64,000 bases of DNA, from NCBI GenBank assembly GCA_021228405.1, contig JAJQRF010000002.1:124001-188000 (forward strand). The letters are read 5' to 3'. The notes under the pieces were generated by a model. It had not been told where the DNA came from. It did not search any database and was given only the letters and a program-made list of their open reading frames with translations. The translations under genes and the position numbers were made by a program. Each line of letters starts with the position of its first letter. Positions within the stretch are counted from its first letter, which is position 1. This DNA comes from Pyrinomonadaceae bacterium (lineage in GTDB: Bacteria; Acidobacteriota; Blastocatellia; Pyrinomonadales; Pyrinomonadaceae). Below, piece by piece: positions 1-64,000 of this stretch.

Positions 1-1182
1 ACTTCCGTCGATGCTGTTATTTATCAGCCACGTGATCTGACCGTTTGCGCGGCGCGCTACGGCATAATCGGCTTTTCCGTCGCCGTCGTAATCACGCGCC
101 ACGGGTTCGTCGCCGGGTTGTCCCCATTGGAAGGAAACGAAACCGTTGTCGGAGCTTCGCAAAACGTAGAAAACTCCGTTCGTCGTGCGCCACACCGCGA
201 TGTCGGTTTTTCCGTCGCCGTCAAAATCGGCAGGCGTTAAAATGTCCGTATTGGTCGAGCCGAACTGCGTCGAGATCAATGAATTATTTGAACTGCGATT
301 GATATACCAGTTATTTTCGTTCAGACGAAAAACCGAAAAATCGGTCTTGCGGTCGCCGTCGAAATCGAGCGTCACGCTTGCCGGCGAACCTGCCAACCCC
401 TGATCGATGGCGATACCGCGCAAAGGAGTTAATCCCACACCGACCGTTCCGGCATTGGTTGCCGCGCCCGTTGCCAGATTGACGGTGTATAAATTTGTCG
501 TCGCGCCCGTCAAAACCGCGTAAGCCGTGTTCGTATTCGGCGCGATGTCGAATCCGTTCGAAACGGAAGCGGTCGTGTTCAAGGCACCGACCAAAACGAG
601 CGTTCCGTTATTCGGCGGATTTTGCGTGTAAAGCGAATTGGTCGTGCTGTCGATCACGTAAAGCGTCGTCGTGGTCGCACCGAAAACACTGTTCGTATAA
701 CCTGCCGCCGTGACGTTCGGCGTTCCCGGGTTGAGCGCGCCGTCAACCGTGACCGCGCCGTTATTCGGATTGACGCGCAAATTTTGTCCCGTATTCGACA
801 CGATGCGGATTCTATCGACCGTCGGGTTGAAATCAACGCCGAAGCTGGCTCCGCTCAAAGCGGTCGATAAAGTTGCCGTAAATGTCGCCGCCGCGTTTGA
901 CGTATTGATCGTGTAAAGACGGCTGTTACTGCCGACGGCAACGAGTCTGCCGGTCGCGGGACGGAAATCGATTCCGACGACATTTTCGCCGCTTTGCAAT
1001 CCCGTGATCGCACCGATTGTCGTCACCGTGCCGGGCGTTGCGCTGTCGAAGCGCACCAGTTGATTAGTCGTGGTGACACCGTAGATCGTCACCGCTTTGA
1101 CGCTGGCAGCGGTCGCGCCGAAAATCAACGTCAATAAAAAAAGCATAGAGAAAACACTATGCCTGTAAAAATTATTCTTCAT
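1..1182 (-). CDS. Secreted DUF4394 / FG-GAP repeat protein (C-terminus outside window)
   Basis: The reading frame runs open from the ATG at 1182 to the left edge (394 codons), so the C-terminus is missing. A strong ribosome site (GAGGAGG) precedes the ATG. Residues 1-30 form a signal peptide (basic start, hydrophobic core LFLLTLIFGATAA). Residues about 31-265 resemble DUF4394, a beta-propeller-like domain, with phrases such as GVDFNPTVDRIRIVS and LRVNPNNGAVTVDG. After that come FG-GAP/VCBS calcium-binding loops beginning near residues 273 (DFDGDRKTD), 319 (DFDGDGKTD) and 364 (DYDGDGKAD), about 45 residues apart. The protein is probably exported and surface-associated; its ligand is unknown. 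It diverges from lepA. Confidence 0.85.
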   Translation of the reverse strand, partial: MKNNFYRHSVFSMLFLLTLIFGATAASVKAVTIYGVTTTNQLVRFDSATPGTVTTIGAITGLQSGENVVGIDFRPATGRLVAVGSNSRLYTINTSNAAATFTATLSTALSGASFGVDFNPTVDRIRIVSNTGQNLRVNPNNGAVTVDGALNPGTPNVTAAGYTNSVFGATTTTLYVIDSTTNSLYTQNPPNNGTLVLVGALNTTASVSNGFDIAPNTNTAYAVLTGATTNLYTVNLATGAATNAGTVGVGLTPLRGIAIDQGLAGSPASVTLDFDGDRKTDFSVFRLNENNWYINRSSNNSLISTQFGSTNTDILTPADFDGDGKTDIAVWRTTNGVFYVLRSSDNGFVSFQWGQPGDEPVARDYDGDGKADYAVARRANGQITWLINNSIDGS

Positions 1183-1535
1183 ATTACCCTCCTCGTTGTT
1201 CGGCTTTTCCGTTTGCCGAAACTGCGAAATACTTTGATTCCGCCTTAGTTTTACTGGTTAAAATTTCGTTACGAAAACGAATAAAAGTTAATGCGACAAC
1301 TTTCAAGAAAATTCCGCAATTGAATGTTGATGCTTCTAAGTTCGCTTTACGGGAAAGATTGGATTCAAAGAAAAAAACTTTTTTTTCGGCGGCGCGAAGT
1401 TTCGTCGGAAACGAACGACAGAATCCTCAGGCTCCGCGATTTTTTGTTTATTTTTCGGCTTTGTGTTCAAAAAGTGATAAATTCTCCGCGTTTTGCTATT
1501 GTAATAGGTTGAGTTTTACTCTGTTTTAATTTTTT
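1183..1535. other. Divergent intergenic region before lepA
   Basis: No gene is supported here. It must hold the promoters of the DUF4394 gene (leftward) and lepA (rightward). Two small inverted repeats are visible: TTTCGT-T-ACGAAA at 1264-1276, and AAAGTT-N8-AACTTT at 1284-1303. Either could be an operator, but no regulator is assigned. No convincing -35/-10 pair was found. Confidence 0.4.
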
Positions 1536-3341
1536 ATGAACCCTGAAAACATCAGAAATTTTTCGATCATCGCGCACATCGACCACGGCAAATCCACGCT
1601 TGCCGACCGCATCCTGCAACTGACGGGCGCAGTCGCCGACCGCGATATGGAAGAGCAATTGCTCGACGATATGGATTTGGAACGCGAACGCGGCATCACC
1701 ATTAAAGCGCACGCCGTCCGGCTCGATTACAAGGCGAAAGACGGACAGCAATATGTTTTGAATCTGATCGACACGCCCGGGCACGTCGATTTTTCCTACG
1801 AAGTTTCGCGTTCGCTTTCGGCTTGCGAAGGCGCGCTTCTGATCGTTGACGCTTCGCAGGGTGTCGAAGCGCAGACGCTTGCCAACACTTATTTAGCCAT
1901 CGAAAACGATCTCGAACTTGTTCCCGTCTTAAATAAGATCGACTTGCCGAGCGCGGAACCCGACCGCATCAAGGAACAAATCGAAAACATTATCGGCTTG
2001 GACGCGAGCGACGCGGTTTTGGCGAGCGCGAAAACGGGTGTCGGCGTTGACGACATTCTCGAACAGATCGTTGCCAAAATTCCCGCGCCGCAAGGCGACC
2101 CGAACGCGCCTTTCAAAGCATTGATCTTCGACAGTTGGTATGACTCTTATCGCGGCGTGATCGTTTTGTTTCGCGTCATCGAAGGAACTCTGAAAAAAGG
2201 CACGAAAATTAAATTTTTCAATACGGGACGCGAATATCTGGTTGAAACTCTGGGTGTCAACCGTCCGCGACCGACCCCGATCGATTCGCTTTCGGTCGGC
2301 GAAGTCGGATTTTTGACGGCTTCGATCAAAACCGTTGCCGACGTACAGATCGGCGACACGATCACGACCTCGGCAAACCCGACGACCGAACCTTTTCCCG
2401 GTTTTCAGGAAGTCAAACCGATGGTTTTCGCCGGACTTTACCCGACCGATTCGGCACAATACGAAGATTTGCGCGACGCGATGGACAAATTGCGTTTGAA
2501 CGACGCTTCGTTCTTTTACGAACCCGAATCTTCGACGGCTTTGGGCTTCGGTTTCCGTTGCGGTTTCCTCGGACTTCTGCATATGGAAATCATCCAGGAA
2601 AGATTAGAGCGCGAATTTAATCTCGATCTGATTACGACCGCGCCGGGCGTGCGTTACCGCGTAACGACGACGAACGGCGAAGTTACGGAAGTTGACAGTC
2701 CCGCGAGAATGCCCGAAACGGGCAGAATCGCCAAGATCGAAGAACCTTATATCGAAGCGACGATTCTCACGGGCGATGCCTATTTGGGCGGAATCTTGCC
2801 GCTTCTCGATGAAAAGCGCGGCGTGCAGAAAAAGTTTGAATACGTCAGCGAAAACCGCGTGATGCTCGTTTACGAACTGCCTTTGAACGAGATCGTGCTC
2901 GATTTTTACGACCGTCTGAAAAGCGTTTCGCGCGGTTATGCTTCGCTCGATTATCATTTTTCCGACTACAAGGAAAGCGATCTCGTGAAATTGGACGTGC
3001 TCGTTTCGGGCGAACCCGTCGATGCCTTATCGTTAGTTCTGCACCGCAAAACCGCCGATGCAAAAGGCAAGCTCGTCACCGCGAAAATGAAGGAATTGAT
3101 TCCGCGCCAGATGTTTGAAGTCCCGATTCAAGCCGCCATCGGCAGTAAGATCATCGCCCGCGAAACCGTCAAGGCAATGGGCAAAAACGTGACCGCCAAA
3201 TGCTACGGCGGGGACATTTCGCGTAAAAGGAAGCTCTTGGAGAAACAAAAAGAGGGCAAAAAGCGAATGAAAAAAGTCGGACGCGTCGAAATCCCGCAAG
3301 AGGCGTTTCTCGCCGTCTTGAAGGTTAATGAAGGCAAGTAA
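1536..3341 (+). CDS. lepA: Elongation factor 4 (LepA)
   Basis: A 601-residue ribosome-binding GTPase that back-translocates or remodels stalled ribosomes. The length matches the family (about 600). GTPase motifs are clear: G1 AHIDHGKST at 13-21, G3 DTPGH at 79-83, G4 NKID at 133-136. The LepA-specific C-terminal domain is complete, with the conserved run [20 protein letters not shown] near the end. It is transcribed away from the DUF4394 gene; the DUF433 gene starts 15 bp after its stop. Confidence 0.97.
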
Positions 3342-3356
3342 GGTTAAGATAGAATT

Positions 3357-3584
3357 ATGATTGTCGAAAAAGATTTACCGATAAATGTCGATAAGGAAAT
3401 TTTGAGTGGAACGCCTGTTTTCGAGGGAACTCGCGTTCCGGTCGCGGCTTTGCTCGATAATTTGGAAGTCGGCGTTTCGCTTGACGAATTTCTCGAAAAC
3501 TTTCCGACCGTTACGCGCAAACAAGCCGTGCAGGTTTTGGAATATTTCAAATCAACGCTCGACAATATCAAGAAAGCCGCATGA
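3357..3584 (+). CDS. DUF433 family antitoxin-like protein
   Basis: A 75-residue DUF433 protein: the core 'ILSGTPVFEGTRVPVAAL' and the later 'FLENFPTVTRKQAVQVLEY' are typical of this winged-helix family. DUF433 genes are commonly paired with a PIN-like DUF5615 gene as a toxin-antitoxin module. Here the stop codon overlaps the next start (ATGA at 3581-3584), the classical arrangement, but the partner is truncated (next entry). The antitoxin itself appears intact and is probably an orphan. Confidence 0.85.
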   Translation: MIVEKDLPINVDKEILSGTPVFEGTRVPVAALLDNLEVGVSLDEFLENFPTVTRKQAVQVLEYFKSTLDNIKKAA

Positions 3585-3625
3585 AAATCATCATTGACGA
3601 ATGTGTTCCGCGTCCCTCGATTTAA
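3581..3625 (+). pseudogene. Truncated DUF5615 PIN-like toxin (14 codons left)
   Basis: Translating from the ATG that overlaps the DUF433 stop gives MKIIIDECVPRPSI and then TAA. The start MKIIIDECVPR is the characteristic N-terminus of DUF5615 PIN-like proteins, including the first acidic catalytic residues (D6, E7). Homology stops at residue 11-12, exactly where a 21-bp tandem repeat array begins (3608). The stop codon lies inside the first repeat unit, and no remainder of the toxin is visible downstream. I infer loss of the toxin through the repeat, by insertion or by deletion followed by expansion. Confidence 0.7.
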
Positions 3626-3754
3626 GGCGGGCGGGTATTTAATGAAAAGGCGCGTCCCTCGATGAAAGGGGCGCGCCTTTCTATTCGAGGGGCACACGTT
3701 TTTGTTCGAGGGATGCGCCTTTCTATTCGAGGGACGCGTCCCTTTTATGATTTT
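3608..3754. repeat. 21-bp tandem repeat array, 7 units
   Basis: Seven consecutive 21-bp units start at 3608, 3629, 3650, 3671, 3692, 3713 and 3734. Typical unit parts are GCGCGTCCCTCGAT and CTTTCTATTCGAGGG; the two outermost units and the second are more diverged. Units contain complementary pieces (TCCCTCGA against TCGAGGG), so neighbours can pair as hairpins. There are no unique spacers, so it is not a CRISPR. A second array with the same period but another sequence lies at 55495-55683. Confidence 0.85.
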
Positions 3755-3949
3755 TCGGGTTGTTTTTATCCGTTCGGCGCAGATGAAAGAGAAATTTCGC
3801 GCCGTCTTAATTAAAGTGTTGACACGGAAAGCCGATCGGGTTTATAAAACTTGTTGTAACCTTCGCCGGACTGCTTTTGACACGGATTTGCACCGATTTC
3901 GGCGCGGGTTCGACATCAAACCCAAAGAATACTAAATGGAGGAAGGACA
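3755..3949. other. Intergenic remainder before the 3950 gene
   Basis: Besides the promoter at 3819-3848 I see no gene. An open frame at 3702-3935 runs out of the repeat array, lacks a ribosome site and has no recognisable domain, so it is not annotated as a gene. Confidence 0.4.
3819..3848 (+). promoter_or_regulatory. Sigma70-type promoter for the small gene at 3950
   Basis: TTGACA at 3819-3824 (perfect -35) and TATAAA at 3843-3848 (-10, one mismatch) are separated by 18 bp. Transcription would start near 3855, about 95 nt before the start codon at 3950, whose ribosome site is GGAGGAAGGA. Confidence 0.6.
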
Positions 3950-4309
3950 ATGGCAAATAATAATCCGAAAGCCTGCCGTGAGAGGCGGGAAAAATATATT
4001 AATTCGTGGCAGACAAACGCGCCGGGCGATACTTTCGGCGATGTTACGCTGGCAGATGTGAAAAAAGACCGCGACGACGTGGCGGATTTGGAAAACCAGA
4101 TCGCGCTTACCAAAGCGCATTTGAAAAGCCTTGAAACACAGCGCGACGATCTGAACAAGGCATCGATGAAAAGACTCGATTATGTTGCCGACGGCGTGAA
4201 CGGCGACCGCCGTTTCGGTCCCGACAGCGCATTATACGAAGGTTTCGGCTATATCCGCGAATCCGAGAAAAAGAAAGGCGGAAGACAGAAAAAACCTGCC
4301 GAAGGATAA
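3950..4309 (+). CDS. Small charged hypothetical protein
   Basis: A 119-residue soluble protein that I do not recognise. It has a good ribosome site (GGAGGAAGGAC) and its own promoter. There is no signal peptide or membrane segment. The middle (about residues 45-75, 'VADLENQIALTKAHLKSLETQRDDL') is a predicted coiled-coil heptad stretch, and the C-terminus is basic (KKKGGRQKKPAEG). It is followed by two terminator hairpins, so it is probably monocistronic. Codon use matches neighbours and the gene looks real. Confidence 0.65.
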   Translation: MANNNPKACRERREKYINSWQTNAPGDTFGDVTLADVKKDRDDVADLENQIALTKAHLKSLETQRDDLNKASMKRLDYVADGVNGDRRFGPDSALYEGFGYIRESEKKKGGRQKKPAEG

Positions 4310-4380
4310 AAATAACCCAAAATCCGATTGGTTTTTATCAATATCGCCAAATTTGAAAGTAATGAATTTGGTCTAAAAAT

Positions 4381-4412
4381 AAAAGGCGCGCAGTTTTCAC
4401 TGTCCGCCTTTT
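4381..4412 (+). terminator. Hairpin terminator after the 3950 gene
   Basis: Stem AAAAGGCG (4381-4388) pairs with CGCCTTTT (4405-4412). It is followed by TATTTTTT, a good U-tract for rightward transcripts. Confidence 0.6.
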
Positions 4413-4456
4413 TATTTTTTAACTTTATAAGCATTAATACGGAATTAAGTTAAATC

Positions 4457-4500
4457 AAAAGAAAGCTCCCCTCATTTTTTAAGGAGGGGAGCTTTCTTTT
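4457..4500. terminator. Strong bidirectional terminator
   Basis: A perfect 17-bp stem (4457-4473 with 4484-4500, core GAAAGCTCCCCTC) has a 10-nt loop and A/T runs on both sides. It sits between the convergent 3950 gene and the DNA polymerase gene and can stop both. Confidence 0.85.
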
Positions 4501-4532
4501 GTTATATCTGATTTTGCGTTGCCGATTAACTT

Positions 4533-6308
4533 TTACTTTGTCCATTCATCGGCGATGTGCACATCGACCTTGACGGGAACTTTTTTGACGTATTCCTCGC
4601 CCGCGTCGCACATCGCTTTTTCCAGAACTTTGGCGGCGTTTTCGGCTTCGGAAGCGTCGCATTCGAGAATAACTTCGTCGTGAACGATATTGACGAGTTT
4701 TGTCTTCGTGCCCCGAATCTGCTGATGCAGGAAAAACAGGGCGCGTTTCAGAATGTCGGCGGAAGTTCCCTGAATCGGGAAGTTTTTGCCGTTGCGCTGT
4801 GCCGCGCCGACTTGTGAACGGTCAGTTTCGTCAAAACGAAACTTTAACATTCTGCCCGAAGCCGTCCGCGCCGTGCGGTCTTCCCTGACCTTTTGCGCCG
4901 CCTCGCGCAGCCATTTGTCCAAACCGCGATACGTCCCGAAATATTTCCGCATCACGTCTTCCGCGCTCGTCTGCGAAAGCCCCGTCATCAGCGCGAAACG
5001 CTGTGAACCGATGCCGTAAACCACCCCGAAATTCAGGCGTTTCGCAAAACTGCGCTGATCGCCCGTGACTTCTTCGGGTTTGACGTTGAAAACCTGCGCC
5101 GCCGTGATCGTGTGAAAATCCGCGCCCGATTTGAAGGCGTTGATAAAGTTTTCATCGCCCGAAAAATCCGCCAGAATCCGCAGTTCGATCTGCGAATAAT
5201 CGGCAATGACAAGCTTTCTTCCTTCGGGTGCGCGAAAACACCGGCGATAAGCTTCTTCGTGCGGAATCTGCTGGACGTTCGGGTTCGATGAACTGAATCT
5301 GCCCGTCGGTGCGCCGATCTGCCGAAAATCCGAATGAATTCTGCCCGTCTGCGGTTTGATATATTCGAGAATATTTTCGCCGAAAGACGAGATCGCTTTC
5401 GCCACGCCGCGATATTCGAGCAGTTTGGCAACGACGGGATATTCGAGCGCAAGCGGCTGTAATTGCCAGCCGCGCGTCGTCGCCGGAACGGGAACGCCGA
5501 GATTTTTCAAAGCGTCCGTGACCTGCGCCTGCGAATCGAGATTGATCTCCGCCACGCCGAAAAGCGAAGCCTGCGCGACCCCCGCCGAAAGCATCTGCTG
5601 TAATTCGAGCGCGACTTTTCCCTGTTCTTTTTTGACTTTTTCAAGCTGTTCGCGCCAGCGCGCCTCGTCGAGAAAAAATCCGTTGAGTTCCATCTGCGCG
5701 ATCGGCATCACGCAATCGAATTCCAGTTTGGCAACTCTAATTAATTCGTCCTGCTTTAATCTTTCGACGATCTTTTCACGAAGCGCGACCATAATCGCCG
5801 CGTCTTTTGCCGCGTATTGAATCTGCGATTGCGAAAGTTCGGGCGCGCTCCAATCGGAAACCTGTTCGGATTTATCGACTTCGATGCCGAGAAAGAAATT
5901 TGCCACTTCCGCGAGATTATGCCGTCTGTCCTGATCGCCCGCGGCAATTAATTGACTCGCCACAAGCGTATCGAAAACGCCGCCGACATCGATCCCGAGA
6001 TGATGCCGCACCCATTTCGCGTCAAATTTCGCATTGTGCGCGACCTTGATCGGTTTCGGCGCGGAAAGAAGCTCGCGCAGAGGCGCAAGCGCGGGATGAG
6101 TTTTCAGATCGCCGCTGTCGGCAAACGGTTTGAGGTCGATAACTTTCGTATCGTTCCCGTTTGAAAGCTGAACCAGACGAACGATGCCGTCGTAAGGATC
6201 GAGCGCGGTCGTTTCCGTGTCGAAACCCAGATAATCTTCTGTTTTGAGCGTTTCACAGGCTTTCTGCACGCCCTCCGCGTCGTTGATAAGTTGAAAATAA
6301 ACTTCCAT
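4533..6308 (-). CDS. DNA polymerase A family with 3'-5' exonuclease, no 5'-nuclease domain
   Basis: A 591-residue protein, compared with about 900 for full Pol I. It begins directly with a DEDD-type 3'-5' proofreading exonuclease: Exo I FDTET (D30, E32), Exo II HNAKFD, Exo III YAAKDA. The palm and fingers follow: motif A DYSQIELRILA (around residue 368), motif B RSFAKRLNFGVVYG, motif C VHDEV. All catalytic acids and the motif B Arg/Lys are present, so it should be an active proofreading polymerase that cannot remove primers or flaps by itself. It is monocistronic, bounded by a terminator and a heptamer repeat array. A full-length PolA may exist elsewhere in the genome. Confidence 0.93.
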   Translation of the reverse strand: MEVYFQLINDAEGVQKACETLKTEDYLGFDTETTALDPYDGIVRLVQLSNGNDTKVIDLKPFADSGDLKTHPALAPLRELLSAPKPIKVAHNAKFDAKWVRHHLGIDVGGVFDTLVASQLIAAGDQDRRHNLAEVANFFLGIEVDKSEQVSDWSAPELSQSQIQYAAKDAAIMVALREKIVERLKQDELIRVAKLEFDCVMPIAQMELNGFFLDEARWREQLEKVKKEQGKVALELQQMLSAGVAQASLFGVAEINLDSQAQVTDALKNLGVPVPATTRGWQLQPLALEYPVVAKLLEYRGVAKAISSFGENILEYIKPQTGRIHSDFRQIGAPTGRFSSSNPNVQQIPHEEAYRRCFRAPEGRKLVIADYSQIELRILADFSGDENFINAFKSGADFHTITAAQVFNVKPEEVTGDQRSFAKRLNFGVVYGIGSQRFALMTGLSQTSAEDVMRKYFGTYRGLDKWLREAAQKVREDRTARTASGRMLKFRFDETDRSQVGAAQRNGKNFPIQGTSADILKRALFFLHQQIRGTKTKLVNIVHDEVILECDASEAENAAKVLEKAMCDAGEEYVKKVPVKVDVHIADEWTK

Positions 6309-6326
6309 AACATTAATTGTAAATGG

Positions 6327-6347
6327 TTAATTGTTAATTGTTAATTG
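6327..6347. repeat. Heptamer tandem repeat (TTAATTG)x3
   Basis: Three perfect copies of TTAATTG lie just upstream of the polymerase start codon, with a looser copy at 6313. They are the inverted partner of the array at 6415-6442; the 67 bp between could form the loop of a large hairpin. Confidence 0.9.
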
Positions 6348-6414
6348 GTGAAACAAAGCAAATTTTTCACGGCAATCTACCCGAAAATCTCGGAGAAATA
6401 TTAAAAAATCCCAA

Positions 6415-6442
6415 CAATTAACAATTAACAATTAACAATTAA
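6415..6442. repeat. Heptamer tandem repeat (CAATTAA)x4
   Basis: Four perfect copies of CAATTAA, the reverse complement of the TTAATTG array at 6327-6347. The last copies supply TTAACA, which is correctly placed as a -35 box for the RNase E gene. Confidence 0.9.
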
Positions 6443-6460
6443 CGATTTTTCATTTATACT
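6432..6460 (+). promoter_or_regulatory. Candidate distal promoter of the RNase E gene
   Basis: TTAACA at 6432-6437 (5 of 6) and TATACT at 6455-6460 (5 of 6) are separated by exactly 17 bp. Transcription would start near 6467, giving a leader of about 400 nt. A second candidate -10, TATAAT at 6832-6837, lies close to the gene but has no good -35. Confidence 0.45.
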
Positions 6461-6863
6461 AGCGTCAGTTTGCTTACAGATTTGCAGAAAAATTTAGAAG
6501 AGAGCGAACATAAAAGGACTTTTACAGAAGTTTGTTTTATTGAAATAACAAAAAGTTTTGAGGTTTGAGCGCGATTTTCCCGAAAAAATTATTGCGCTCC
6601 CTTTTTGAAAAAACCTAAGGTCAGGTTTTTGTAAAAACGAGATTCCTGCGTGAAAAAACTCAAATTTACCGAGAGTTTTGGAGCTAACTTCCAAAATCTA
6701 AATAAATCAATAGAAAAACTGAAATCCGGCTCCGAAGTTTTGAGCCGAAGGTTTAGCCTGTAATTTTCCTGCCCGAAAAGCAAGTTCATCATTCAAATAA
6801 AATTCTGCTCTGTTAAAGCGAAATTTAACTCTATAATTTCGAGGGAAAAGTGTAAAAAAATTT
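6461..6863 (+). other. Long untranslated leader of the RNase E gene
   Basis: About 400 bp with no gene. Three short hairpins are visible: GAGCGC/GCGCTC (6567-6572 with 6594-6599), AAAAACCT/AGGTTTTT (6609-6616 with 6623-6630), and CGGCTC/GAGCCG (6727-6732 with 6742-6747). Long 5' leaders of rne are known from E. coli, where RNase E cleaves its own leader for feedback control. The same role here is inference. Confidence 0.4.
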
Positions 6864-9536
6864 ATGTCGAAGGAAATGATTATCAGCGTCAACGGACGCG
6901 AAAAGAAGATCGCCATTCTCGATAACGGTAAAGTAACCGAATTCTACATCGAACGCGGCGAAGAAAACTCCGGCGTGGTCGGCAATATCTATAAAGGTCG
7001 GGTGCAAAGAGTTTTACCCGGAATGCAGTCGGCTTTTGTCGAAATCGGTCTGGAACGCGATGCCTTTTTATATGTTTCCGATTTCTTTGATGAAGAAGAA
7101 GAGATCGAACGCATCGTGATGGAAAAATCGAAAAAAGCGTCGCCCGAAGAACTCAAACGCGAAGCCGACGACCGCATCGAACGTGCGCGGCTCGAACGCG
7201 AAAAACAAATGGAAGCCGTTCAGGAAATTGCCGAACCGCTTGCCGAAACAGCTATTGAAATAATCGACGAAGACGAAGCCGTCGCGGAAGAAGTTCAGCC
7301 GCAAAGCAAGCGGCGCGACCGCCGACGAGGTAAAAAAGGCAAAGAACCTGTCGAAGAAGTTTCGGAAGAAACCGTACCCGAAACGACCGAAGAAGAGAGC
7401 GGCGAAGAACCGTCCGATAAACTCTATATCGAAACTTTTTCGACGGAATTCGATTTTGACGATTCGGGCTTTGAGCGCATCGTTGACGACGAAGAAACGG
7501 GCGAAATGTTCAAAGACGCATATCGCCAGGAATCTATCGTCGATAAAGTCCGCGCGATCGAATTTGATATGGAAACGACCGCCGAAGCCGAAGTCGGCTC
7601 ATTGATCGGCTCGGTCGCCAACGAATCAAACGGTTTCGAGCGCATCGCCGACGAAGACGAAGAAACGCCCGTCGCGGTCGAAGAAGCAAAACCAGCGAAA
7701 GGCAAAAACCGTTCACGCGGCGGAAAATCGAAGAAAAAAGACGGAGCACCGAAAGAGGAAGCCAAAGCCGAAGAAGTTCCCGCACCCGTCGAGGAAGTAA
7801 AAGCGGAAGAAAAACAGGAAGAAGCACCGAAGGGTAAATCTTCCAAAAAATCTTCCAATCGTAAGAAATCGACCGAAACCGCTGAAGAAAAACCTGCGGA
7901 AGTATTCGCGGAAGAGGAAAAACCGGCGGCGAAATCTAAATCGGGCGGAAGCAAACGTTCACGCAGTAAATCGAAAAAATCAGGCAATCCCGAGGTTTTG
8001 GAAGATGCCGAAGCGAGCGTTAAAGAATCGAGCGAAACTTCGGAAATGGCAGTTCGGCGCGGCGGTCGCGGCGGTCGCAATCGGCGCGGCGGTCGCAATC
8101 GGCGGTCGGGCGGCAGAACCGACGAAAATTATGTTTCGTCCGAAGGTGAAGATACGAATTTCGAGGAAGCGGAAATTCCCGAGATCGAATATATCGCGCC
8201 CGAAAAAGAAGTTCCTGCCGAAAAACCGCGCAGCCAGCAAAACAACAGCCGCCGCGATAACCGCGAACATCGCGAAAGCCGTGACAACCGCGACAACCGC
8301 GACAATCGACGTTCGCAACCGACGATCACCGATCTTTTGCGCGAAGGTCAGGAAATTCTCGTTCAGATCGCCAAAGAACCGATCGCCCGCAAAGGCGCGC
8401 GCATTACTTCGCACATCGCCTTGCCGGGAAGATTTTTGGTTTATATGCCGACCATCGAACATCTCGGCGTTTCGCGCAAGATCGAATCGTCGAACGAACG
8501 CGGCAGACTGCGCACTCTGATCCAATCGATCAAACGCGAAGAAGACGTGCCGACGGGCGGATTTATCGTCCGCACTGCCGGAGTCGGAATCTCGGACGAA
8601 GATTTGCGCCAGGACGCGCGTTATCTGGTCAGAACGTGGCAAGACATCAAAAAGGCTTCGGAAAAGAAAAAATCGCCCGCGCTCGTACATCAGGATTTGG
8701 ACATTATCCAAAGAATCTTACGCGATCAGCTTTCGGACGATTTTGCCGCGATCCGCGTCGATTCCGAAGAAGAATATTTGAGAATCGTCGAATTCATCAA
8801 CCGCATTCAGCCGCGAATGGTCAACCGCGTCAAGCTTTACACGCGTGAGCAACCGATTCTCGAAGCCTACGGCGTTCAAGAGGAAATCGAAAAAGCTCTG
8901 AAACCGCGTGTGTGGCTGAAATCGGGCGGTTATCTCGTTCTGAATCAAACCGAAGCGTTGGTCGCCATCGACGTTAACACCGGGAAATTTGTCGGTAAGG
9001 GCAATGCGCGGCTCGAAGATACGATCACGAAAACGAATATGGAAGCGGTTGACGAAATCGCCCGTCAGATTCGTCTGCGCGATCTCGGCGGAATTATCGT
9101 TCTCGATCTGATCGATATGGAAGACAGACGCAATCGCCAGAAGGTTTTACAGGCATTGCAGGAAGCACTTTCAACCGATAAATCGCCGACGAAAGTATTG
9201 TCGTTCAACGATTTCGGATTGATTATTATGACCCGCAAACGCGTCAAGCAATCGCTCGAAAGAACGATGTGTTCGCCGTGTGAATATTGCGAAGGTGCAG
9301 GTTGGGTGAAATCGCCGCAAACGGTTTGCTATGAAATTTTAGAAGAAGCACGCCGTCTGGCAAAATCGCAAGATGACGTTCGCCAAACGACGCTTCGCGT
9401 TCATCCCGAAGTTGCCAATGCTTTGCGGAAAACGGAACGGGCGGTTCTGGAAGAAATCGAAGCTTATCTCGGAAATATTGACATCACCGCCGATAAGCAT
9501 ATTCATCAGGTACAATTCGATTTTGCGTTTATTTAA
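6864..9536 (+). CDS. Ribonuclease E/G family protein with a giant insertion in its S1 domain
   Basis: An 890-residue endoribonuclease for mRNA decay and rRNA/tRNA processing. The S1 RNA-binding domain starts normally (NIYKGRVQRVLPGMQSAFV, FLYVSDF at 68-74) and resumes only at residue 487 (TITDLLREGQEILVQIAKE). Between them lie about 410 low-complexity residues: acidic tracts, Lys-rich stretches, an RG-rich patch (RRGGRGGRNRRGG) and a twice-occurring GFERI motif (202-206, 257-261). The catalytic core follows, with D703 in AIDVNTGK and D751 in DLIDME as Mg-binding acids, then the zinc-link CSPC at 803-806. No long C-terminal tail is present. The start MSKEMI was chosen by family resemblance. 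Confidence 0.93.
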   Translation: MSKEMIISVNGREKKIAILDNGKVTEFYIERGEENSGVVGNIYKGRVQRVLPGMQSAFVEIGLERDAFLYVSDFFDEEEEIERIVMEKSKKASPEELKREADDRIERARLEREKQMEAVQEIAEPLAETAIEIIDEDEAVAEEVQPQSKRRDRRRGKKGKEPVEEVSEETVPETTEEESGEEPSDKLYIETFSTEFDFDDSGFERIVDDEETGEMFKDAYRQESIVDKVRAIEFDMETTAEAEVGSLIGSVANESNGFERIADEDEETPVAVEEAKPAKGKNRSRGGKSKKKDGAPKEEAKAEEVPAPVEEVKAEEKQEEAPKGKSSKKSSNRKKSTETAEEKPAEVFAEEEKPAAKSKSGGSKRSRSKSKKSGNPEVLEDAEASVKESSETSEMAVRRGGRGGRNRRGGRNRRSGGRTDENYVSSEGEDTNFEEAEIPEIEYIAPEKEVPAEKPRSQQNNSRRDNREHRESRDNRDNRDNRRSQPTITDLLREGQEILVQIAKEPIARKGARITSHIALPGRFLVYMPTIEHLGVSRKIESSNERGRLRTLIQSIKREEDVPTGGFIVRTAGVGISDEDLRQDARYLVRTWQDIKKASEKKKSPALVHQDLDIIQRILRDQLSDDFAAIRVDSEEEYLRIVEFINRIQPRMVNRVKLYTREQPILEAYGVQEEIEKALKPRVWLKSGGYLVLNQTEALVAIDVNTGKFVGKGNARLEDTITKTNMEAVDEIARQIRLRDLGGIIVLDLIDMEDRRNRQKVLQALQEALSTDKSPTKVLSFNDFGLIIMTRKRVKQSLERTMCSPCEYCEGAGWVKSPQTVCYEILEEARRLAKSQDDVRQTTLRVHPEVANALRKTERAVLEEIEAYLGNIDITADKHIHQVQFDFAFI

Positions 9537-9556
9537 ATCGGATTGTCAGCAAATAA

Positions 9557-9590
9557 AAAAGAGCCGCGTGAAATTTTACGCGGCTCTTTT
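9557..9590. terminator. Bidirectional terminator between RNase E and cyclophilin genes
   Basis: A perfect 13-bp stem (9557-9569 with 9578-9590, core GAGCCGCGT) has an 8-nt loop and A/T runs on both sides. It lies between convergent genes. Confidence 0.85.
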
Positions 9591-9607
9591 ATTTTAATCG
9601 AAAACTG

Positions 9608-10273
9608 CTACGGTTTCGGCGTTTCGGTCGCCGTTTGACAGGGAAAGATCGACGCTTTTTTCAAACGCACGGGTTTGAGCGGTGCTTCGTCCTTAACTTC
9701 CATTTTATTCATTGCTTCAACAACTTCCATTCCCTTTGTGACGCGTCCGAAAGCGGCGAAAGTCCCGTCGAGATGACTCGCTTCGCTGACCAGAATAAAA
9801 AAGCTCGTCGTCGCACTGTTTGCTTCACTGCCGCGCGCCATCGAAAGAATTCCGCGTTCGTGCTTGATCTGATTCGGTTCGTCGGGAATATTTTTCAAAG
9901 CGCGTTTGAGCCAATCCTGCGTAAACTTTTCACGCGTTCCCAAATTCCCGCCCTGCACGACAAAATCAGGGACGACGCGGCTGAAAGTCGTCGTATCATA
10001 CGCGCCGATCGCAACCAGATTCAAAAAATTTCTGACCGCTTCGGGCGCACTTTCGGGAAACATTTCCATTTCAATGTCGCCCGCTTCGGTTTCAAATTTC
10101 ACGCATTTTGAAGCCATTGTCGCAATGTCGGCTTTATCGAAAGGTTCACCTTTTACTTCCTCGACTTTTTTCGGTTCGGGACGCGCATTTGTTTTTTTGG
10201 CAGGTTTCGTCTGCGAATTTGCGGAAAGAACCAGCACGAGCAAACAAAAGAGCGGTAATATTAATTTTTTCAT
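9608..10273 (-). CDS. Secreted cyclophilin-type peptidyl-prolyl isomerase
   Basis: A 221-residue protein from the ATG at 10273; the frame stays open further upstream, but that extension is basic and overlaps the MocR gene. The chosen start gives a clear signal peptide (KLILPLFCLLVLVLSANSQ) preceded by an AAGAAG ribosome site. The cyclophilin fold is recognisable from 'SAPEAVRNFLNLVAIGAYD', 'FSRVVPDFVVQGGNLG', 'GILSMARGSEANSATTSFFI' and 'LDGTFAAFGRVTKGMEVV'. It accelerates proline isomerisation in exported proteins in the periplasm. It is transcribed downstream of the MocR gene with a 49-bp gap. Confidence 0.93.
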   Translation of the reverse strand: MKKLILPLFCLLVLVLSANSQTKPAKKTNARPEPKKVEEVKGEPFDKADIATMASKCVKFETEAGDIEMEMFPESAPEAVRNFLNLVAIGAYDTTTFSRVVPDFVVQGGNLGTREKFTQDWLKRALKNIPDEPNQIKHERGILSMARGSEANSATTSFFILVSEASHLDGTFAAFGRVTKGMEVVEAMNKMEVKDEAPLKPVRLKKASIFPCQTATETPKP

Positions 10274-10322
10274 CTTCTTAAATTTTCGACGGATTATTTT
10301 AGCTTTAAAGTTCCCGAAATCG

Positions 10323-11807
10323 TCAATCGATTCTCCGTAAAATTTCCGCGAGTTTGGCAATCGCCTCTTTGATTTGAAGTTCATCGAAGGCTGTATAGCC
10401 GAAAATAAAACCCTTGCGCGGCGGCTTGCCTGAATAATAAGACGAAACTGCCGAAAGTTTGATGTTTTTTTTTGACGCTTCGGCGGCGATTTTTTCCTCA
10501 TTCAAATCGTGCCTCAACCAACCGATCAAGTGCATTCCGGCTTCGGATTTTTCGATCTCGATAAAATCTGCCAGCTTATTTTTCACTTCCCTCACCAGAA
10601 TTTCCTGCCGTTCTTCGTAAAGCCGGCGCATTCGGCGAACGTGCCGCGCAAAATGTCCTTCGGAGATAAATTCGGCAAGAATCGCCTGATTTACAACCGA
10701 TGAATGAGCGTCGTTAAATGCCCGCGCAACCGTGAAAACGTCGACCAAGTCGGGCGGCACGACCAGACAGCCGATTCGCAACGCGGGAAAGATCGTCTTG
10801 CTGAAAGTTCCGATGTAAATGACGCGCCCTGCGCTGTCCAAGCCCTGCAAAGATGCGAGCGGACGACCCGCATAACGGTATTCGCTGTTGTAATCGTCTT
10901 CGATGATCCAGGCGTTTTGCTTGCGCGCCCATTCGATCAACTCCAAACGGCGCGCCAGCGTCATCGTATGCCCAAGCGGATATTGATGCGACGGCGTGAC
11001 GTAAACGAGTTTCGCTTTTTCGTCTGTTCTCGGCGCATTTGCGAGATTGAAACCTTCTTTATCGACAGCAACGGAAAAATCTTTCGCACCGGTCGCCGAA
11101 AATGAATTCCACGCTTCCCGGTAACAAGGTTCTTCGATCAAAAACGTGTCTTTTTCCGATAAAAATATCCGTGCCGTCAGATCCAAAGCCTGTTGTGCGC
11201 CCGAAGTGATAATGACTTGTTCAGCCGTGCAATTTACGCCGCGAGCCGACTTGAGATGCGCGGCGACAGCCTCGCGGAGTTTGTAAAAACCTTGCGGATC
11301 GCCGTAACCGAGCATTGAACGCGGCGGATTTTTGTAAAACTTTGCGGCGATCCGTGACCAAATCCCGAAAGGAAATTCGTCTATCGCCGTCAAACCGTTC
11401 TGAAAAGGCTGAAATTTTGTTTCAAACTGCACCCGCGTGCTTTCCAAATCTCCCATTAAAAGTTTTTCGCCGAAAGGTGATAAATTGAGCGGCGAGCTTT
11501 GTCTTTTTTCGATATTTTTCGGCTTTGACGTTTGGAGCAGATCGTCGGGCAATTTTGAAGCAACGAAAGTTCCCGCACCGATCTTGCCTTCGAGATAACC
11601 TTCGGCAAAAAGTTGTTCGTAAGCATTAACGACCGTAATGCGCGAAACGCCAAGCTGATCGGCTAAAACACGAGTCGGAGGCAGACGTGTTTTTGCGGCG
11701 AGTTCGCCTTGCAGAATCGATGTGCGAATAGAGTTGTAAACTTGTCTGTATAAAGGCATTGCCGTGTGTTTATCGCTCAAAACGATAAAAGGAATCTGTT
11801 TTTTCAT
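10323..11807 (-). CDS. MocR-type regulator (GntR helix-turn-helix plus aminotransferase domain)
   Basis: A 494-residue fusion. Residues about 14-85 form a GntR winged helix (PLYRQVYNSIRTSILQG, then LPPTRVLADQLGVSRITVV). The rest is a fold-type I aminotransferase domain that binds PLP, with the pyridine-contacting IIEDDYNSEYRY and the Schiff-base lysine K337 in GTFSKTIFP. MocR proteins sense PLP or PLP adducts and usually control a divergent gene. Here a six-gene cluster diverges 90 bp away, and a candidate operator lies in the gap. The nearby flavin reductase and PNPOx-like genes would fit a cofactor or redox theme, but the effector is not predictable from sequence. Confidence 0.93.
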   Translation of the reverse strand: MKKQIPFIVLSDKHTAMPLYRQVYNSIRTSILQGELAAKTRLPPTRVLADQLGVSRITVVNAYEQLFAEGYLEGKIGAGTFVASKLPDDLLQTSKPKNIEKRQSSPLNLSPFGEKLLMGDLESTRVQFETKFQPFQNGLTAIDEFPFGIWSRIAAKFYKNPPRSMLGYGDPQGFYKLREAVAAHLKSARGVNCTAEQVIITSGAQQALDLTARIFLSEKDTFLIEEPCYREAWNSFSATGAKDFSVAVDKEGFNLANAPRTDEKAKLVYVTPSHQYPLGHTMTLARRLELIEWARKQNAWIIEDDYNSEYRYAGRPLASLQGLDSAGRVIYIGTFSKTIFPALRIGCLVVPPDLVDVFTVARAFNDAHSSVVNQAILAEFISEGHFARHVRRMRRLYEERQEILVREVKNKLADFIEIEKSEAGMHLIGWLRHDLNEEKIAAEASKKNIKLSAVSSYYSGKPPRKGFIFGYTAFDELQIKEAIAKLAEILRRID

Positions 11808-11834
11808 TTATAAATTGGCTATATTGAAACTTGT

Positions 11835-11864
11835 ATAATTGGATATTTTAATAGTTCCAATTAT
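11835..11864. promoter_or_regulatory. Candidate MocR operator (9-bp inverted repeat)
   Basis: ATAATTGGA at 11835-11843 and its perfect reverse complement TCCAATTAT at 11856-11864 are centred 21 bp apart, two helical turns. They lie between the divergent MocR gene and the flavin reductase gene. This spacing puts both half-sites on one DNA face, as a dimeric regulator needs. Confidence 0.55.
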
Positions 11865-11897
11865 GAAATAATATAATTTAGAAAGTATATTTGAAAA

Positions 11898-12401
11898 ATG
11901 CGAAAACTAATTATTCTGGGAAGCTCGCGAAAAAACGGTGATACACGAAAAACGGTTGACGAAATAATCAAACTTTCGAGCTGGGATTTGATCGATTTGA
12001 CCGATTACAACATCGGTTATTACGATTACGAACACAAAAATCTGAACGACGATTATCTGCCTTTGATGCGGAAAATCATTGCTGAATATGACGTTTTGAT
12101 ATTTGCTACGCCCGTTTATTGGTATTCGATGAGCGGAATTATGAAAGTCTTTTTTGACCGCATCACCGATCTTTTGGATGAAGAAAAAGACCTCGGCAGA
12201 AAGCTTCGCGGTAAAAGTATGGCGGCAGTGAGCTGTTCGGTCGGCGATAATCTGGGCGAAAATTTCTGGCTTCCTTTTCGGGAAACGGCGAAATATTTGG
12301 GAATGAATTATCTCGGCAACACGCACACTATTGCAGAAAAAGATGAGTCGGAAAACCTGCAAAATTTCGTCAGAAAGATAGAAGAATATAAAAATTTATG
12401 A
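11898..12401 (+). CDS. NADPH-dependent FMN reductase / flavodoxin-fold oxidoreductase
   Basis: A 167-residue flavodoxin-like protein. The phosphate-binding loop of FMN is ILGSSRKNGDTRKTV near residues 6-20, and 'ATPVYWYSMSGIMKVFFDRI' is the typical second flavin-contact stretch of the family. It likely reduces flavin or quinone with NAD(P)H in the cytoplasm. It is the first gene of the cluster divergent from MocR; its stop overlaps the next start by 4 bp (ATGA), implying translational coupling. Confidence 0.88.
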   Translation: MRKLIILGSSRKNGDTRKTVDEIIKLSSWDLIDLTDYNIGYYDYEHKNLNDDYLPLMRKIIAEYDVLIFATPVYWYSMSGIMKVFFDRITDLLDEEKDLGRKLRGKSMAAVSCSVGDNLGENFWLPFRETAKYLGMNYLGNTHTIAEKDESENLQNFVRKIEEYKNL

Positions 12402-12919
12402 AAAGATCAGATATTAAAGAATTACCCGAATATTTCGACCGATACATTAATCTGGTTGACGACATCGAACTTCCCGACGCTTTCGACAAAAGTTTGCAAC
12501 AGATCGATGATTTAGATGTTGAAAAACTGAATCGGATCGGTTTGAAAGTTTATGAAGACGGCAAATGGTCGGTGAATAAAATTATCCAGCATATCACCGA
12601 TTGGGAACGCATTTTTTGCTACCGAACGGTTCTTTTCGCACGCTGCGAAGGTTCGATTCCCGAAGGTCACGAAGAAAATATTATGGCGGCAAATTCAAAT
12701 GCCGACGAGCTTCCGATTGAACAATTGGTTGCTGAACTTCGCGCCGTTCGCGTGGCGACAAAAGCTATGTTCGACAGCTTTGATCGGAAAATCCTGGAAA
12801 CAAACTGCAAATTTTATAATTACGAAATGTCCATTTTGGCGATGGGTTTCAATACTGTCGGGCATCATCTTCACCATTTCAAAGTGATCGAAGAAAGATA
12901 TTTTCCGCTCGATAAATAA
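12398..12919 (+). CDS. DinB-like protein
   Basis: A 173-residue four-helix-bundle protein of the DinB/YfiT superfamily. The metal-site histidines are visible at the usual places: 'WSVNKIIQHITDWERIF' and 'GHHLHHFKVIEERYF'. Members are often thiol-dependent transferases (bacillithiol or mycothiol) or of unknown role. It overlaps the flavin reductase gene by 4 bp and abuts the next gene (stop then ATG without a gap). A second, more distant DinB protein is three genes downstream. Confidence 0.85.
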   Translation: MKRSDIKELPEYFDRYINLVDDIELPDAFDKSLQQIDDLDVEKLNRIGLKVYEDGKWSVNKIIQHITDWERIFCYRTVLFARCEGSIPEGHEENIMAANSNADELPIEQLVAELRAVRVATKAMFDSFDRKILETNCKFYNYEMSILAMGFNTVGHHLHHFKVIEERYFPLDK

Positions 12920-13339
12920 ATGATAAAAATTGCTGAAACGGAAGAAGAAATTCGCAAATGTTTTCCTGTTATGGCAGAACTGCGTCCGCATTTTACCGAT
13001 GAAAACGAATTTGTCGAACAAGTAAAACGGCAAACTCAAAATCACGATTTCAGATTGTTTTTTCTTGATGATAACGGCATAAAAACGGTCGGCGGAATCC
13101 GTGTCGGCGAATGGTTAGCTCGTGGAAAATATCTGGAAATCGAAGACCTGGTAACAACTGCCGAGGCGCGTTCAAAAAATTACGGCGAACAGCTTTTCGA
13201 TTGGATCGAAACTTATGCACGACAGGAAAATTGCACGGAAATCAAACTCGTTTCCGCCGTAACGCGTTATGGTGCGCACAAATTTTATCTAAATAAGAAA
13301 ATGATTCTCGACGCGCATTTTTTCTCAAAACAACTGTAA
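12920..13339 (+). CDS. GNAT family N-acetyltransferase
   Basis: A 139-residue acetyl-CoA-dependent acyltransferase. Motif A is recognisable as 'LEIEDLVTTAEARSKNYGEQLFDWI', with a partly degenerate acetyl-CoA pyrophosphate loop (RSKNYG instead of RGxGxG). The C-terminus 'GAHKFYLNKKM' matches the usual 'AhrfYek.Gf' strand. The substrate is unknown. It starts directly at the stop of the DinB gene and is clearly co-transcribed. Confidence 0.85.
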   Translation: MIKIAETEEEIRKCFPVMAELRPHFTDENEFVEQVKRQTQNHDFRLFFLDDNGIKTVGGIRVGEWLARGKYLEIEDLVTTAEARSKNYGEQLFDWIETYARQENCTEIKLVSAVTRYGAHKFYLNKKMILDAHFFSKQL

Positions 13340-13342
13340 ATT

Positions 13343-13696
13343 ATGAATGAAAACCAACTTGTAAAAACCGACGAGCTCGAATGGAAGCCTTTGAACGAAG
13401 AAGGAATTTCAGGCATTTACGTAAAATCGTTGCTGTTTGATGCGGAAACGAAGCGTTCGCCGACGATTCTTTTGAAATTTGAAGCCGGAGCGCGTTATCC
13501 TTTGCATAATCACCCGGCGGGCGAGGAGATTTTTGTGCTTGAAGGTGATATTCATCTCGGCAAAGATCATTTATTTGCAGGCGATTATCTGTTTACCGCG
13601 CCGAATAAGTTACACGCGGTTCGCACCGATAACGGATGCGTCTTGCTGTTGAAAGCGGCGCAGGAAGTCGAAATCATCGAAAAAAGAAAAGGGTAA
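13343..13696 (+). CDS. Cupin domain protein (ChrR-like)
   Basis: A 117-residue single-domain cupin. The first metal motif is 'YPLHNHPAGEEIFVLEG' (two His and a Glu) and the second is 'YLFTAPNKLHAVRTDNG' (one His). That gives a typical 3-His/1-Glu metal site. It resembles the cupin half of ChrR-type anti-sigma factors, but there is no zinc-binding N-terminal domain. It lies 3 bp after the GNAT gene. Confidence 0.85.
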   Translation: MNENQLVKTDELEWKPLNEEGISGIYVKSLLFDAETKRSPTILLKFEAGARYPLHNHPAGEEIFVLEGDIHLGKDHLFAGDYLFTAPNKLHAVRTDNGCVLLLKAAQEVEIIEKRKG

Positions 13697-13708
13697 TTAC
13701 AATAAAAT

Positions 13709-14212
13709 ATGAGCTTAAAACAGTTGATTACGAGCAATGTCGATTTTAACGAATGGGCAAATCAATTATATCTTGAATGGCTTTCGACGAAATCAGACGA
13801 AGCACTATTTCAAGAAATCCCGTCAAGTTGTTCCAGCATTATCAAAACACTAAAACATATTTGGGAAGCACAGGAGTTTTGGTATGGAATAATTGCCGAA
13901 ACCGACGATTTCGTAAAAGTTCGGGAGATTGACGACTTAAATAAAGACTGGATTTTTGAAGGTTTACGGAAAAACTCTAAAAATTTAACGGAATATGTCC
14001 ATACACTTTCCGAAGTCGATTTGTCGAAAACCGTAAAGGTCGAAAACGCCTGGCTTAAATGCGACTTTCCAAAATACGAATACATCCAGCATCTAGTTGT
14101 TCACGCCGCCTACCACCGCGGGCAAATCGTAACCATCGGACGCAGTGTCGGCATCACCGACGCGCCGATGGCTGATTTTAATTTTTGGAATATCGTGAAA
14201 GATGAAATGTAA
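13709..14212 (+). CDS. DinB family protein
   Basis: A 167-residue DinB-superfamily four-helix protein. Metal-site histidines appear in 'IIKTLKHIWEAQEFWYG' and 'IQHLVVHAAYHRGQIVTIGR', the latter being the classical C-terminal signature (HxxYHRGQ). It is only distantly similar to the DinB protein at 12398 and therefore not a recent duplicate. Gap to the cupin gene is 12 bp. Confidence 0.88.
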   Translation: MSLKQLITSNVDFNEWANQLYLEWLSTKSDEALFQEIPSSCSSIIKTLKHIWEAQEFWYGIIAETDDFVKVREIDDLNKDWIFEGLRKNSKNLTEYVHTLSEVDLSKTVKVENAWLKCDFPKYEYIQHLVVHAAYHRGQIVTIGRSVGITDAPMADFNFWNIVKDEM

Positions 14213-14285
14213 AAAAACGAAAAATCTCACATTAATTAAAGTAAACGAGATTGCTAAGAAAATTTGACTGATCGCTCAAAATAAT

Positions 14286-14939
14286 ATGACGAATGAAATT
14301 AAACAAACCGTGCGCACCAAACTGAAACGCTTGCCGAAACGCGGGCATTTCGACCGTGAAACCATTTATAAAATTCTGGACGAAGCATTTGTCTGCCACG
14401 TCGGATTTACGGTCGAAGATCAGCCGTTCGTGATTCCGACGGCTTATGGACGAAAAGACGATGTGCTTTACATTCACGGTTCGGCGGCAAGCCGGATGAT
14501 GAAAAATCTGGCAGGCGGAATTGATGTTTGCGTGACCGTAACCTTACTGGACGGTTTAGTTTTGGCGCGTTCGGCGTTTCATCATTCGGTAAATTACCGC
14601 TCGGTCGTGATTTTCGGAAAAGCGGAATTGATCAGCGAAGAAAGCGAAAAATTTGAGGCTTTGCGGATTTTCACCGAACATATCATCCCGAATCGTTGGG
14701 ATGACATCCGTGAACCGAACTCGAAAGAATTAAAAGGCACGACCGTGTTGCGTCTGCCGATCACCGAAGCCTCCGCGAAGATGCGTGCCGGAAACCCGGT
14801 CGATGATGAAGAAGATATGTCTTTGAACGTTTGGGCAGGTGTGATTCCGGTCAGATTAACGGCGGAAAACCCGATCAATGACGACCAGTTGCCGAGCAAC
14901 ATCGAAGTTCCCGATTATGTCAGAAAATATCAACGATAA
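14286..14939 (+). CDS. Pyridoxamine 5'-phosphate oxidase-like flavin-binding protein
   Basis: A 217-residue split-barrel flavoprotein. 'AFVCHVGFTVEDQPFVIPTAYGRKDDVLYIHGSAASRMMKNL' covers the FMN-binding strands of the PNPOx-like (nitroimidazole-resistance/NimA-like) family; 'VTLLDGLVLARSAFHHSVNYRSVVIFG' continues it. True PNPOx makes PLP; this branch usually does not, so its reaction is open. It is the last gene of the MocR-divergent cluster, 73 bp after DinB. A PLP-binding regulator next to a PNPOx fold is suggestive only. Confidence 0.88.
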   Translation: MTNEIKQTVRTKLKRLPKRGHFDRETIYKILDEAFVCHVGFTVEDQPFVIPTAYGRKDDVLYIHGSAASRMMKNLAGGIDVCVTVTLLDGLVLARSAFHHSVNYRSVVIFGKAELISEESEKFEALRIFTEHIIPNRWDDIREPNSKELKGTTVLRLPITEASAKMRAGNPVDDEEDMSLNVWAGVIPVRLTAENPINDDQLPSNIEVPDYVRKYQR

Positions 14940-14969
14940 TCGAATGAACTTGCTCCATCTTCACCCGTA

Positions 14970-14986
14970 AATTGGTCAAACCAATT
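14970..14986. promoter_or_regulatory. Palindromic operator AATTGGT-CAA-ACCAATT
   Basis: Perfect 7-bp arms with a 3-bp centre. It matches the TGGTNNNACCA form typical of FadR-subfamily GntR operators. A longer version lies at 31325-31353 upstream of the glycan operon. The core plus flank AACCAATTAT is shared. Confidence 0.55.
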
Positions 14987-15200
14987 ATCTTCTGCACTGA
15001 ACTTGAAAGTTGTCTATTGTTTTATTTTTAGAAATACATTTTCAAACTTCGCAATAATCTCCGCAAATATCTGTTATGCAAAATTTGATTTACATAACAA
15101 AATCTTTAGATAGCGTCTGGTTTTCAGCAAATTTCGAGAGCAATTTATAATTTTTACAATTTAATACCAAAAATATCTTGACAATTTCCGATTTTCATAC

Positions 15201-15228
15201 TAACTTTTGTTAGGTCATACAACAAAGT
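15201..15228. promoter_or_regulatory. 28-bp element shared with the glycan operon (copy 1)
   Basis: It begins TAACTTTTGT, has GGTC in the middle and ends AACAAAGT. It is 24 of 28 identical to 31173-31200. The outer parts form an imperfect inverted repeat (ACTTTTGT against ACAAAGT). The element starts on the presumed -10 hexamer, so a repressor bound there would block transcription. Confidence 0.55.
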
Positions 15229-15328
15229 GTCAATTATTGTATAAAATATCAAAATAATCATTTATAACGTTTCGTTTTTACGGATTTATTTATTTCTTAA
15301 AAGAGTAGATTTCAGTTTTCTATCTATC

Positions 15329-15424
15329 AGTCGAAAATACTTTGATAGCACTAACTAATGCTTATCAGTTATTTACCACTCCAAAGTGTATTTCGATGAT
15401 GGAGAGCTTTAGATACTTTCGACT
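15329..15424 (+). ncRNA. Possible structured 5' leader (three-way junction)
   Basis: Three nested helices can be drawn by eye. P1 is AGTCGAAA (15329-15336) with TTTCGACT (15417-15424). P2 is GATAGCA (15344-15350) with TGCTTATC (15359-15366), one bulge. P3 is CTCCA (15379-15383) with TGGAG (15400-15404). It lies just before the ribosome site of the TonB receptor gene. It matches no riboswitch class I know. Confidence 0.25.
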
Positions 15425-15457
15425 CAAGGGGTTTTCAAAAATTCGGAGGATATTTGT

Positions 15458-18400
15458 ATGAAAAAGGTGCACCCTTTCTCGAAAAAAACAAAAAGCGAAA
15501 GTAGTGTTCGCACAAATGTTAGTTTCGGGATTGGAAAAGTATTAGCATTACTGGCGTTTTTCGTGCTGGCGGCGGCAATTCCCGCGTGGGCTCAAAAAAC
15601 TTCAGGTCAGATTTCCGGTAATGTCGTCGACCAAAGCGGTGCTACGATACCGGATGCCACAATAACAGCGACACAAGTCGGAACCGGTCTGCAAAGAACG
15701 GCGACGACGAGTGAAGACGGAAATTACAGTTTGACGGATTTGCCGGTCGGCGTTTACAAGATTTCCGTCAAAAAAACCGGCTTTAAAGAAGCGGTGGTTG
15801 ACAACATTTCAGTGAACGTTGCCTCAACCACGAGACAAGATGTTTCTTTACAGGTCGGTGCGGTCGGTGAAGTCGTGACGATCACGGCGGATGTCGTTCA
15901 GGTTGAAACGCAAACCGGAACGGTCGGCGAAGTCGTGACGGGCGAACAGGTTCGCGAATTGCCTTTGAACGGAAGAAGTTTCGTTCAATTGACGCAGTTA
16001 CAGCCCGGCGTTTCGGCGCAGAACAACTTTGACAGCAAAAACAAAGGCTTGTTCGCAGGCGTTGATTTTTCGGTCAACGGAAACTCGGCGCAAAGTAATC
16101 TTTTCTTAACCGACGGCGCAAACAATAACGATACGGGTTCAAACCGTACGATTCTTCTGTATCCGTCAATTGAAGCAATTGCAGAATTCAAGTCGTTAAG
16201 AAACAGCTACGGTCCCGAATACGGGCAAGCCGCCGGCGCGATCGTTTCGATCGTTACGCGCGGCGGTGAAAATCAATTTCACGGCAGTTTGTTTTATTTC
16301 GGACGCAACGACGTTTTAAACTCGGCAGAGTTTTTCACGAATCGAAGCGGTTTGAAAAAAGACCCGTTGCGCCGTAACGACTTCGGATTTTCGCTCGGCG
16401 GACCGATTCTCAAAGATCGTTTGTTCTTCTTCTATTCGCAGGAATGGAACAAAGAGCTTCGCGGGGCGACGCGCACGGCGAGTGTTCCGACCGCCGCCGA
16501 AAGAAGCGGTGATTTCCGCAATCGGCGCACTTTGTCGAACGGAGTCGAGTGCAGTGGTGCGGCAATCGGAAACGGACGACCGGGTGCCGACACCCAGGTT
16601 ATTCCGAATGCAAGTCTGAGTCCTGCGGGTCTGGCATTGGTAAAAGTTTACCCGTTGCCGAACCTGACCTGGACACCGGCAAGCGGAACCTGTAACAACT
16701 GGGCGGCATCGCTTTCTTCGCCGATCAATTTCCGTGAAGAAAACGTTCGTATCGACTACAACATAACGAAAAAACATCAGATGTTCGGTCGCTACACGCA
16801 GGACACCTGGGTAAACGCGTCGCCGATCCTTTTTGCAAATCTTTGGGGCGATGATGCGTTTCCGGGCGTTGAAAGCAGTTGGAAACAACCGTCGCGTCAA
16901 GCGGCAGTCAAATTGACTTCGACACTTTCGTCAACGGCGATCAACGAAGTTCAGTTTTCGTATTCGGCAAACCGTATCATCATCACGCCCGGCATCGGCG
17001 GAGATGTCAATCAGGAAATCAACACGAGAATTCCGGGATATTTCCCCGACAGCGTCAAAGTAAACGGCGTAAATCGCCCGCACCCTGTTTTCTGGGGCGG
17101 CATTCAGCCTTTTAACAGCACGAGCGGTGCAGACCTGTGGACGCAGGCACCATTTAAGAATTCACTCGATATTTATTCGATCAGAGATGATTTCTCAAAG
17201 GTTTGGGGCGACCACGCCTTGAAAATGGGCTTTTTGTTTGACAAAGCTCAGAAGAACGAAGATTCGGGTCCGTCCAACGAAACCCCGCAATTCTGGGGAG
17301 CTTGTTGCGGCAACAACTCGGGCAACTACTTAGCCGACGTTTTGACGCAGGGAAGCTTGTTCGGTTTCAGCGAAAATGACAAGCAAGCCGTCGCAAACAC
17401 GAAATATACGAATCTCGAATTTTATTTCGGCGACACCTGGAAAGTCAGACCGAACGTCACGTTGGAATTGGGCGCACGTTATTCGATCCTGTTCGAGCCG
17501 TATGACAAGAATGATGCGATCAGCTCGTTCGACCCGACGACTTATAACCCGTCAAGACCTGCTTCCGATCCCTGCAACGGTTTGGTCGTTCCGAAAGGAA
17601 CCAATCCCTGCGCCGGAATCGCAGGTGCAAGCACGCCGACGGAGTTTTCAAACCGTTCGCTCCGCAAGAATAATTACAAAAACCTTGCGCCGCGCCTCGG
17701 TGTCGCGTGGGACGTATTCAGCAACGGTAAAACTGCGATCAGAGGCGGCTTCGGTCAATTCTACCTGCGCGAACGCGTCGGTCCGGTTGTCGGCGGTTTG
17801 ACCTCAAACTCGCCTTTCGTTAAATCCATCGGCGGTCAGCGCACTTTGGACGGAAGCGTATTTACAGGACTCAGTGCGGCATCGAACGGTTCGCCGAGCC
17901 GTGCTTTCAGCCCTGAAGCGGCAACCCCGTATTCGCTGCAATTCAATATTTCAGCGGCACAGCAATTGTGGAAAGATACGGTGATCGAACTCGGTTATGT
18001 CGGCAATCGCGCCCGCAATCAGCTGACGCATTACGACATCAACCAACCGACTCCGGCAAACAGATTGTCGGCGGCGTTTGCACTCGATGCCAACGGCGTA
18101 AACAATTTCCGCCCGTATAGAAATTACGGTTCGATCTATCAATTTGCCCGTGAAGGCTACTCGGACTATGATTCGATGCAAGTCTTGTTCAAAACGAGAT
18201 TTGGAAAGAGCTTCAGTCTGCAAGCGGCTTACACCTGGTCGAAATCGCTGGCTAACTTCGGTTTGAGCGATTCGTCAAACGGTCCGAGCGGATTCGCTCT
18301 GCTCGATACTTACGATCCGGGTCTGGATTACGGTCCATCAGACATCAATCGTCCGCATATTTTTGTGGCGCAGATGATCTATTACCTGCCGAAATTCAAA

Positions 18401-19084
18401 GGCTCGAACGCATTTATCGAAAATGTGATCGGCGGATGGGAAATTGCCTCGATCGTTCAGGCTTCGAGCGGCACTTCGCTGACGACAAATCTGAACGCGA
18501 CAGGACTCTCGTATCTGATTCCGAACGGCGGCGGCTTCGGCACGCAAAGTCTTTCGGGCGGAGTTTCGGGAACGGGTTCATCGCAGGCAAACTTGCGACC
18601 GAATCGGGTTGAAGGAGTTCCCTGCACCGTTACCAACGGTGACGGAACAACCTTTATCAATCCTAACGCCTTTACGCTGGTTGGTCTGAGAATCGGACAA
18701 AACGGAAACGCATCACGCGGTTCGTGTCAGGGTTCACCGACCAAAAACGTGGACTTCTCGATCTACAAAAACTTTTCGCCTTCGTGGTTAAAGGAAAGTT
18801 TCTTTGGTGAACGGGCAAATCTGCAATTCAGATTTGAATTCTTTAATGCCTTTAACACGGCGCAATTCAGAGGCGACAGAATCGGCACGGTTTACTATGA
18901 CGGTTTAGTTCGTTGCGGCAGTGGTGCAACCCAGTGCAGCCCGACAAATAACGTCATTACCGCTCTGATCACACCGAACGGAACACAAGCCGGCGCAGTG
19001 CGCGGACCGAATTCCAACTACGGAATTTCGACGCTCACACGCGGACCTCGTGAAATCCAATACGCGTTGAAATTTACATTCTAA
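15458..19084 (+). CDS. TonB-dependent receptor, Oar/SusC-like with carboxypeptidase-regulatory domain
   Basis: A 1208-residue outer-membrane receptor. A long N-terminus with signal peptide (core VLALLAFFVLAAAIPAWAQ, ending near residue 46) is followed by a carboxypeptidase-regulatory-like beta-sandwich ('GQISGNVVDQSGATIPDATI', about 50-130). Next is the plug ('REQVRELPLNGRSF'-type region, 'FSVNGNSAQSNLFLTDGANNND', 'GPEYGQAAGAIVSIVTRGG'), then a large beta-barrel ending 'REIQYALKFTF' with the terminal aromatic needed for outer-membrane assembly. Such receptors import oligosaccharides using TonB energy. The ribosome site GGAGG is good. It heads a series of exported proteins (TPR, CRTAC1, GH31); no SusD homologue is nearby. 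Confidence 0.93.
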   Translation: MKKVHPFSKKTKSESSVRTNVSFGIGKVLALLAFFVLAAAIPAWAQKTSGQISGNVVDQSGATIPDATITATQVGTGLQRTATTSEDGNYSLTDLPVGVYKISVKKTGFKEAVVDNISVNVASTTRQDVSLQVGAVGEVVTITADVVQVETQTGTVGEVVTGEQVRELPLNGRSFVQLTQLQPGVSAQNNFDSKNKGLFAGVDFSVNGNSAQSNLFLTDGANNNDTGSNRTILLYPSIEAIAEFKSLRNSYGPEYGQAAGAIVSIVTRGGENQFHGSLFYFGRNDVLNSAEFFTNRSGLKKDPLRRNDFGFSLGGPILKDRLFFFYSQEWNKELRGATRTASVPTAAERSGDFRNRRTLSNGVECSGAAIGNGRPGADTQVIPNASLSPAGLALVKVYPLPNLTWTPASGTCNNWAASLSSPINFREENVRIDYNITKKHQMFGRYTQDTWVNASPILFANLWGDDAFPGVESSWKQPSRQAAVKLTSTLSSTAINEVQFSYSANRIIITPGIGGDVNQEINTRIPGYFPDSVKVNGVNRPHPVFWGGIQPFNSTSGADLWTQAPFKNSLDIYSIRDDFSKVWGDHALKMGFLFDKAQKNEDSGPSNETPQFWGACCGNNSGNYLADVLTQGSLFGFSENDKQAVANTKYTNLEFYFGDTWKVRPNVTLELGARYSILFEPYDKNDAISSFDPTTYNPSRPASDPCNGLVVPKGTNPCAGIAGASTPTEFSNRSLRKNNYKNLAPRLGVAWDVFSNGKTAIRGGFGQFYLRERVGPVVGGLTSNSPFVKSIGGQRTLDGSVFTGLSAASNGSPSRAFSPEAATPYSLQFNISAAQQLWKDTVIELGYVGNRARNQLTHYDINQPTPANRLSAAFALDANGVNNFRPYRNYGSIYQFAREGYSDYDSMQVLFKTRFGKSFSLQAAYTWSKSLANFGLSDSSNGPSGFALLDTYDPGLDYGPSDINRPHIFVAQMIYYLPKFKGSNAFIENVIGGWEIASIVQASSGTSLTTNLNATGLSYLIPNGGGFGTQSLSGGVSGTGSSQANLRPNRVEGVPCTVTNGDGTTFINPNAFTLVGLRIGQNGNASRGSCQGSPTKNVDFSIYKNFSPSWLKESFFGERANLQFRFEFFNAFNTAQFRGDRIGTVYYDGLVRCGSGATQCSPTNNVITALITPNGTQAGAVRGPNSNYGISTLTRGPREIQYALKFTF

Positions 19085-19102
19085 ATTTCAATTTTTCTTG
19101 AC

Positions 19103-19139
19103 CAGGAAGGTGAAGTCATTTTCTGACTTTACCTTCCTG
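19103..19139 (+). terminator. Hairpin after the TonB receptor gene
   Basis: A 16-bp stem with one wobble pair (19103-19118 with 19124-19139, CAGGAAGGTGAAGTCA side) has a 5-nt loop, followed by a weak T run (TTTATC). It may partly terminate or protect the receptor mRNA, lowering expression of the downstream TPR genes. Confidence 0.55.
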
Positions 19140-19201
19140 CTTTATCTGATTTATGCTTTGTGTAACCCGATAATCCGATTACACAATTTTTTCAGCAATC
19201 A

Positions 19202-21463
19202 ATGACGGCAAAAGTAGTAACTGCATTTTTTTTACTCTGCACCTCGCTCGGTGTTTCCGCACAAATTGCCCCGAAAAAAACTCCGCCGAAAACAAACGAA
19301 CAAACTTCCGTTCTGCAAGCCGACACCGAACTGCAAAAGCATCTCAGCGCGGCTGAAACCTATCAATTAACGGGCGACATTTACCGCGCCGAACCCGAAA
19401 ACAAAGCGGTCGTTGCCATCGCTTTACAACGGCTCGGGATTATCGCGCTCGAAGAGGAAGAATTCCAAAAAGCCGCCAAATATTTAAATAGTTCGGCAAA
19501 TATCATCGAAGATTCGCTGACGCGGGCAAGTTTGGCGGTCGCTTATATGCGTTTGAACGAAAATGAAAAAGCGGTCAGCGAGGCAACCGCCGCAATCAGT
19601 TTAGACGCAAAAAACTTTCGCGCTTACCAGATTTTAGGAAGTTTTTACTACGCGAAAGGCGATTTTCAAAACGCACTTCTCCCGCTCGAAAAAGTTTTAC
19701 AGCTTGCTCCCGATTTCGACGGCGCATATCTGCTCGGCATCACCTATCTGCATCTGAAACAGCCCGAACGCGCCAAACTTCTGTTCGAGGAAATTCAAAC
19801 CGCGGTCAAAAAAGACAGCGTGAGTTTGCATATGATGTTCGGGCGCGCTTTTGAAGAAACCGAGTATCCGCTCGAAGCCGAACGCGAATACAGACGCGCA
19901 CTTTCGATAAATCCGAAGGAATCGAAGGTAAATTTCTATCTCGGCTTTGTGATTATGCAAAACGGCGGTGCGGAAAGGCTTGCCGAAGCGGGAAAGTTTT
20001 TCGAGCAGGAATTAGCCGTCAATCCGAAAGATTTTTATTCGCATTTCTTTCTCGGCGTGGTTTATTCTTCGCTCAACGAACATCAAAAAGCTGTCGATTA
20101 TCTGCAAAAAGCGATTCTGCTCAATCCGAAAAAAGGACAAAGTTATTTATTTTTAGGGCAATCGCAAGCCGAACTCGGCGATGCGGCAAATGCCGAAAAG
20201 AATCTGCGCCGCGCCATCGAATACACGACCGATGCTAAAGCCGACGATTTTCAGATTCGCCGCGCTCATTTCCAGCTTGGTCGCCTGCTCATAAAAGCGG
20301 GCAGAAAAGAAGAAGGCGATAAGGAATTGGCGACAGCGCGTCAGATTCAGGAACGAATGCTCGACCGCGACCGCAACGAAGTCGGCAAAATCCTCGGTCA
20401 GGTCGTTGCCGACGAAGTAAAACCAGCTCAAATTACCGAAAAACTGCAACCCGCTAAACTTTCGCCGCAGAAAACGGCGGAATTTGCTAAAACGAAAGCC
20501 CGCCTCGCCGACATTCTCGGACAGGCTTATAACAACCTCGGCGTGATCGCCGTTCAGCAGGGAAACCTCGAAGACAGCCTCGAAAAATTTTCCGCCGCCG
20601 CCGAGTGGAAACCGAATCTCGCGGGTCTGGATAGAAATTGGGGCATCGTCGCTTTTCGTTTGAACCAGTTTGAAAAAGCCTCCGTGCCGCTTTCGCGTCA
20701 CTTAAAAATCAACCCGAAAGATGATCTTGCACGCCGAATGCTCGGCGTAAGCTACTATTTTTCAAAGAATTACAAACAAGCCGCCGTCGTTCTGAAACCG
20801 ATCGAAATGCAAATCGGCGACGACATCGAACTGAGTTATTTCTACGGCGTTTCGCTCGTTCAGTCGGAACTCAACAAAGATGCCGAAATTGTTTTCAATC
20901 GCCTGATCGAACAAAATCCGAAAAACGCGCAAGCCAGATTTTATGCGGCGCAGGGATTCGTCTTTACGGGAAATTTTGAAAAATCATTACAGGAATTTCG
21001 CGCCGTCGCCGCGCTCGATCCTTCGATTGAAAAAGTTCATTACAACGCCGGACAAAGTTTGATCCGGCTTAACCGTCTTGACGAAGCCGAACAGGAATTT
21101 CGTAAAGAACTGGAAATAAATCCGACCGACGAGCTGGCAAAATATCATCTGGCTTTTACGCTTTTGGAGAGAAAAATCCAATTCGATGAGGCATTTAACT
21201 TATTGAAAGAAGCGATCTTAACCAAACCTGACTACGCCGACGCGCATTATCAGCTCGGCAAAATTTACAACGAAAAAGGCGAAACGGAAAAAGCCGTCGA
21301 GCACCTCGAAAAATCGGTCAAGGTCGATCCGGGAAAAGATTACGCGCATTACCAGTTGAGCATCGCGTATCGGCGTGCTTCACGGATGGCTGATGCCGAG
21401 CGCGAGTTGAAAATTTACCGTGACCTGAAAGCCGCCAACCGTCAGGTCAATTCGCCGATGTGA
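19202..21463 (+). CDS. Secreted tetratricopeptide repeat protein
   Basis: A 753-residue exported protein: signal peptide 'VVTAFFLLCTSLGVSAQ', then TPR units through most of the length, e.g. 'AYQILGSFYYAKGDFQNAL', 'VNFYLGFVIMQNG', 'AHYQLGKIYNEKGETEKAVEHL'. A charged linker at about 385-430 (VVADEVKPAQITEKLQPAKL) separates two TPR superhelices. TPR solenoids are scaffolds. Because SusD-family glycan-binding proteins have a TPR-derived fold and none is found beside the receptor, this protein is a candidate functional replacement. No Shine-Dalgarno sequence is evident. The next gene begins 5 bp after its stop. Confidence 0.9.
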   Translation: MTAKVVTAFFLLCTSLGVSAQIAPKKTPPKTNEQTSVLQADTELQKHLSAAETYQLTGDIYRAEPENKAVVAIALQRLGIIALEEEEFQKAAKYLNSSANIIEDSLTRASLAVAYMRLNENEKAVSEATAAISLDAKNFRAYQILGSFYYAKGDFQNALLPLEKVLQLAPDFDGAYLLGITYLHLKQPERAKLLFEEIQTAVKKDSVSLHMMFGRAFEETEYPLEAEREYRRALSINPKESKVNFYLGFVIMQNGGAERLAEAGKFFEQELAVNPKDFYSHFFLGVVYSSLNEHQKAVDYLQKAILLNPKKGQSYLFLGQSQAELGDAANAEKNLRRAIEYTTDAKADDFQIRRAHFQLGRLLIKAGRKEEGDKELATARQIQERMLDRDRNEVGKILGQVVADEVKPAQITEKLQPAKLSPQKTAEFAKTKARLADILGQAYNNLGVIAVQQGNLEDSLEKFSAAAEWKPNLAGLDRNWGIVAFRLNQFEKASVPLSRHLKINPKDDLARRMLGVSYYFSKNYKQAAVVLKPIEMQIGDDIELSYFYGVSLVQSELNKDAEIVFNRLIEQNPKNAQARFYAAQGFVFTGNFEKSLQEFRAVAALDPSIEKVHYNAGQSLIRLNRLDEAEQEFRKELEINPTDELAKYHLAFTLLERKIQFDEAFNLLKEAILTKPDYADAHYQLGKIYNEKGETEKAVEHLEKSVKVDPGKDYAHYQLSIAYRRASRMADAERELKIYRDLKAANRQVNSPM

Positions 21464-21468
21464 AATAA

Positions 21469-23001
21469 ATGAAAAGACTGAATTTCACAAAATTCTTATT
21501 GATTTTTCCACTTTTAGCGGCGTTTTTTCTGCCCGTTTTCGCACAGAAGAAAGCTCCGCCAAAAGACGTTTTGACGGTATTTGAAAAAAATATCGAACAG
21601 GGCAAACTTGCCGAAACCGAACGACCTTTGCTCGATTTCGCGCTTGCCGACCCGCAAAATCTTCGTGCCCTCGAACTCGTCGGACGGCTTCGTTTTCGGC
21701 AAAATCGGATCGAAGAAGCCAAGGCACTTTACGCCAGAGTTTTGACGCTCGACGCAAATTTTACGACGGCAAGGATAAATTACGGGATCATTCTCGCGCA
21801 AACCGGACAGCTTGACGATGCGCGTCAAATTTTGAGCGGAATAAACGATTCGGAACTAAAAGACGCGACCGCAAGGCTCAACTTCGCGCAGGTTTTAACA
21901 CTTGTCGGCGACATTCCGAAAGCCCTCGAAACGGCGGAAAAACTGCCGTTAAATATAAAAAACTCCGACGCTTTGCCCGTTTTCGCGGTTTGTTATCTTG
22001 AACTCGGCGACAAAACAAAATTCGATTCGCTCGTTCCTTTAGCCAAAAAGATCGCGCCGACGAAAGTGAATATTTCGCTGAAATTTGCCGAAATTCTCCT
22101 TAATGCAAAGCAAACCCCGCAAGCAGTCGAATTGCTTCGCGCCGTTGCGCTTGCCGCGCCGAAAAACGCGAAAGCCTTGATCTTGCTCGGAAAAGCCGAA
22201 ATTTACGCGGGCGATTTTGCGAATGCGAAAAAGCACCTCGCTCAAGCCGAAGTTTTACAACCGAAATCGGCGGAAGTTTTTTTCCTTCAAGCGATGCTCG
22301 AAAATGCACAGGGAAATTCAACAGCGGCGTTTGACCTGATCGAAAAAGCCGTTGCGCTCGAACCTAATTCCAAAACGCTTCTATCACAGTTCGTCGTCGC
22401 GGCAATGCGCGGAAATAAAGCGCAAAAAGCCGTCGAAGCGGCTGAAAAACTGCTTATCATCAATCCGAACGATCCCGATTTTCTATATCTTTTCGGCGCG
22501 GCTTCCCTGCAAAACGGAAACTTGGATAAAGCGCAGAAATCGTTGGAAACGCTGATGCAGATTCGCCCCAACGATTCTCGCGGCTGTCTTGCGCTCGGTT
22601 TGACGCTCGCCGCACAGCGCGATCAGCTCGAACCCGCGCGCCGTCAGCTCGAACGCTGTGTCGAAATAAATCCGTCAAACTTTGAAGCGAAATATCAGCT
22701 CGGACTTTCTTATAAAACACAGGGCGACACGGCAAAAGCTATTCAATATCTGGAAGAAACCGTCGCGCTCGCACCGAATTATCCGCTCGCTTTGCGCGAT
22801 CTCGGCGCGGTTTATCTGCAATCGGGCGCGGAACAAAAGGCGAAAAACGTCTTGGAAAAAGCCGTCGCGCTTGCGCCGAACGATGCCGAAACGCATTTTC
22901 AACTCAGCCGTTTATACAATCTTCTGGGCGACGGCACATCAGCCAAAAAACATCTTGAAATGTTCCAAAAATTACGAAATCCGGGAGGAAATTTGATGTG
23001 A
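21469..23001 (+). CDS. Secreted tetratricopeptide repeat protein
   Basis: A 510-residue exported TPR protein: signal peptide 'FLLIFPLLAAFFLPVFAQ', then about a dozen TPR units such as 'ALELVGRLRFRQNRIEEAKALYARVL', 'ALILLGKAEIYAGDFANAKKHL' and 'AKYQLGLSYKTQGDTAKAIQYLEETV'. It resembles the upstream TPR protein in architecture but lacks its central linker. Its stop overlaps the next start (TGATG), so it is translationally coupled to the CRTAC1 gene. TPR and ASPIC/UnbV domains are often linked in Acidobacteriota and Planctomycetes. Confidence 0.9.
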   Translation: MKRLNFTKFLLIFPLLAAFFLPVFAQKKAPPKDVLTVFEKNIEQGKLAETERPLLDFALADPQNLRALELVGRLRFRQNRIEEAKALYARVLTLDANFTTARINYGIILAQTGQLDDARQILSGINDSELKDATARLNFAQVLTLVGDIPKALETAEKLPLNIKNSDALPVFAVCYLELGDKTKFDSLVPLAKKIAPTKVNISLKFAEILLNAKQTPQAVELLRAVALAAPKNAKALILLGKAEIYAGDFANAKKHLAQAEVLQPKSAEVFFLQAMLENAQGNSTAAFDLIEKAVALEPNSKTLLSQFVVAAMRGNKAQKAVEAAEKLLIINPNDPDFLYLFGAASLQNGNLDKAQKSLETLMQIRPNDSRGCLALGLTLAAQRDQLEPARRQLERCVEINPSNFEAKYQLGLSYKTQGDTAKAIQYLEETVALAPNYPLALRDLGAVYLQSGAEQKAKNVLEKAVALAPNDAETHFQLSRLYNLLGDGTSAKKHLEMFQKLRNPGGNLM

Positions 23002-24734
23002 TGAAAACGAAACGAATTTTCTCCGCGCTTCTTTTTATCTCGCTTTTCGGCAATTTGTTTTCTTCCGTAAACGCACAGGTTTGCACTAATCGAAGGATTC
23101 CGCAGTTTGCGGATATTGTTGCAAAAACGGGAATTAAGTTTGTTCACACGTCTGCACCCGAAAAAAAATACATCGTCGAATCGATGTCGGGCGGCGTTTT
23201 ATTAATTGATTATGACCGCGACGGTTGGCAGGATATTTATCTGACAAATGCGCCGACAGTCGAGATGGAACTCAAAAAACAAAAATCGCGGTCGGCACTT
23301 TATAAAAACAACAAAGACGGCACTTTTACCGACGTGACGGATAAAGCCGGAGTCGCTTTTCCGGGTTTTGCAATGGGCGGCGCGGTCGGCGATTACAACA
23401 ACGACGGGTTTCCCGATATTTACGTAACTTGTCTGGGCGCAAACGTTTTGTATCGCAACAACGGTGACGGAACTTTTACCGACATCGCCAGGGAAGCCAA
23501 AGTCGATGATGCCCGCTGGTCGGCGGGCGCGGCTTTCGGCGATTACGACGGCGACGGATTTCTCGATCTTCTGGTTTCAAATTATGTCGATTTCAAGCTT
23601 AACGATCTTCCCGGTTTCGGCGCGAGTCCGACGTGTAAATTTCGCGGAATCGACGTGCAATGCGGACCGCGAGGCTTGAAAGGTGCGGGCGACACGCTTT
23701 ACAAAAACAACGGCGACGGAACGTTTTCGGATGTCACCAAACAACTCGGGTTTGAAGATGCGGGCGGTTATTACGGCTTGCAGGTCGGTTGGTCTGATTT
23801 CGGAAACACGGGCAGATCGGACGCTTACGTGGCAAACGATTCAACGCCGAATTTCTTTTATAAAAACGAAGGAAAAATTAAATTTACGGAAATCGGACTC
23901 GAATCGGGAACGGCGGTGAGCGGCGACGGTTCGGAGCAAGGTTCGATGGGTTTAGCGATCGGCGATTATCTGCACACGGGAAAATTTGCGATCTTTGTCA
24001 CAAATTTCGCCGACGAATACAACACGCTTTACCGCAACAACGGGAATTACGATTTTACCGACGCGTCCTTTATCGCCAAAGTTGCCCAGCCGTCACGTCC
24101 GTGGGTCGGTTGGGGAACGGGTTTTGTCGATTTCGATAATGACACGTGGCTCGATCTTTTTGTCGTCAACGGTCACGTTTACCCGCAAATGGATCAGCTT
24201 CCTTCGGGTGCGAAATATCGCCAGCCGAAACTGCTTCATATAAACTTGGGCGACGGAACTTTTTGCGATGCAAGCAATCAAGCCGGAAATGCTTTGACCG
24301 AACTTCGCGCGGCACGCGGCGCGGCTTTCGGCGATCTGGACAACGACGGGCAGATCGATGTCGTCGTCGGAGATTTGGACAATGCGCCGATGATTTTGAA
24401 AAATGAAGGCGACAAAACCAATCATTGGCTGACTTTGGAACTCGGTGCGAAAAACGGAAATCCTTTGGCGATCGGTGCAAGAATAAAAGTTACGACCGGA
24501 AGCGTCACGCAAACCGAAGAAATCAGAAGCGGCGGAAGTTATCTTTCGCAAAGCGATCTGCGCGTTCACTTCGGCTTAGGCAAAGCGTTAAAAGCCGATC
24601 TGATCGAAATTCGCTGGAATTCGGGCAAAGTCGAAACATTAAAAGACGTTGCGGCGGACAAATTTTATGCGATTCTCGAAGGCGAAGGAATCGTCCCGTT
24701 TGAAAAGATGCGTCCGGCAAAGGCGTTGAAGTAA
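23001..24734 (+). CDS. CRTAC1-family secreted protein (FG-GAP/VCBS repeats plus ASPIC/UnbV)
   Basis: A 577-residue protein from the ATG at 23001; a GTG one codon earlier is possible, but the ATG overlaps the upstream stop and follows GGGAGGAAATTTG. It has signal peptide 'IFSALLFISLFGNLFSSVNAQ' and an integrin-like propeller with many calcium loops (DYDRDGWQDIY, DYNNDGFPDIY, DYDGDGFLDLL, DFDNDTWLDLF, DLDNDGQIDVV). A conserved Cys pair sits around 'CKFRGIDVQCGPRGL', and the C-terminus is ASPIC/UnbV (GGSYLSQSDLRVHFGLG ... IEIRWNSGKVE). Function is not established; binding of a surface ligand or glycan is plausible. It is a paralogue of the next gene. Confidence 0.9.
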   Translation: MKTKRIFSALLFISLFGNLFSSVNAQVCTNRRIPQFADIVAKTGIKFVHTSAPEKKYIVESMSGGVLLIDYDRDGWQDIYLTNAPTVEMELKKQKSRSALYKNNKDGTFTDVTDKAGVAFPGFAMGGAVGDYNNDGFPDIYVTCLGANVLYRNNGDGTFTDIAREAKVDDARWSAGAAFGDYDGDGFLDLLVSNYVDFKLNDLPGFGASPTCKFRGIDVQCGPRGLKGAGDTLYKNNGDGTFSDVTKQLGFEDAGGYYGLQVGWSDFGNTGRSDAYVANDSTPNFFYKNEGKIKFTEIGLESGTAVSGDGSEQGSMGLAIGDYLHTGKFAIFVTNFADEYNTLYRNNGNYDFTDASFIAKVAQPSRPWVGWGTGFVDFDNDTWLDLFVVNGHVYPQMDQLPSGAKYRQPKLLHINLGDGTFCDASNQAGNALTELRAARGAAFGDLDNDGQIDVVVGDLDNAPMILKNEGDKTNHWLTLELGAKNGNPLAIGARIKVTTGSVTQTEEIRSGGSYLSQSDLRVHFGLGKALKADLIEIRWNSGKVETLKDVAADKFYAILEGEGIVPFEKMRPAKALK

Positions 24735-24743
24735 GAATATTTA

Positions 24744-24834
24744 TCCACAGATGAACACGGATAAATAGGATGTTTTTGAGATTTTTTTACCAAATCATAT
24801 TTTCCATCTGTGTGAATCGGTGTTCATCTGTGGA
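24744..24834. repeat. Inverted repeat of the TCCACAGATGAACA type
   Basis: TCCACAGATGAACA (24744-24757) and its perfect reverse complement (24821-24834) flank a 63-bp loop that carries further degenerate copies (CATCTGTGTGAATCGG). This CACAGATGAACAC phrase recurs in intergenic DNA of many bacteria. It separates the two CRTAC1 genes. Confidence 0.8.
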
Positions 24835-24849
24835 AAATAAATTTTCAAA

Positions 24850-26562
24850 GTGAAGATTTTTATAGTTTTAGTTTCAATCTTCGTTTGCGTTTTGCCGAGC
24901 TTCGCGCAAAGCGTTCCGATTTTGTTTAAGGACGTGACAAAGGAAAGCGGCATCAATGTTTCGCACATTGCAACGCCCGAAAATCGTTACATTATCGAAT
25001 CGATGTCGGGCGGGGCGGCGGTTTTCGATTGTGATAATGACGGTTTTCTCGATGTCGCAACCGTCAACGGTTCGTCCGTCGAAAACTTCAAAAAAGGCGG
25101 CGATCTTTTCGTCACGCTTTATCGTCAGATCGATGGCGCGACAAGCAAAACTCCGAAATTTGAAAATGTGACCGAATCGGCAAATCTCAAACGCAAAGGT
25201 TGGGGAATGGCGGTCACGGCAGTCGATTTCGATGCAGACGGAAACCTCGATCTTTTCATCACGGGATTTAACGGAAACGCCGTTTATCGCGGGCTCGGAC
25301 AATGCAAATTTCAGGATGTGACGGAAAAATCGGGACTGAAGGGCGACGGATTTATGACGGGCGCGGCTTGGGCGGATTACGACCGCGACGGCGATTTGGA
25401 CGTTTTCGTAGCGGGTTACGTCAAGCTCGATCTGAATAATTTGCCCGTTTTCGGAAGTTCGCAAACTTGTTCATTCAAGGGAATTCGCGTCCAATGCGGT
25501 CCGCGCGGTTTGCCGGGCGAAGGCGATTTTTTCTACCGCAATCGCGGCAACGGAACATTTGAAGAAATTTCGCAAAAGATCGGCGTGGCGGACGGGAAAA
25601 AATATTACGGGCTCGGCGTAATTTGGGGCGATTACAACGACGACGGCTGGCTCGATATTTATGTCGCCAACGACGGAACGCCCAATTATCTTTACAAAAA
25701 CAACGGCGACGGCAGTTTTACGGATGTCGGTTTTGTAACGGGAACGAGCTATAGCGGCGCGGGAATCGAACAGGGTTCGATGGGCGTGGCTTTCGGCGAT
25801 TACGACGGCGACGGAAAGATCGATCTTTTCGTGACGAATTTCGACAACGAACACAACACGCTTTATCGAAATCTCGGCGCGAAAGGCTTTCTCGACGTTT
25901 CGTTTGAATCGAAAATTGCCGCGCCGAGTGTTCCGTTCGTCGGTTGGGGAACGGGATTTTTCGATTTCGACAATGACGGCTGGCTCGATATTTTCGTGCT
26001 GAACGGGCACGTTTATCCGCAGATCGAATTTGCCCAAAGCAAGACCCAACTCGGCTTCCGACAGCATTTTCTGCTTCATCGAAACCTTGGAAACGGGACT
26101 TTTTCTGACGAAACGGAAAGTTCGGGATTAAAGAATCTGACGCTTTTATCGCGGCGCGGTGCGGCTTTCGGCGATCTGAACAACGACGGAAAAATCGACG
26201 TGGTAGTGACAAATCTCGGCGCGGTTCCGACCGTCTTGCTGAATACGACCGCGAACGAAAATCAGAGCGTGAGCCTGAAATTAACGCAAAAAGGCATAAA
26301 TCGTGACGCGATCGGCGCACGTGTAATTTTGAAAACAAAGCAACGCACGATGACGCAATCGGTCGAAGCCGGCGCGAGTTATTTGTCGCAAAACGATCTT
26401 CGTCTGCATTTCGGTTTTCCGAAAAATGAAAAGATCGAATCGCTCGAAATTCGCTGGAGCGACGGCAAAACCGAAACGATTCCGGGCGTTTTGCCGGACA
26501 AATTAAATTTTATAACGCAGAATAAAGGCGTAACCGAAACGCGTAATTTTCGGAATAATTGA
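24850..26562 (+). CDS. CRTAC1-family secreted protein (second paralogue)
   Basis: A 570-residue protein starting at GTG (no clear ribosome site, but the signal peptide 'KIFIVLVSIFVCVLPSFAQ' starts at once). The layout equals the preceding gene: VCBS calcium loops (DCDNDGFLDVA, DFDADGNLDLF, DYDRDGDLDVF, DYNDDGWLDIY, DYDGDGKIDLF), the 'CSFKGIRVQCGPRGLPG' loop, and C-terminal ASPIC/UnbV (GASYLSQNDLRLHFGFP ... LEIRWSDGKTETI). The two share whole motifs yet differ throughout, so the duplication is old. It may form a complex with its paralogue and the TPR proteins. Confidence 0.9.
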   Translation: MKIFIVLVSIFVCVLPSFAQSVPILFKDVTKESGINVSHIATPENRYIIESMSGGAAVFDCDNDGFLDVATVNGSSVENFKKGGDLFVTLYRQIDGATSKTPKFENVTESANLKRKGWGMAVTAVDFDADGNLDLFITGFNGNAVYRGLGQCKFQDVTEKSGLKGDGFMTGAAWADYDRDGDLDVFVAGYVKLDLNNLPVFGSSQTCSFKGIRVQCGPRGLPGEGDFFYRNRGNGTFEEISQKIGVADGKKYYGLGVIWGDYNDDGWLDIYVANDGTPNYLYKNNGDGSFTDVGFVTGTSYSGAGIEQGSMGVAFGDYDGDGKIDLFVTNFDNEHNTLYRNLGAKGFLDVSFESKIAAPSVPFVGWGTGFFDFDNDGWLDIFVLNGHVYPQIEFAQSKTQLGFRQHFLLHRNLGNGTFSDETESSGLKNLTLLSRRGAAFGDLNNDGKIDVVVTNLGAVPTVLLNTTANENQSVSLKLTQKGINRDAIGARVILKTKQRTMTQSVEAGASYLSQNDLRLHFGFPKNEKIESLEIRWSDGKTETIPGVLPDKLNFITQNKGVTETRNFRNN

Positions 26563-26576
26563 TTAGGGAGAATTTT

Positions 26577-27251
26577 ATGAAAAAGTTAATTTTGTCAGTA
26601 TTTTTTATATTTTTGCTTGCTCTTTCGGCAAACGTTTTCGCGCAGGGCATAATGCCGGCGGGAGCTTCGGACAAAAATCTCGAAGACCGCAACGTGAAAG
26701 ACCGCTCGAACGAGATCGAACGCGTGAAGCGCGAGGACGCGAAAGCCGATAAAGCCAAACAAGAAAACGACCAAGCGGCGCAGGTGAGATTTACCGAGGT
26801 AAAAGAAGATTTCGAGAAAATCCAAATGCTTCAAAATGAAATTATTACGGCTTATTCAAAGGAAAAGCAGATCAATTACGCCAAGATTTCGACCGATGCC
26901 GATCAGATAAACAAAAGCGGAATTCGTTTGAAAGTAAATCTTTTCACGCCGCCCGCCGAAGAAAACAAAGATTCAAAAGACAAAAAGAAATCGAAAGACA
27001 AGAAAAAGGAAACGGTTGCGCCCGCTCCGGTCGAAGCCAAACCGGAACAGCCTCTGCCGACCGGCATCAGATCGCTGATCGTCGAAATGGACAATACGCT
27101 GGCGGCTTTTGTCAACAATCAGATGTTTACCAACCCGCAGAACGTCAATCCGGCGGAAAATGCGAAAGCGCAAACCGACCTGGAAAGATTGATAAAGTTG
27201 AGTGCCGCGCTCAAAGAAGAAGCGGATAAAAATCTGACGACGGCAAAATAA
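26577..27251 (+). CDS. Small secreted protein of unknown function (paralogue of 29983-30573)
   Basis: 224 residues from the ATG at 26577, chosen because AGGGAG lies 6 bp upstream and a signal peptide follows (KKLILSVFFIFLLALSANVFAQ). The mature part is helical and highly charged: 'SNEIERVKREDAKADKAKQ', then 'VKEDFEKIQMLQNEIITAY' and 'EKQINYAKISTDADQINKSGIRLKVNL'. A Lys-rich Pro linker (KDKKKSKDKKKETVAPAP) precedes a final helix pair. No known domain. The same order of motifs occurs in the protein encoded at 29983, so these are paralogues on either side of the GH31 gene. Confidence 0.8.
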   Translation: MKKLILSVFFIFLLALSANVFAQGIMPAGASDKNLEDRNVKDRSNEIERVKREDAKADKAKQENDQAAQVRFTEVKEDFEKIQMLQNEIITAYSKEKQINYAKISTDADQINKSGIRLKVNLFTPPAEENKDSKDKKKSKDKKKETVAPAPVEAKPEQPLPTGIRSLIVEMDNTLAAFVNNQMFTNPQNVNPAENAKAQTDLERLIKLSAALKEEADKNLTTAK

Positions 27252-27260
27252 TTTACAAAA

Positions 27261-29660
27261 ATGAATATTTTAAGATTAGCCCGAAAGCGAAATTTCGTTC
27301 TTTCAGTTTTCTGTCTGTGCGCTTTTTCGTTTCCGGTGAAATCGGTTCCGGCACAGATTTTGGGCGATACGGAAGATGTCAGCCGTGATTTTCGCGCTTT
27401 TGAAAATGTTCATTTTATCGGCAGTCGTCTGGCGGATTTCGATGCCGCAAAAGGCACGGGCAAACTTGTTTGGGACAGATATTTGCGCTCGACATCGCTG
27501 AATTTTAACAAGCTCGATGCGGGACTTTCAAAAGGAAAAGCGACCGAATTTCCGGCGACCGAATACGATGAAAATCCTGCGCTTCCCTTCAGCATTTCAT
27601 TCGTTTCGCCGCGCACCGTTCGTTTGCGCTTCAATTCCCGCGCCGCCGCCTTTGATGAAGGATTTTCGCTGATGCTCGACGGCGTTCCCGCGAAAACCGA
27701 TTCGTGGAAAGTCAGCGAAACGGCGGACGAAATAGTTTACACAAGCACTTTCGGACAGGTCAAAATCGTCAAAAATCCTTGGCACGTCGAATTTTACGAT
27801 GCAAACGGGAAACTTTTGACGCGGACGCAAAATCTGAACGATCCGCGTTCGTTTCTTTCCTCAACGCCGTTTTCGTTCGTCCGCCGCGCCGCCGATCTGA
27901 GCCGGCGTTTTGCCGCGACATTCTCGCTCGCACCCGATGAAAAAATCTTCGGCGGCGGCGAATCGTTTACGCGGCTCAACAAACGCGGGCAAAAAATGAA
28001 TCTGACAACACGCGACGCGATGGGCGCGCAGAGCCAGTTGATGTATAAACCGATTCCGTTTTTCCTGAGCGATCAAGGTTACGGAATGTTCGTTCATACA
28101 TCTGCGCCCGTAACTTTCGATTTCGGTCAATTTTACGACGCTCACAACACTATCTATTCAGCCGATGAAAAGTTCGATCTTTTCGTTTTTCTCGGCGATC
28201 CGAAGGAAATTTTGTCCGAATATACGAACCTGACCGGAAAAAGTCCCGTTCCGCCGCTCTGGTCTTTCGGTTTTTGGATGAGCCGCATCACTTACAAATC
28301 CGAGGAAGAAGTGCGCAATGTCGCCGCCAAGCTTCGCGAAAACAAAATTCCGGCGGACGTGATCCATCTCGATACGGGCTGGTTTGAAACCGATTGGCGC
28401 AGTAACTACGAATTTTCCAAAACACGTTTCCGGAATCCGCAGAAGATGATCTCCGACCTAAAACAGCAGGGTTTTCACGTTTCGCTCTGGCAATATACTT
28501 ATTTCACTCCGAAAAACGAGCTTTTCAAGGAAATCACGGCAAAAAATTATGCGGTTCGCAACGAAAGCGGAACGATGCCGTTTGAAGACGCGGTTCTCGA
28601 TATGAGTAATCCGGACGCGGTCAGATGGTATCAGGAAAAACTTTCCGCGCTGTTAAAGCTCGGTGTCGGCGCGATCAAGGTCGATTTCGGCGAAAACGCT
28701 CCGATCTCGGGACAATATTTTTCGGGTAAAAGCGGACTTTACGAACATAATCTTTACCCGCTCCGCTACAACAAAGCCGTTGCCGACATCACGAAACAAA
28801 CGACGGGCGATTCGATCATCTGGGCGCGCAGTGCGTGGGCAGGAAGCCAACGTTATCCGCTTCATTGGGGCGGCGATGCCGAAAATACGAATTCGGCAAT
28901 GGCGGCGGAGCTTCGCGCCGGACTTTCGTTCGGTCTTTCGGGTTTTACTTATTGGAGTCACGATGTCGGCGGGTTTGTCGAACGTGCGCCGCGTGATCTT
29001 TATCGTCGCTGGCTGGCATTCGGCGTGCTGACTTCGCACACGCGCGCGCACGGTGCGCCGCCGCGTGAACCGTGGGAATATGACGAAAAACTGACCGAAG
29101 ATTTTCGCCGCGCTTTGCAGTTGCGCTATTCGCTGATGCCGTATATCTACGCGCAGGCGAAAGATTCTTCCGAAAAGGGTTTTCCGATGTTGCGGACATT
29201 GTTTTTCGAGTTTCCGGATGATAAAACTTCGTGGCTGATCGAAGACGAATATATGTTCGGCGAAAATCTGCTGGTCGCGCCGCTTTTTGAAGACAATCAA
29301 ACAAAGCGCAAAGTTTATCTGCCGCCGGGAGTATGGTTCGATTATCAAACGGGAAAAATTTTCCGGGGCGAAAAATGGCACGAGATCGAAGCAGGCGAAA
29401 TTCCGATCGTTCTACTCGTCAAGAACGGTTCCGTTTTGCCGATGGCGAAAGCGGTGCAGAGCACCCCGGAAATTGATTGGAATAACATCGAGCTTCGCAT
29501 TTTCAGCAATGAAGGCGCAAAGGTTTCGGGAAAATTTGCATTGCCGAATTCAACTCTGCAAACGCTCGAATTGATAAATTCACGGGATAAATATTCGTTG
29601 AAAAATGACTTTTCGGGCGGAAAAATAGAGTGGAAGATCGACCGTTTTGTTGCGAAATAG
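27261..29660 (+). CDS. GH31 glycosidase, alpha-xylosidase-like
   Basis: A 799-residue exported enzyme (N-terminal 'FVLSVFCLCAFSFPVKSVPA'). It is a clear GH31 enzyme: 'IHLDTGWFETDWRSNYEF', nucleophile D475 in IKVDFGENAP, acid/base D539 in WGGDAENT, and 'LSGFTYWSHDVGGF'. The nucleophile context (KVDFGE) and the 'RSAWAGSQRYPLHWGGD' region resemble E. coli YicI-type alpha-xylosidases rather than alpha-glucosidases, pointing to isoprimeverose or xyloglucan side chains. It starts 9 bp after the small secreted protein gene. Specificity is inferred. Confidence 0.9.
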   Translation: MNILRLARKRNFVLSVFCLCAFSFPVKSVPAQILGDTEDVSRDFRAFENVHFIGSRLADFDAAKGTGKLVWDRYLRSTSLNFNKLDAGLSKGKATEFPATEYDENPALPFSISFVSPRTVRLRFNSRAAAFDEGFSLMLDGVPAKTDSWKVSETADEIVYTSTFGQVKIVKNPWHVEFYDANGKLLTRTQNLNDPRSFLSSTPFSFVRRAADLSRRFAATFSLAPDEKIFGGGESFTRLNKRGQKMNLTTRDAMGAQSQLMYKPIPFFLSDQGYGMFVHTSAPVTFDFGQFYDAHNTIYSADEKFDLFVFLGDPKEILSEYTNLTGKSPVPPLWSFGFWMSRITYKSEEEVRNVAAKLRENKIPADVIHLDTGWFETDWRSNYEFSKTRFRNPQKMISDLKQQGFHVSLWQYTYFTPKNELFKEITAKNYAVRNESGTMPFEDAVLDMSNPDAVRWYQEKLSALLKLGVGAIKVDFGENAPISGQYFSGKSGLYEHNLYPLRYNKAVADITKQTTGDSIIWARSAWAGSQRYPLHWGGDAENTNSAMAAELRAGLSFGLSGFTYWSHDVGGFVERAPRDLYRRWLAFGVLTSHTRAHGAPPREPWEYDEKLTEDFRRALQLRYSLMPYIYAQAKDSSEKGFPMLRTLFFEFPDDKTSWLIEDEYMFGENLLVAPLFEDNQTKRKVYLPPGVWFDYQTGKIFRGEKWHEIEAGEIPIVLLVKNGSVLPMAKAVQSTPEIDWNNIELRIFSNEGAKVSGKFALPNSTLQTLELINSRDKYSLKNDFSGGKIEWKIDRFVAK

Positions 29661-29982
29661 AAAATGCGGAGATAAAAAATCTTATTTTTAAAGTGAATTC
29701 GGAATCAGGAAAATTTGCCCGCGAAACACGCGAAAGACACGAAAAAAAGAAAGTAAGAAACCCGGATTTTACAATCCCGGACTGACGATATTCGCGTGTT
29801 TCGCAGACAAGATCGAATGTAGTTTCTAAAACTTCCTTATCCCGGACTGACGCTATTTTTATCTTGCTCCGCCCGTCATATAAAAAATTTATTTTCAAAG
29901 ATATTCGCAAATGTGCTAAATTTATTTCATAAAAAACATTGTGCGAAGGTCATTTTTCGCCGCTAAAAGGGAGGAATTTTTC
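29661..29982. other. Intergenic region with repeats
   Basis: No gene. It contains an inverted repeat (29721-29804, separate entry) and a direct repeat TCCCGGACTGACG at 29775-29787 and 29840-29852. The ribosome site GGGAGGA for the next gene is at 29969-29975. Confidence 0.5.
29721..29804. repeat. Inverted repeat GCGAAACACGCGAA
   Basis: Perfect 14-bp arms at 29721-29734 and 29791-29804. The left arm continues as AAGACACGAAAAA. A related repeat with ACGAAACAAAC arms lies at 48921-48976. Confidence 0.75.
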
Positions 29983-30573
29983 GTGAAGAGTTTAGTTTTG
30001 ATGGTCGGCATCCTTTTATTTTCCGTCGGAAATATTTTTACGCAGGACGTTCCCGGCGTGGCAAACGGTTCGGTCGGTCGCAATAGCCGCGACGATTACG
30101 ATAACGGCATCAGGATGCGTTCGATTCAGCTCGAACGCGCCAAACGCGAAAATTATCGCCAGAGAGTTATCGAAATACGAAAAATGAACTACGCTCAGAT
30201 CAAGAAAGATTTTGAACTCCTTCAAAAATTACAGAGCGAGATAGTTAAAACCTACGTCACGGGAAAGGAAATCAACTACAAGCGCATCGGCGAACTTGCT
30301 TCAAAGGTAAGCGAATGCGCCAAGCGGCTTGACGCAAACCTTTCGCTTTATGAAGAAGATCAGCCCTCAAAATCGAAACTAAAGGAATCCGAGCTTCAGG
30401 ACATCAAGAACATAATCGTCGTTCTCGATAAATCCGTCGGAAATTTCGTGACGAGTCCGATCTTTCAAAATCTTAACGTCATCGAAACGAAAACCACTGA
30501 AAACGCCGAAACGGAATTGCGAAACATCATTCGCCTGAGTTTTCTTCTGGAGCAAAAATCCAAAGTGCCGTGA
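29983..30573 (+). CDS. Small secreted protein of unknown function (paralogue of 26577-27251)
   Basis: 196 residues from GTG 29983, placed 7 bp after GGGAGGA. The frame is open from 29941, but the added residues would precede the signal peptide (LVLMVGILLFSVGNIFTQ). The mature part repeats the motif order of its paralogue: 'RMRSIQLERAKRENYRQR', 'YAQIKKDFELLQKLQSEIVKTY', 'KEINYKRIGELASKVSECAKRLDANL'. Probably an all-helical periplasmic protein; role unknown. Confidence 0.78.
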   Translation: MKSLVLMVGILLFSVGNIFTQDVPGVANGSVGRNSRDDYDNGIRMRSIQLERAKRENYRQRVIEIRKMNYAQIKKDFELLQKLQSEIVKTYVTGKEINYKRIGELASKVSECAKRLDANLSLYEEDQPSKSKLKESELQDIKNIIVVLDKSVGNFVTSPIFQNLNVIETKTTENAETELRNIIRLSFLLEQKSKVP

Positions 30574-30606
30574 TTTTTTTACGTCTTTAAGCCGATTTAA
30601 TTTCAA

Positions 30607-31131
30607 CTATTTCGGCGCGATCAAAACGTAATTTTTGCCCTTGTATAAACGAATTCCCTTTGCTTCCGACATCATCTGCAAAGGTCTTGGACGCTTCATT
30701 TCCTCGTCGCTTTTGGTCGTTGTCCAGAGAAGTTCCTTACTGCTCAGGTCGAAAATTTTTATCTTTCCGTCTGCCGTAAAACCGAATCCGTATGCGCCCG
30801 TATTCAGATTTTTGTTGCCGAATTTGACGGGCGAATCGGTGATAAAAAAGCCTTCGTATTTACCGCTGATCTCGGTCGAATAGCCTGAAGTGTCAACCAT
30901 TCCGGCAATAATAAACCGACTTTCACCAACTTTCGCCGCCGCCGTATTTCGCATCTGGGTTTCGGCACTTTGCCCCGCAAAATAAAAACTCGTCGGCACG
31001 AGTTTGTTCAGCGCATCGCCTGAAATCACTTCAAAAACGCTTTTACCTTGGGCGTTTGCGGTCACACTCAAGATTGCGGTAAATGACAAAAGCATCACGA
31101 AAAAAAACATTTTTTGATAAAATTTAATCAT
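30607..31131 (-). CDS. Secreted hypothetical protein
   Basis: 174 residues from the ATG at 31131, which has GGAG 8 bp upstream and begins a signal peptide (FFFVMLLSFTAILSVTANAQ). The frame extends further upstream to 31329, but the extra part overlaps the regulatory palindrome and is rejected. The mature protein looks like a beta-rich domain with Gly/aromatic strands ('TGAYGFGFTADGKIKIFD', 'GIRLYKGKNYVLIAPK'). I do not recognise a family. It is the only leftward gene inside the glycan region and shares its upstream region with the GH3 operon. Confidence 0.7.
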   Translation of the reverse strand: MIKFYQKMFFFVMLLSFTAILSVTANAQGKSVFEVISGDALNKLVPTSFYFAGQSAETQMRNTAAAKVGESRFIIAGMVDTSGYSTEISGKYEGFFITDSPVKFGNKNLNTGAYGFGFTADGKIKIFDLSSKELLWTTTKSDEEMKRPRPLQMMSEAKGIRLYKGKNYVLIAPK

Positions 31132-31172
31132 CGCAGTTCTCCATTTTTCATTTTTGCAGAAATAGTTTATAT

Positions 31173-31200
31173 TAACTTTTGTCTGGTCGTAAAACAAAGT
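31173..31200. promoter_or_regulatory. 28-bp element shared with the TonB receptor gene (copy 2)
   Basis: It begins TAACTTTTGT, has TGGTCGT in the middle and ends AACAAAGT; 24 of 28 positions equal 15201-15228. The orientation relative to the rightward gene is the same. TATATT just before it could be part of a -10 region. Confidence 0.55.
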
Positions 31201-31324
31201 ATTTAAGTTATAGTTTAGCAGAAGTTTAGCAATCGCCGAATTGTTTTTTTTCGATTCGTCCAATACAAAAGCCGCTGAAATTCGCTTTTTGCTCTGATAC
31301 AAACGAATTTTCGCAAAAATGTCG

Positions 31325-31353
31325 TTCAATAATTGGTTTAACCAATTATTGAA
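31325..31353. promoter_or_regulatory. 29-bp perfect palindrome (operator)
   Basis: TTCAATAATTGGTT and its exact reverse complement lie around a single central base. The core AATTGGTTTAACCAATT has the TGGTNNNACCA form and matches 14970-14986. It lies about 125 bp before the GH3 gene, a likely repressor or activator site. Confidence 0.65.
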
Positions 31354-31476
31354 ACTCTGTTATTGTAAAGTTTAAGCTGTTTGCATAGAAAATCTTGAAG
31401 TATTTTCAAGGATAAAATAAAATGTAGCCACAGCTATTCAATTTCTTCTTTTATCTTTAAGGAACACTAAAATTCA

Positions 31477-33837
31477 ATGAAAAAGACAGCACTGTTTGCA
31501 TTAGTCGTCATCTGTTTTCAGACCTTTTGTCTGCCACTGCAACAAAGTTTCGCTCAAGATGTGAAAACTTTAGCGGCAACCGATTTGCCCGACAGTCACG
31601 TTTATCTGGAAAAAGCGATGAAAAATTCGCGTCCCGATCATTCCAGACAGATCGAAGCATTACTGAAAAAAATGACCCTGGAAGAAAAAGTCGGACAGAT
31701 GACTCAGCTTGCGCTGGTGATGATCGTTTCGGGACGCGACCAGAATGTTAAAGCCGACCCCGAAAAACTCGAAAAAGCAATCGTAAAATACGGCGTTGGC
31801 TCGATTTTGAACGTTAGCGATCAGGCTTTAACGGTCGACAAATGGCGCGAAATCATCGGCGAAATTCAAAATGCTTCGGCGAAAACGCGCCTGAAAATCC
31901 CGAATATTTACGGCATCGATTCGATTCACGGCGCAAACTATGTGCGCGGCGCGACACTTTTTCCGCAACAAATCGGAATGGCGGCAACCTGGAATCCGAT
32001 TTTAATGCAGAAAGCTTCGGAAATCACCGCGATGGAAACACGCGCGGCGGCGATTCCCTGGACGTTTTCGCCCGTTCTCGATCTTGGTCGTCAACCGCTC
32101 TGGGCGCGTTACTGGGAAACTTTCGGCGAAGATGCTTACCTGGCGAAAGTGATGGGTGCGGCTTTCGTGCGCGGCATTGAGGGAAACGATTTGAAAAGCG
32201 AAAATCACGTCGCAGCGAGTTTGAAACATTACGTCGGCTACAGTATGCCGCTGACGGGACGCGACCGCACGCCTGCTTGGATTCCCGAAAATTATATGCG
32301 CGAATATTTTCTGCCGCCTTTTGAAACAGCAGTTAAATCAGGTGCGCGAACCGTGATGGTAAATTCGGCGGAGGTCAATGGAATTCCCGGACACGTCAAT
32401 AAATATTTGCTGACCGACGTTTTGAAAAACGAGTATAAATTCGATGGTTTCGTTGTTTCCGATTGGGAAGACATCAAGAAACTCGTTACGTTTTGGAAGA
32501 TCGCCAAAGACGAAAAAGAAGCGACGATGATGGCAATCAACGCCGGAATCGATATGTCGATGGTGCCTGCCGATTACAGCTTTGCGGATTATACGATTCA
32601 GCTTGTGAGGGAGAAAAAAATCCCGATGACGCGCATCGATGATGCCGTCAGACGTATTTTGCGCGTGAAATACGAACTCGGACTTTTTGAAAATCCGATG
32701 CCGTCGGAATCGGCGAAAAATAATTTCGGAAAAGCCGAATATGCCCAATATTCGCTCGAAGCGGCGCGTGAATCGCTCGTTTTGCTGAAAAATCAAAACA
32801 ACATTTTACCGCTTCCGAAAAACAAAAAAGTTCTCGTGACGGGTCCGACCGCCGATTCATTGATTTCATTAAATAACGGCTGGACCTGGGTTTGGCAGGG
32901 TTCAGAGGAATCGCTTTACCCGAATAAACCGACGATTCAAAAAGCTATCGAACAAAAGCTCGGCGGTAAAAATTTCGAGTTTGTGCAAGGGACAAAAATC
33001 ACGCGTCCGCCTAACACGCCTTCAAACGGCACGCCGACCGATATAGATGTCGAAGTCGATGTCAAAAAAGCGGTCGAAGAAGCAAAAGATTCCGATGTCG
33101 TCGTGCTGTGTTTAGGCGAGGGTTCATACACGGAAACGCCCGGAAACATTACCGATCTGACGCTTTCTGAAACGCAGTTGAGATTCGCCGAAGCGATCAT
33201 TGCAACCGGAAAACCCGTGATTTTGGTAATGGTCGAAGGTCGTCCGCGCATCATCAACCGCATTGCCGATAAAGTTTCGGGAATTTTGCTTGCACTCAAC
33301 CCGAGCAGTGAAGGCGGAACGGCGATTGCCGACGTGCTTTTCGGCGACTACAATCCGAACGGCAAACTTCCCTTTACCTATCCGCGCAACCCGAACAATC
33401 TGATTATGTATGACCACAAATTGTTTGAAACGGAAGAAACCGGCTTCGGAAATGCGGCAAACAAAGCGCAGTTCGATTTCGGAACGGGTTTGAGCTACAC
33501 GACGATCTCTTACAGCAATCTGAGATTGTCTTCCAAATCGCTCCCGATGGACGGTGAATTGACAGTCAGCGTCGACGTGAAAAATACGGGAAACCGTGGC
33601 GGAAAGGAATCGGCAATTTTATATTTGCGCGACGAATACGCTACGATGGCTCCGGCTGGAAAACGCGTCAAACGTTTTGCGAAGGTTTCACTCAATGCGG
33701 GACAGACGAAAACTTTGACCTTTAAGCTGAACAAAGACGATTTTTCATTTGTCGGAATGAACGGCAAACCCGTTTTGGAAGCCGGCGATTTTACCGTGAC
33801 GATCGGCGGGTTATCCGACAAGTTCACGCTCAAATAG
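31477..33837 (+). CDS. GH3 beta-glucosidase (first of operon)
   Basis: A 786-residue exported glycoside hydrolase family 3 enzyme that removes terminal beta-linked glucose (or xylose) from oligosaccharides. Signal peptide 'FALVVICFQTFCLPLQQSFAQ'. The order is the (beta/alpha)8 barrel with 'IYGIDSIHGANYVRGATLFPQ' and nucleophile D329 in GFVVSDWED, then the alpha/beta sandwich ('GSYTETPGNITDLTL', the usual acid/base region), and a C-terminal fibronectin III-like domain ('VDVKNTGNRGGKESAILYL'). It opens the glycan operon behind the shared operator. A hairpin follows it. Confidence 0.94.
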   Translation: MKKTALFALVVICFQTFCLPLQQSFAQDVKTLAATDLPDSHVYLEKAMKNSRPDHSRQIEALLKKMTLEEKVGQMTQLALVMIVSGRDQNVKADPEKLEKAIVKYGVGSILNVSDQALTVDKWREIIGEIQNASAKTRLKIPNIYGIDSIHGANYVRGATLFPQQIGMAATWNPILMQKASEITAMETRAAAIPWTFSPVLDLGRQPLWARYWETFGEDAYLAKVMGAAFVRGIEGNDLKSENHVAASLKHYVGYSMPLTGRDRTPAWIPENYMREYFLPPFETAVKSGARTVMVNSAEVNGIPGHVNKYLLTDVLKNEYKFDGFVVSDWEDIKKLVTFWKIAKDEKEATMMAINAGIDMSMVPADYSFADYTIQLVREKKIPMTRIDDAVRRILRVKYELGLFENPMPSESAKNNFGKAEYAQYSLEAARESLVLLKNQNNILPLPKNKKVLVTGPTADSLISLNNGWTWVWQGSEESLYPNKPTIQKAIEQKLGGKNFEFVQGTKITRPPNTPSNGTPTDIDVEVDVKKAVEEAKDSDVVVLCLGEGSYTETPGNITDLTLSETQLRFAEAIIATGKPVILVMVEGRPRIINRIADKVSGILLALNPSSEGGTAIADVLFGDYNPNGKLPFTYPRNPNNLIMYDHKLFETEETGFGNAANKAQFDFGTGLSYTTISYSNLRLSSKSLPMDGELTVSVDVKNTGNRGGKESAILYLRDEYATMAPAGKRVKRFAKVSLNAGQTKTLTFKLNKDDFSFVGMNGKPVLEAGDFTVTIGGLSDKFTLK

Positions 33838-33853
33838 TGCCGATCGAAAGGTT

Positions 33854-33881
33854 GGAAAGGCGGACGGAATTCCGCCTTTCC
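33854..33881 (+). terminator. Hairpin between GH3 and GH5 genes
   Basis: GGAAAGGCGGA (33854-33864) pairs perfectly with 33871-33881 over a 6-nt loop. Only a weak T tract follows, so it may be an attenuator or an mRNA-stability element rather than a full terminator. Confidence 0.5.
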
Positions 33882-33916
33882 GGGAATTATTTTTCCGTCA
33901 AACAAAGCATTTATCA

Positions 33917-35044
33917 ATGAAAAAATCATTTTTTCTAATCTTGATTCTATTCGTTTGCGCGCAATTTTCAGCCGCGCGAACGATTGCGCACAAACGCGCC
34001 GAACGAATGAGCGTCGGGATGAATATTTCGTATCTCGATAATTGGTGGAACGGCACAAAAGCGAAAATTTACGGTGATTTTGCCAAAACTTCGGAAGCGG
34101 CAAAACGCGAAAAAATGTTTGCCGACATCGCCCGCGCAGGATTCAAAACCGTTCGCATCCCGATAAATTTCGGCGCGTGGGCAAATTATGAAAAACCCTA
34201 CAAATGGGAAAATCAGGAAGGCTTAAAACTTGCCGATTCATTTGTTAAATGGGCTTCGGACAATAAGTTAAATGCAATCATCGATCTGCATCACGTCGAA
34301 TTCGACGGTTCGGTGAAAGGCGCGGCGGCGACTGAAAGAGTCGTTTGGCTGTGGCGGGAAATTGCGGAAAGATACAAAAATACCGATCCCGAAAAGGTCT
34401 TTTTTGAACTCCGCAACGAACCGCACGACATCAAGGCTGATGAATGGCGCAGACAGGCGGAAGAAATCATCAAAGCAATTCGCAAGATCGCGCCGAATCA
34501 TACTTTGATTGTCGGCTTTCACGATTGGAATTCGCGACAAGCGTTGATCGAATCAGAACCCTTTAAAGATTCAAACATAATTTACACGTTTCATTATTAC
34601 GACCCGTTTCTTTTCACGCATCAAGGCGCAACCTGGTCGAATAAAGGTTTGGCGGAAATGAAAAATATTCCGTTTCCGTGGAAGGAAACTTTTTCGGCAA
34701 AAGCTCCGCAAAATGTTGATGATACTTGTGTTGTGGGTTTAATAAACACATACGAAAAAGATTCGCAGGAAGCAAAAATGTCAGCCGATCTGAAAACGGC
34801 GAAAGATTGGTCTGAAAAACACAAAGTGCCGGTATTTATCGGCGAATTCGGCTCTTTCACGCGTTATGCCGCAGAAGCCGACCGTTGCCGTCACGCCGAA
34901 ACGGTTTATAAAATTTTCGGCAAACTGAAAATTCCGAATGCTTGGTGGGAATGGGACGGCGGCTTTAATATGTTCAAAAAGGGCGCGACCGAAATCGCCG
35001 ACTGTATGCGCAAAGCGGTCGATTCTTTTGAGGCGCAAAAATAG
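33917..35044 (+). CDS. GH5 endo-glycanase (cellulase/mannanase type)
   Basis: A 375-residue exported enzyme (signal 'FFLILILFVCAQFSAA'). Typical family 5 barrel: 'FKTVRIPINFGAWANYEKPY', the 'ELRNEPHD' strand with acid/base E168, 'DWNSRQ', 'YTFHYYDPFLFTHQG', and nucleophile E310 in FIGEFGSF. It cleaves internal beta-1,4 links in glucan, mannan or xyloglucan; the subfamily cannot be fixed by eye. It is 79 bp after GH3 and 38 bp before GH20. Confidence 0.92.
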   Translation: MKKSFFLILILFVCAQFSAARTIAHKRAERMSVGMNISYLDNWWNGTKAKIYGDFAKTSEAAKREKMFADIARAGFKTVRIPINFGAWANYEKPYKWENQEGLKLADSFVKWASDNKLNAIIDLHHVEFDGSVKGAAATERVVWLWREIAERYKNTDPEKVFFELRNEPHDIKADEWRRQAEEIIKAIRKIAPNHTLIVGFHDWNSRQALIESEPFKDSNIIYTFHYYDPFLFTHQGATWSNKGLAEMKNIPFPWKETFSAKAPQNVDDTCVVGLINTYEKDSQEAKMSADLKTAKDWSEKHKVPVFIGEFGSFTRYAAEADRCRHAETVYKIFGKLKIPNAWWEWDGGFNMFKKGATEIADCMRKAVDSFEAQK

Positions 35045-35082
35045 TTCGGGTAAGGCTGAAAAGTTTTCAGCAAAATTTCAAT

Positions 35083-37110
35083 ATGATTAAAGTTCTCTTA
35101 ATTTTTACGCTGATCTTGTCGGCATTTTTCACAGTTTCGGCACAGGATTTCCAAACCGCACGGCGCAATCTGATGCCCGTTCCGGCAAATATAGCCTGGA
35201 AAAACGGCAGATTACCCGTCACAAAAAACTTCACGGTTGCCGTTTCGGGAAAAACCGACGAACGTTTGAAGATTTATATTTTCCGTGTGATGCGGCGGCT
35301 CGAAGGTCGCACGATTTTTGAATTTTCGCGCGATCTTTCGACTGATGCGGCAAATGCAAGTCTTTTAATTGAAACGATTTCGACGGGAAACGCGACTCCG
35401 AAGCTCGGCGACGACGAATCCTATAATCTTGAAATTTCCGACAAACAGGCAAAATTAACCGCCCCGACAACGGTCGGTGCAATGCGCGGACTCGAAACTT
35501 TTCTCCAGCTTTTGGAAGGCGACAAGGACGGATTTTATTTCCCTGCGGTTTCGATCAGCGATAAACCGCGTTTCCCCTGGCGCGGCTTAATGATCGATTC
35601 GGCGCGTCACTTTCAGCCCGTCGAAGTTATCAAACGCAATCTCGACGGAATGGCGGCGGTCAAATTAAACGTTCTGCACTGGCACCTGACCGAAGATCAA
35701 GGCTTTCGCGTCGAAACGAAAAGGCTTCCCGAGCTTCACTTGCAAGGCTCGGACGGCGATTTTTACACGCAGGAGCAAATTCGCGAGATCATCAGATACG
35801 CCGCCGATCGCGGAATCCGTGTGATGCCCGAATTCGATATGCCCGGACACGCCACGGCGTGGGTCGTTTCGCATCCCGAAATTGCGAGCGCGCCCGGACC
35901 GTATAAGATCGAACGTTTGCCCGGAATTTTCGACCCGACGCTCGATCCGACCAACGAAAAAACCTACAAGCTTCTCGAAGTATTTTTCGCCGAAATGACC
36001 GCACTTTTTCCCGATGCGTATATGCACATCGGCGGCGACGAGAACGAAGGCAAACAATGGAATGCGAATCCAAAAATCCAAGCCTTTATGAAGAAAAACA
36101 ACATCAAGGACAATCACGCGCTCCAAACTTATTTCAATAAAAGAATCCTTAAATTTCTGCAAAAAGGCGGCAAAATTATGATGGGCTGGGATGAGATTTT
36201 TCAACCCGATCTGCCGAAGGAAGTCGTTATTCATTCGTGGCGCGGACAAAAAGCTCTCGCCGAAGCCGCAAGACAAGGTTTTACGGGCGTGCTTTCAAAC
36301 GGTTATTACATCGATCTGATGTTTCCTGCGTCACAGCATTATGTCGTCGATCCGCTTCCGGCTGATACGACCCTCAACGCTGAAGAACAAAAAAGAATTC
36401 TCGGCGGCGAGGCGACAATGTGGAGCGAATGGGTTTCGCCCGAAACCATCGATTCGCGCATCTGGTCGCGGATGCCCGCGATCGCCGAAAGATTCTGGTC
36501 GCCGCGTGAAGTAAACGATGTCGAAGATATGTATCGCCGTCTTGAAGTTATCGGCACACAGCTTGAAGAATTAGGGCTGACGCATCGCAAAAATCAGCCG
36601 ATACTGCTGCGTCGTCTGGCTAATAATCAAGACATTTCCGCGCTTCAAACTTTGGTTTCCCTGATCGAACCCGTCAAAGAATACAGGCGTTATCAAGTCC
36701 GCCCGCAAACGATGCTTTCGCCTTTGACAGGTTTGATCGATGCCGCGCAAGCCGATGCAAACGGCGCGAGAAAGTTTAATAAATTGGTGTCAAACAGAAA
36801 CTTTTCGGCAGATTCCACGAAACTGAAAATGATCTTTTCGGGTTGGAAAAATGACGCGATGACTTTAAGTGCGCAAATCGAAAAAGCTCCGGCTTTGAGC
36901 GAAGCAAAACAGCTTGCGGCTGATCTGCAAAGTTTGGGTGGGATCGGTTTGGAAATTGTCGAAATGCTCGAAACCAGAAAAACTTCAGGCGCGGAATGGC
37001 GTGATGCGAAATTGAAAAGTTTGACGGAAATCGCCAAACAAAAGGCTGGCTTGGAATTTCAAGTGATCGAATCAATGAAGGTTTTAGTTAATGCAACTTC
37101 GGGAAACTAG
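35083..37110 (+). CDS. GH20 beta-N-acetylhexosaminidase
   Basis: A 675-residue exported enzyme (signal 'LIFTLILSAFFTVSAQ'). An N-terminal GH20b domain precedes the catalytic barrel with 'PRFPWRGLMIDSARHF', 'LNVLHWHLTEDQGFRVE', 'MPEFDMPGHATAW', and the catalytic Asp-Glu pair D319/E320 in HIGGDEN. The mechanism is substrate-assisted by the N-acetyl group. The C-terminal 150 residues are helical and unassigned. Finding GH20 in a beta-glucan/mannan operon suggests chitin- or glycoprotein-derived GlcNAc is also harvested. Confidence 0.93.
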   Translation: MIKVLLIFTLILSAFFTVSAQDFQTARRNLMPVPANIAWKNGRLPVTKNFTVAVSGKTDERLKIYIFRVMRRLEGRTIFEFSRDLSTDAANASLLIETISTGNATPKLGDDESYNLEISDKQAKLTAPTTVGAMRGLETFLQLLEGDKDGFYFPAVSISDKPRFPWRGLMIDSARHFQPVEVIKRNLDGMAAVKLNVLHWHLTEDQGFRVETKRLPELHLQGSDGDFYTQEQIREIIRYAADRGIRVMPEFDMPGHATAWVVSHPEIASAPGPYKIERLPGIFDPTLDPTNEKTYKLLEVFFAEMTALFPDAYMHIGGDENEGKQWNANPKIQAFMKKNNIKDNHALQTYFNKRILKFLQKGGKIMMGWDEIFQPDLPKEVVIHSWRGQKALAEAARQGFTGVLSNGYYIDLMFPASQHYVVDPLPADTTLNAEEQKRILGGEATMWSEWVSPETIDSRIWSRMPAIAERFWSPREVNDVEDMYRRLEVIGTQLEELGLTHRKNQPILLRRLANNQDISALQTLVSLIEPVKEYRRYQVRPQTMLSPLTGLIDAAQADANGARKFNKLVSNRNFSADSTKLKMIFSGWKNDAMTLSAQIEKAPALSEAKQLAADLQSLGGIGLEIVEMLETRKTSGAEWRDAKLKSLTEIAKQKAGLEFQVIESMKVLVNATSGN

Positions 37111-37138
37111 GTTTTAAAGATTCAGGAATATCAATAAA

Positions 37139-38104
37139 ATGAACGACCAAGTTGTAGCAGGAATAGACATCGGCGGGACGAAAATTGCCGTTGCACTGCA
37201 AACTCACGAAGGGGAAAGAGCGGCTTCGCGCCGTTTACCGACCGAAATTGCGCTCGGACCTGTCCGAATTTTGGAAAATATTTCGCTTGCTATTGAAGAA
37301 ATGCTTGCCGAAACTTCGACCACACTTGCGGCTGTCGGCATCGGATGTCCGGGACCGATCGACATTCAGAACGGGCTGGTGATGTCGCCCGTAAATTTGC
37401 CCGGTTGGGACAGATTTCCAATTGTCGAACTCGTCGAAAATCGTTTCGGTGTTCCCGTAATTCTGGATAATGACGCAAATGCGGCGGCATTCGGCGAATA
37501 TTTCCACGGCGCGGGACGCGAATTTCAGGATATGCTTTACGTCACGATCTCGACCGGCATCGGCGGCGCGATCATCTGCGGCGGGCAGATTCATCACGGC
37601 GTGCAAGCCGGCGCGGGTGAGATCGGGCATATGATCGTCGAAATGGACGGGATTCAATGTCGTTGCGGCACTTTCGGATGTTTGGAAACGATCGCTTCGG
37701 GAACCGGGATTGCGCGAAGAATGCGCGAGATGCTTGCTTCGCAAAACGGCGGAAATGCTGAAAATTATCGGCATATTACGAGCGAGAAAGTGGTCGAAGC
37801 AGTCGAACACAACGATGAAACCGCCCGCAGGATTTGGAATGAAACGATCAAATATCTGGCAATCGGCATCGGCAATGCGATCACTCTAGTTGCGCCGGAA
37901 GCGGTTGTCATCGGCGGCGGCGTTTCGGCGGCAGGCGAGCTTCTGCTCGAACCATTGCGCCGTGAAATACACAAAAACGTGACGATGTTGCCGATTGAAA
38001 AGGTTGAAATTTTAAAAGCTTCGCTGGGAAGCGAAAGCGGCGTTTGCGGTGCTTTGATGATGGCACAAGGGATTTATGAAAAAACTCGGGAAAATGTCAG
38101 TTAA
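37139..38104 (+). CDS. ROK-family sugar kinase (glucokinase-like)
   Basis: A 321-residue cytoplasmic sugar kinase. ATP-binding 'GIDIGGTKIAVAL', sugar-binding 'VNLPGWDRFPIV' and 'LDNDANAAAFGEY', 'ISTGIGGAIICGGQIHHG', the ROK sugar-ligand run 'GAGEIGHMIV', and the zinc motif CRCGTFGCLE are all intact. It likely phosphorylates glucose, possibly mannose or GlcNAc, released by the neighbouring hydrolases. It overlaps the lactonase gene by 29 bp. Confidence 0.93.
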   Translation: MNDQVVAGIDIGGTKIAVALQTHEGERAASRRLPTEIALGPVRILENISLAIEEMLAETSTTLAAVGIGCPGPIDIQNGLVMSPVNLPGWDRFPIVELVENRFGVPVILDNDANAAAFGEYFHGAGREFQDMLYVTISTGIGGAIICGGQIHHGVQAGAGEIGHMIVEMDGIQCRCGTFGCLETIASGTGIARRMREMLASQNGGNAENYRHITSEKVVEAVEHNDETARRIWNETIKYLAIGIGNAITLVAPEAVVIGGGVSAAGELLLEPLRREIHKNVTMLPIEKVEILKASLGSESGVCGALMMAQGIYEKTRENVS

Positions 38105-39287
38105 TAAAAATTTTTCACGGCGCGATTTTCTGGCAATCGGCAGTTCGGCGGTCGCCGGATTGATGGTGGCGGGAAACGCACGTTCACAATCAAACGGCAA
38201 AACAAAAGAGATGTTAGTTTATATCGGAACATACACGGCTTCAGGCAAGAGCGAAGGAATTTACATTTACAAATTTAACCCCGACACGGGCGAGATGAAG
38301 CCATACAAAACAGTTAAAGGCGTTCTGGAGCCGTCATTTCTGACGATTAATAAGGATAAAAAATACGTTTTTGCCGTCAATGAACTGCTTGAATACGAAG
38401 GCAAAAAAAGCGGCGCGGTAAGCGCATTCGCGATTGATGAAAAAACGGGCGATCTCCAATTTTTGAACAAAGTTTCAAGCCTCGGCGGTGCGCCTTGTTT
38501 CATTACCACGAGCCACAACGAAAAATTTGCGCTCGTTGCCAACTATCTCGGCGGAAATGTTTCCGTCTATCCGATCGGGAAAGACGGGAAACTCGGTGAA
38601 GCCGTCGATCTGGCACAGCACACGGGAACCGGTCCGAACAAGGACCGACAAGAAGCGGCACACGCACATTCGATTACTTTAGACCGCAACAATCGTTTTG
38701 CGTTTGCCGCTGATTTAGGCATTGACAGGCTGATGATCTATAAGTTTGACGATAAAACGGGCAAGCTGACACCGAACGAAACACAAACTTTTTATCAAGC
38801 AAAACCCGGCGCAGGTCCGCGTCATTTTTCGTTTCACGGAAGCGGAAAATTTGCGTTTTTAATAAATGAACTCGATCTGACCATCGTTTCGCTCGCTTAT
38901 GACGAAAAACACGGCACATTAAAGGAAATTCAAACCGTTTCGACAGTTCCGGCAGGCGTTTCGGGTTCGAGCAATTCGTGTGCTGACATTCACGTTTCGC
39001 CGAACGGAAAGTTTCTTTATGGCTCGAATCGCGGACATAACAGCATTGTTTCTTATAAAATAGATGAAACAACAGGAAGGCTCGAATATATCGAACACGT
39101 TTCGACGGGCGGAAAAACTCCGCGCAATTTTGCGATCGAGCCGCACGGAAAATTTTTGCTCGTCGCTAATCAAAATTCGGATAACGTCGTAATTTTCAGC
39201 ATTGACGAAAAGACCGGAAAACTGAAATCGACCGGAAAACAGGCGCAGGTTCCAGTTCCTGTCTGCTTGAAATTTATGAGTTTATAA
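38076..39287 (+). CDS. Tat-exported lactonase-family beta-propeller (6-phosphogluconolactonase-like)
   Basis: A 403-residue seven-bladed propeller of the YbhE/Pgl lactonase family ('GTYTASGKSEGIYIYKFNPDTGEM', 'EPSFLTINKDKKYVFAVNE', 'GPRHFSFHGSGKFAFLINE', 'TPRNFAIEPHGKFLLVANQ'). It carries a twin-arginine signal, SRRDFLAIGS, so it is probably exported folded, unlike the cytoplasmic 6PGL. An inner ATG at 38094 would give a shorter n-region; 38076 has the better ribosome site (AAGGGAT). Export argues for hydrolysis of free sugar lactones outside the cytoplasm, or for a non-enzymatic role. Confidence 0.88.
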   Translation: MKKLGKMSVNKNFSRRDFLAIGSSAVAGLMVAGNARSQSNGKTKEMLVYIGTYTASGKSEGIYIYKFNPDTGEMKPYKTVKGVLEPSFLTINKDKKYVFAVNELLEYEGKKSGAVSAFAIDEKTGDLQFLNKVSSLGGAPCFITTSHNEKFALVANYLGGNVSVYPIGKDGKLGEAVDLAQHTGTGPNKDRQEAAHAHSITLDRNNRFAFAADLGIDRLMIYKFDDKTGKLTPNETQTFYQAKPGAGPRHFSFHGSGKFAFLINELDLTIVSLAYDEKHGTLKEIQTVSTVPAGVSGSSNSCADIHVSPNGKFLYGSNRGHNSIVSYKIDETTGRLEYIEHVSTGGKTPRNFAIEPHGKFLLVANQNSDNVVIFSIDEKTGKLKSTGKQAQVPVPVCLKFMSL

Positions 39288-39331
39288 GGCAACTATGCCG
39301 ATCACATTTTTGCAATCAGGATCATAAAAAT

Positions 39332-40171
39332 ATGTCTGAAAATTTCTTGAAATTTCTATTCGTGTTGTTATTTTTACCCGGATTTTTCGCACCGCTTTCG
39401 GTGCAAGGGCAAGTTCGTTATCGAAAATTGACCTTTAAGGATGAATTTAACGGCGCAAACGGTTCGGGAATTAACACCAACAAATGGACGGCAGAGATCG
39501 GCGGCGGCGGCTGGGGCAATCAGGAATTGCAGTATTACACAAATTCGACCGAAAACGCGTATCTCGACGGCAACGGCAATCTGGTTATCAAAGCTATTAA
39601 ACTCAATCCGCCTTTAAATTTAAGTTGTTGGTATGGTCCGTGCCAATATACTTCGGCACGACTCATCACCAAAGGAAAATTCGATCAAAAATACGGCAAG
39701 TTTGAAGCGCGAATCAAAATCCCGCGCGGACAAGGAATGTGGGGCGCGTTTTGGATGCTCGGCAATAACATCGACACGGTGGGTTGGGCAACGTGCGGCG
39801 AAATCGACATTATGGAAAATATCGGGCGCGAACCCGCTATCGTTCACGGCACGATTCACGGTCCGGGATATTCGGGTGCAAACGGCATCGGTGCGCCTTT
39901 TTCGCTCGCAAATAATGCCGCTTTTGCAGACGATTTTCACGTTTATTCGACCGAGTGGAGCGAAAACAAAATCCAGTTTTTCGTTGACGGAAATCTTTAC
40001 AAAACCCTAACGCCGCCTGATCTGCCGAACGGTGCGAAATGGGTTTACGATCATCCGTTTTTTATGATCTTGAACTTTGCCATCGGCGGACCTTGGGGCG
40101 GAAATCCCGATAATACTTCCGTTTTTCCGAACACGATGATTGTCGATTACGTGAGAGTTTACAAAAGATAA
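39332..40171 (+). CDS. GH16 endo-beta-glucanase (laminarinase-like)
   Basis: A 279-residue exported single-domain enzyme (signal 'FLFVLLFLPGFFAPLSVQG'). The catalytic motif EIDIME (E157, D159, E162) and flanking 'KFEARIKIPRGQGMWGAFWML' identify GH16, and 'FHVYSTEWSENKIQFFVDG' is typical of the beta-1,3(4)-glucanase branch. The beta-bulge motif with Met fits laminarinases/lichenases. No carbohydrate-binding module. It produces oligosaccharides for GH3 enzymes of the same operon. Confidence 0.93.
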   Translation: MSENFLKFLFVLLFLPGFFAPLSVQGQVRYRKLTFKDEFNGANGSGINTNKWTAEIGGGGWGNQELQYYTNSTENAYLDGNGNLVIKAIKLNPPLNLSCWYGPCQYTSARLITKGKFDQKYGKFEARIKIPRGQGMWGAFWMLGNNIDTVGWATCGEIDIMENIGREPAIVHGTIHGPGYSGANGIGAPFSLANNAAFADDFHVYSTEWSENKIQFFVDGNLYKTLTPPDLPNGAKWVYDHPFFMILNFAIGGPWGGNPDNTSVFPNTMIVDYVRVYKR

Positions 40172-40261
40172 TTCGGTTTGGAATTTCGGATTTGTTCTTT
40201 TAGAAGAAATTATTTCTTTTTCTTGCTGACGCAAACTTCTGCTTTTGCGGGGTAAAAACGA

Positions 40262-42802
40262 ATGAAAATATTTTGGCTTATCGTGGTTTTAAGTGTTTTT
40301 ATGATTGAAAATATCGACGCGCAAACGGGCGCGGCAAAAACGGAGATTTCTTTGAGTTCGGGTTGGAAATTTCGCGAAGCGGGTAAAGAGGAATGGCTTG
40401 CGGCAACGGTTCCGGGCTGTGTTCATACCGATTTGCTGGCAAATAAAAAGATCGAAGACCCGTTTTACCGCGACAACGAAAAAAATCTGCAATGGATCGG
40501 CAAAACCGACTGGGAATATCAGACGAGTTTCAACATTTCCGCCGAAACCTTAAAACGCCAGAATATCGAGATCGTTTTTCAGGGACTCGACACCTACGCC
40601 AATGTTTTTCTGAACGACAAGGAAATTTTATCCGCCGACAATATGTTTCGGACCTGGCGCATTGACGTTAAAAACACTCTGAAGCAAGGCGAAAACACCT
40701 TGAAGATCAAATTTCGTTCGCCGATCAACGAGATTTTGCCGTTGATGAAAAAACTCGATTACGAACTTCCCGCCGTCAACGACCAAGGGGAAAAAACTTC
40801 GCCTTACACACGCAAAGCACCATATCAATTCGGTTGGGATTGGGGACCGCGGTTTGTCACGAGCGGCATTTGGAAACCTGTTAACTTAGTTGTCTGGGAC
40901 AATGCCCGAATCGAAGATTTGCAGATCAGACAAAATAAATTATCGAAGGAAAACGCCGACTTGAGCGCGGTTGTCGAAATAGTTTCTGCGACGGAAACGG
41001 AAGCAGCCATTGAGGTCGAAAACGATAAAAAAGTCGTTGCAGCCAAACAAGTTAAATTAACGAAAGGTGTAAATAAAGTTTCGCTCGATTTTGCGATTGT
41101 AAATCCGAAAATCTGGTTCCCGGTCGGGCTCGGCGAACAACCGCTTTATACCTTCAAAGCAAAACTGTCAGTCAATAAAGAAACGGTTGACGAACAATCG
41201 AAGCGAACGGGTTTGCGGACGCTCGAACTTCGTCAAAAGCCCGATGAACACGGCATCAGCTTTGAATTTGTCATCAATGGAATTCCCGTTTTCGGGCGCG
41301 GTGCAAACTGGATTCCGGCGGACATTTTCCCGACGCGCATCACGAAGGAAAAATATAAGGAACTGCTGACTTCGCTGAAAGATGCGAATATGAATATGCT
41401 CCGCGTGTGGGGCGGCGGCATTTACGAAGACGATTATTATTATGATCTGGCGGACGAAATGGGAATTCTCGTCTGGCAGGATTTTATGTTCGCGTGTTCG
41501 ATGTATCCGGGCGATAAAAATTTTCTCGAAAATGTTCGTCAGGAAGCGATCGATAATGTCAAACGTCTGCGAAATCATCCGTCGATCGTGATTTGGGTCG
41601 GTAATAACGAGATCGAAACGGCGTGGTTGCATTGGGGCTGGAAGGAACGTTTGCCGAATCATATTTGGGACGATTATCTGAAACTTTTCGTGCGGCTTTT
41701 GCCCGAAGTTTTGGATGAATACGACACTTCGCGCCCGTATTGGCAATCGAGCCCAAGCTCGAATTTTCAGGACAATCCCGATTCGCAACGCATCGGCGAC
41801 GTGCATTACTGGCAGGTTTGGCACGCTGAAAAGCCTTATAAAGAATACGAAAAACAATTTCCGCGTTTTATGAGCGAATACGGTTTTCAATCGTTTCCCG
41901 AGCTCGAAACCGTCAAAACATACACGACCGAAGAAGACCGAAAATCTATCGAAACTCCGGTAATGCTTGCGCACCAGCGCCATCCGCGCGGCAATCAGTT
42001 GGTCAGGGAATATATGCTCCGGGAATATAATCAGCCGAAAGATTTCGAGTCGTTTTTATACGTCAGTCAGGTTTTGCAAGCGGAAGGAATCAAGATCGGC
42101 GCGGAACATTTTCGGCGCATAATGCCGCGCAATATGGGTTCGCTATACTGGCAGGCGAACGATTGCTGGCAAGTCGCTTCGTGGTCGGGAATGGATTATT
42201 TCGGACGCTGGAAAGCGTTAATGTATTACACGAAAAAATTCTATGCTCCCGTCCTGATTTCGCCGCACGTTGACGACAGCGGAAATCTGAATATTTACGT
42301 CGTTTCCGATTCGCCCGAAACGAAACAGGCGCAAATGGTTCTGAGTTTAATGGATTTGAGCGGCAAAACCCTGAGCAAAAAAGAGATGGATTTGTCGATC
42401 GAACCGCTCAAAGGAAAGTCTTATTTTAACCAGACCGTCAGCGAATTTCTGAACGGTGCGGACGATAAAAACTCGTTCCTGCTTGCCGAGTTGAAAGTCG
42501 GCGGCAAAACGGTTTCGCAGAATGAATATTTCTTCAAACCGTTTAAGGAATTAAACGTTTCGCGCCCGAATGTCAAAACTGAAATTTCGCCGATTGCAAA
42601 CGGTTTCAAGATCGCATTTTCGACCGATTCTTTGGCAAAATCCCTTTACTTGTCAGGTTTTACGGAAGGCTTTTTCAGCGACAACTATTTCAATCTGATT
42701 CCGAACAGGAACATCGAGATCGAATTTCGCACCAAACAAAAAATGACCGCCGACGAATTTCGGCAAAAATTAAGGATTCGTTCGCTGATCGATGCTTTTT
42801 AG
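40262..42802 (+). CDS. GH2 beta-mannosidase
   Basis: An 846-residue exported enzyme (signal 'IFWLIVVLSVFMIENIDAQ'). The N-terminal jelly-roll ('VPGCVHTDLLANKKIEDPFYRDNE') is characteristic of beta-mannosidases. The barrel shows acid/base E450 in GNNEIETAW and nucleophile E539 in FMSEYGFQSFPE. Length matches GH2 mannosidases (about 850). It hydrolyses terminal beta-mannose from manno-oligosaccharides, which would complement the GH5 enzyme and the mannose-6-phosphate isomerase-like cupin downstream. Confidence 0.93.
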   Translation: MKIFWLIVVLSVFMIENIDAQTGAAKTEISLSSGWKFREAGKEEWLAATVPGCVHTDLLANKKIEDPFYRDNEKNLQWIGKTDWEYQTSFNISAETLKRQNIEIVFQGLDTYANVFLNDKEILSADNMFRTWRIDVKNTLKQGENTLKIKFRSPINEILPLMKKLDYELPAVNDQGEKTSPYTRKAPYQFGWDWGPRFVTSGIWKPVNLVVWDNARIEDLQIRQNKLSKENADLSAVVEIVSATETEAAIEVENDKKVVAAKQVKLTKGVNKVSLDFAIVNPKIWFPVGLGEQPLYTFKAKLSVNKETVDEQSKRTGLRTLELRQKPDEHGISFEFVINGIPVFGRGANWIPADIFPTRITKEKYKELLTSLKDANMNMLRVWGGGIYEDDYYYDLADEMGILVWQDFMFACSMYPGDKNFLENVRQEAIDNVKRLRNHPSIVIWVGNNEIETAWLHWGWKERLPNHIWDDYLKLFVRLLPEVLDEYDTSRPYWQSSPSSNFQDNPDSQRIGDVHYWQVWHAEKPYKEYEKQFPRFMSEYGFQSFPELETVKTYTTEEDRKSIETPVMLAHQRHPRGNQLVREYMLREYNQPKDFESFLYVSQVLQAEGIKIGAEHFRRIMPRNMGSLYWQANDCWQVASWSGMDYFGRWKALMYYTKKFYAPVLISPHVDDSGNLNIYVVSDSPETKQAQMVLSLMDLSGKTLSKKEMDLSIEPLKGKSYFNQTVSEFLNGADDKNSFLLAELKVGGKTVSQNEYFFKPFKELNVSRPNVKTEISPIANGFKIAFSTDSLAKSLYLSGFTEGFFSDNYFNLIPNRNIEIEFRTKQKMTADEFRQKLRIRSLIDAF

Positions 42803-42847
42803 TTTTTAGAACAAGGGTTTAGGGATTTCTAAAATAGAGGAAACCAT

Positions 42848-44677
42848 GTGCGTTTAGGAACTTTCGACATCGTTATTCTGGTCGTTTACTTCGTTGTAAT
42901 GATCGGCATCGGAATTTATGTTACACGCCGTGCCGCTAAAAATCTAGATTCTTATTTTCTCGGTGAAAATTCTATGCCGTGGTGGTTGCTCGGCGTTTCA
43001 AACGCTTCGGCAATGTGGGACATCACGGGCACGATGTGGCTTGTCTATATTCTTTTCGCATATGGCTTGAAAGGAGTTTTTCTGCCTTGGCTGTGGCCTA
43101 TTTTTAATCAGGTTTTCGATGCGGTTTATCTTTCAAAATGGGTGCGCCGCTCCAAAGTGAGAACCGGCGCGGAATGGATTAAGACACGTTTCGGTTCCGA
43201 TACGGGCGGCGAATTGGCGCGCGCGATTATTTTGCTTTTTGCAATCATTTCAGTCATCGGCTTCATCAGCTATGACTTTCAAGGGATGGGAAAATTCTGC
43301 AAAGTATTTCTACCTTGGGATTTATCACCGAATACATACGCGATTCTGATTATGGGAATCACGGCGATCTACGTCGTGCTCGGCGGAATGTTGAGCGTGG
43401 TTTTGACGGATTTCGTCCAGTTTTTGCTGATGGCTTTATCGAGCGTTTTTATCGGCGTGATCGCGATGCAATCCGTTAGTCCCGAAACGCTCAACACGTT
43501 AACACCGAACGGATGGCAGAACATTTTTTTCGGTTGGAATCTCAACCTCGACTGGAACACGATCCTGCCTGCGCTTAACGGCAAAATTTCCGGTGACGGT
43601 TGGGCAAACGCATTCGGATTTTTCTTTATGCTGATGATGTTCAAGGGAATTTTGAGCAGTATGGCGGGCGCGGCTCCTAATTACGATATGCAAAGGATTT
43701 TAGCCGCTAAAAGTCCGAAAGAAGCGAGTTTTATGAGTGCGATCGTTTCGATCTGTCTGGTTCCGCGCTGGATTTTGATCGCCGGAATCACGCTCATCGG
43801 ACTGGCATTTATCACGCCCGAATTCAATAAAATGGGCAACGCCGATTTTGAACTCGTTTTGCCGTATGTCATCAATAATTTTCTTCCTGCCGGACTCGTC
43901 GGAATATTGCTTGCAGGATTGCTTTCAGCTTTTATGTCAACGTTTAGCGCGACGGTCAATGCAGGCGCGGCGTATCTGGTAAATGACATTTACAAACCTT
44001 ATCTGAATCCGAACGCCGCCGATAAAACGCTGGTTCGTGCGGGATATTTGGCTTCGATTCTGGTTTTGGCGGCGGGAATTTCCGTCGGTTTCTTTTTGTC
44101 TTCGATCAATTCGATCACGCAATGGATCGTTTCGGGGCTTTTCGGCGGCTACACGGCGGCAAACGTTTTGAAATGGTATTGGTGGCGGCTCAACGGTTAC
44201 GGCTATTTCTGGGGAATGTTGACGGGAATTTTATGCGCCCTGATGCTGCCCGTCGTCAAACAGCAATATTCCTTGACGTTCAATGATATTTACGCGTTTC
44301 CCGTAATTCTGACGGTTTCGGCAACGGCTTGCATCGTCGGAAGTCTTTTGACGAAACCCGTCGAAGCCGAAACTTTGAAAAAATTTTACCGCGACGTGCG
44401 CCCTTGGGGATTTTGGCAACCGATCTATGAAATGTGCCGCGAAGAAGATGCGGAAATTCAGCCGAACCGCGATGCCGTGCGCGACCTGACCAATTGCGGG
44501 GTCGGGATCATCTGGCAACTGATGTTGGTCACGATTCCCGTTTACGTGGTTTTGCGAAACTTTACGGGCATTCTGGCAAGCGTTTTGATATTGGTCGGCA
44601 CGAGTATTTTTCTCAAAAAATTCTGGTATGAAAGTCTTTTGCGCGAAGAAGTTTTGATGAAGGAAACGGTCAAATAA
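42848..44677 (+). CDS. Sodium:solute symporter (SSS family), likely sugar uptake
   Basis: A 609-residue inner-membrane transporter with about 13-14 membrane segments. Family landmarks: 'DIVILVVYFVVMIGIGIYVTRR' and 'LDSYFLGENSMPWWLLGVSNASAMWDITG' at the N-terminus, and 'LLAGLLSAFMSTFSATVNAGAAYLVNDIYKP' with the sodium-binding Ser/Thr segment. It starts at GTG with AGAGGAAA 4 bp upstream. Its position suggests import of the monosaccharides released by the hydrolases; the exact sugar is unknown. GH3 starts 5 bp after its stop. Confidence 0.92.
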   Translation: MRLGTFDIVILVVYFVVMIGIGIYVTRRAAKNLDSYFLGENSMPWWLLGVSNASAMWDITGTMWLVYILFAYGLKGVFLPWLWPIFNQVFDAVYLSKWVRRSKVRTGAEWIKTRFGSDTGGELARAIILLFAIISVIGFISYDFQGMGKFCKVFLPWDLSPNTYAILIMGITAIYVVLGGMLSVVLTDFVQFLLMALSSVFIGVIAMQSVSPETLNTLTPNGWQNIFFGWNLNLDWNTILPALNGKISGDGWANAFGFFFMLMMFKGILSSMAGAAPNYDMQRILAAKSPKEASFMSAIVSICLVPRWILIAGITLIGLAFITPEFNKMGNADFELVLPYVINNFLPAGLVGILLAGLLSAFMSTFSATVNAGAAYLVNDIYKPYLNPNAADKTLVRAGYLASILVLAAGISVGFFLSSINSITQWIVSGLFGGYTAANVLKWYWWRLNGYGYFWGMLTGILCALMLPVVKQQYSLTFNDIYAFPVILTVSATACIVGSLLTKPVEAETLKKFYRDVRPWGFWQPIYEMCREEDAEIQPNRDAVRDLTNCGVGIIWQLMLVTIPVYVVLRNFTGILASVLILVGTSIFLKKFWYESLLREEVLMKETVK

Positions 44678-44682
44678 AGGAA

Positions 44683-47103
44683 ATGATGAAAAAAAGAGCT
44701 ACAAAAAATAAAAGAATTTCGACAATTCGGCGTTGGCAGTTCGGTTTGATTTTAGTTTTGATCTTGAGCGGAATAGTTTCTCTTTCAAGATTTTCAACCT
44801 CGAAAGCCCAAACCATTTTACCTTATAAAAATCCGCAACTTTCGATCGATGAAAGGGTAAAAGACTTGCTGAGTCGGATGACGCTGGAAGAAAAAGCCGC
44901 ACAACTTATTTGTGTGTGGAATACCAAACCGCAAAAAATCGACACGAAAGACGCGGCTCCGCGCACCGACCGCGGCGATTTTTCGCCTGAAAAAGCGAAA
45001 GTTTTGATTCCGCACGGCATCGGGCAAATTGCGCGTCAGGGCGAAGATAAAACACCGCGCGGTTCGGCTGAATTTGCGAATACTTTTCAAAAATGGCTTG
45101 TCGAAAATACGCGTCTGGGCATTCCCGCAGTTTTTCACGACGAAATTTTACACGGAAATATGGCACGCGGCTCGACTGTTTTCCCGACTCCGATCTCGCT
45201 CGCTTCGAGTTGGGATATGGATTTGGCAAGCCGCGTTTTTACCGCCGGAGCGTTGGAAACACGCGTTCGCGGTTCGCAACACGTGCTCGGTCCGAATCTC
45301 GATCTGGCGCGCGACCCGCGCTGGGGACGAACCGAAGAAACTTTCGGCGAAGACCCGTATCTGGCTTCGCGTTTCGCGGTTTCGGTCGTCAAAGCCTTAC
45401 AGGGCGGCGCAAATAATCAAAATCCGAAGATCGGCGAAAATCACGTTATTGCCACGGGAAAACATTTTATCGGTCACGGTCAGCCCGAAGGCGGCACGAA
45501 CATTGCGCCCGTTAATTTGTCGGAAAGACTCTTGCGCGAAACGCATCTGAAAACCTTTGAAGCGGCGATCAAAGAAGGCGGTTTGCAATCGATAATGCCC
45601 GCTTATCACGAACTCGACGGCGTTCCGGCGCACGCCAACAAGCATTTTCTGCAAGACATTCTGCGCCAGGATTTCGGTTTTCAGGGCGTGGTCGTTTCCG
45701 ATTATTACGCCATCGGTGAGCTTGCTTCGCGTCATCGCGTTGCGTTTGACAAAGCCGACGCAACGCGCCAATCGCTCGAAGCCGGAGTCGATATGGAACT
45801 TCCCGATCCCGACAACTATTTGACGATAGTCGAACAGGTTAAGGCAGGAAAAATTTCCGAAGAAATTTTAAATCGTGCGGTTTCAAACGTTTTGCGTTCA
45901 AAATTTCAGCTCGGACTTTTTGAAAATCCATATGTTGACGCAAACAAAGCCGAAAAGGTCGTTGACAGCGCGGAACATCGCGCCCTCGCACTCGAAGCGG
46001 CGCGGCGGTCGATCGTTTTACTGAAAAATCAAAATAATTTACTTCCGCTCGATAAAACAAAATTAAAATCCGTCGCCGTCATCGGACCGAATGCGGAAAG
46101 AGCGCACTTGGGCGGCTACACCGACGCGAAACCGCCGAAAACAGTCGGTATTTTGGAAGGTGTGAAAAATAAACTTGGCAGTTCCGTTAAAGTAAATTAT
46201 GCCGAAGGCGTGAAGATCACGAAAGAAGGCGGAGATTGGTTTGCCGACACTTCGACGCTCAACGACGAGGAAAGCGACCGAAAATTGATCGCCGAAGCCG
46301 TCGAAACAGCGAAAGAATCGGACGCGGTTATTTTGGCGATCGGCGGAAACGAAGACACGAATAAAGAAGCGTGGGCGGATAATCATCTCGGCGACCGCGA
46401 TTCGCTCGAACTCGTCGGCAGACAAAACGAGCTTGTCAAAGCGATCTTGGCGACGGGCAAACCGACCGTCGTTTTTCTGGTAAATTCGGGACCTTTATCG
46501 ATAAATTACGTCGCTGAAAACGTTCCCGCGATTTTGGAAGGCTTTTATCTCGGTGAAGAAACGGGAAATGCGGCGGCTGACGTGATTTTTGGCGATTACA
46601 ATCCGGGCGGGAAATTACCCGTTTCATTTCCGCGTTCGGTCGGGCAGGTTCCCGTTTATTACAATCAAAAACCCAGTGCAAAGCGCGGTTATCTTTATAC
46701 TTCGACCGCGCCGGTCTATGCTTTCGGACACGGTTTGAGCTACACGACGTTTAAATATTCAGACTTAAAAGTTGAAAGCAAAAAAATCCTGCCGAACGGC
46801 GAAACGGTCGTTTCGGTAAATGTCACAAACACGGGCAAACGGCGCGGCGACGAGGTCGTGCAGATGTATCTGCGCGACGAAGTCAGCTCCGTGACGCGCC
46901 CGGTCAAGGAACTGCGCGATTTTGCGAGAATTTCGCTCGAACCGAACGAAACGAAAAAAGTTACTTTCAAAATTACTCCCGAAAAGTTATCTTTTTATAA
47001 TCGTGAAATGAAACGCGTCGTCGAACCCGGCTCGTTTACGGTAATGGTCGGCGGAAATTCCGTTGACTTAATGACTGAAAAATTTGAGGTTATCGAAAAA
47101 TAA
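44683..47103 (+). CDS. GH3 beta-glucosidase/beta-xylosidase (second copy)
   Basis: An 806-residue GH3 enzyme, three-domain like the operon's first gene but clearly different. The N-terminus (RRWQFGLILVLILSGIVSLS) is a signal peptide or anchor. The barrel has 'PAVFHDEILHGNMARGSTVFP' and 'GPNLDLARDPRWGRTEETFGEDPYL' (glucan/xylan-oligosaccharide branch), with nucleophile D340 in VVVSDYYAIG. The C-terminal Fn3-like domain is present. Together with the other GH3 it may split beta-glucoside and beta-xyloside duties. Confidence 0.94.
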   Translation: MMKKRATKNKRISTIRRWQFGLILVLILSGIVSLSRFSTSKAQTILPYKNPQLSIDERVKDLLSRMTLEEKAAQLICVWNTKPQKIDTKDAAPRTDRGDFSPEKAKVLIPHGIGQIARQGEDKTPRGSAEFANTFQKWLVENTRLGIPAVFHDEILHGNMARGSTVFPTPISLASSWDMDLASRVFTAGALETRVRGSQHVLGPNLDLARDPRWGRTEETFGEDPYLASRFAVSVVKALQGGANNQNPKIGENHVIATGKHFIGHGQPEGGTNIAPVNLSERLLRETHLKTFEAAIKEGGLQSIMPAYHELDGVPAHANKHFLQDILRQDFGFQGVVVSDYYAIGELASRHRVAFDKADATRQSLEAGVDMELPDPDNYLTIVEQVKAGKISEEILNRAVSNVLRSKFQLGLFENPYVDANKAEKVVDSAEHRALALEAARRSIVLLKNQNNLLPLDKTKLKSVAVIGPNAERAHLGGYTDAKPPKTVGILEGVKNKLGSSVKVNYAEGVKITKEGGDWFADTSTLNDEESDRKLIAEAVETAKESDAVILAIGGNEDTNKEAWADNHLGDRDSLELVGRQNELVKAILATGKPTVVFLVNSGPLSINYVAENVPAILEGFYLGEETGNAAADVIFGDYNPGGKLPVSFPRSVGQVPVYYNQKPSAKRGYLYTSTAPVYAFGHGLSYTTFKYSDLKVESKKILPNGETVVSVNVTNTGKRRGDEVVQMYLRDEVSSVTRPVKELRDFARISLEPNETKKVTFKITPEKLSFYNREMKRVVEPGSFTVMVGGNSVDLMTEKFEVIEK

Positions 47104-47115
47104 ACTTTTAAGAAT

Positions 47116-47490
47116 ATGAAGGAAGCAACGGAAATTGACAATTCGCCGAAATATGACGAGCGTCCCTGGGGAAGTTTTACGGTTCTGGATGAAGGCGACG
47201 GTTTTAAGGTCAAACGCATCGAAGTTTTGGCGGGAAAACGACTCAGCTATCAGAAACACGCTCGCCGCGCCGAGCATTGGTTCGTCGTCAAAGGGACGGC
47301 AAAAGTCACCCTTGACGGCTCAGAGATAATTTGCAAAGCGGGCGAAGCGATCGATATTCCGGTCGGCGCGGCGCATCGCGTCGAAAATCCGGGCGACGAA
47401 TTGATGGTTTTTATCGAGGTTCAGCAGGGCGATTATCTCGGCGAAGACGATATTGTGCGTTTGGAGGACGATTTCGGGCGAAACTCCTGA
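47116..47490 (+). CDS. Mannose-6-phosphate isomerase type II-like cupin
   Basis: A 124-residue cupin matching the C-terminal domain of bifunctional mannose-1-phosphate guanylyltransferase/mannose-6-phosphate isomerase: 'RPWGSFTVLDEGDGFKVKRIEV', 'KRLSYQKHARRAEHWFVVKG', 'IPVGAAHRVENPG'. Metal ligands (His, His, Glu-like, His) are in place. The nucleotidyltransferase domain is absent. As a stand-alone isomerase it would channel mannose 6-phosphate to fructose 6-phosphate, fitting the GH2 mannosidase. It is the last gene of the operon, 12 bp after GH3. Confidence 0.85.
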   Translation: MKEATEIDNSPKYDERPWGSFTVLDEGDGFKVKRIEVLAGKRLSYQKHARRAEHWFVVKGTAKVTLDGSEIICKAGEAIDIPVGAAHRVENPGDELMVFIEVQQGDYLGEDDIVRLEDDFGRNS

Positions 47491-47512
47491 AAAATCGATC
47501 TGCCGCAAACAT

Positions 47513-47530
47513 AAACGATTCTTATCGTTT
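47513..47530. promoter_or_regulatory. Inverted repeat AAACGAT-N4-ATCGTTT
   Basis: Perfect 7-bp arms with a 4-bp spacer between the operon's last gene and the ROK regulator. It could be an operator for the ROK regulator or part of a hairpin (GCAAAC and GTTTGC flank it). Confidence 0.4.
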
Positions 47531-47645
47531 GCAGTTTTCCACCGGGTATTTTCTAATTGATAATCATCGGAGAAACCGATATTTTATTGATGAAAATTTG
47601 CATTTCAGATGATCTTTTTCTTGTTTTTAATGCAGATAAAACTTT

Positions 47646-47663
47646 TAGTAAATCGATTTACTA
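47646..47663. promoter_or_regulatory. 18-bp perfect palindrome before the ROK regulator
   Basis: TAGTAAATCGATTTACTA reads the same on both strands. It is centred about 48 bp before the start codon at 47703, a position suited to autoregulation by the ROK protein. I found no second copy of it in the window. Confidence 0.5.
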
Positions 47664-47702
47664 GCTTGCCAAAAACTACTTTAGCTTTTAAGATAACGCA
47701 AT

Positions 47703-48896
47703 ATGGTTAGACGCATAAATCTGAAAAACGTCAATGTTGCCCGCTCCAACACGATCCGTGATATTAATCGTCAAATCATATTGAACTATGTGCGTGAAGA
47801 GGGTCCGATCTCGCGGGCTGACATTGCGCGAATCACGGATTTACAGCGTTCGACCGTTTCGTTGATCGTCGATGAATTGCTGAAAACCGGCTTGGTCGAG
47901 GAAGTTTACGGCGAATCTTCGGGCGGACGACCGCCGCAATTGCTTTCGCTCAAATCGTCGCACGCGGTCGCGCTCGGCATCGATCTCGGCAAAAAACAAA
48001 CGATCGTTGCAACCACCGATCTGTCGGGTAAAATTCTGGAAGAAGCCGAATTTCCGACCGACCGCGATTTCGATAAAACGATGGAGCAGATAATCAACTC
48101 CTCGCGTTATCTCATCAATAAAAACGGCGGTTCGATCGAAGGCATCGGCATCAGTTTGCCGGGAATGGTCGAATCCTGGAAAGGCGAAGTTTTGGTGATT
48201 CCGCATCTCGACTGGCATCATCCGAAGATCGGCGAAACGATTCACAGCGCAACGGGTTTGCCTGTAAAAATCGAAAACGACGCAAACGCCGCCGCGCTTG
48301 CCGAATTATGGTTCGGTCGTCCCGAAATCAGCAACGTGCGCGATTTTATTCTGGTTTACATCACGAGTGGGATCGGGACGGGCGTGGTTTTCGACGGGCA
48401 GATTTATCGCGGAAAAGGCGGTGTCGCCGGGGAATTCGGTCATATGACCATCGGCAATAACGCGCCGATCGCGTGTGCGGCGGGCAAATATGATTGCTGG
48501 GAAGCCTACGCGTCCGAACGTGCGGCAGTCGCGCGTTATCAGAATTTCACTGCGCAGAAAAACGGGAAGGATAAAATAAGTTTTTCGCGGCTCGTCGAAA
48601 TCGCTCTGGCGGGTGACGAAGCGGCGCAAAAGGCTTTGAAAGAAACGGCGCATTACATCGGTGTCGGTATTTCCAACCTGACGCAGGGTTTATCGCCCGA
48701 AGTCACGGTCGTCGCGGGAACGGTCGTCCGTGCGTGGTCGCTCGTCGCCGCCGAGATCGAAAAAGCCGCAAGCTCCGCCATCTGCCAACAATACCCGACC
48801 GTCAACATAATGCCTTCGACGCTCGGCGCACATCCGACCTTAATGGGCGCGTTCAGCCTCGTGCTTGCCGACAAATTTGCTTCAATCGCAATTTAA
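47703..48896 (+). CDS. ROK-family transcriptional regulator (NagC/XylR-like)
   Basis: A 397-residue regulator. A winged helix-turn-helix occupies residues about 15-75 ('ILNYVREEGPISRADIARITDLQRSTVSLIVDELLKTGLV'), followed by the ROK sugar-binding fold ('LGIDLGKKQTIVATTDLSG', 'ENDANAAALAELWFG', 'YITSGIGTGVVFDGQIYRG', 'AGEFGHMTI'). The usual zinc motif CxCGxxGCxE is degraded to CAAGKYDCWE, so zinc binding may be lost. Placed directly downstream of the glycan operon, it is the obvious local regulator, sensing a sugar released by that operon. Confidence 0.92.
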   Translation: MVRRINLKNVNVARSNTIRDINRQIILNYVREEGPISRADIARITDLQRSTVSLIVDELLKTGLVEEVYGESSGGRPPQLLSLKSSHAVALGIDLGKKQTIVATTDLSGKILEEAEFPTDRDFDKTMEQIINSSRYLINKNGGSIEGIGISLPGMVESWKGEVLVIPHLDWHHPKIGETIHSATGLPVKIENDANAAALAELWFGRPEISNVRDFILVYITSGIGTGVVFDGQIYRGKGGVAGEFGHMTIGNNAPIACAAGKYDCWEAYASERAAVARYQNFTAQKNGKDKISFSRLVEIALAGDEAAQKALKETAHYIGVGISNLTQGLSPEVTVVAGTVVRAWSLVAAEIEKAASSAICQQYPTVNIMPSTLGAHPTLMGAFSLVLADKFASIAI

Positions 48897-48920
48897 GACA
48901 TAATTCTGCCCACGAAATAC

Positions 48921-48976
48921 ACGAAACAAACTAAAAAATATTTCCCGTTTTTTTTCGTTTCTTTCGTTTGTTTCGT
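48921..48976. repeat. Inverted repeat ACGAAACAAAC between convergent genes
   Basis: Perfect 11-bp arms (48921-48931 and 48966-48976) flank a T-rich loop. This may serve as a terminator for both the ROK gene and serA. It is related in sequence to the repeat at 29721-29804. Confidence 0.65.
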
Positions 48977-49005
48977 TGGCAAATCCTTCTTATTCAAGAC
49001 ACGCC

Positions 49006-50235
49006 TTAATACAAAACGCGCGTTTTGAGGGTTCCTTTAACTTCCTTCAAAATCTCGAAGGCTTCGCCTGAAAGCTGTGTGTCAACATCGAGAATCACGT
49101 AACCGATGGTTTCGTTGGTTTTGAGATATTGTCCGAGAATGTTGATGCCGCGCCCGGAAAGTTTCGAGTTTATTTCGCCGAGAACTCCGGGAATGTTTTC
49201 GTGGATGTGCAGAATGCGGTGCGTGTTTTCCTGCGGCGGCAAGTTTAATGGCGGAACGGTGTGCGAACCGTTCGACGAACCGGCTTCGAGATAATTTATC
49301 AGTTTCGCGGTCACGTCCAGCCCGATATTCGCCTGTGCTTCTTCGGTCGAGCCGCCGATGTGCGGCGTTAGGATGACGTTCGGCAGATTTTGCAGAACGC
49401 TCTCGAAAGCATCGCCGTTCTTTTCGGGTTCTTGCGGGAAAACGTCGATTGCCGCGCCTGAGATCGTGCCGTTGTCGATAAACTTTTTGAGCGCGTCGAG
49501 ATCGGCGACTTCACCGCGCGCGTAGTTGATGAAAATGCCGCCCTTTTTCATATGGGAAAACATTTCCTCGTTGAACATATTGCGCGTCGTCGAATCGGAC
49601 GGCACGTGCATCGTGATAATGTCCGACTGCTTAACGAGTTCGGGCAGATCGCGGATTTGCTTCGCGTTGCCGTGCGGGAGCTTCGTGACGATGTCGTAAT
49701 AGATGACGTTTAAGCCCATCGCTTCCGCCATCACGGAAACCTGCGAACCGATGTTGCCGTAACCGATGATGCCGAGCGTTTTTCCGCGCAGTTCAAAACT
49801 TCCCTTCGCGTCCTTCATCCAAACACCTTTGTGCGCGGCGGTGCTTTTGTCCACGATCTTGCGAATCAGCATCACGCACAGCCCGATGACCAATTCGGCA
49901 ACCGAACGCGTGTTTGAATAAGGCGCGTTGAAAACCGCGATTCCCTTTTCGGTCGCGGCTTTCAGGTTGACCTGATTCGTTCCGATGCAGAAACAACCGA
50001 TCGCCAGCAAACGGTCGGCGTTGGCAATTACCTTTTCCGTGATCTGCGTTTTCGAGCGGATGCCGAGAATATGCACGCCCTTGACGGCTTCGACCAGTTG
50101 ATCTTCGCTCAATGCGCCCGAAATTCTTTCAACTTCCGCGTAGCCGTTCTCGAAAAACTCTTCCGCCGCCGAATAACTGATGTTTTCAAGCAGTAAAATC
50201 TTAACCTTATTGCGCGGATACGATGTCTGTTTCAT
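49006..50235 (-). CDS. serA: D-3-phosphoglycerate dehydrogenase
   Basis: A 409-residue enzyme for the first step of serine synthesis (3-phosphoglycerate to 3-phosphohydroxypyruvate, NAD-dependent). Length and layout match the E. coli type (410 aa): substrate domain, Rossmann fold 'TLGIIGYGNIGSQVSVMAEAMG', 'NYARGEVADLDAL' (catalytic Arg region), 'ILTPHIGGSTEEAQANIG' (catalytic His), and a C-terminal ACT domain ('ENIPGVLGEINSKLSGRGINI') that usually senses serine. It is flanked by repeats on both sides and is monocistronic. Confidence 0.95.
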   Translation of the reverse strand: MKQTSYPRNKVKILLLENISYSAAEEFFENGYAEVERISGALSEDQLVEAVKGVHILGIRSKTQITEKVIANADRLLAIGCFCIGTNQVNLKAATEKGIAVFNAPYSNTRSVAELVIGLCVMLIRKIVDKSTAAHKGVWMKDAKGSFELRGKTLGIIGYGNIGSQVSVMAEAMGLNVIYYDIVTKLPHGNAKQIRDLPELVKQSDIITMHVPSDSTTRNMFNEEMFSHMKKGGIFINYARGEVADLDALKKFIDNGTISGAAIDVFPQEPEKNGDAFESVLQNLPNVILTPHIGGSTEEAQANIGLDVTAKLINYLEAGSSNGSHTVPPLNLPPQENTHRILHIHENIPGVLGEINSKLSGRGINILGQYLKTNETIGYVILDVDTQLSGEAFEILKEVKGTLKTRVLY

Positions 50236-50244
50236 AACAATTTT

Positions 50245-50415
50245 GGATTTCGGATTTTAAATTTCGGATTGAAACTACAATCTTAAATCTGAAATAAATA
50301 AAGAGATTTACACAATTTAGCGGAAGTCTGCAAGGCAGAGCAATGAATTAATAAATATTTGCGGAGAAAGCGACGGGTTCAAGATTTAGCATTGAAAAGC
50401 CGAAATCCGAAATCC
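50245..50415. repeat. Paired heptamer-type inverted repeat upstream of serA
   Basis: GGATTTCGGATTT at 50245-50257 and its perfect reverse complement at 50403-50415 are 145 bp apart. Both sides continue as 7-bp iterations (ATTTCGG; GAAATCC, then CCGAATC, CGCAATC). They flank the presumed serA promoter region and end next to the GAF-receiver gene. Confidence 0.75.
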
Positions 50416-50442
50416 CGAATCCGCAATCGTTTCACCCACCCG

Positions 50443-51897
50443 CTACCGCAGGCGGTTCTGACTTGGTTGTTGATTGAAAGAAATCAATCCGTCGCCGATT
50501 TCGACGAGGTCGGTTTGGAGTTGGGAAAATTCTTCGATGAAGTTTTCGAGCAGGGGATTTATTTTTTTGAGATTGCCGTGTTTGGCGGTTTGGGCGATGC
50601 GGTTGGCAATGACGGCGATCTTTTTCGCGCCGACGGTGAAGGAATTTCCGCAGATAAGGCTCGACGCTTGTTCGATGGCGCGGGTGTCTTCGTGTTCGAG
50701 CGCGTTTTTTATCTCGTCCAGATGTTTTTCGGTTTCGCTCAAATAAAGGTTGAAATTTTCCTTCGCAAATTCCCTGTCGTTCGTGTCGGCGGCGTGGAGA
50801 AGCGGCGGCGCGGACGCTTCATTCGGCGCAAATTCGGGCGCGGGTTCAGCCAAAACCGAAACCAGACAATCGAAAACCTGCGCGCCCTGCAACGGTTTCG
50901 TCAAATATCCCGCTACGCCGAGTTCGGCGGCAAGCAAGGCATCGCCGCGCTGACCGTGTGCGGTCATTAAAATTATTTGCGTTTTGCTTAAGCCCGCGTC
51001 CGAGCGTATCTGACGCGCGAGCGCAAAGCCTTCGCGGTCGGGCAAACTCGTATCGATGACGGCGAGATCGAATGGTTTCCCGCTTTCAAGGGCGCGGCGC
51101 AGAGCCTTGAGCGTTTCTTCGCCCGTCGCCGTTTCGACCGATTCCAAGCCCCAGACGACGCTGTATTGTTTCAAAAGACGGCGCACGCCCGAGCTCGGTT
51201 CGGCGATCAAAATGCGTTTGCTGTTGAGCAATTGGGTGACGGCACGCGAAGTTTTTTCGCGCTTTTTTGCCGCATTCATTTCCGCGAATCGCGGCTTTTT
51301 GCTCCATTCCGTCGAAAACGAAAACCGCAAAATTTTTGCCGTATCGCTCGGTGCGGGCGTTTCGCTCTTCAAAATCTCGGCGGTTTCGAGCGCGTCGAGT
51401 TCCGACTGCAAGCCTTCGATAATGCGTTCGTTAAGTTGTAAAAGGTGTTCGTTCTGCATCGCTTCGCGGCGAAGCTCAAACTGCGAAACGATCTGCCGTG
51501 CAATTATTTTCAGAGTGTCGAGCTGTTCCGAATCCATTTTGCGCGGACGGTAATCGATAACGCAGAGCGAACCGAAAACCTTGTCCGCCGAATCAACGAG
51601 CGGAATACCCGCGTAAAAACGAATCTGCGGCGAACCTTTGACGAAGCGGTTTTTGGAAAGTTGTTTGTCTTTGGAAGCGTCTTCGATAACGGTCACGCGG
51701 AAGGGTTTTAGTTTTGAATGAAGCTGAAAGGCAAATTCCTGAAAATCAACGCCTATTTCGTCGCGGTTTGCGTCGAGGCTGACAAAGCCGATCGGCGTTT
51801 GGCACATTATCGCCGCGAGTTCGGCTAATTCGTGGAACGCAAATTCGGCTCGCGCGTCGAGTTTTTCGGCATTGTTGATCGGGAAGTTGTTTTTCAT
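50443..51897 (-). CDS. GAF - receiver - Hpt-like signalling protein
   Basis: A 484-residue soluble protein. Residues about 20-165 form a GAF domain ('FVKGSPQIRFYAGIPLVDSADKVFGSLCVIDYRPR'). After a helical linker comes a receiver (about 225-345) with phospho-acceptor Asp in AVIDTSLP, Thr in ILMTAHG and Lys in YLTKPL; the first acidic pair is altered (LIAEPSS instead of DD). The C-terminus (about 365-470) has Hpt helices, but the phosphorylatable His of 'AHxLKG' is Ser (EQASSLICGNS). It has no kinase domain and so needs an external partner. It is divergent from ackA. Confidence 0.85.
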   Translation of the reverse strand: MKNNFPINNAEKLDARAEFAFHELAELAAIMCQTPIGFVSLDANRDEIGVDFQEFAFQLHSKLKPFRVTVIEDASKDKQLSKNRFVKGSPQIRFYAGIPLVDSADKVFGSLCVIDYRPRKMDSEQLDTLKIIARQIVSQFELRREAMQNEHLLQLNERIIEGLQSELDALETAEILKSETPAPSDTAKILRFSFSTEWSKKPRFAEMNAAKKREKTSRAVTQLLNSKRILIAEPSSGVRRLLKQYSVVWGLESVETATGEETLKALRRALESGKPFDLAVIDTSLPDREGFALARQIRSDAGLSKTQIILMTAHGQRGDALLAAELGVAGYLTKPLQGAQVFDCLVSVLAEPAPEFAPNEASAPPLLHAADTNDREFAKENFNLYLSETEKHLDEIKNALEHEDTRAIEQASSLICGNSFTVGAKKIAVIANRIAQTAKHGNLKKINPLLENFIEEFSQLQTDLVEIGDGLISFNQQPSQNRLR

Positions 51898-52017
51898 TTG
51901 AAGCTCTCAACAGTTTAACCAATCCGCCCGATAATTGAAACAGATTTTTACGGTGCGGCTTGTTTTCCTTCATTAGAATCACGGGTAAAATGTAAACGGC
52001 AAAGGAGTTTGGAAAAA

Positions 52018-53262
52018 ATGAACATTCTCGTTCTGAATTGCGGCAGTTCGTCGCTCAAGTTTCAGATCATCGCAACCGACCTCGAAACGATTGCGCAAAA
52101 CGCCGACCGGCGGCTCGCGCACGGGCAGATCGAACGCATCGGCGGCGCGGCGATTCTGAATTTTTCCGCCGAAGGCAAGGAAACAGAGCGTTCGGCGATG
52201 CCGATCAAGGATATTCGCACTGCGATCGAAACCGCTCTGCGTTGGGTCACGGCGGAAGATTCGGGCATTGAAGGCGTTCAGGGCATCGCGGATATTCACG
52301 CGGTCGGGCATCGCGTCGTGCACGGCGGCGAGCAGTTCAAACAATCGGTTTTGATAAGCGAAGAAGTTTTGCGCGGCATCGAAGACTGCATCGAATTTGC
52401 GCCCTTGCACAATCCCGCCAACATCAAAGGCATCCAAGCCGCCCGCGAGATTTTCGGGCGCAATATTCCGCAAGCCGCAATTTTCGACACGGCTTTTCAC
52501 CAGACCTTGCCCGAAATTTCCTATCTTTACGCGATTCCTTACCAATTCTACCGCCGTCACAAGATTCGCCGTTACGGTTTTCACGGAACTTCGCACCGCT
52601 ACGTCGCCTATCGTTACCGCACGATCAAAAACATTCCGCGCAGTGAAGTGAAAATAATCACGCTTCATCTCGGCAACGGTTCCTCGATCGCGGCGATCAA
52701 CGGCGGAAATTCGGTCGATACTTCGATGGGTTTGACACCGCTCGAAGGTCTGGTGATGGGCACACGTTCGGGCGATCTGGACGCGGCGATTCTCGAATTT
52801 ATCAGCGCGAAGGAAGGTTTGACGATTCACGAAGTCGAGATGCTTTTGAACAAACAATCGGGACTTCTGGGCATTTCGGGTTTGACCAACGATATGCGCG
52901 AACTCATCGCCGAATCGGAAGAATCGGGCGACCGCCGCGCACGCCTGGCGATCGAGATTTTCTGCTATCGCGTCTGCAAATACATCGGTTCGTATCTCGC
53001 CGCGATGAACGGCGCGGACGCGATCATTTTCACGGGCGGAATCGGCGAAAATTCCGCGAAGATCAGGAAGATGATCTGCGAAAATCTGTCGTGGATGGGA
53101 ATCCGTCTGGATGAAAGCAAAAACGAAACTAACAAAGGCGAAGGAATTATCAGCAAAGAAAATTCGCCCGTCGAAATCCGCGTCATCCCGACCAACGAAG
53201 AACTTCTGATCGCCCGCGATACGGTCAGATTGATTTACACAGGCGATCCGGCGGCAGGATAA
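52018..53262 (+). CDS. ackA: Acetate kinase
   Basis: A 414-residue enzyme converting acetyl phosphate and ADP to acetate and ATP. The start is ATG 52018, 10 bp after AAAGGAG; a TTG at 52009 would sit too close to it. Family motifs: 'NILVLNCGSSSLKFQ', 'VGHRVVHGGEQFK', 'FDTAFHQTLPE', 'YGFHGTSHRYVAYR', 'ITLHLGNGSSIAAI', 'SMGLTPLEGLVMGTRSGDLD', 'IIFTGGIGENS'. No phosphotransacetylase is adjacent. Acetyl phosphate could feed the receiver protein encoded divergently, but that is speculation. Confidence 0.96.
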   Translation: MNILVLNCGSSSLKFQIIATDLETIAQNADRRLAHGQIERIGGAAILNFSAEGKETERSAMPIKDIRTAIETALRWVTAEDSGIEGVQGIADIHAVGHRVVHGGEQFKQSVLISEEVLRGIEDCIEFAPLHNPANIKGIQAAREIFGRNIPQAAIFDTAFHQTLPEISYLYAIPYQFYRRHKIRRYGFHGTSHRYVAYRYRTIKNIPRSEVKIITLHLGNGSSIAAINGGNSVDTSMGLTPLEGLVMGTRSGDLDAAILEFISAKEGLTIHEVEMLLNKQSGLLGISGLTNDMRELIAESEESGDRRARLAIEIFCYRVCKYIGSYLAAMNGADAIIFTGGIGENSAKIRKMICENLSWMGIRLDESKNETNKGEGIISKENSPVEIRVIPTNEELLIARDTVRLIYTGDPAAG

Positions 53263-53305
53263 TCTTTCAACTAATTTCACCCGACTTCCCGCGCATTCAC
53301 GGAAA

Positions 53306-53396
53306 ATAAATATCAAGCGTTTTGAGTCCGTTCTTGAGAAGGCTTCCGCCAAACAATTGCCGCCTGAAGGCGGGACTCAAAACGCTTGATATTTAT
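53306..53396. repeat. Large inverted repeat, 24-bp arms
   Basis: Perfect 24-bp arms (53306-53329 and 53373-53396; core TCAAGCGTTTTGAGTCC) enclose a 43-nt loop. The loop itself contains GGCTTCCGCC and CCGCCTGAAGGCGG. It sits between convergent ackA and the DUF5335 gene and may act as terminator for both. Confidence 0.85.
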
Positions 53397-53425
53397 CTTG
53401 CCCGATCTAAAAATATGAGATTGCA

Positions 53426-53512
53426 TTTGAACGCGGACGTTCCCGAATCAGACAAATTTAACGGACAAGCCTTTTGCATTATTCCGTTCCTTCCGCCTCG
53501 TCCGCGTTCAAA
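53426..53512. repeat. Second inverted repeat, 14-bp arms, with nested stem
   Basis: TTTGAACGCGGACG (53426-53439) pairs perfectly with 53499-53512. Inside, AACGGA and TCCGTT form a further stem. It stands directly beside the 24-bp palindrome. Confidence 0.8.
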
Positions 53513-53531
53513 TCTTAAGAAAACCGTGTCT

Positions 53532-53942
53532 TTAGAAAAGCCACGAAGGAAACTCGGCAACGCGGAATTTCGATTTCTTTTCCGGCGTTTTTTCAGACTT
53601 TTTTTCCAGACACAGCAGTGTTTTCGTGCCGTCTTCGGAAATAAACTCGACCGCGTCTTCGACATCGTGCTTGTCGGCACGCGACATTATTTTCGTAACG
53701 TTCGCGATCGTGTGCGTCAGATGTTCGCTTTCATCGGCGGACAAACCGCCGAACATAATCTCCAGACGCGGCGCGTTCAGACATTCAAGCTCGACGCTGA
53801 TGCCCGCAAGCGGTAATTTTTTCACTTCCTTCTGTGCGCCCAGTTCGTCGAAAATCTCGAGGCTGACCTGACGCTTCAGATTGCGTTCGGAAAAATCCTT
53901 AAAATAACTGTTCCACTGTTTTACTTCGATCGTGTTTGACAT
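53532..53942 (-). CDS. DUF5335-like protein
   Basis: A 136-residue soluble protein that resembles the DUF5335 family: 'QWNSYFKDFSERNLKRQVSLEIFDELGAQ', 'LPLAGISVELE' and the characteristic 'ESEHLTHTIANVTKI' stretch. These small proteins often lie next to stress genes in Acidobacteriota and Cyanobacteria; their function is unknown. It lies 25 bp downstream of the universal stress protein gene and is likely co-transcribed. The C-terminus is Lys-rich. Confidence 0.7.
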   Translation of the reverse strand: MSNTIEVKQWNSYFKDFSERNLKRQVSLEIFDELGAQKEVKKLPLAGISVELECLNAPRLEIMFGGLSADESEHLTHTIANVTKIMSRADKHDVEDAVEFISEDGTKTLLCLEKKSEKTPEKKSKFRVAEFPSWLF

Positions 53943-53967
53943 AATATTTCCCTCCGCTTTCGCTTAT

Positions 53968-54423
53968 TTAAACCGGCTTACGAACGACCAGCACCGAACA
54001 GGGCGCGTGATGCAGAACCGAATCCGAAATCGAACCGAGCATCATTCGTCCCCAAAATCCGCGTCCGTGCGAACCGACGGCGATCAAATCCGCCTTCCAG
54101 TCCTTCGCGGCTTCGATGATTACGCGGTCGGGTGCGCCTCTTTCCACCTCGACCGAAACATCGATCTCTTTACCCGCAAAATATTCGCGGACTTCCTTTG
54201 CAGATTTTTCGGCAAACTCTACGCATTGTTTCCTGACTTCTTTTTCGATCTCCTGGTAATATTCCGAGGAAACCGCAAAAGGTTCCGCCGCCATCGGCAG
54301 CATATGTTCGTAAACGGTAATAATTCTGACGCTTGTTTCGTCAGGCTTTCCGATCAGTTCACAAACTTTTTTGACGGCAAAATCACTGAAATCGGAACCG
54401 TCTGTTGCAATCATAACTCTCAT
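53968..54423 (-). CDS. Universal stress protein (UspA family)
   Basis: A 151-residue single-domain USP. It begins 'MRVMIATDGSDFSDFAVKKV' and has the complete ATP-binding signature 'GSHGRGFWGRMMLGSISDSVLHHAPCSVLVVR' (G-2x-G-9x-G-S/T), so it belongs to the ATP-binding branch. Likely a cytoplasmic stress or starvation factor. It precedes the DUF5335 gene in a two-gene unit and diverges from the L,D-transpeptidase gene. Confidence 0.92.
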   Translation of the reverse strand: MRVMIATDGSDFSDFAVKKVCELIGKPDETSVRIITVYEHMLPMAAEPFAVSSEYYQEIEKEVRKQCVEFAEKSAKEVREYFAGKEIDVSVEVERGAPDRVIIEAAKDWKADLIAVGSHGRGFWGRMMLGSISDSVLHHAPCSVLVVRKPV

Positions 54424-54770
54424 CGCTTTTACCTCCTTTTCAAGTTTTCCTGCCTTGTAAAATCATTTTTACCTGATTCGATCAACTATTTCCACTTTTT
54501 TTTAAGCGCAATATTTATGCCTTGCGGTCGTTTGCGCAAAAACTGCTGATTAATTTGACGATACGGATTCGAGCCGCTCAAACCCTTTGCGCAACACTGC
54601 GGATTTTTTCGCAACCGCCGTGAATTTTCACGTTGAAAAATCGATCTTTGCTCAATAAACAGCAGGTTTTTATCGAAATTCCGGAGATGCGAAACTGGTC
54701 GTAAATTTGCTTCTTGAATTATTAGCCGCTGATTGAAAATTTTAGAAGGCGAAGGTTAACCAGAATTTAT
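54424..54770. other. Divergent intergenic region
   Basis: 347 bp between the universal stress protein and L,D-transpeptidase genes. I see no gene, no clear repeat and no convincing promoter; both promoters must lie here. Confidence 0.4.
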
Positions 54771-55460
54771 ATGTTTACGCCGAATATCTACTCAAGATCG
54801 ATAAATTTTTTGATGGTTGCGATACTGACCGGGCTTTTGATCCTCGCAAACGGGGACTGTTCGCAAATCTTCGCGCAAAAACCGGATAATTCAAAGCAAT
54901 TGCTCGAAGCCGAACAGCTTTTATCGAATCTCGGCTACTGGATTTTGAAAGTTGACGGCGTGAAAGATGCGTCCGATTATCACGCGATCACGGCTTTTCA
55001 AAAGGTCGAAGGACTCCGGCGAACGGGGGTTTTGACCGCCGATCTGTTGAATAAAATGCGCACCGCTTCGCGTCCGACCGCGAAATTTTCGGGCGCGGCG
55101 CATATCGAGGTCGATCTCACGCGCCAGGTGCTTTTTCTTGTCAATGAAAGCGGCACGGTGACGCATATTTTGCCCGTTTCAAGCGGTTCGGAAGAGAAAT
55201 ATTTCGACGAGGGAAAATGGCAGACCGCGCACACGCCGCGCGGCGCATTTCAGATCGAACGCCGGATCAACGGCGTGCGCAAAGCCCCGCTCGGTTCGCT
55301 CTATTACCCGAACTATTTTCACGCGGGCGTGGCGATTCACGGAAGCAATTCGATCCCGTTCAAACCCGCAAGTCACGGTTGCGTGCGCATTCCGCGCTTT
55401 GCCGATCAGTCGTTTTTCAATCTGGTCCGGCTGAAAATGGACGTTTACGTTTACGATTAA
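54771..55460 (+). CDS. L,D-transpeptidase with peptidoglycan-binding domain
   Basis: A 229-residue exported enzyme (N-terminal 'INFLMVAILTGLLILANG'). A PG_binding_1 domain (about 40-95, 'LLSNLGYWILKVDGVKDASDYHAITAFQ') is followed by a YkuD catalytic domain with the invariant 'IHGSNS ... ASHGCVRI' (catalytic Cys C204). It makes 3-3 peptidoglycan cross-links or anchors proteins to the cell wall in the periplasm. It is monocistronic; the repeat array follows. Confidence 0.93.
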   Translation: MFTPNIYSRSINFLMVAILTGLLILANGDCSQIFAQKPDNSKQLLEAEQLLSNLGYWILKVDGVKDASDYHAITAFQKVEGLRRTGVLTADLLNKMRTASRPTAKFSGAAHIEVDLTRQVLFLVNESGTVTHILPVSSGSEEKYFDEGKWQTAHTPRGAFQIERRINGVRKAPLGSLYYPNYFHAGVAIHGSNSIPFKPASHGCVRIPRFADQSFFNLVRLKMDVYVYD

Positions 55461-55835
55461 AAACCCGGTTTCCGTTTGCTTTAACCCTACCCGCAAAGCC
55501 TTTGCGGGTGATGTTAAAGCTTTAATCACCGATGGAAAAGCCTTTGCGGGTAATGTTAATGGCTTTTCCACCGGTGAAAAAGCCTTTTCCGGCATTGGAA
55601 AAGCCTTTGCCGGCACTGGAAAAGCCTTTTCCGCCGGTGATTAAGGCTTTTCCGCCGGTGATTAAGGCTTTTCCGTCGGTGAATTGATTAATTCAAAAGC
55701 CGTCAAATTGTTGGAAAGCAGTGAATAACCGATAATTCTTTCCTTTTTAATTAAACTTTTCGTTTCTTCTAGTTTTCTTTTTCATTTTCAAATAAAATAT
55801 TCGGACACGGTAAGAGAACAAGGCAGGGATTAATT
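55461..55835. other. Intergenic region occupied by a 21-bp array
   Basis: 375 bp without a real gene. The centre is the 21-bp tandem array (55495-55683). Frames reading through it (for instance on the minus strand, 55179-55616) give seven-residue repeats such as PAKAFP, an artefact of the period. AT-rich DNA with AGGGAT precedes corA. Confidence 0.6.
55495..55683. repeat. 21-bp tandem repeat array, 9 units
   Basis: Nine contiguous 21-bp units start at 55495, 55516, 55537, 55558, 55579, 55600, 55621, 55642 and 55663. Typical parts are AAAGCCTTTTCC followed by GCCGGTGAT. Units 7 to 9 are nearly identical; the first ones differ more (TTTGCGGGTGATGTT). Some units start AAAGCC and others AAGGC, so the outer bases change while the period stays. 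It shares the exact period with the array at 3608-3754 but not the sequence. Confidence 0.9.
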
Positions 55836-56810
55836 TTGAATATTGAAGCAACACTTTTCGACGCAAACGGCGCAAATAAAGACATCGGGATCGAAAAAAT
55901 TTCGCTCGAAAGCATCAAAGAAAAACAGCTTTTATGGGTTAGAATCGTCGGCAGAAAACGTGAAGCGATCGAAGAAATCTCGCGGAAACTCGGTTTGGAG
56001 AATGCTCCGATCGACAGCATCCTGAATGTTCGCGAACGCCCGAAGGTCGATATTTTTGAAAACTATTACCGCTTTTTCATCAATTCGATCAGGCTCGACG
56101 AAAAAGACCGCGAACGTTCGGTGCCGATCGATTTTCTGGTCGGTAAAAATTACGTGATAACGATTTCCGATGAAAAGCTCGAAGTTTTTGAATGCTTTCT
56201 CGAACGCGAAAAAGGCGAACAGCAGATCGGCGAACTCGATGCGGAAAACTTTGTCGCCGCACTGCTCGACCTGCACATCGTTTGCTATTTCCGCGTGCTC
56301 GAAGACATCGAGGAAGAAGTCGACAGGTTTGACGACAAAATCCTGAAAACCGAAATGGAAGACGAAGTTTTTTTAAAGGAAATGGTTCGGCTCCGCAACC
56401 GCGTTTCGCGGCTTCGGCGTTGGTTTATGCCGCACCGCGACGTTTTTTACGCGCTTTCGCGGGCGGATTTTCAGCAAATTTCCGCCTCGGATTCGGCGGA
56501 ACAGTTTTCGAGGCTGAATTCGCATTTTGAAAACGCCGTTGACGCGATCGAAAGTTCCCGCGAAACGGTCTTGAGTTTATTTGAACTATACGCGACGAAA
56601 TCCGCGCAAAAAATGAATTATTTTATCCAGCGTTTGACCTTTTTAACGCTGATTTTCGGTGGTCTGGGTGTAGTTGCCGGAGTTTTGGGAATGAATTACG
56701 AGGTCGATTATCTTTTCAAATCGCATTACGGCTTCTGGATGACGGTCAGCGGAATGGTGCTGATCTCGATCGGTCTGACCGTTCTGGCAAGATACAAACG
56801 ATGGATATAA
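55836..56810 (+). CDS. corA: CorA-family divalent cation transporter
   Basis: A 324-residue magnesium (or cobalt/zinc) channel. The large N-terminal cytoplasmic domain ends in a long helix, and two C-terminal membrane segments follow ('LTFLTLIFGGLGVVAGVLGMNYE' and 'FWMTVSGMVLISIGLTVLA'), with the selectivity motif GMN. The start is TTG at 55836, preceded by AGGGAT; no ATG is nearby. argH starts 15 bp after the stop and is probably co-transcribed. Confidence 0.92.
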   Translation: MNIEATLFDANGANKDIGIEKISLESIKEKQLLWVRIVGRKREAIEEISRKLGLENAPIDSILNVRERPKVDIFENYYRFFINSIRLDEKDRERSVPIDFLVGKNYVITISDEKLEVFECFLEREKGEQQIGELDAENFVAALLDLHIVCYFRVLEDIEEEVDRFDDKILKTEMEDEVFLKEMVRLRNRVSRLRRWFMPHRDVFYALSRADFQQISASDSAEQFSRLNSHFENAVDAIESSRETVLSLFELYATKSAQKMNYFIQRLTFLTLIFGGLGVVAGVLGMNYEVDYLFKSHYGFWMTVSGMVLISIGLTVLARYKRWI

Positions 56811-56825
56811 ATTAAACTATTTAAA

Positions 56826-58223
56826 ATGACAAAAGCAGACAATCTCTGGGGCGGAAGATTTACGGGAAAAGCGGACGAAACTTTTGCCGAATTCAACAAT
56901 TCATTCCGCTTCGATCAAAGACTTTTTAAAGCCGACGTGCAGGCGAGCATCGCCCACGCCGAAGGACTTTTTCAAGCCGGAATTTTAACCCGCCTGGAAG
57001 CCGAAAAGATCAAAAACGGGCTTTTGACTCTGCTCAAACGCGCCGATTTCAACAAATCTTATTTCGACGAAACCGATTCCGAGGACGTTCACTCATTCAT
57101 CGAAACAAAACTAATCCAGATCATCGGCGACACGGGCAGAAAACTGCACACGGGCAGAAGCCGCAACGATCAGGTCGCGACCGCCTTTCGTTTGTGGCTA
57201 CGCGAAAAGATCGAGGAAATTTCCGCGCTTATCGGCGAGCTGCAGAAAGCTCTCGTCGAATCTGCCGAAAAACAAAAAACGGCGGTTTTGCCCGGCTACA
57301 CGCATCTGCAACGCGCTATGCCCGTCCTTTGGGCGCATTGGTGTCTGGCATATTTCGAGATGTTTTCGCGCGACCGCGAACGCCTTGATGAAGTCTGGCG
57401 CAGAACGAACGTTTTGCCGCTCGGTTCGGCGGCACTTGCGGGAACTTCGTTTGAAATAGATCGTGAAGCGGTCGCCAGAGAACTAAAATTTGAAGGCGTA
57501 ACGGCAAACAGCCTCGATGCGGTTTCCGACCGCGATTTTGCGATCGAATTCGTCGGTGCGTGTGCGCTCGTGATGGTTCATCTTTCGCGTTTTGCCGAGG
57601 ATTTGATTCTTTACGCTTCGAGCGAATTTCAGTTTATCGAACTTTCCGACGCGGTTTCGACGGGTTCGAGCCTGATGCCGCAAAAGAAAAATCCCGATGC
57701 GCTCGAACTGATTCGCGGAAAAGCCGGACGTATTTTCGGTCATCAAACCGCTCTGCTTTCGATGATGAAGGGTTTGCCGCTCGCCTATAACAAAGATATG
57801 CAGGAAGACAAGGAAGCCGTTTTCGATACGGTCGATAATGTCGGGATCAGCTTAAAGGTCGCCGCGATCGTGATGCGAAACCTGCGCGTCAATGAAGAAA
57901 AAACCCGTGCGGCGGCAACGAAAGGTTATCTGAACGCGACCGAGCTTGCCGACTATCTCGTTCATAAAAACGTGCCTTTCCGCACCGCACACGATACGGT
58001 CGGCAAGGTCGTTCTATACGCGATCTCCAAAAATAAAGAATTGAACGAACTAAGATTGGAAGAATTTCAGCAGTTTTCCGACGAAATCAAACAAGACGTT
58101 TTCGACGCGCTGAGTTTGGAAAAAACGCTCGCCGCCAAAAACCAGATCGGCGGAACTTCGCCCGAAAGAGTTTACGAAGCGTTGGAAGCGGCAAAAAGAA
58201 GTCTAATAGTGGATAACGGATAG
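56826..58223 (+). CDS. argH: Argininosuccinate lyase
   Basis: A 465-residue enzyme of arginine synthesis (argininosuccinate to arginine and fumarate). Family signatures: 'WGGRFTGKADETFAEFNNSF', 'DVHSFIETKL', 'HTGRSRNDQVAT', and the fumarase/aspartase loop GSSLMPQKKNP from G280. No Shine-Dalgarno sequence is visible. The last codons (SLIVDNG and stop) are encoded by the left arm of a 7-bp-period repeat at 58205-58291, so the repeat has replaced or extended the original C-terminus by a few residues. Confidence 0.96.
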   Translation: MTKADNLWGGRFTGKADETFAEFNNSFRFDQRLFKADVQASIAHAEGLFQAGILTRLEAEKIKNGLLTLLKRADFNKSYFDETDSEDVHSFIETKLIQIIGDTGRKLHTGRSRNDQVATAFRLWLREKIEEISALIGELQKALVESAEKQKTAVLPGYTHLQRAMPVLWAHWCLAYFEMFSRDRERLDEVWRRTNVLPLGSAALAGTSFEIDREAVARELKFEGVTANSLDAVSDRDFAIEFVGACALVMVHLSRFAEDLILYASSEFQFIELSDAVSTGSSLMPQKKNPDALELIRGKAGRIFGHQTALLSMMKGLPLAYNKDMQEDKEAVFDTVDNVGISLKVAAIVMRNLRVNEEKTRAAATKGYLNATELADYLVHKNVPFRTAHDTVGKVVLYAISKNKELNELRLEEFQQFSDEIKQDVFDALSLEKTLAAKNQIGGTSPERVYEALEAAKRSLIVDNG

Positions 58224-58291
58224 TTGATAGTGGATAGTTAGTGAATTTTTTCTTAACTATCCACTATCAACTATCAACTATCCGTTATCCG
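58205..58291. repeat. Heptamer repeat hairpin at the argH 3' end
   Basis: Seven-base iterations (AGTGGAT, AACGGAT, AGTTGAT, AGTGGAT on the left; CTATCCA, CTATCAA, CTATCAA, CTATCCG on the right) form an inverted pair. A perfect 21-bp stem (58220-58240 with 58254-58274) has a 13-nt T-rich loop. The left side overlaps the argH stop codon at 58221-58223. Confidence 0.9.
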
Positions 58292-58298
58292 TTAATTT

Positions 58299-58730
58299 AT
58301 GGATTTAGCAGAACTTTTGGAACAAACACGGCAGAGCGAACTGCTCAAACTACTCGATATTTCCATCGAAACGGCGGAAAAAGGTTTCGTGCGTCTGCAA
58401 ATGCCCGTCACTTCAAAAGTTCATCAATACATCGGGATTATGAACGGCGGAATCTCGCTTTTGCTGGCGGAAACCGCCGCTTCGCTCGGCGCGGTCGTGA
58501 GCAGTGATCTGTCAAAAGTTACGCCGGTCGGAATCGAGATAAATGCCAATCATCTTCGCGCCGTCAGTCGCGGAATCGTGACCGCCGAAGCGAAAAATAT
58601 TTATCACGGGCGCACTTTGAGTGTTTGGAACGTTGAAATTACGAATGAGCGCGGAAAAATGATTTGTGTTTCACGCTGTACTTTAAGTTTGAAAAAAGGC
58701 GCGGCTTTCCCGCCGCAAAAAGATGAATGA
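58299..58730 (+). CDS. PaaI-family hotdog thioesterase
   Basis: A 143-residue hotdog-fold protein. The family core is 'HQYIGIMNGGISLLLAETAASLGAV', where Asn-Gly-Gly and Glu form the acyl-CoA thioesterase site, then 'PVGIEINANHLRAVSRGIVTAEAKNIYHGRTLSVWNVEITNERGKMI'. The likely reaction is hydrolysis of aryl- or acyl-CoA. It overlaps tilS by 8 bp, so the two are translated from one mRNA; the pairing has no obvious metabolic logic. Confidence 0.9.
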   Translation: MDLAELLEQTRQSELLKLLDISIETAEKGFVRLQMPVTSKVHQYIGIMNGGISLLLAETAASLGAVVSSDLSKVTPVGIEINANHLRAVSRGIVTAEAKNIYHGRTLSVWNVEITNERGKMICVSRCTLSLKKGAAFPPQKDE

Positions 58731-59727
58731 TTTCGTCCGCAATTTTTTGACCGAATGGCGAAAACTCGCCCTGCCGTTTGAAGAAAAAACCTTCGTCGCC
58801 GCGGTTTCAGGCGGTGCGGATTCGGTCGGTCTTTTGCTCGCGCTTCACGATCTGCGAAAACGCGAAAAACTCAAAAATCGTTTCGTGATCGCACATTTCA
58901 ACCACAATCTGCGCGGCGAAGAAAGCGAAAAAGATGCGGAATTCGTCAAATCTCTGTGCGTAAAGTTCAATTTTGAACTCGCGCTCGGCACAGGACACGT
59001 TTCACCGCAAGGAAATCTGGAACAAAACGCGCGGCTCGCCCGCTACGATTTTTTGAGAAATACCGCCGAAAACCTACACGCTTACGCGGTTTTGACCGCG
59101 CACACCGTCAACGACCAAGCCGAAACTTTTCTCATTAATTTAATTCGCGGAAGCGGTTTGCAAGGATTGAGCGGAATGAAAGCAATCCGTCATTTGGAAG
59201 ATAAATCCAAAATCCAAAATCCAAAATCCAAAATCCTCCTGGTTCGTCCCTTCTTGAATTGGGCAAAGCGGATCGACACGGAAAATTTCTGCCGCGAAAG
59301 CGAAATCGAGCCGCGCTACGATACGATGAACGAGGATTTGGCGTTTAAGCGCGTTCGCGTCAGAAAAGTTTTGCTTCCGCTGTTGGAAGATTTCAACCCG
59401 AAAATCGTCGAAACACTGGCTAACACAGCAAATCTGATGCGTCGGCAAATGTCTGAATCTTCAACCTCTGAAACCTTTGATTTTACGGAAGAATTATCTT
59501 TAAGCGAATTGAAGATTTTATCTAAATCGCAACTTTACAGTAACTTGCGAAACTGGCTGAATCAGCATCGCGGCGATCTGCGCGCACTCGATTTGAAACA
59601 TATCGAAGCAATCGAGCGTTTGATTCATAGCCGGAAAAGCGGAAAAACCGTCGAACTTCCGAACGGACAAAGAGTTATCAGGCAGGACGGGCAATTGCTA
59701 TTTAAAAATTTAAAGGTTGAAAAATGA
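58723..59727 (+). CDS. tilS: tRNA(Ile)-lysidine synthase
   Basis: A 334-residue ATP-dependent enzyme that converts C34 of the tRNA-Ile CAU anticodon to lysidine; essential in bacteria. PP-loop SGGADS at 29-34, 'AHFNHNLRGEESEKDAEFV', 'TAHTVNDQAETFLINLIRGSGLQGLSGM', and 'RPFLNW' are present. Between GLSGM and RPF lies a short insertion, about residues 160-172 (DKSKIQNPKSKI), encoded by a heptamer repeat. The C-terminal domain is short. Overlaps the thioesterase gene upstream. Confidence 0.94.
   Translation: MNDFVRNFLTEWRKLALPFEEKTFVAAVSGGADSVGLLLALHDLRKREKLKNRFVIAHFNHNLRGEESEKDAEFVKSLCVKFNFELALGTGHVSPQGNLEQNARLARYDFLRNTAENLHAYAVLTAHTVNDQAETFLINLIRGSGLQGLSGMKAIRHLEDKSKIQNPKSKILLVRPFLNWAKRIDTENFCRESEIEPRYDTMNEDLAFKRVRVRKVLLPLLEDFNPKIVETLANTANLMRRQMSESSTSETFDFTEELSLSELKILSKSQLYSNLRNWLNQHRGDLRALDLKHIEAIERLIHSRKSGKTVELPNGQRVIRQDGQLLFKNLKVEK
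59204..59236. repeat. Heptamer tandem repeat (AATCCAA)x4.7 inside tilS
   Basis: Perfect 7-bp iterations within the coding sequence; three heptamers equal seven codons, so the frame survives. The encoded SKIQNPKSKI stretch is Lys/Asn/Pro-rich and lies in a loop. The same heptamer occurs in the kinase gene at 63530. Confidence 0.95.
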
Positions 59728-59864
59728 TGGTGCGCAAACTACAATCTAAGGTTGGGTGTTTATTAATGTTCCCGAAATCATTTAAAACAACGCAAATTTT
59801 GAAATATTCATCCAAGAGCAATATTGAAACTTTCGTGAGAAGAAAGTAATTTGGAGGCTATAAA

Positions 59865-61817
59865 TTGAGTTCTAAAGCAAAACAAGTTTTACTGTGGTTG
59901 ATGATAATTTCCAGTGCGCTTTTGTTCGTTTGGTTTTTGCAGAGCAAACAAACGAAGAATCCGTCAGAATTGAGTCTCGATCAGGTTATCACCCGCATTG
60001 ATAACAAAGAAGTTAAAGAAGTCAGCTTCAAACAATCGCAAATCGAATTGGTCGACAGCAACGGCGCGAAATTTTTTGCGAATTTGGGAAGCGACCCGAC
60101 GCGTGAATCGCTCCTTGCTTCGATCAAAGAATATAATAAGGTTAATACAAGTTCGCCGATCAAATATAATGAAGAACCTACTTCAAGCGGTTGGGGCTGG
60201 CTCGTTTTAATCAATGCGTTGCCGTTCTTATTGCTGATCGGATTTCTTGCATTTACGCTTCGTCAGATGCAAGCCGGCGGAAACAAGGCACTCAGCTTTG
60301 GAAAATCGCGTGCTAAATTGCTGAACAATCAGCAAAAACGCATCACTTTCAAAGACGTTGCCGGAGTTGAAGAAGCAAAAGAAGAATTGCAGGAAATTAT
60401 CGAATTTCTGAAAGACCCGCAAAAATTCCAAAAACTCGGCGGAAAGATTCCGAAGGGAGTTTTGATGGTCGGACCTCCGGGAACGGGTAAAACCCTGCTT
60501 GCAAAAGCGATTGCAGGTGAAGCAAACGTTCCGTTTTTCTCGATTTCGGGTTCGGATTTCGTCGAAATGTTTGTCGGTGTCGGCGCATCGCGCGTTCGTG
60601 ATCTTTTCGAGCAAGGCAAGAAAAACGCGCCCTGTATCATTTTCATTGACGAGATCGATGCAGTCGGTCGTCATCGCGGCGCAGGTTTAGGCGGCGGACA
60701 CGATGAACGCGAACAAACCCTGAACCAACTGCTCGTCGAAATGGACGGCTTTGAATCGAACGACGGCGTTATTCTCGTCGCTTCGACCAACCGACCCGAC
60801 GTGCTCGATCCGGCACTTCTGCGTCCGGGACGTTTTGACCGCCGCGTTGTCGTCGGTCGTCCCGATGTCAAAGGACGCGAAGGCATTCTTAAAGTTCATA
60901 CGCGCAAAATCCCGCTCGATGAAAATGTTGACATCAACGTGATCGCACGCGGAACGCCCGGATTTACAGGCGCGGATTTGGCGAATATCGTCAACGAAGC
61001 GGCTTTGAATGCGGCGCGTTACAACAAAAAAGTCGTCACGATGTCTGATTTCGAGGTTGCTAAAGACAAGGTTCTGATGGGCGCGGAGCGTAAATCGATG
61101 GTTCTTTCGGATGCCGAAAAGAAACTGACGGCTTATCACGAAGCAGGACATACGCTCGTCGGCTTGAAAGTTCCTTCGGCTGATCCGGTTCATAAAGTTT
61201 CGATCATCCCGCGCGGAATGGCGTTAGGTGTCACGATGCAGCTTCCCGAAGCCGACCGTCACAGCTACACGAAAGAATATCTGATGAGCCAGATCGCGAT
61301 TTTGATGGGCGGACGCATTGCCGAAGAATTATATTTCGGTGCCGATAACGTCACGACCGGAGCTTCAAACGACATCGAACGTGCGACGGAACTTGCCCGC
61401 TCGATGGTTTGTGAATACGGAATGAGCTCGCTCGGACCGCTCACGTTCGGTAAAAAAGAAGAGCAAATCTTCCTCGGACGCGAAATTTCACAACATCGCG
61501 ATTATTCGGAAGATACGGCGATCAAGATCGATCAGGAAGTGAAAAAGATCGTGGCGCAACAATATGAACTGGCGAAAAGCATTATTTCCGGTAATTCGGA
61601 GGCAATGGTTCGTCTTTCGGAAACTTTGCTCGAATTTGAAACGCTCGACGGAGTTCAAATCCGCCGTGTTGTCGCCGGACTTCCGCTTGATGGAAGCGAT
61701 AATTCGCCTTCGCATAACGACGACGGAAATTCGACCGCATCGGAGGAAACTTCAAAGAATCCGTTCAAAAAACCGATTCTTCCGCCGATCACGCCGAATA
61801 ATCCGGCAACGGCTTAA
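59865..61817 (+). CDS. ftsH: ATP-dependent zinc metalloprotease FtsH
   Basis: A 650-residue membrane AAA+ protease that degrades misfolded membrane and short-lived soluble proteins. Two N-terminal membrane segments ('[19 protein letters not shown]', '[21 protein letters not shown]') flank a periplasmic domain. AAA+ motifs: Walker A GPPGTGKT from about 203, Walker [12 protein letters not shown], second region '[17 protein letters not shown]'. Zinc motif HEAGH starts at H425. The start is TTG 59865 after TTGGAGG. The C-terminus is Pro/Ser/Asn-rich. A strong terminator follows. Confidence 0.97.
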
Positions 61818-61836
61818 ATTCAGTTAAATTAAAGTT

Positions 61837-61866
61837 AAAAGGCACTCCCTGCGGAGTGCCTTTTTT
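61837..61866 (+). terminator. Rho-independent terminator of ftsH
   Basis: A perfect 12-bp stem (61837-61848 with 61853-61864, core GGCACTCC) has a 4-nt loop CTGC, followed by six T. Confidence 0.9.
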
Positions 61867-61921
61867 CATTGCAAATTTTAAAAAGAAAAGTAAAATAAGA
61901 CTGCCTTTTTTATAAAAATAT

Positions 61922-62482
61922 ATGTCCGCTCAGGCTGATGTCACGCGTCTTTTACACGAATATCGAAACGGTAATAAATCTGTTTTAGACGACCTTTTCC
62001 CGGTCGTTTACGGTGAACTGCGCAAATTGGCGGCGAGTAAATTAAATGCCGAGCGCGACGACCATACGTTGCAAGCGACCGCGCTCGTTCACGAAGCTTA
62101 TTTGCGTTTGATTAATCAGCATTCGGTCGATTGGCAAAATCGTGCCCATTTTTTCGGATTGGCGGCGGAAATGATGCGGCGGATTTTGGTCAATCACGCC
62201 CTCGAACGCAAAAGATTAAAACGCGGCGGCGGTGAAACGCGGATTGCTCTGGATGAAGCCGTCACGTTTGCCGAAGAACGCGAGATCGATCTCGTCGAAC
62301 TCGACGAAGCATTGAACGAACTGGTCAACTTCGCGCCGCGCCAATCGAAAATTATCGAACTGAAATTTTTCGGCGGTTTGACCAATGAAGAATCCGCTGA
62401 AGCACTTGGGGTTTCTCCCGAAACCGTCAAACGCGACTGGCGCGTGGCGAAACTTTGGCTCCAGAATCGTCTAAGTAAGTAA
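61922..62482 (+). CDS. ECF sigma factor (TIGR02999-like)
   Basis: A 186-residue extracytoplasmic-function sigma factor. Region 2 is 'DVTRLLHEYRNGNKSVLDDLFPVVYGELRKLAASKL ... LVHEAYLRLI' and region 4 (about 125-180) is 'FAPRQSKIIELKFFGGLTNEESAEALGVSPETVKRDWRVAKLWL'. This ECF type is abundant in Acidobacteriota and Planctomycetes and typically sits before a Ser/Thr kinase gene, as here (3-bp gap), instead of an anti-sigma factor. The signalling input is unknown. Confidence 0.93.
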   Translation: MSAQADVTRLLHEYRNGNKSVLDDLFPVVYGELRKLAASKLNAERDDHTLQATALVHEAYLRLINQHSVDWQNRAHFFGLAAEMMRRILVNHALERKRLKRGGGETRIALDEAVTFAEEREIDLVELDEALNELVNFAPRQSKIIELKFFGGLTNEESAEALGVSPETVKRDWRVAKLWLQNRLSK

Positions 62483-62485
62483 AAT

Positions 62486-64000
62486 ATGAAAGAAAATCCG
62501 TCCGAGCAGGAATGGTTGGAAATCAGCGATGTTTTTCATTCGATCGTCGAACTTTCAAAAAGCGAACGCGAAGCCGTTTTGTCTTCGATCACCGATGAAC
62601 GAAAACGCGCCGAAATCGAAAAACTCCTGATCGCCAATGACGCAGAACAAAGTTTCCTGGAAAGTTCGCCGCTCAAAGCGATTCAATCTGAAGAAGTTTT
62701 GCCGCAAATGCCCGAAAAGATCGGTCGCTACAAAATCCTCGAACAGATCGGTCGCGGAGGAATGGGCGCGGTTTATCTGGCGGAACGCGAAGATTTAAAG
62801 AAAAAAGTCGCGCTCAAGATCATCAAACGCGGAATGGACACGGACGAGATTTTGCGCCGTTTTCAAACCGAACGCCAAATTCTCGCCAATCTCGAACACA
62901 GTAATATCGCTCGTTTGCTCGACGGAGGCGTTTCCGAAGACGGCTTGCCGTTTATCGTGATGGAATATGTAGACGGCAAGGATTTGCTCGATTTCTGCGC
63001 CGAAAAAGATTTGTCCCTGAACGCCAAACTCGATCTTTTCCGCAAAATCTGCGCGGCGGTTTCCTACGCGCACCAAAATCTCGTCGTGCACCGTGACTTG
63101 AAACCGTCGAACATTTTAGTTAATAAAAACGGCGAACCGAAATTGTTAGATTTCGGGATTTCCAAACTTTTAACCAATGAAACCAACGAAACCGGAACGG
63201 CAACGTCGCTCGGGATGATGACACCGAATTATGCTTCGCCCGAACAATTTCGCGGCGAAACCGTTTCGACCGCGACCGATATTTACAGTCTGGGCGTGAT
63301 TCTTTTTGAACTTTTAACCGGAAATCTGCCCTATGAGATCCGCAGTAAACGCTTTGAAGAAGCCGCCCGAATCGTCGCCGAAACCGAACCGCGTAAACCG
63401 TCTTCGATAATTCAAGACTCAAAGTTTAAGATTCAAGATTCAAGTTCCGAAAACGGCTATAGATTTCAAACCGAAGATTCAAACGCGACGGACGATAAAT
63501 TAAAAACCAAAAACCAGAATCAAAACACGAATCCAAAATCCAAAATCTGGAATCCGAAATTCTTACGCGGCGATTTGGACAATATTATTTTAAAGGCTTT
63601 GCGGAAAGAACCGGAACGGCGTTATTCGTCGGTCGAACAATTTTCCGAAGATATTCGCCGTCACCAGATCGGGTTTCCTGTTACGGCGCGTCCCGACACT
63701 TTTTCTTACCGCGCTTCAAAATTCTTTCAGCGCAATCGCATCGGTGTCGTCAGCGCGGGTTTGATATTTTTGGCTTTGATCGGCGGCGTGATCGGAACTT
63801 CGTGGCAAGCCGTCCGTGCCGAACGCCAGCGCGCTCTCGCGGAAAAACGTTTCGGCGACGTTCGACAGCTCGCGAATAACGCGGTTTTTAAGTATTACGA
63901 ACAGATCAAGGATTTAGACGGCGCAACCGAAGCGCGTGAAACGCTCGTTAAGGACGCGACCGAATATCTCGATAAATTGGCGCAAGACGCAAAAGGCGAC
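62486..64000 (+). CDS. Transmembrane Ser/Thr protein kinase (C-terminus outside window)
   Basis: The frame runs open from ATG 62486 to the right edge (505 codons). A helical N-terminus precedes a PknB-type kinase domain from about residue 80: 'GRGGMGAVYLAE' (P-loop), 'VALKII' (Lys), 'VHRDLKPSNILV' (catalytic loop), 'LLDFGISK' (DFG), 'NYASPEQF'. Between 'EPRKPSS' and 'LRGDLDNIILKAL' a roughly 47-residue Gln/Asn/Lys/Ser-rich insertion is encoded by heptamer repeats (63410-63557). A membrane helix (about 415-435, 'GVVSAGLIFLALIGGVIGTSW') and the start of an extracytoplasmic TPR-type helical domain follow. It likely acts with the upstream sigma factor. Confidence 0.92.
   Translation, partial: MKENPSEQEWLEISDVFHSIVELSKSEREAVLSSITDERKRAEIEKLLIANDAEQSFLESSPLKAIQSEEVLPQMPEKIGRYKILEQIGRGGMGAVYLAEREDLKKKVALKIIKRGMDTDEILRRFQTERQILANLEHSNIARLLDGGVSEDGLPFIVMEYVDGKDLLDFCAEKDLSLNAKLDLFRKICAAVSYAHQNLVVHRDLKPSNILVNKNGEPKLLDFGISKLLTNETNETGTATSLGMMTPNYASPEQFRGETVSTATDIYSLGVILFELLTGNLPYEIRSKRFEEAARIVAETEPRKPSSIIQDSKFKIQDSSSENGYRFQTEDSNATDDKLKTKNQNQNTNPKSKIWNPKFLRGDLDNIILKALRKEPERRYSSVEQFSEDIRRHQIGFPVTARPDTFSYRASKFFQRNRIGVVSAGLIFLALIGGVIGTSWQAVRAERQRALAEKRFGDVRQLANNAVFKYYEQIKDLDGATEARETLVKDATEYLDKLAQDAKGD
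63410..63444. repeat. Heptamer repeat (ATTCAAG type) inside the kinase gene
   Basis: Five heptamers in register: ATTCAAG, ACTCAAA, GTTTAAG, ATTCAAG, ATTCAAG. They encode part of the insertion between the kinase activation region and its C-terminal helices. Confidence 0.85.
63530..63557. repeat. Heptamer repeat (AATCCAA type) inside the kinase gene
   Basis: AATCCAA, AATCCAA, AATCTGG, AATCCGA, preceded by looser AAACCAA and AAACCAG heptamers. It is the same repeat word as in tilS at 59204 and encodes the peptide NPKSKI again. Confidence 0.85.

Follow-up and report, generated by a model that had tools for sequence, protein, structure and literature searches.

A conserved SusC-like receptor, TPR and CRTAC1 gene trio in a candidate SusD-less carbohydrate locus of Acidobacteriota

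Results

A same-strand cluster opens with a SusC-like receptor

The window, the whole 64,000-nucleotide stretch of DNA analysed here, carries a cluster of plus-strand genes that opens with a SusC/Oar-type TonB-dependent receptor (15458–19084). The initial annotation had drawn a locus at 15458–30573 and named a receptor, two TPR proteins, two CRTAC1 proteins, two small proteins and a GH31 enzyme within it. Profile matches confirmed this inventory, with all the genes present in the order given, on the plus strand. The proposed end at 30573 did not hold, since same-strand genes run on to 48896, the last encoding a ROK regulator. Intergenic gaps in the cluster are mostly short, plus gaps of 280, 903 and 599 bp; a minus-strand open reading frame without a Pfam match (30607–31329) lies inside the 903-bp gap.

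The receptor matches the OMP_b-brl_4 barrel (E 3.3e-174) and CarboxypepD_reg (E 1.5e-19), and its Plug domain scores 22.6 bits, slightly below the 23.9 cut-off. As a TonB-dependent receptor with an N-terminal carboxypeptidase-regulatory-like domain, it classes as SusC-like, and its domain order is that of the Acidobacteriota Oar/SusC-like receptors of the PF25183 type. Directly 3' of its stop codon, the terminator/hairpin scan placed a 16-pair plus-strand hairpin (19103–19139), which we infer to be a possible attenuator or processing site. Across the region, the promoter and terminator scan gave a result near chance, and terminator-like sites were not enriched (35, against a mean of 33.8 in shuffles).

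Behind the receptor lie genes for two secreted TPR proteins, TPR1 (19202–21463; 753 aa) and TPR2 (21469–23001; 510 aa), and for two CRTAC1-type propellers with FG-GAP_3 and UnbV_ASPIC matches, CRT1 (22998–24734) and CRT2 (24850–26562). A GH31 enzyme of the alpha-glucosidase/alpha-xylosidase type (27261–29660) is flanked by small secreted helical proteins A (26559–27251) and B (29941–30573). A and B are paralogues (28% identical, E 2e-22) with relatives found in the window's family only. Neither matched Pfam or NCBIfam, and a PDB fold search with A returned nothing at E 0.001, the best E being 0.21, among helical bundles.

Carbohydrate enzymes and regulators accompany the receptor

Downstream, the cluster encodes a GH3 whose closest solved relative is BoGH3B (31477–33837), an endoglucanase-like GH5 (33917–35044), a beta-N-acetylhexosaminidase-like GH20 (35083–37110), a ROK-family sugar kinase (37139–38104), a seven-bladed lactonase-type protein (38076–39287), a laminarinase-like GH16 with an EIDIME motif (39332–40171), a GH2 with mannosidase-type domains (40262–42802), a sodium:solute symporter of the SSF family (42848–44677), a second GH3 (44683–47103) and a ROK/NagC-type transcription regulator (47703–48896). 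The receptor is thus clustered with GH31, two GH3, GH5, GH20, GH16 and GH2 enzymes and a ROK regulator.

The matches of GH31 to YicI-type enzymes and of GH3 to BoGH3B raised xyloglucan as a substrate. We did not adopt it, as the GH16 is laminarinase-like and the GH20 would be out of place; beta-1,3-glucan or fungal wall material is only the better guess. In the part of the source available to us, the SusC/SusD locus that Chitinophaga pinensis directs at fungal cell walls includes a GH16 beta-1,3-glucanase and targets more than one wall polymer (PMC10449523). On that partial view, the two loci have in common a TonB-dependent receptor, glycoside hydrolases, a regulator and GH16; they differ in that the window carries a ROK-type regulator where the C. 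pinensis locus has sigma/anti-sigma genes (PMC10449523), and shows no GH18 chitinase among the genes scanned.

Carbohydrate enzymes accompany the receptor, TPR and CRTAC1 genes (hereafter the trio) in the window's family, and sugar-type regulators stand near part of the trios. Of the 13 family loci whose sequence extends at least 1.5 kb upstream of the receptor, 7 have a ROK-type regulator in the first 2.5 kb, and a LacI-type gene family adjoins 10 of 30 Terriglobia-type trios; the regulator control, 88 genes next to other receptors, came from a single genome in a different class. Pfam scans of neighbours covered 115 of 116 proteins in a first batch (one long protein was left out) and 88 of 88 in a second. 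The 25 Pfam families seen most often in the 115 Terriglobia-type trio neighbours include no GH family.

The genome matches none of three SusD profiles

The locus had been called SusD-less, and this was borne out: the SusD profiles PF14322, PF07980 and PF12771, on which the absence rests, found no match in the whole genome in six frames, and each gave matches in a Bacteroides control. By this search, TPR1 and TPR2 are not SusD proteins at the level of sequence profiles. Unlike Bacteroidota SusC/SusD loci, the window holds TPR and CRTAC1 genes and no SusD detectable by the three profiles.

SusC-like receptors of the PF25183 type occur at about 32 places in this genome, and by coordinates an UnbV match lies within about 10 kb of 3 of them. 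CRTAC1 was absent beside all 20 of the other receptor loci chosen as controls, a set that excludes the window, a second trio (L009), the receptor beside a fusion gene (L010) and about seven others; by coordinates, none of these seven has an UnbV match within 10 kb.

In the receptor tree, built like the CRTAC1 tree after removal of repeat records, the window receptor falls in a 41-row clade of which 40 rows are CRTAC1-associated. The CRTAC1-associated label requires 11 changes against a shuffled mean of 25.3, and none of 500 shuffles was as low. Eleven changes also mean that CRTAC1-associated receptors are not a single clade, and the scattered rows may in part be chance neighbours. Largely one clade, these receptors differ from the 20 control loci without CRTAC1.

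The receptor-TPR-CRTAC1 trio is conserved within Acidobacteriota

A survey of CRT1 relatives gathered 80 public loci, 35 of them with 8 kb on both sides; the scan used two peptide patterns, which favours CRT1-like proteins and has little bearing on other phyla. The conserved neighbourhood that we looked for was found: 30 of the 35 full-flank loci carry a receptor as well as a TPR gene no more than 8 kb from the CRT1 relative, in several gene orders. The receptor was missing at the other 5, of which 3 also lacked TPR. At an assumed chance rate of 0.45, an estimate, and ignoring relatedness, 30 of 35 has P 7e-7. The trio is thus conserved within Acidobacteriota, and the neighbourhood exceeds chance.

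The initial annotation had further proposed that each component is duplicated. Pairs do occur in the window's lineage; relatives mostly have one TPR and one CRTAC1 gene at the receptor, with at least two TPR genes within 8 kb at 7/35 full-flank loci and a further CRTAC1 at 10/35, and we rejected full duplication as a defining feature. The window's three pairs also differ among themselves, at 46% identity for CRTAC1, 28% for the small proteins and repeat-level similarity only for TPR.

Two further sets were drawn from the window's family. Set A (20 loci) was selected through the small protein, which ties it to the locus itself; CRTAC1 is in the stretch at 13 of the 20, and absent from L031, L032, L033, L038, L039, L042 and L044. 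Set B (40 loci) was hand-picked, one per genome, from the strongest UnbV matches listed, mostly avoiding set-A genomes, and includes an anchor on an overlapping reading frame (L050) and a duplicate (L069, of L043). At these UnbV-picked loci, on often short contigs, a receptor lies within 9 kb at 11/40 and a TPR gene within 6 kb at 18/40; CRTAC1 is therefore not tied to receptors in general. Each gene in a locus took the label of the window protein that it matched best in phmmer (E 1e-5), a procedure that misses other GH families and under which "TPR" may denote a generic TPR protein.

The trees of receptor, TPR and CRTAC1 are congruent. Across 47 loci, Mantel correlations were 0.75 for receptor and TPR, 0.61 for TPR and CRTAC1 and 0.45 for receptor and CRTAC1, with relatedness not removed; none of 2000 permutations was as high.

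TPR1 is the conserved TPR partner

TPR1 and TPR2 resemble each other at repeat level only and are of unequal length, and we rejected a simple tandem duplication. TPR2-type genes occur in a part of relatives' loci. TPR1 orthologues were found in 28 of 99 family genomes, and all 28 are among the 66 with UnbV (Fisher 1.9e-6); at least 23 of 30 TPR1 places, among the matches listed, lie within 8 kb of UnbV. The predicted structure of TPR1 is two plain TPR solenoids. Its structural neighbours, as far as listed, are other TPR proteins, and the absence of SusD among the 50 matches listed excludes nothing. Pfam results for the TPR proteins comprise the best 25 of 30 matches, so the verdict on SusD rests on the genome-wide profile searches.

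The CRTAC1 pair is old and asymmetric

CRT1 and CRT2 combine FG-GAP repeats with an UnbV domain (80.8 and 67.9 bits; cut-off 23.4), and are 46% identical over 543 columns. CRT1 has lost some calcium loops and CRT2 carries seven DxDxDG loops. In a test of 43 CRTAC1 pairs, repeat records included, each member of every pair had a nearer relative elsewhere than its neighbour; the test shows that alone, with borderline outcomes at L051 and for two pairs at L057. In the window, the two members form an old, asymmetric pair.

A PDB sequence search with CRT2 at E 0.001 found a single match, human CRTAC1 (structure 9etn; E 1.9e-21). FG-GAP repeats and the UnbV domain are common to the human and window proteins; unlike the human protein, the latter are bacterial, and their genes come in asymmetric pairs next to those for TPR proteins and a receptor. 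The literature searched yielded no function for bacterial CRTAC1, and we found no description of the trio among the open-licence papers that the searches listed. As far as we had access to them, PMC7074687 and PMC4850484 mention TonB-dependent receptors and not CRTAC1 or SusD, and PMC3174227 includes ASPIC/UnbV among the paralogue families of Solibacter.

Elsewhere in the same genome, a TPR, FG-GAP and UnbV fusion (L010:14341–17913) sits roughly 0.5 kb away from another receptor, and the second trio (L009) adjoins an MFS gene and has no window-type GH. Fusions and tree congruence are indirect hints of a physical receptor-TPR-CRTAC1 complex.

Discussion

The explanation we favour, at even weight for and against, is a cluster for carbohydrate utilisation that has at its core a SusD-less outer-membrane module of receptor, TPR solenoid and CRTAC1 propellers. 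The trio may be an undescribed uptake complex, perhaps a sugar-regulated module that here serves beta-1,3-glucan-rich, possibly fungal, material. GH16 and GH5 would cut a beta-1,3-glucan-rich polymer, perhaps of a fungal or oomycete wall, and the receptor would import the resulting oligosaccharides. TPR1 would bridge receptor and CRTAC1, and CRT1 and CRT2 would associate as a heteropair, dependent on calcium, to retain glycan or stabilise the assembly, the TPR and CRTAC1 proteins being placed in the periplasm or outside. GH3, GH31, GH20 and GH2 would complete digestion, the symporter would take up the sugars for phosphorylation by the ROK kinase, and the ROK regulator would control the whole set. 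More tentatively, and with considerable doubt, the trio could be an independently evolved acidobacterial counterpart of SusCD, with TPR1 as bridge and, as capture head, an asymmetric CRT1/CRT2 heteropair of one full calcium propeller and one with lost loops.

The SusD fold is itself TPR-based. The TPR and CRTAC1 proteins might then cover the receptor as a lid at the cell surface, replacing SusD and capturing glycan, as the missing SusD profile matches and the conserved trio would allow. We consider this unlikely. SusD is a lipoprotein, whereas the TPR and CRTAC1 N-termini of the window all look like type I signal peptides that lack a lipobox; elsewhere a crude regex found lipobox-like starts in 2/90 TPR and 7/172 CRTAC1 proteins (labelled loci, duplicates included), and TPR1 is modelled as plain solenoids. 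GH16 and GH5 in the window have starts of the same kind, so the start type does not settle the compartment.

TPR solenoids are common scaffolds, and TPR1 is predicted to consist of them. Together with the congruent trees and a trio lacking window-type GH genes at L009, this would fit proteins that assist the folding, insertion or organisation of the receptor and its enzymes in the envelope and bind no glycan. At about 29 of the roughly 32 receptor places of this genome, UnbV is absent from the nearest 10 kb or so, and such receptors manage without it, which makes a scaffolding role quite improbable.

Multihaem cytochromes recur beside CRTAC1, with no obvious relation to glycans. A 7-CXXCH protein family, one member of which is cut, lies near 8/30 Terriglobia-type trios, a Cytochrome_C554-TPR protein adjoins CRTAC1 in this genome (L013), and CXXCH-rich TPR-matching proteins occur at L056 and L061. 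In bacteria related to anammox organisms, a CRTAC1 gene also neighbours genes resembling those of hydrazine synthase, according to the part of PMC12758564 available to us. CRTAC1 and TPR could accordingly be a general redox or metal module that adjoins this receptor for the handling of metals or electrons and not to capture glycan; we think this very unlikely, given the LacI- and ROK-type regulators adjoining trios, the carbohydrate enzymes in the window's family and the absence of any protein with 3 or more CXXCH motifs from the 20 set-A loci. That receptor and TPR genes are simply too common for their neighbourhood to inform (nine Terriglobia genomes have 55–154 first-look receptor candidates each, about 42 of them scored) is highly implausible beside the low P value, the concentration of receptors in one clade and the confinement of TPR1 orthologues to CRTAC1 genomes.

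Acidobacteriota are widespread in soil and encode SusC-like receptors in large numbers; the question here is how polymers are fed to these receptors without SusD. The conserved trio names candidate partner genes for them and offers a first candidate setting for bacterial CRTAC1 proteins. Its carriers include the cultured genera Edaphobacter, Silvibacterium, Acidipila and Acidicapsa.

Gene content of the locus

The genes named in the initial annotation of positions 15458–30573 were all found, on the plus strand. A SusC/Oar-type receptor (15458–19084) is followed by two secreted TPR proteins, TPR1 (19202–21463, 753 aa) and TPR2 (21469–23001, 510 aa), two CRTAC1-type FG-GAP/UnbV propellers, CRT1 (22998–24734) and CRT2 (24850–26562), a first small secreted protein (26559–27251), a GH31 enzyme (27261–29660), and a second small protein (29941–30573). 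The cluster runs past 30573 through GH3, GH5, GH20, a ROK kinase, a lactonase, GH16, GH2, an SSF symporter, another GH3, and a ROK/NagC-type regulator, ending at 48896. Most genes overlap slightly or are separated by 5–90 bp; given larger gaps of 117, 115, 280, 903, and 599 bp, the cluster is possibly transcribed as more than one transcript. A 16-pair hairpin (19103–19139) lies immediately 3′ of the receptor gene, and a minus-strand ORF without a Pfam match (30607–31329, 240 aa) occupies the gap after the second small protein.

Three SusD profiles found no match in the window's genome (5.7 Mb, 96.5% complete) and were positive in a Bacteroides control, bearing out the description of the locus as SusD-less.

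The receptor, TPR, and CRTAC1 genes form a conserved neighborhood

We scanned public genome contigs with CRT1, which returned 133 relatives, 80 of them retained. All come from records labeled Acidobacteriota or its genera, with the sole exception of L110, labeled plain "bacterium". Among the 35 loci with at least 8 kb on each side, a receptor lies within 8 kb of the CRT1 relative in 30, a TPR gene in 32, and both in 30. Since receptors are common in Terriglobia, we estimate that the chance rate of a receptor within 8 kb may reach ~0.45; even so, 30/35 has P = 7e-7 (relatedness ignored). Across all 80 loci, cut contigs included, 54 hold a receptor, 62 a TPR gene, 49 both, and 13 neither. Gene order varies (receptor-TPR-CRT, CRT-receptor-TPR, opposite strands). 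The initial observation is real, and more widely spread than one sequence could show. Support is partial for its further proposal of a surface complex that stands in for SusD and has all its parts in duplicate: the neighborhood is conserved, but duplication is not general, with a further CRTAC1 gene in 10/35 full-flank loci (and a small protein in 4/35).

Closer to the window, we compared 20 loci chosen by a small-protein relative. All three genes are present in seven; CRTAC1 is absent from the stretch in another seven, some of them at contig ends. Four close relatives on long contigs (L025, L028, L030, L036) keep the order receptor-TPR1-TPR2-CRT1-CRT2-small protein, with GH31 or GH3/GH5 after it, and L043 reads receptor-TPR-CRT-TPR-CRT, plus GH20 and GH16. 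At L109, a locus from the CRT1 scan, unlabeled genes break the conserved order: a 535-aa gene on the minus strand separates TPR2 from CRT1, and a 524-aa gene on the plus strand separates CRT1 from CRT2.

Co-occurrence points the same way. Of the 99 genomes of the window's family, 66 bear UnbV, and the 28 with a TPR1 ortholog (E 1e-60) all belong to these 66 (Fisher, 1.9e-6). For the 30 TPR1 places, the matches listed put UnbV within 8 kb of 23 and at 10 kb from one; six have no listed UnbV on the contig. The receptor tree contains a 41-row clade in which 40 rows are CRTAC1-associated, and the remaining row, L032, meets a contig end after its TPR gene. Tree congruence over 47 loci, to which common descent contributes, gave r = 0.75 for receptor-TPR, 0.61 for TPR-CRT, and 0.45 for receptor-CRT.

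The association is particular to certain receptors. PF25183-kind receptors occupy ~32 places in the window's genome (fragments merged), and 20 chosen other receptor loci (stretches of ~20 kb) contained no CRTAC1 gene, a ROK-type regulator in one, and a TPR match, mostly weak, in five. By coordinates, UnbV lies within ~10 kb of three receptors of this genome: the window's, that of a second trio (L009), and one on contig C4. The last sits ~0.5 kb from a fusion protein of TPR repeats, FG-GAP, and UnbV (L010:14341–17913). A second such fusion (L011:11582–14914) has no receptor near and a UnbV match of 22.1 bits, below the cut-off of 23.4.

CRT1 and CRT2 are an old, asymmetric pair

CRT1 and CRT2 share 46% identity. 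In a 167-row CRTAC1 tree, CRT1 falls in a 77-row clade with Terriglobia proteins and CRT2 in a separate 10-row clade, and in all 43 adjacent CRTAC1 pairs both proteins are closer to a protein from some other locus than to their partner (marginally so in three). DxDxDG-type calcium loops number 6 or 7 in all ten CRT2-type proteins and 3 to 5 in 73 of the 75 CRT1-type proteins counted. These features fit an old, asymmetric pair, whose members may bind each other.

Counting against a receptor link for CRTAC1 genes at large, a separate pick of 40 UnbV loci from the family, one per genome and often on short contigs, had another CRTAC1 gene within 3 kb in 29, a TPR gene within 6 kb in 18, and a receptor within 9 kb in just 11; CRTAC1 genes are therefore paired more often than receptor-linked. 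L077 and L080, in a different setting with no receptor in the stretch, each carry a CRTAC1 pair plus two further short CRTAC1-matching ORFs.

A putative receptor-TPR-CRTAC1 assembly

In the TPR1 model (mean pLDDT 89), a loose linker near residues 397–416 joins two TPR solenoids. The small-protein model is helical (mean pLDDT 79), and structural comparison matched nothing specific to it; relatives of the small proteins are present in 44 of the family's 99 genomes, and a phylum-wide sample of 199 genomes yielded four carriers, every one in the window's family. TPR and CRTAC1 N-termini are of signal peptide I type without a lipobox. GH16 and GH5 start likewise, so these N-termini do not settle the compartment, and no T9SS tail profile matched in the window's genome. 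In the putative complex, TPR1 would bridge receptor and CRTAC1, while the CRT1/CRT2 pair may bind glycan or, aided by calcium, steady the assembly. Oligosaccharides would then cross via the receptor and be trimmed on its inner side.

Evidence for and against a carbohydrate role

The window's enzymes and sugar-type regulators count for a carbohydrate role. Its GH16 is nearest to laminarinases, its GH20 to beta-N-acetylhexosaminidase, and its GH3 to BoGH3B; we guess at a beta-1,3-glucan-rich, perhaps fungal, substrate. In a Bacteroidota fungal-wall locus, GH16 occurs together with chitinases (PMC10449523). Thirteen family loci have 1.5 kb or more of sequence upstream of the receptor; in seven of them a ROK-type regulator stands on that side at a distance of up to 2.5 kb, whereas the window's own lies at the far end of the cluster. 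Beside 10 of 30 Terriglobia-type trios, one gene family recurs, and all five members checked are LacI-type (one with its HTH below the cut-off). The LacI HTH occurs in 8 of 115 neighbors of these trios and is absent from the 25 commonest families listed for 88 control neighbors (one genome, another class).

Three findings count against this role. No GH family is among the 25 commonest Pfam families of the same 115 neighbors; the second trio of the window's genome adjoins an MFS gene and lacks window-type GH genes; and a multiheme cytochrome type with seven CXXCH motifs lies near 8 of the 30 Terriglobia-type trios. The cytochrome family is found at L119, L121 (cut), L124, L129, L140, L146, L149, and L180, where several members adjoin the LacI-type gene. 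Elsewhere in the window's genome, a single protein combining Cytochrome_C554 and TPR repeats (L013:11049–13310) adjoins a CRTAC1 gene. L056 and L061, loci picked from the family, also encode CXXCH-rich TPR-matching proteins.
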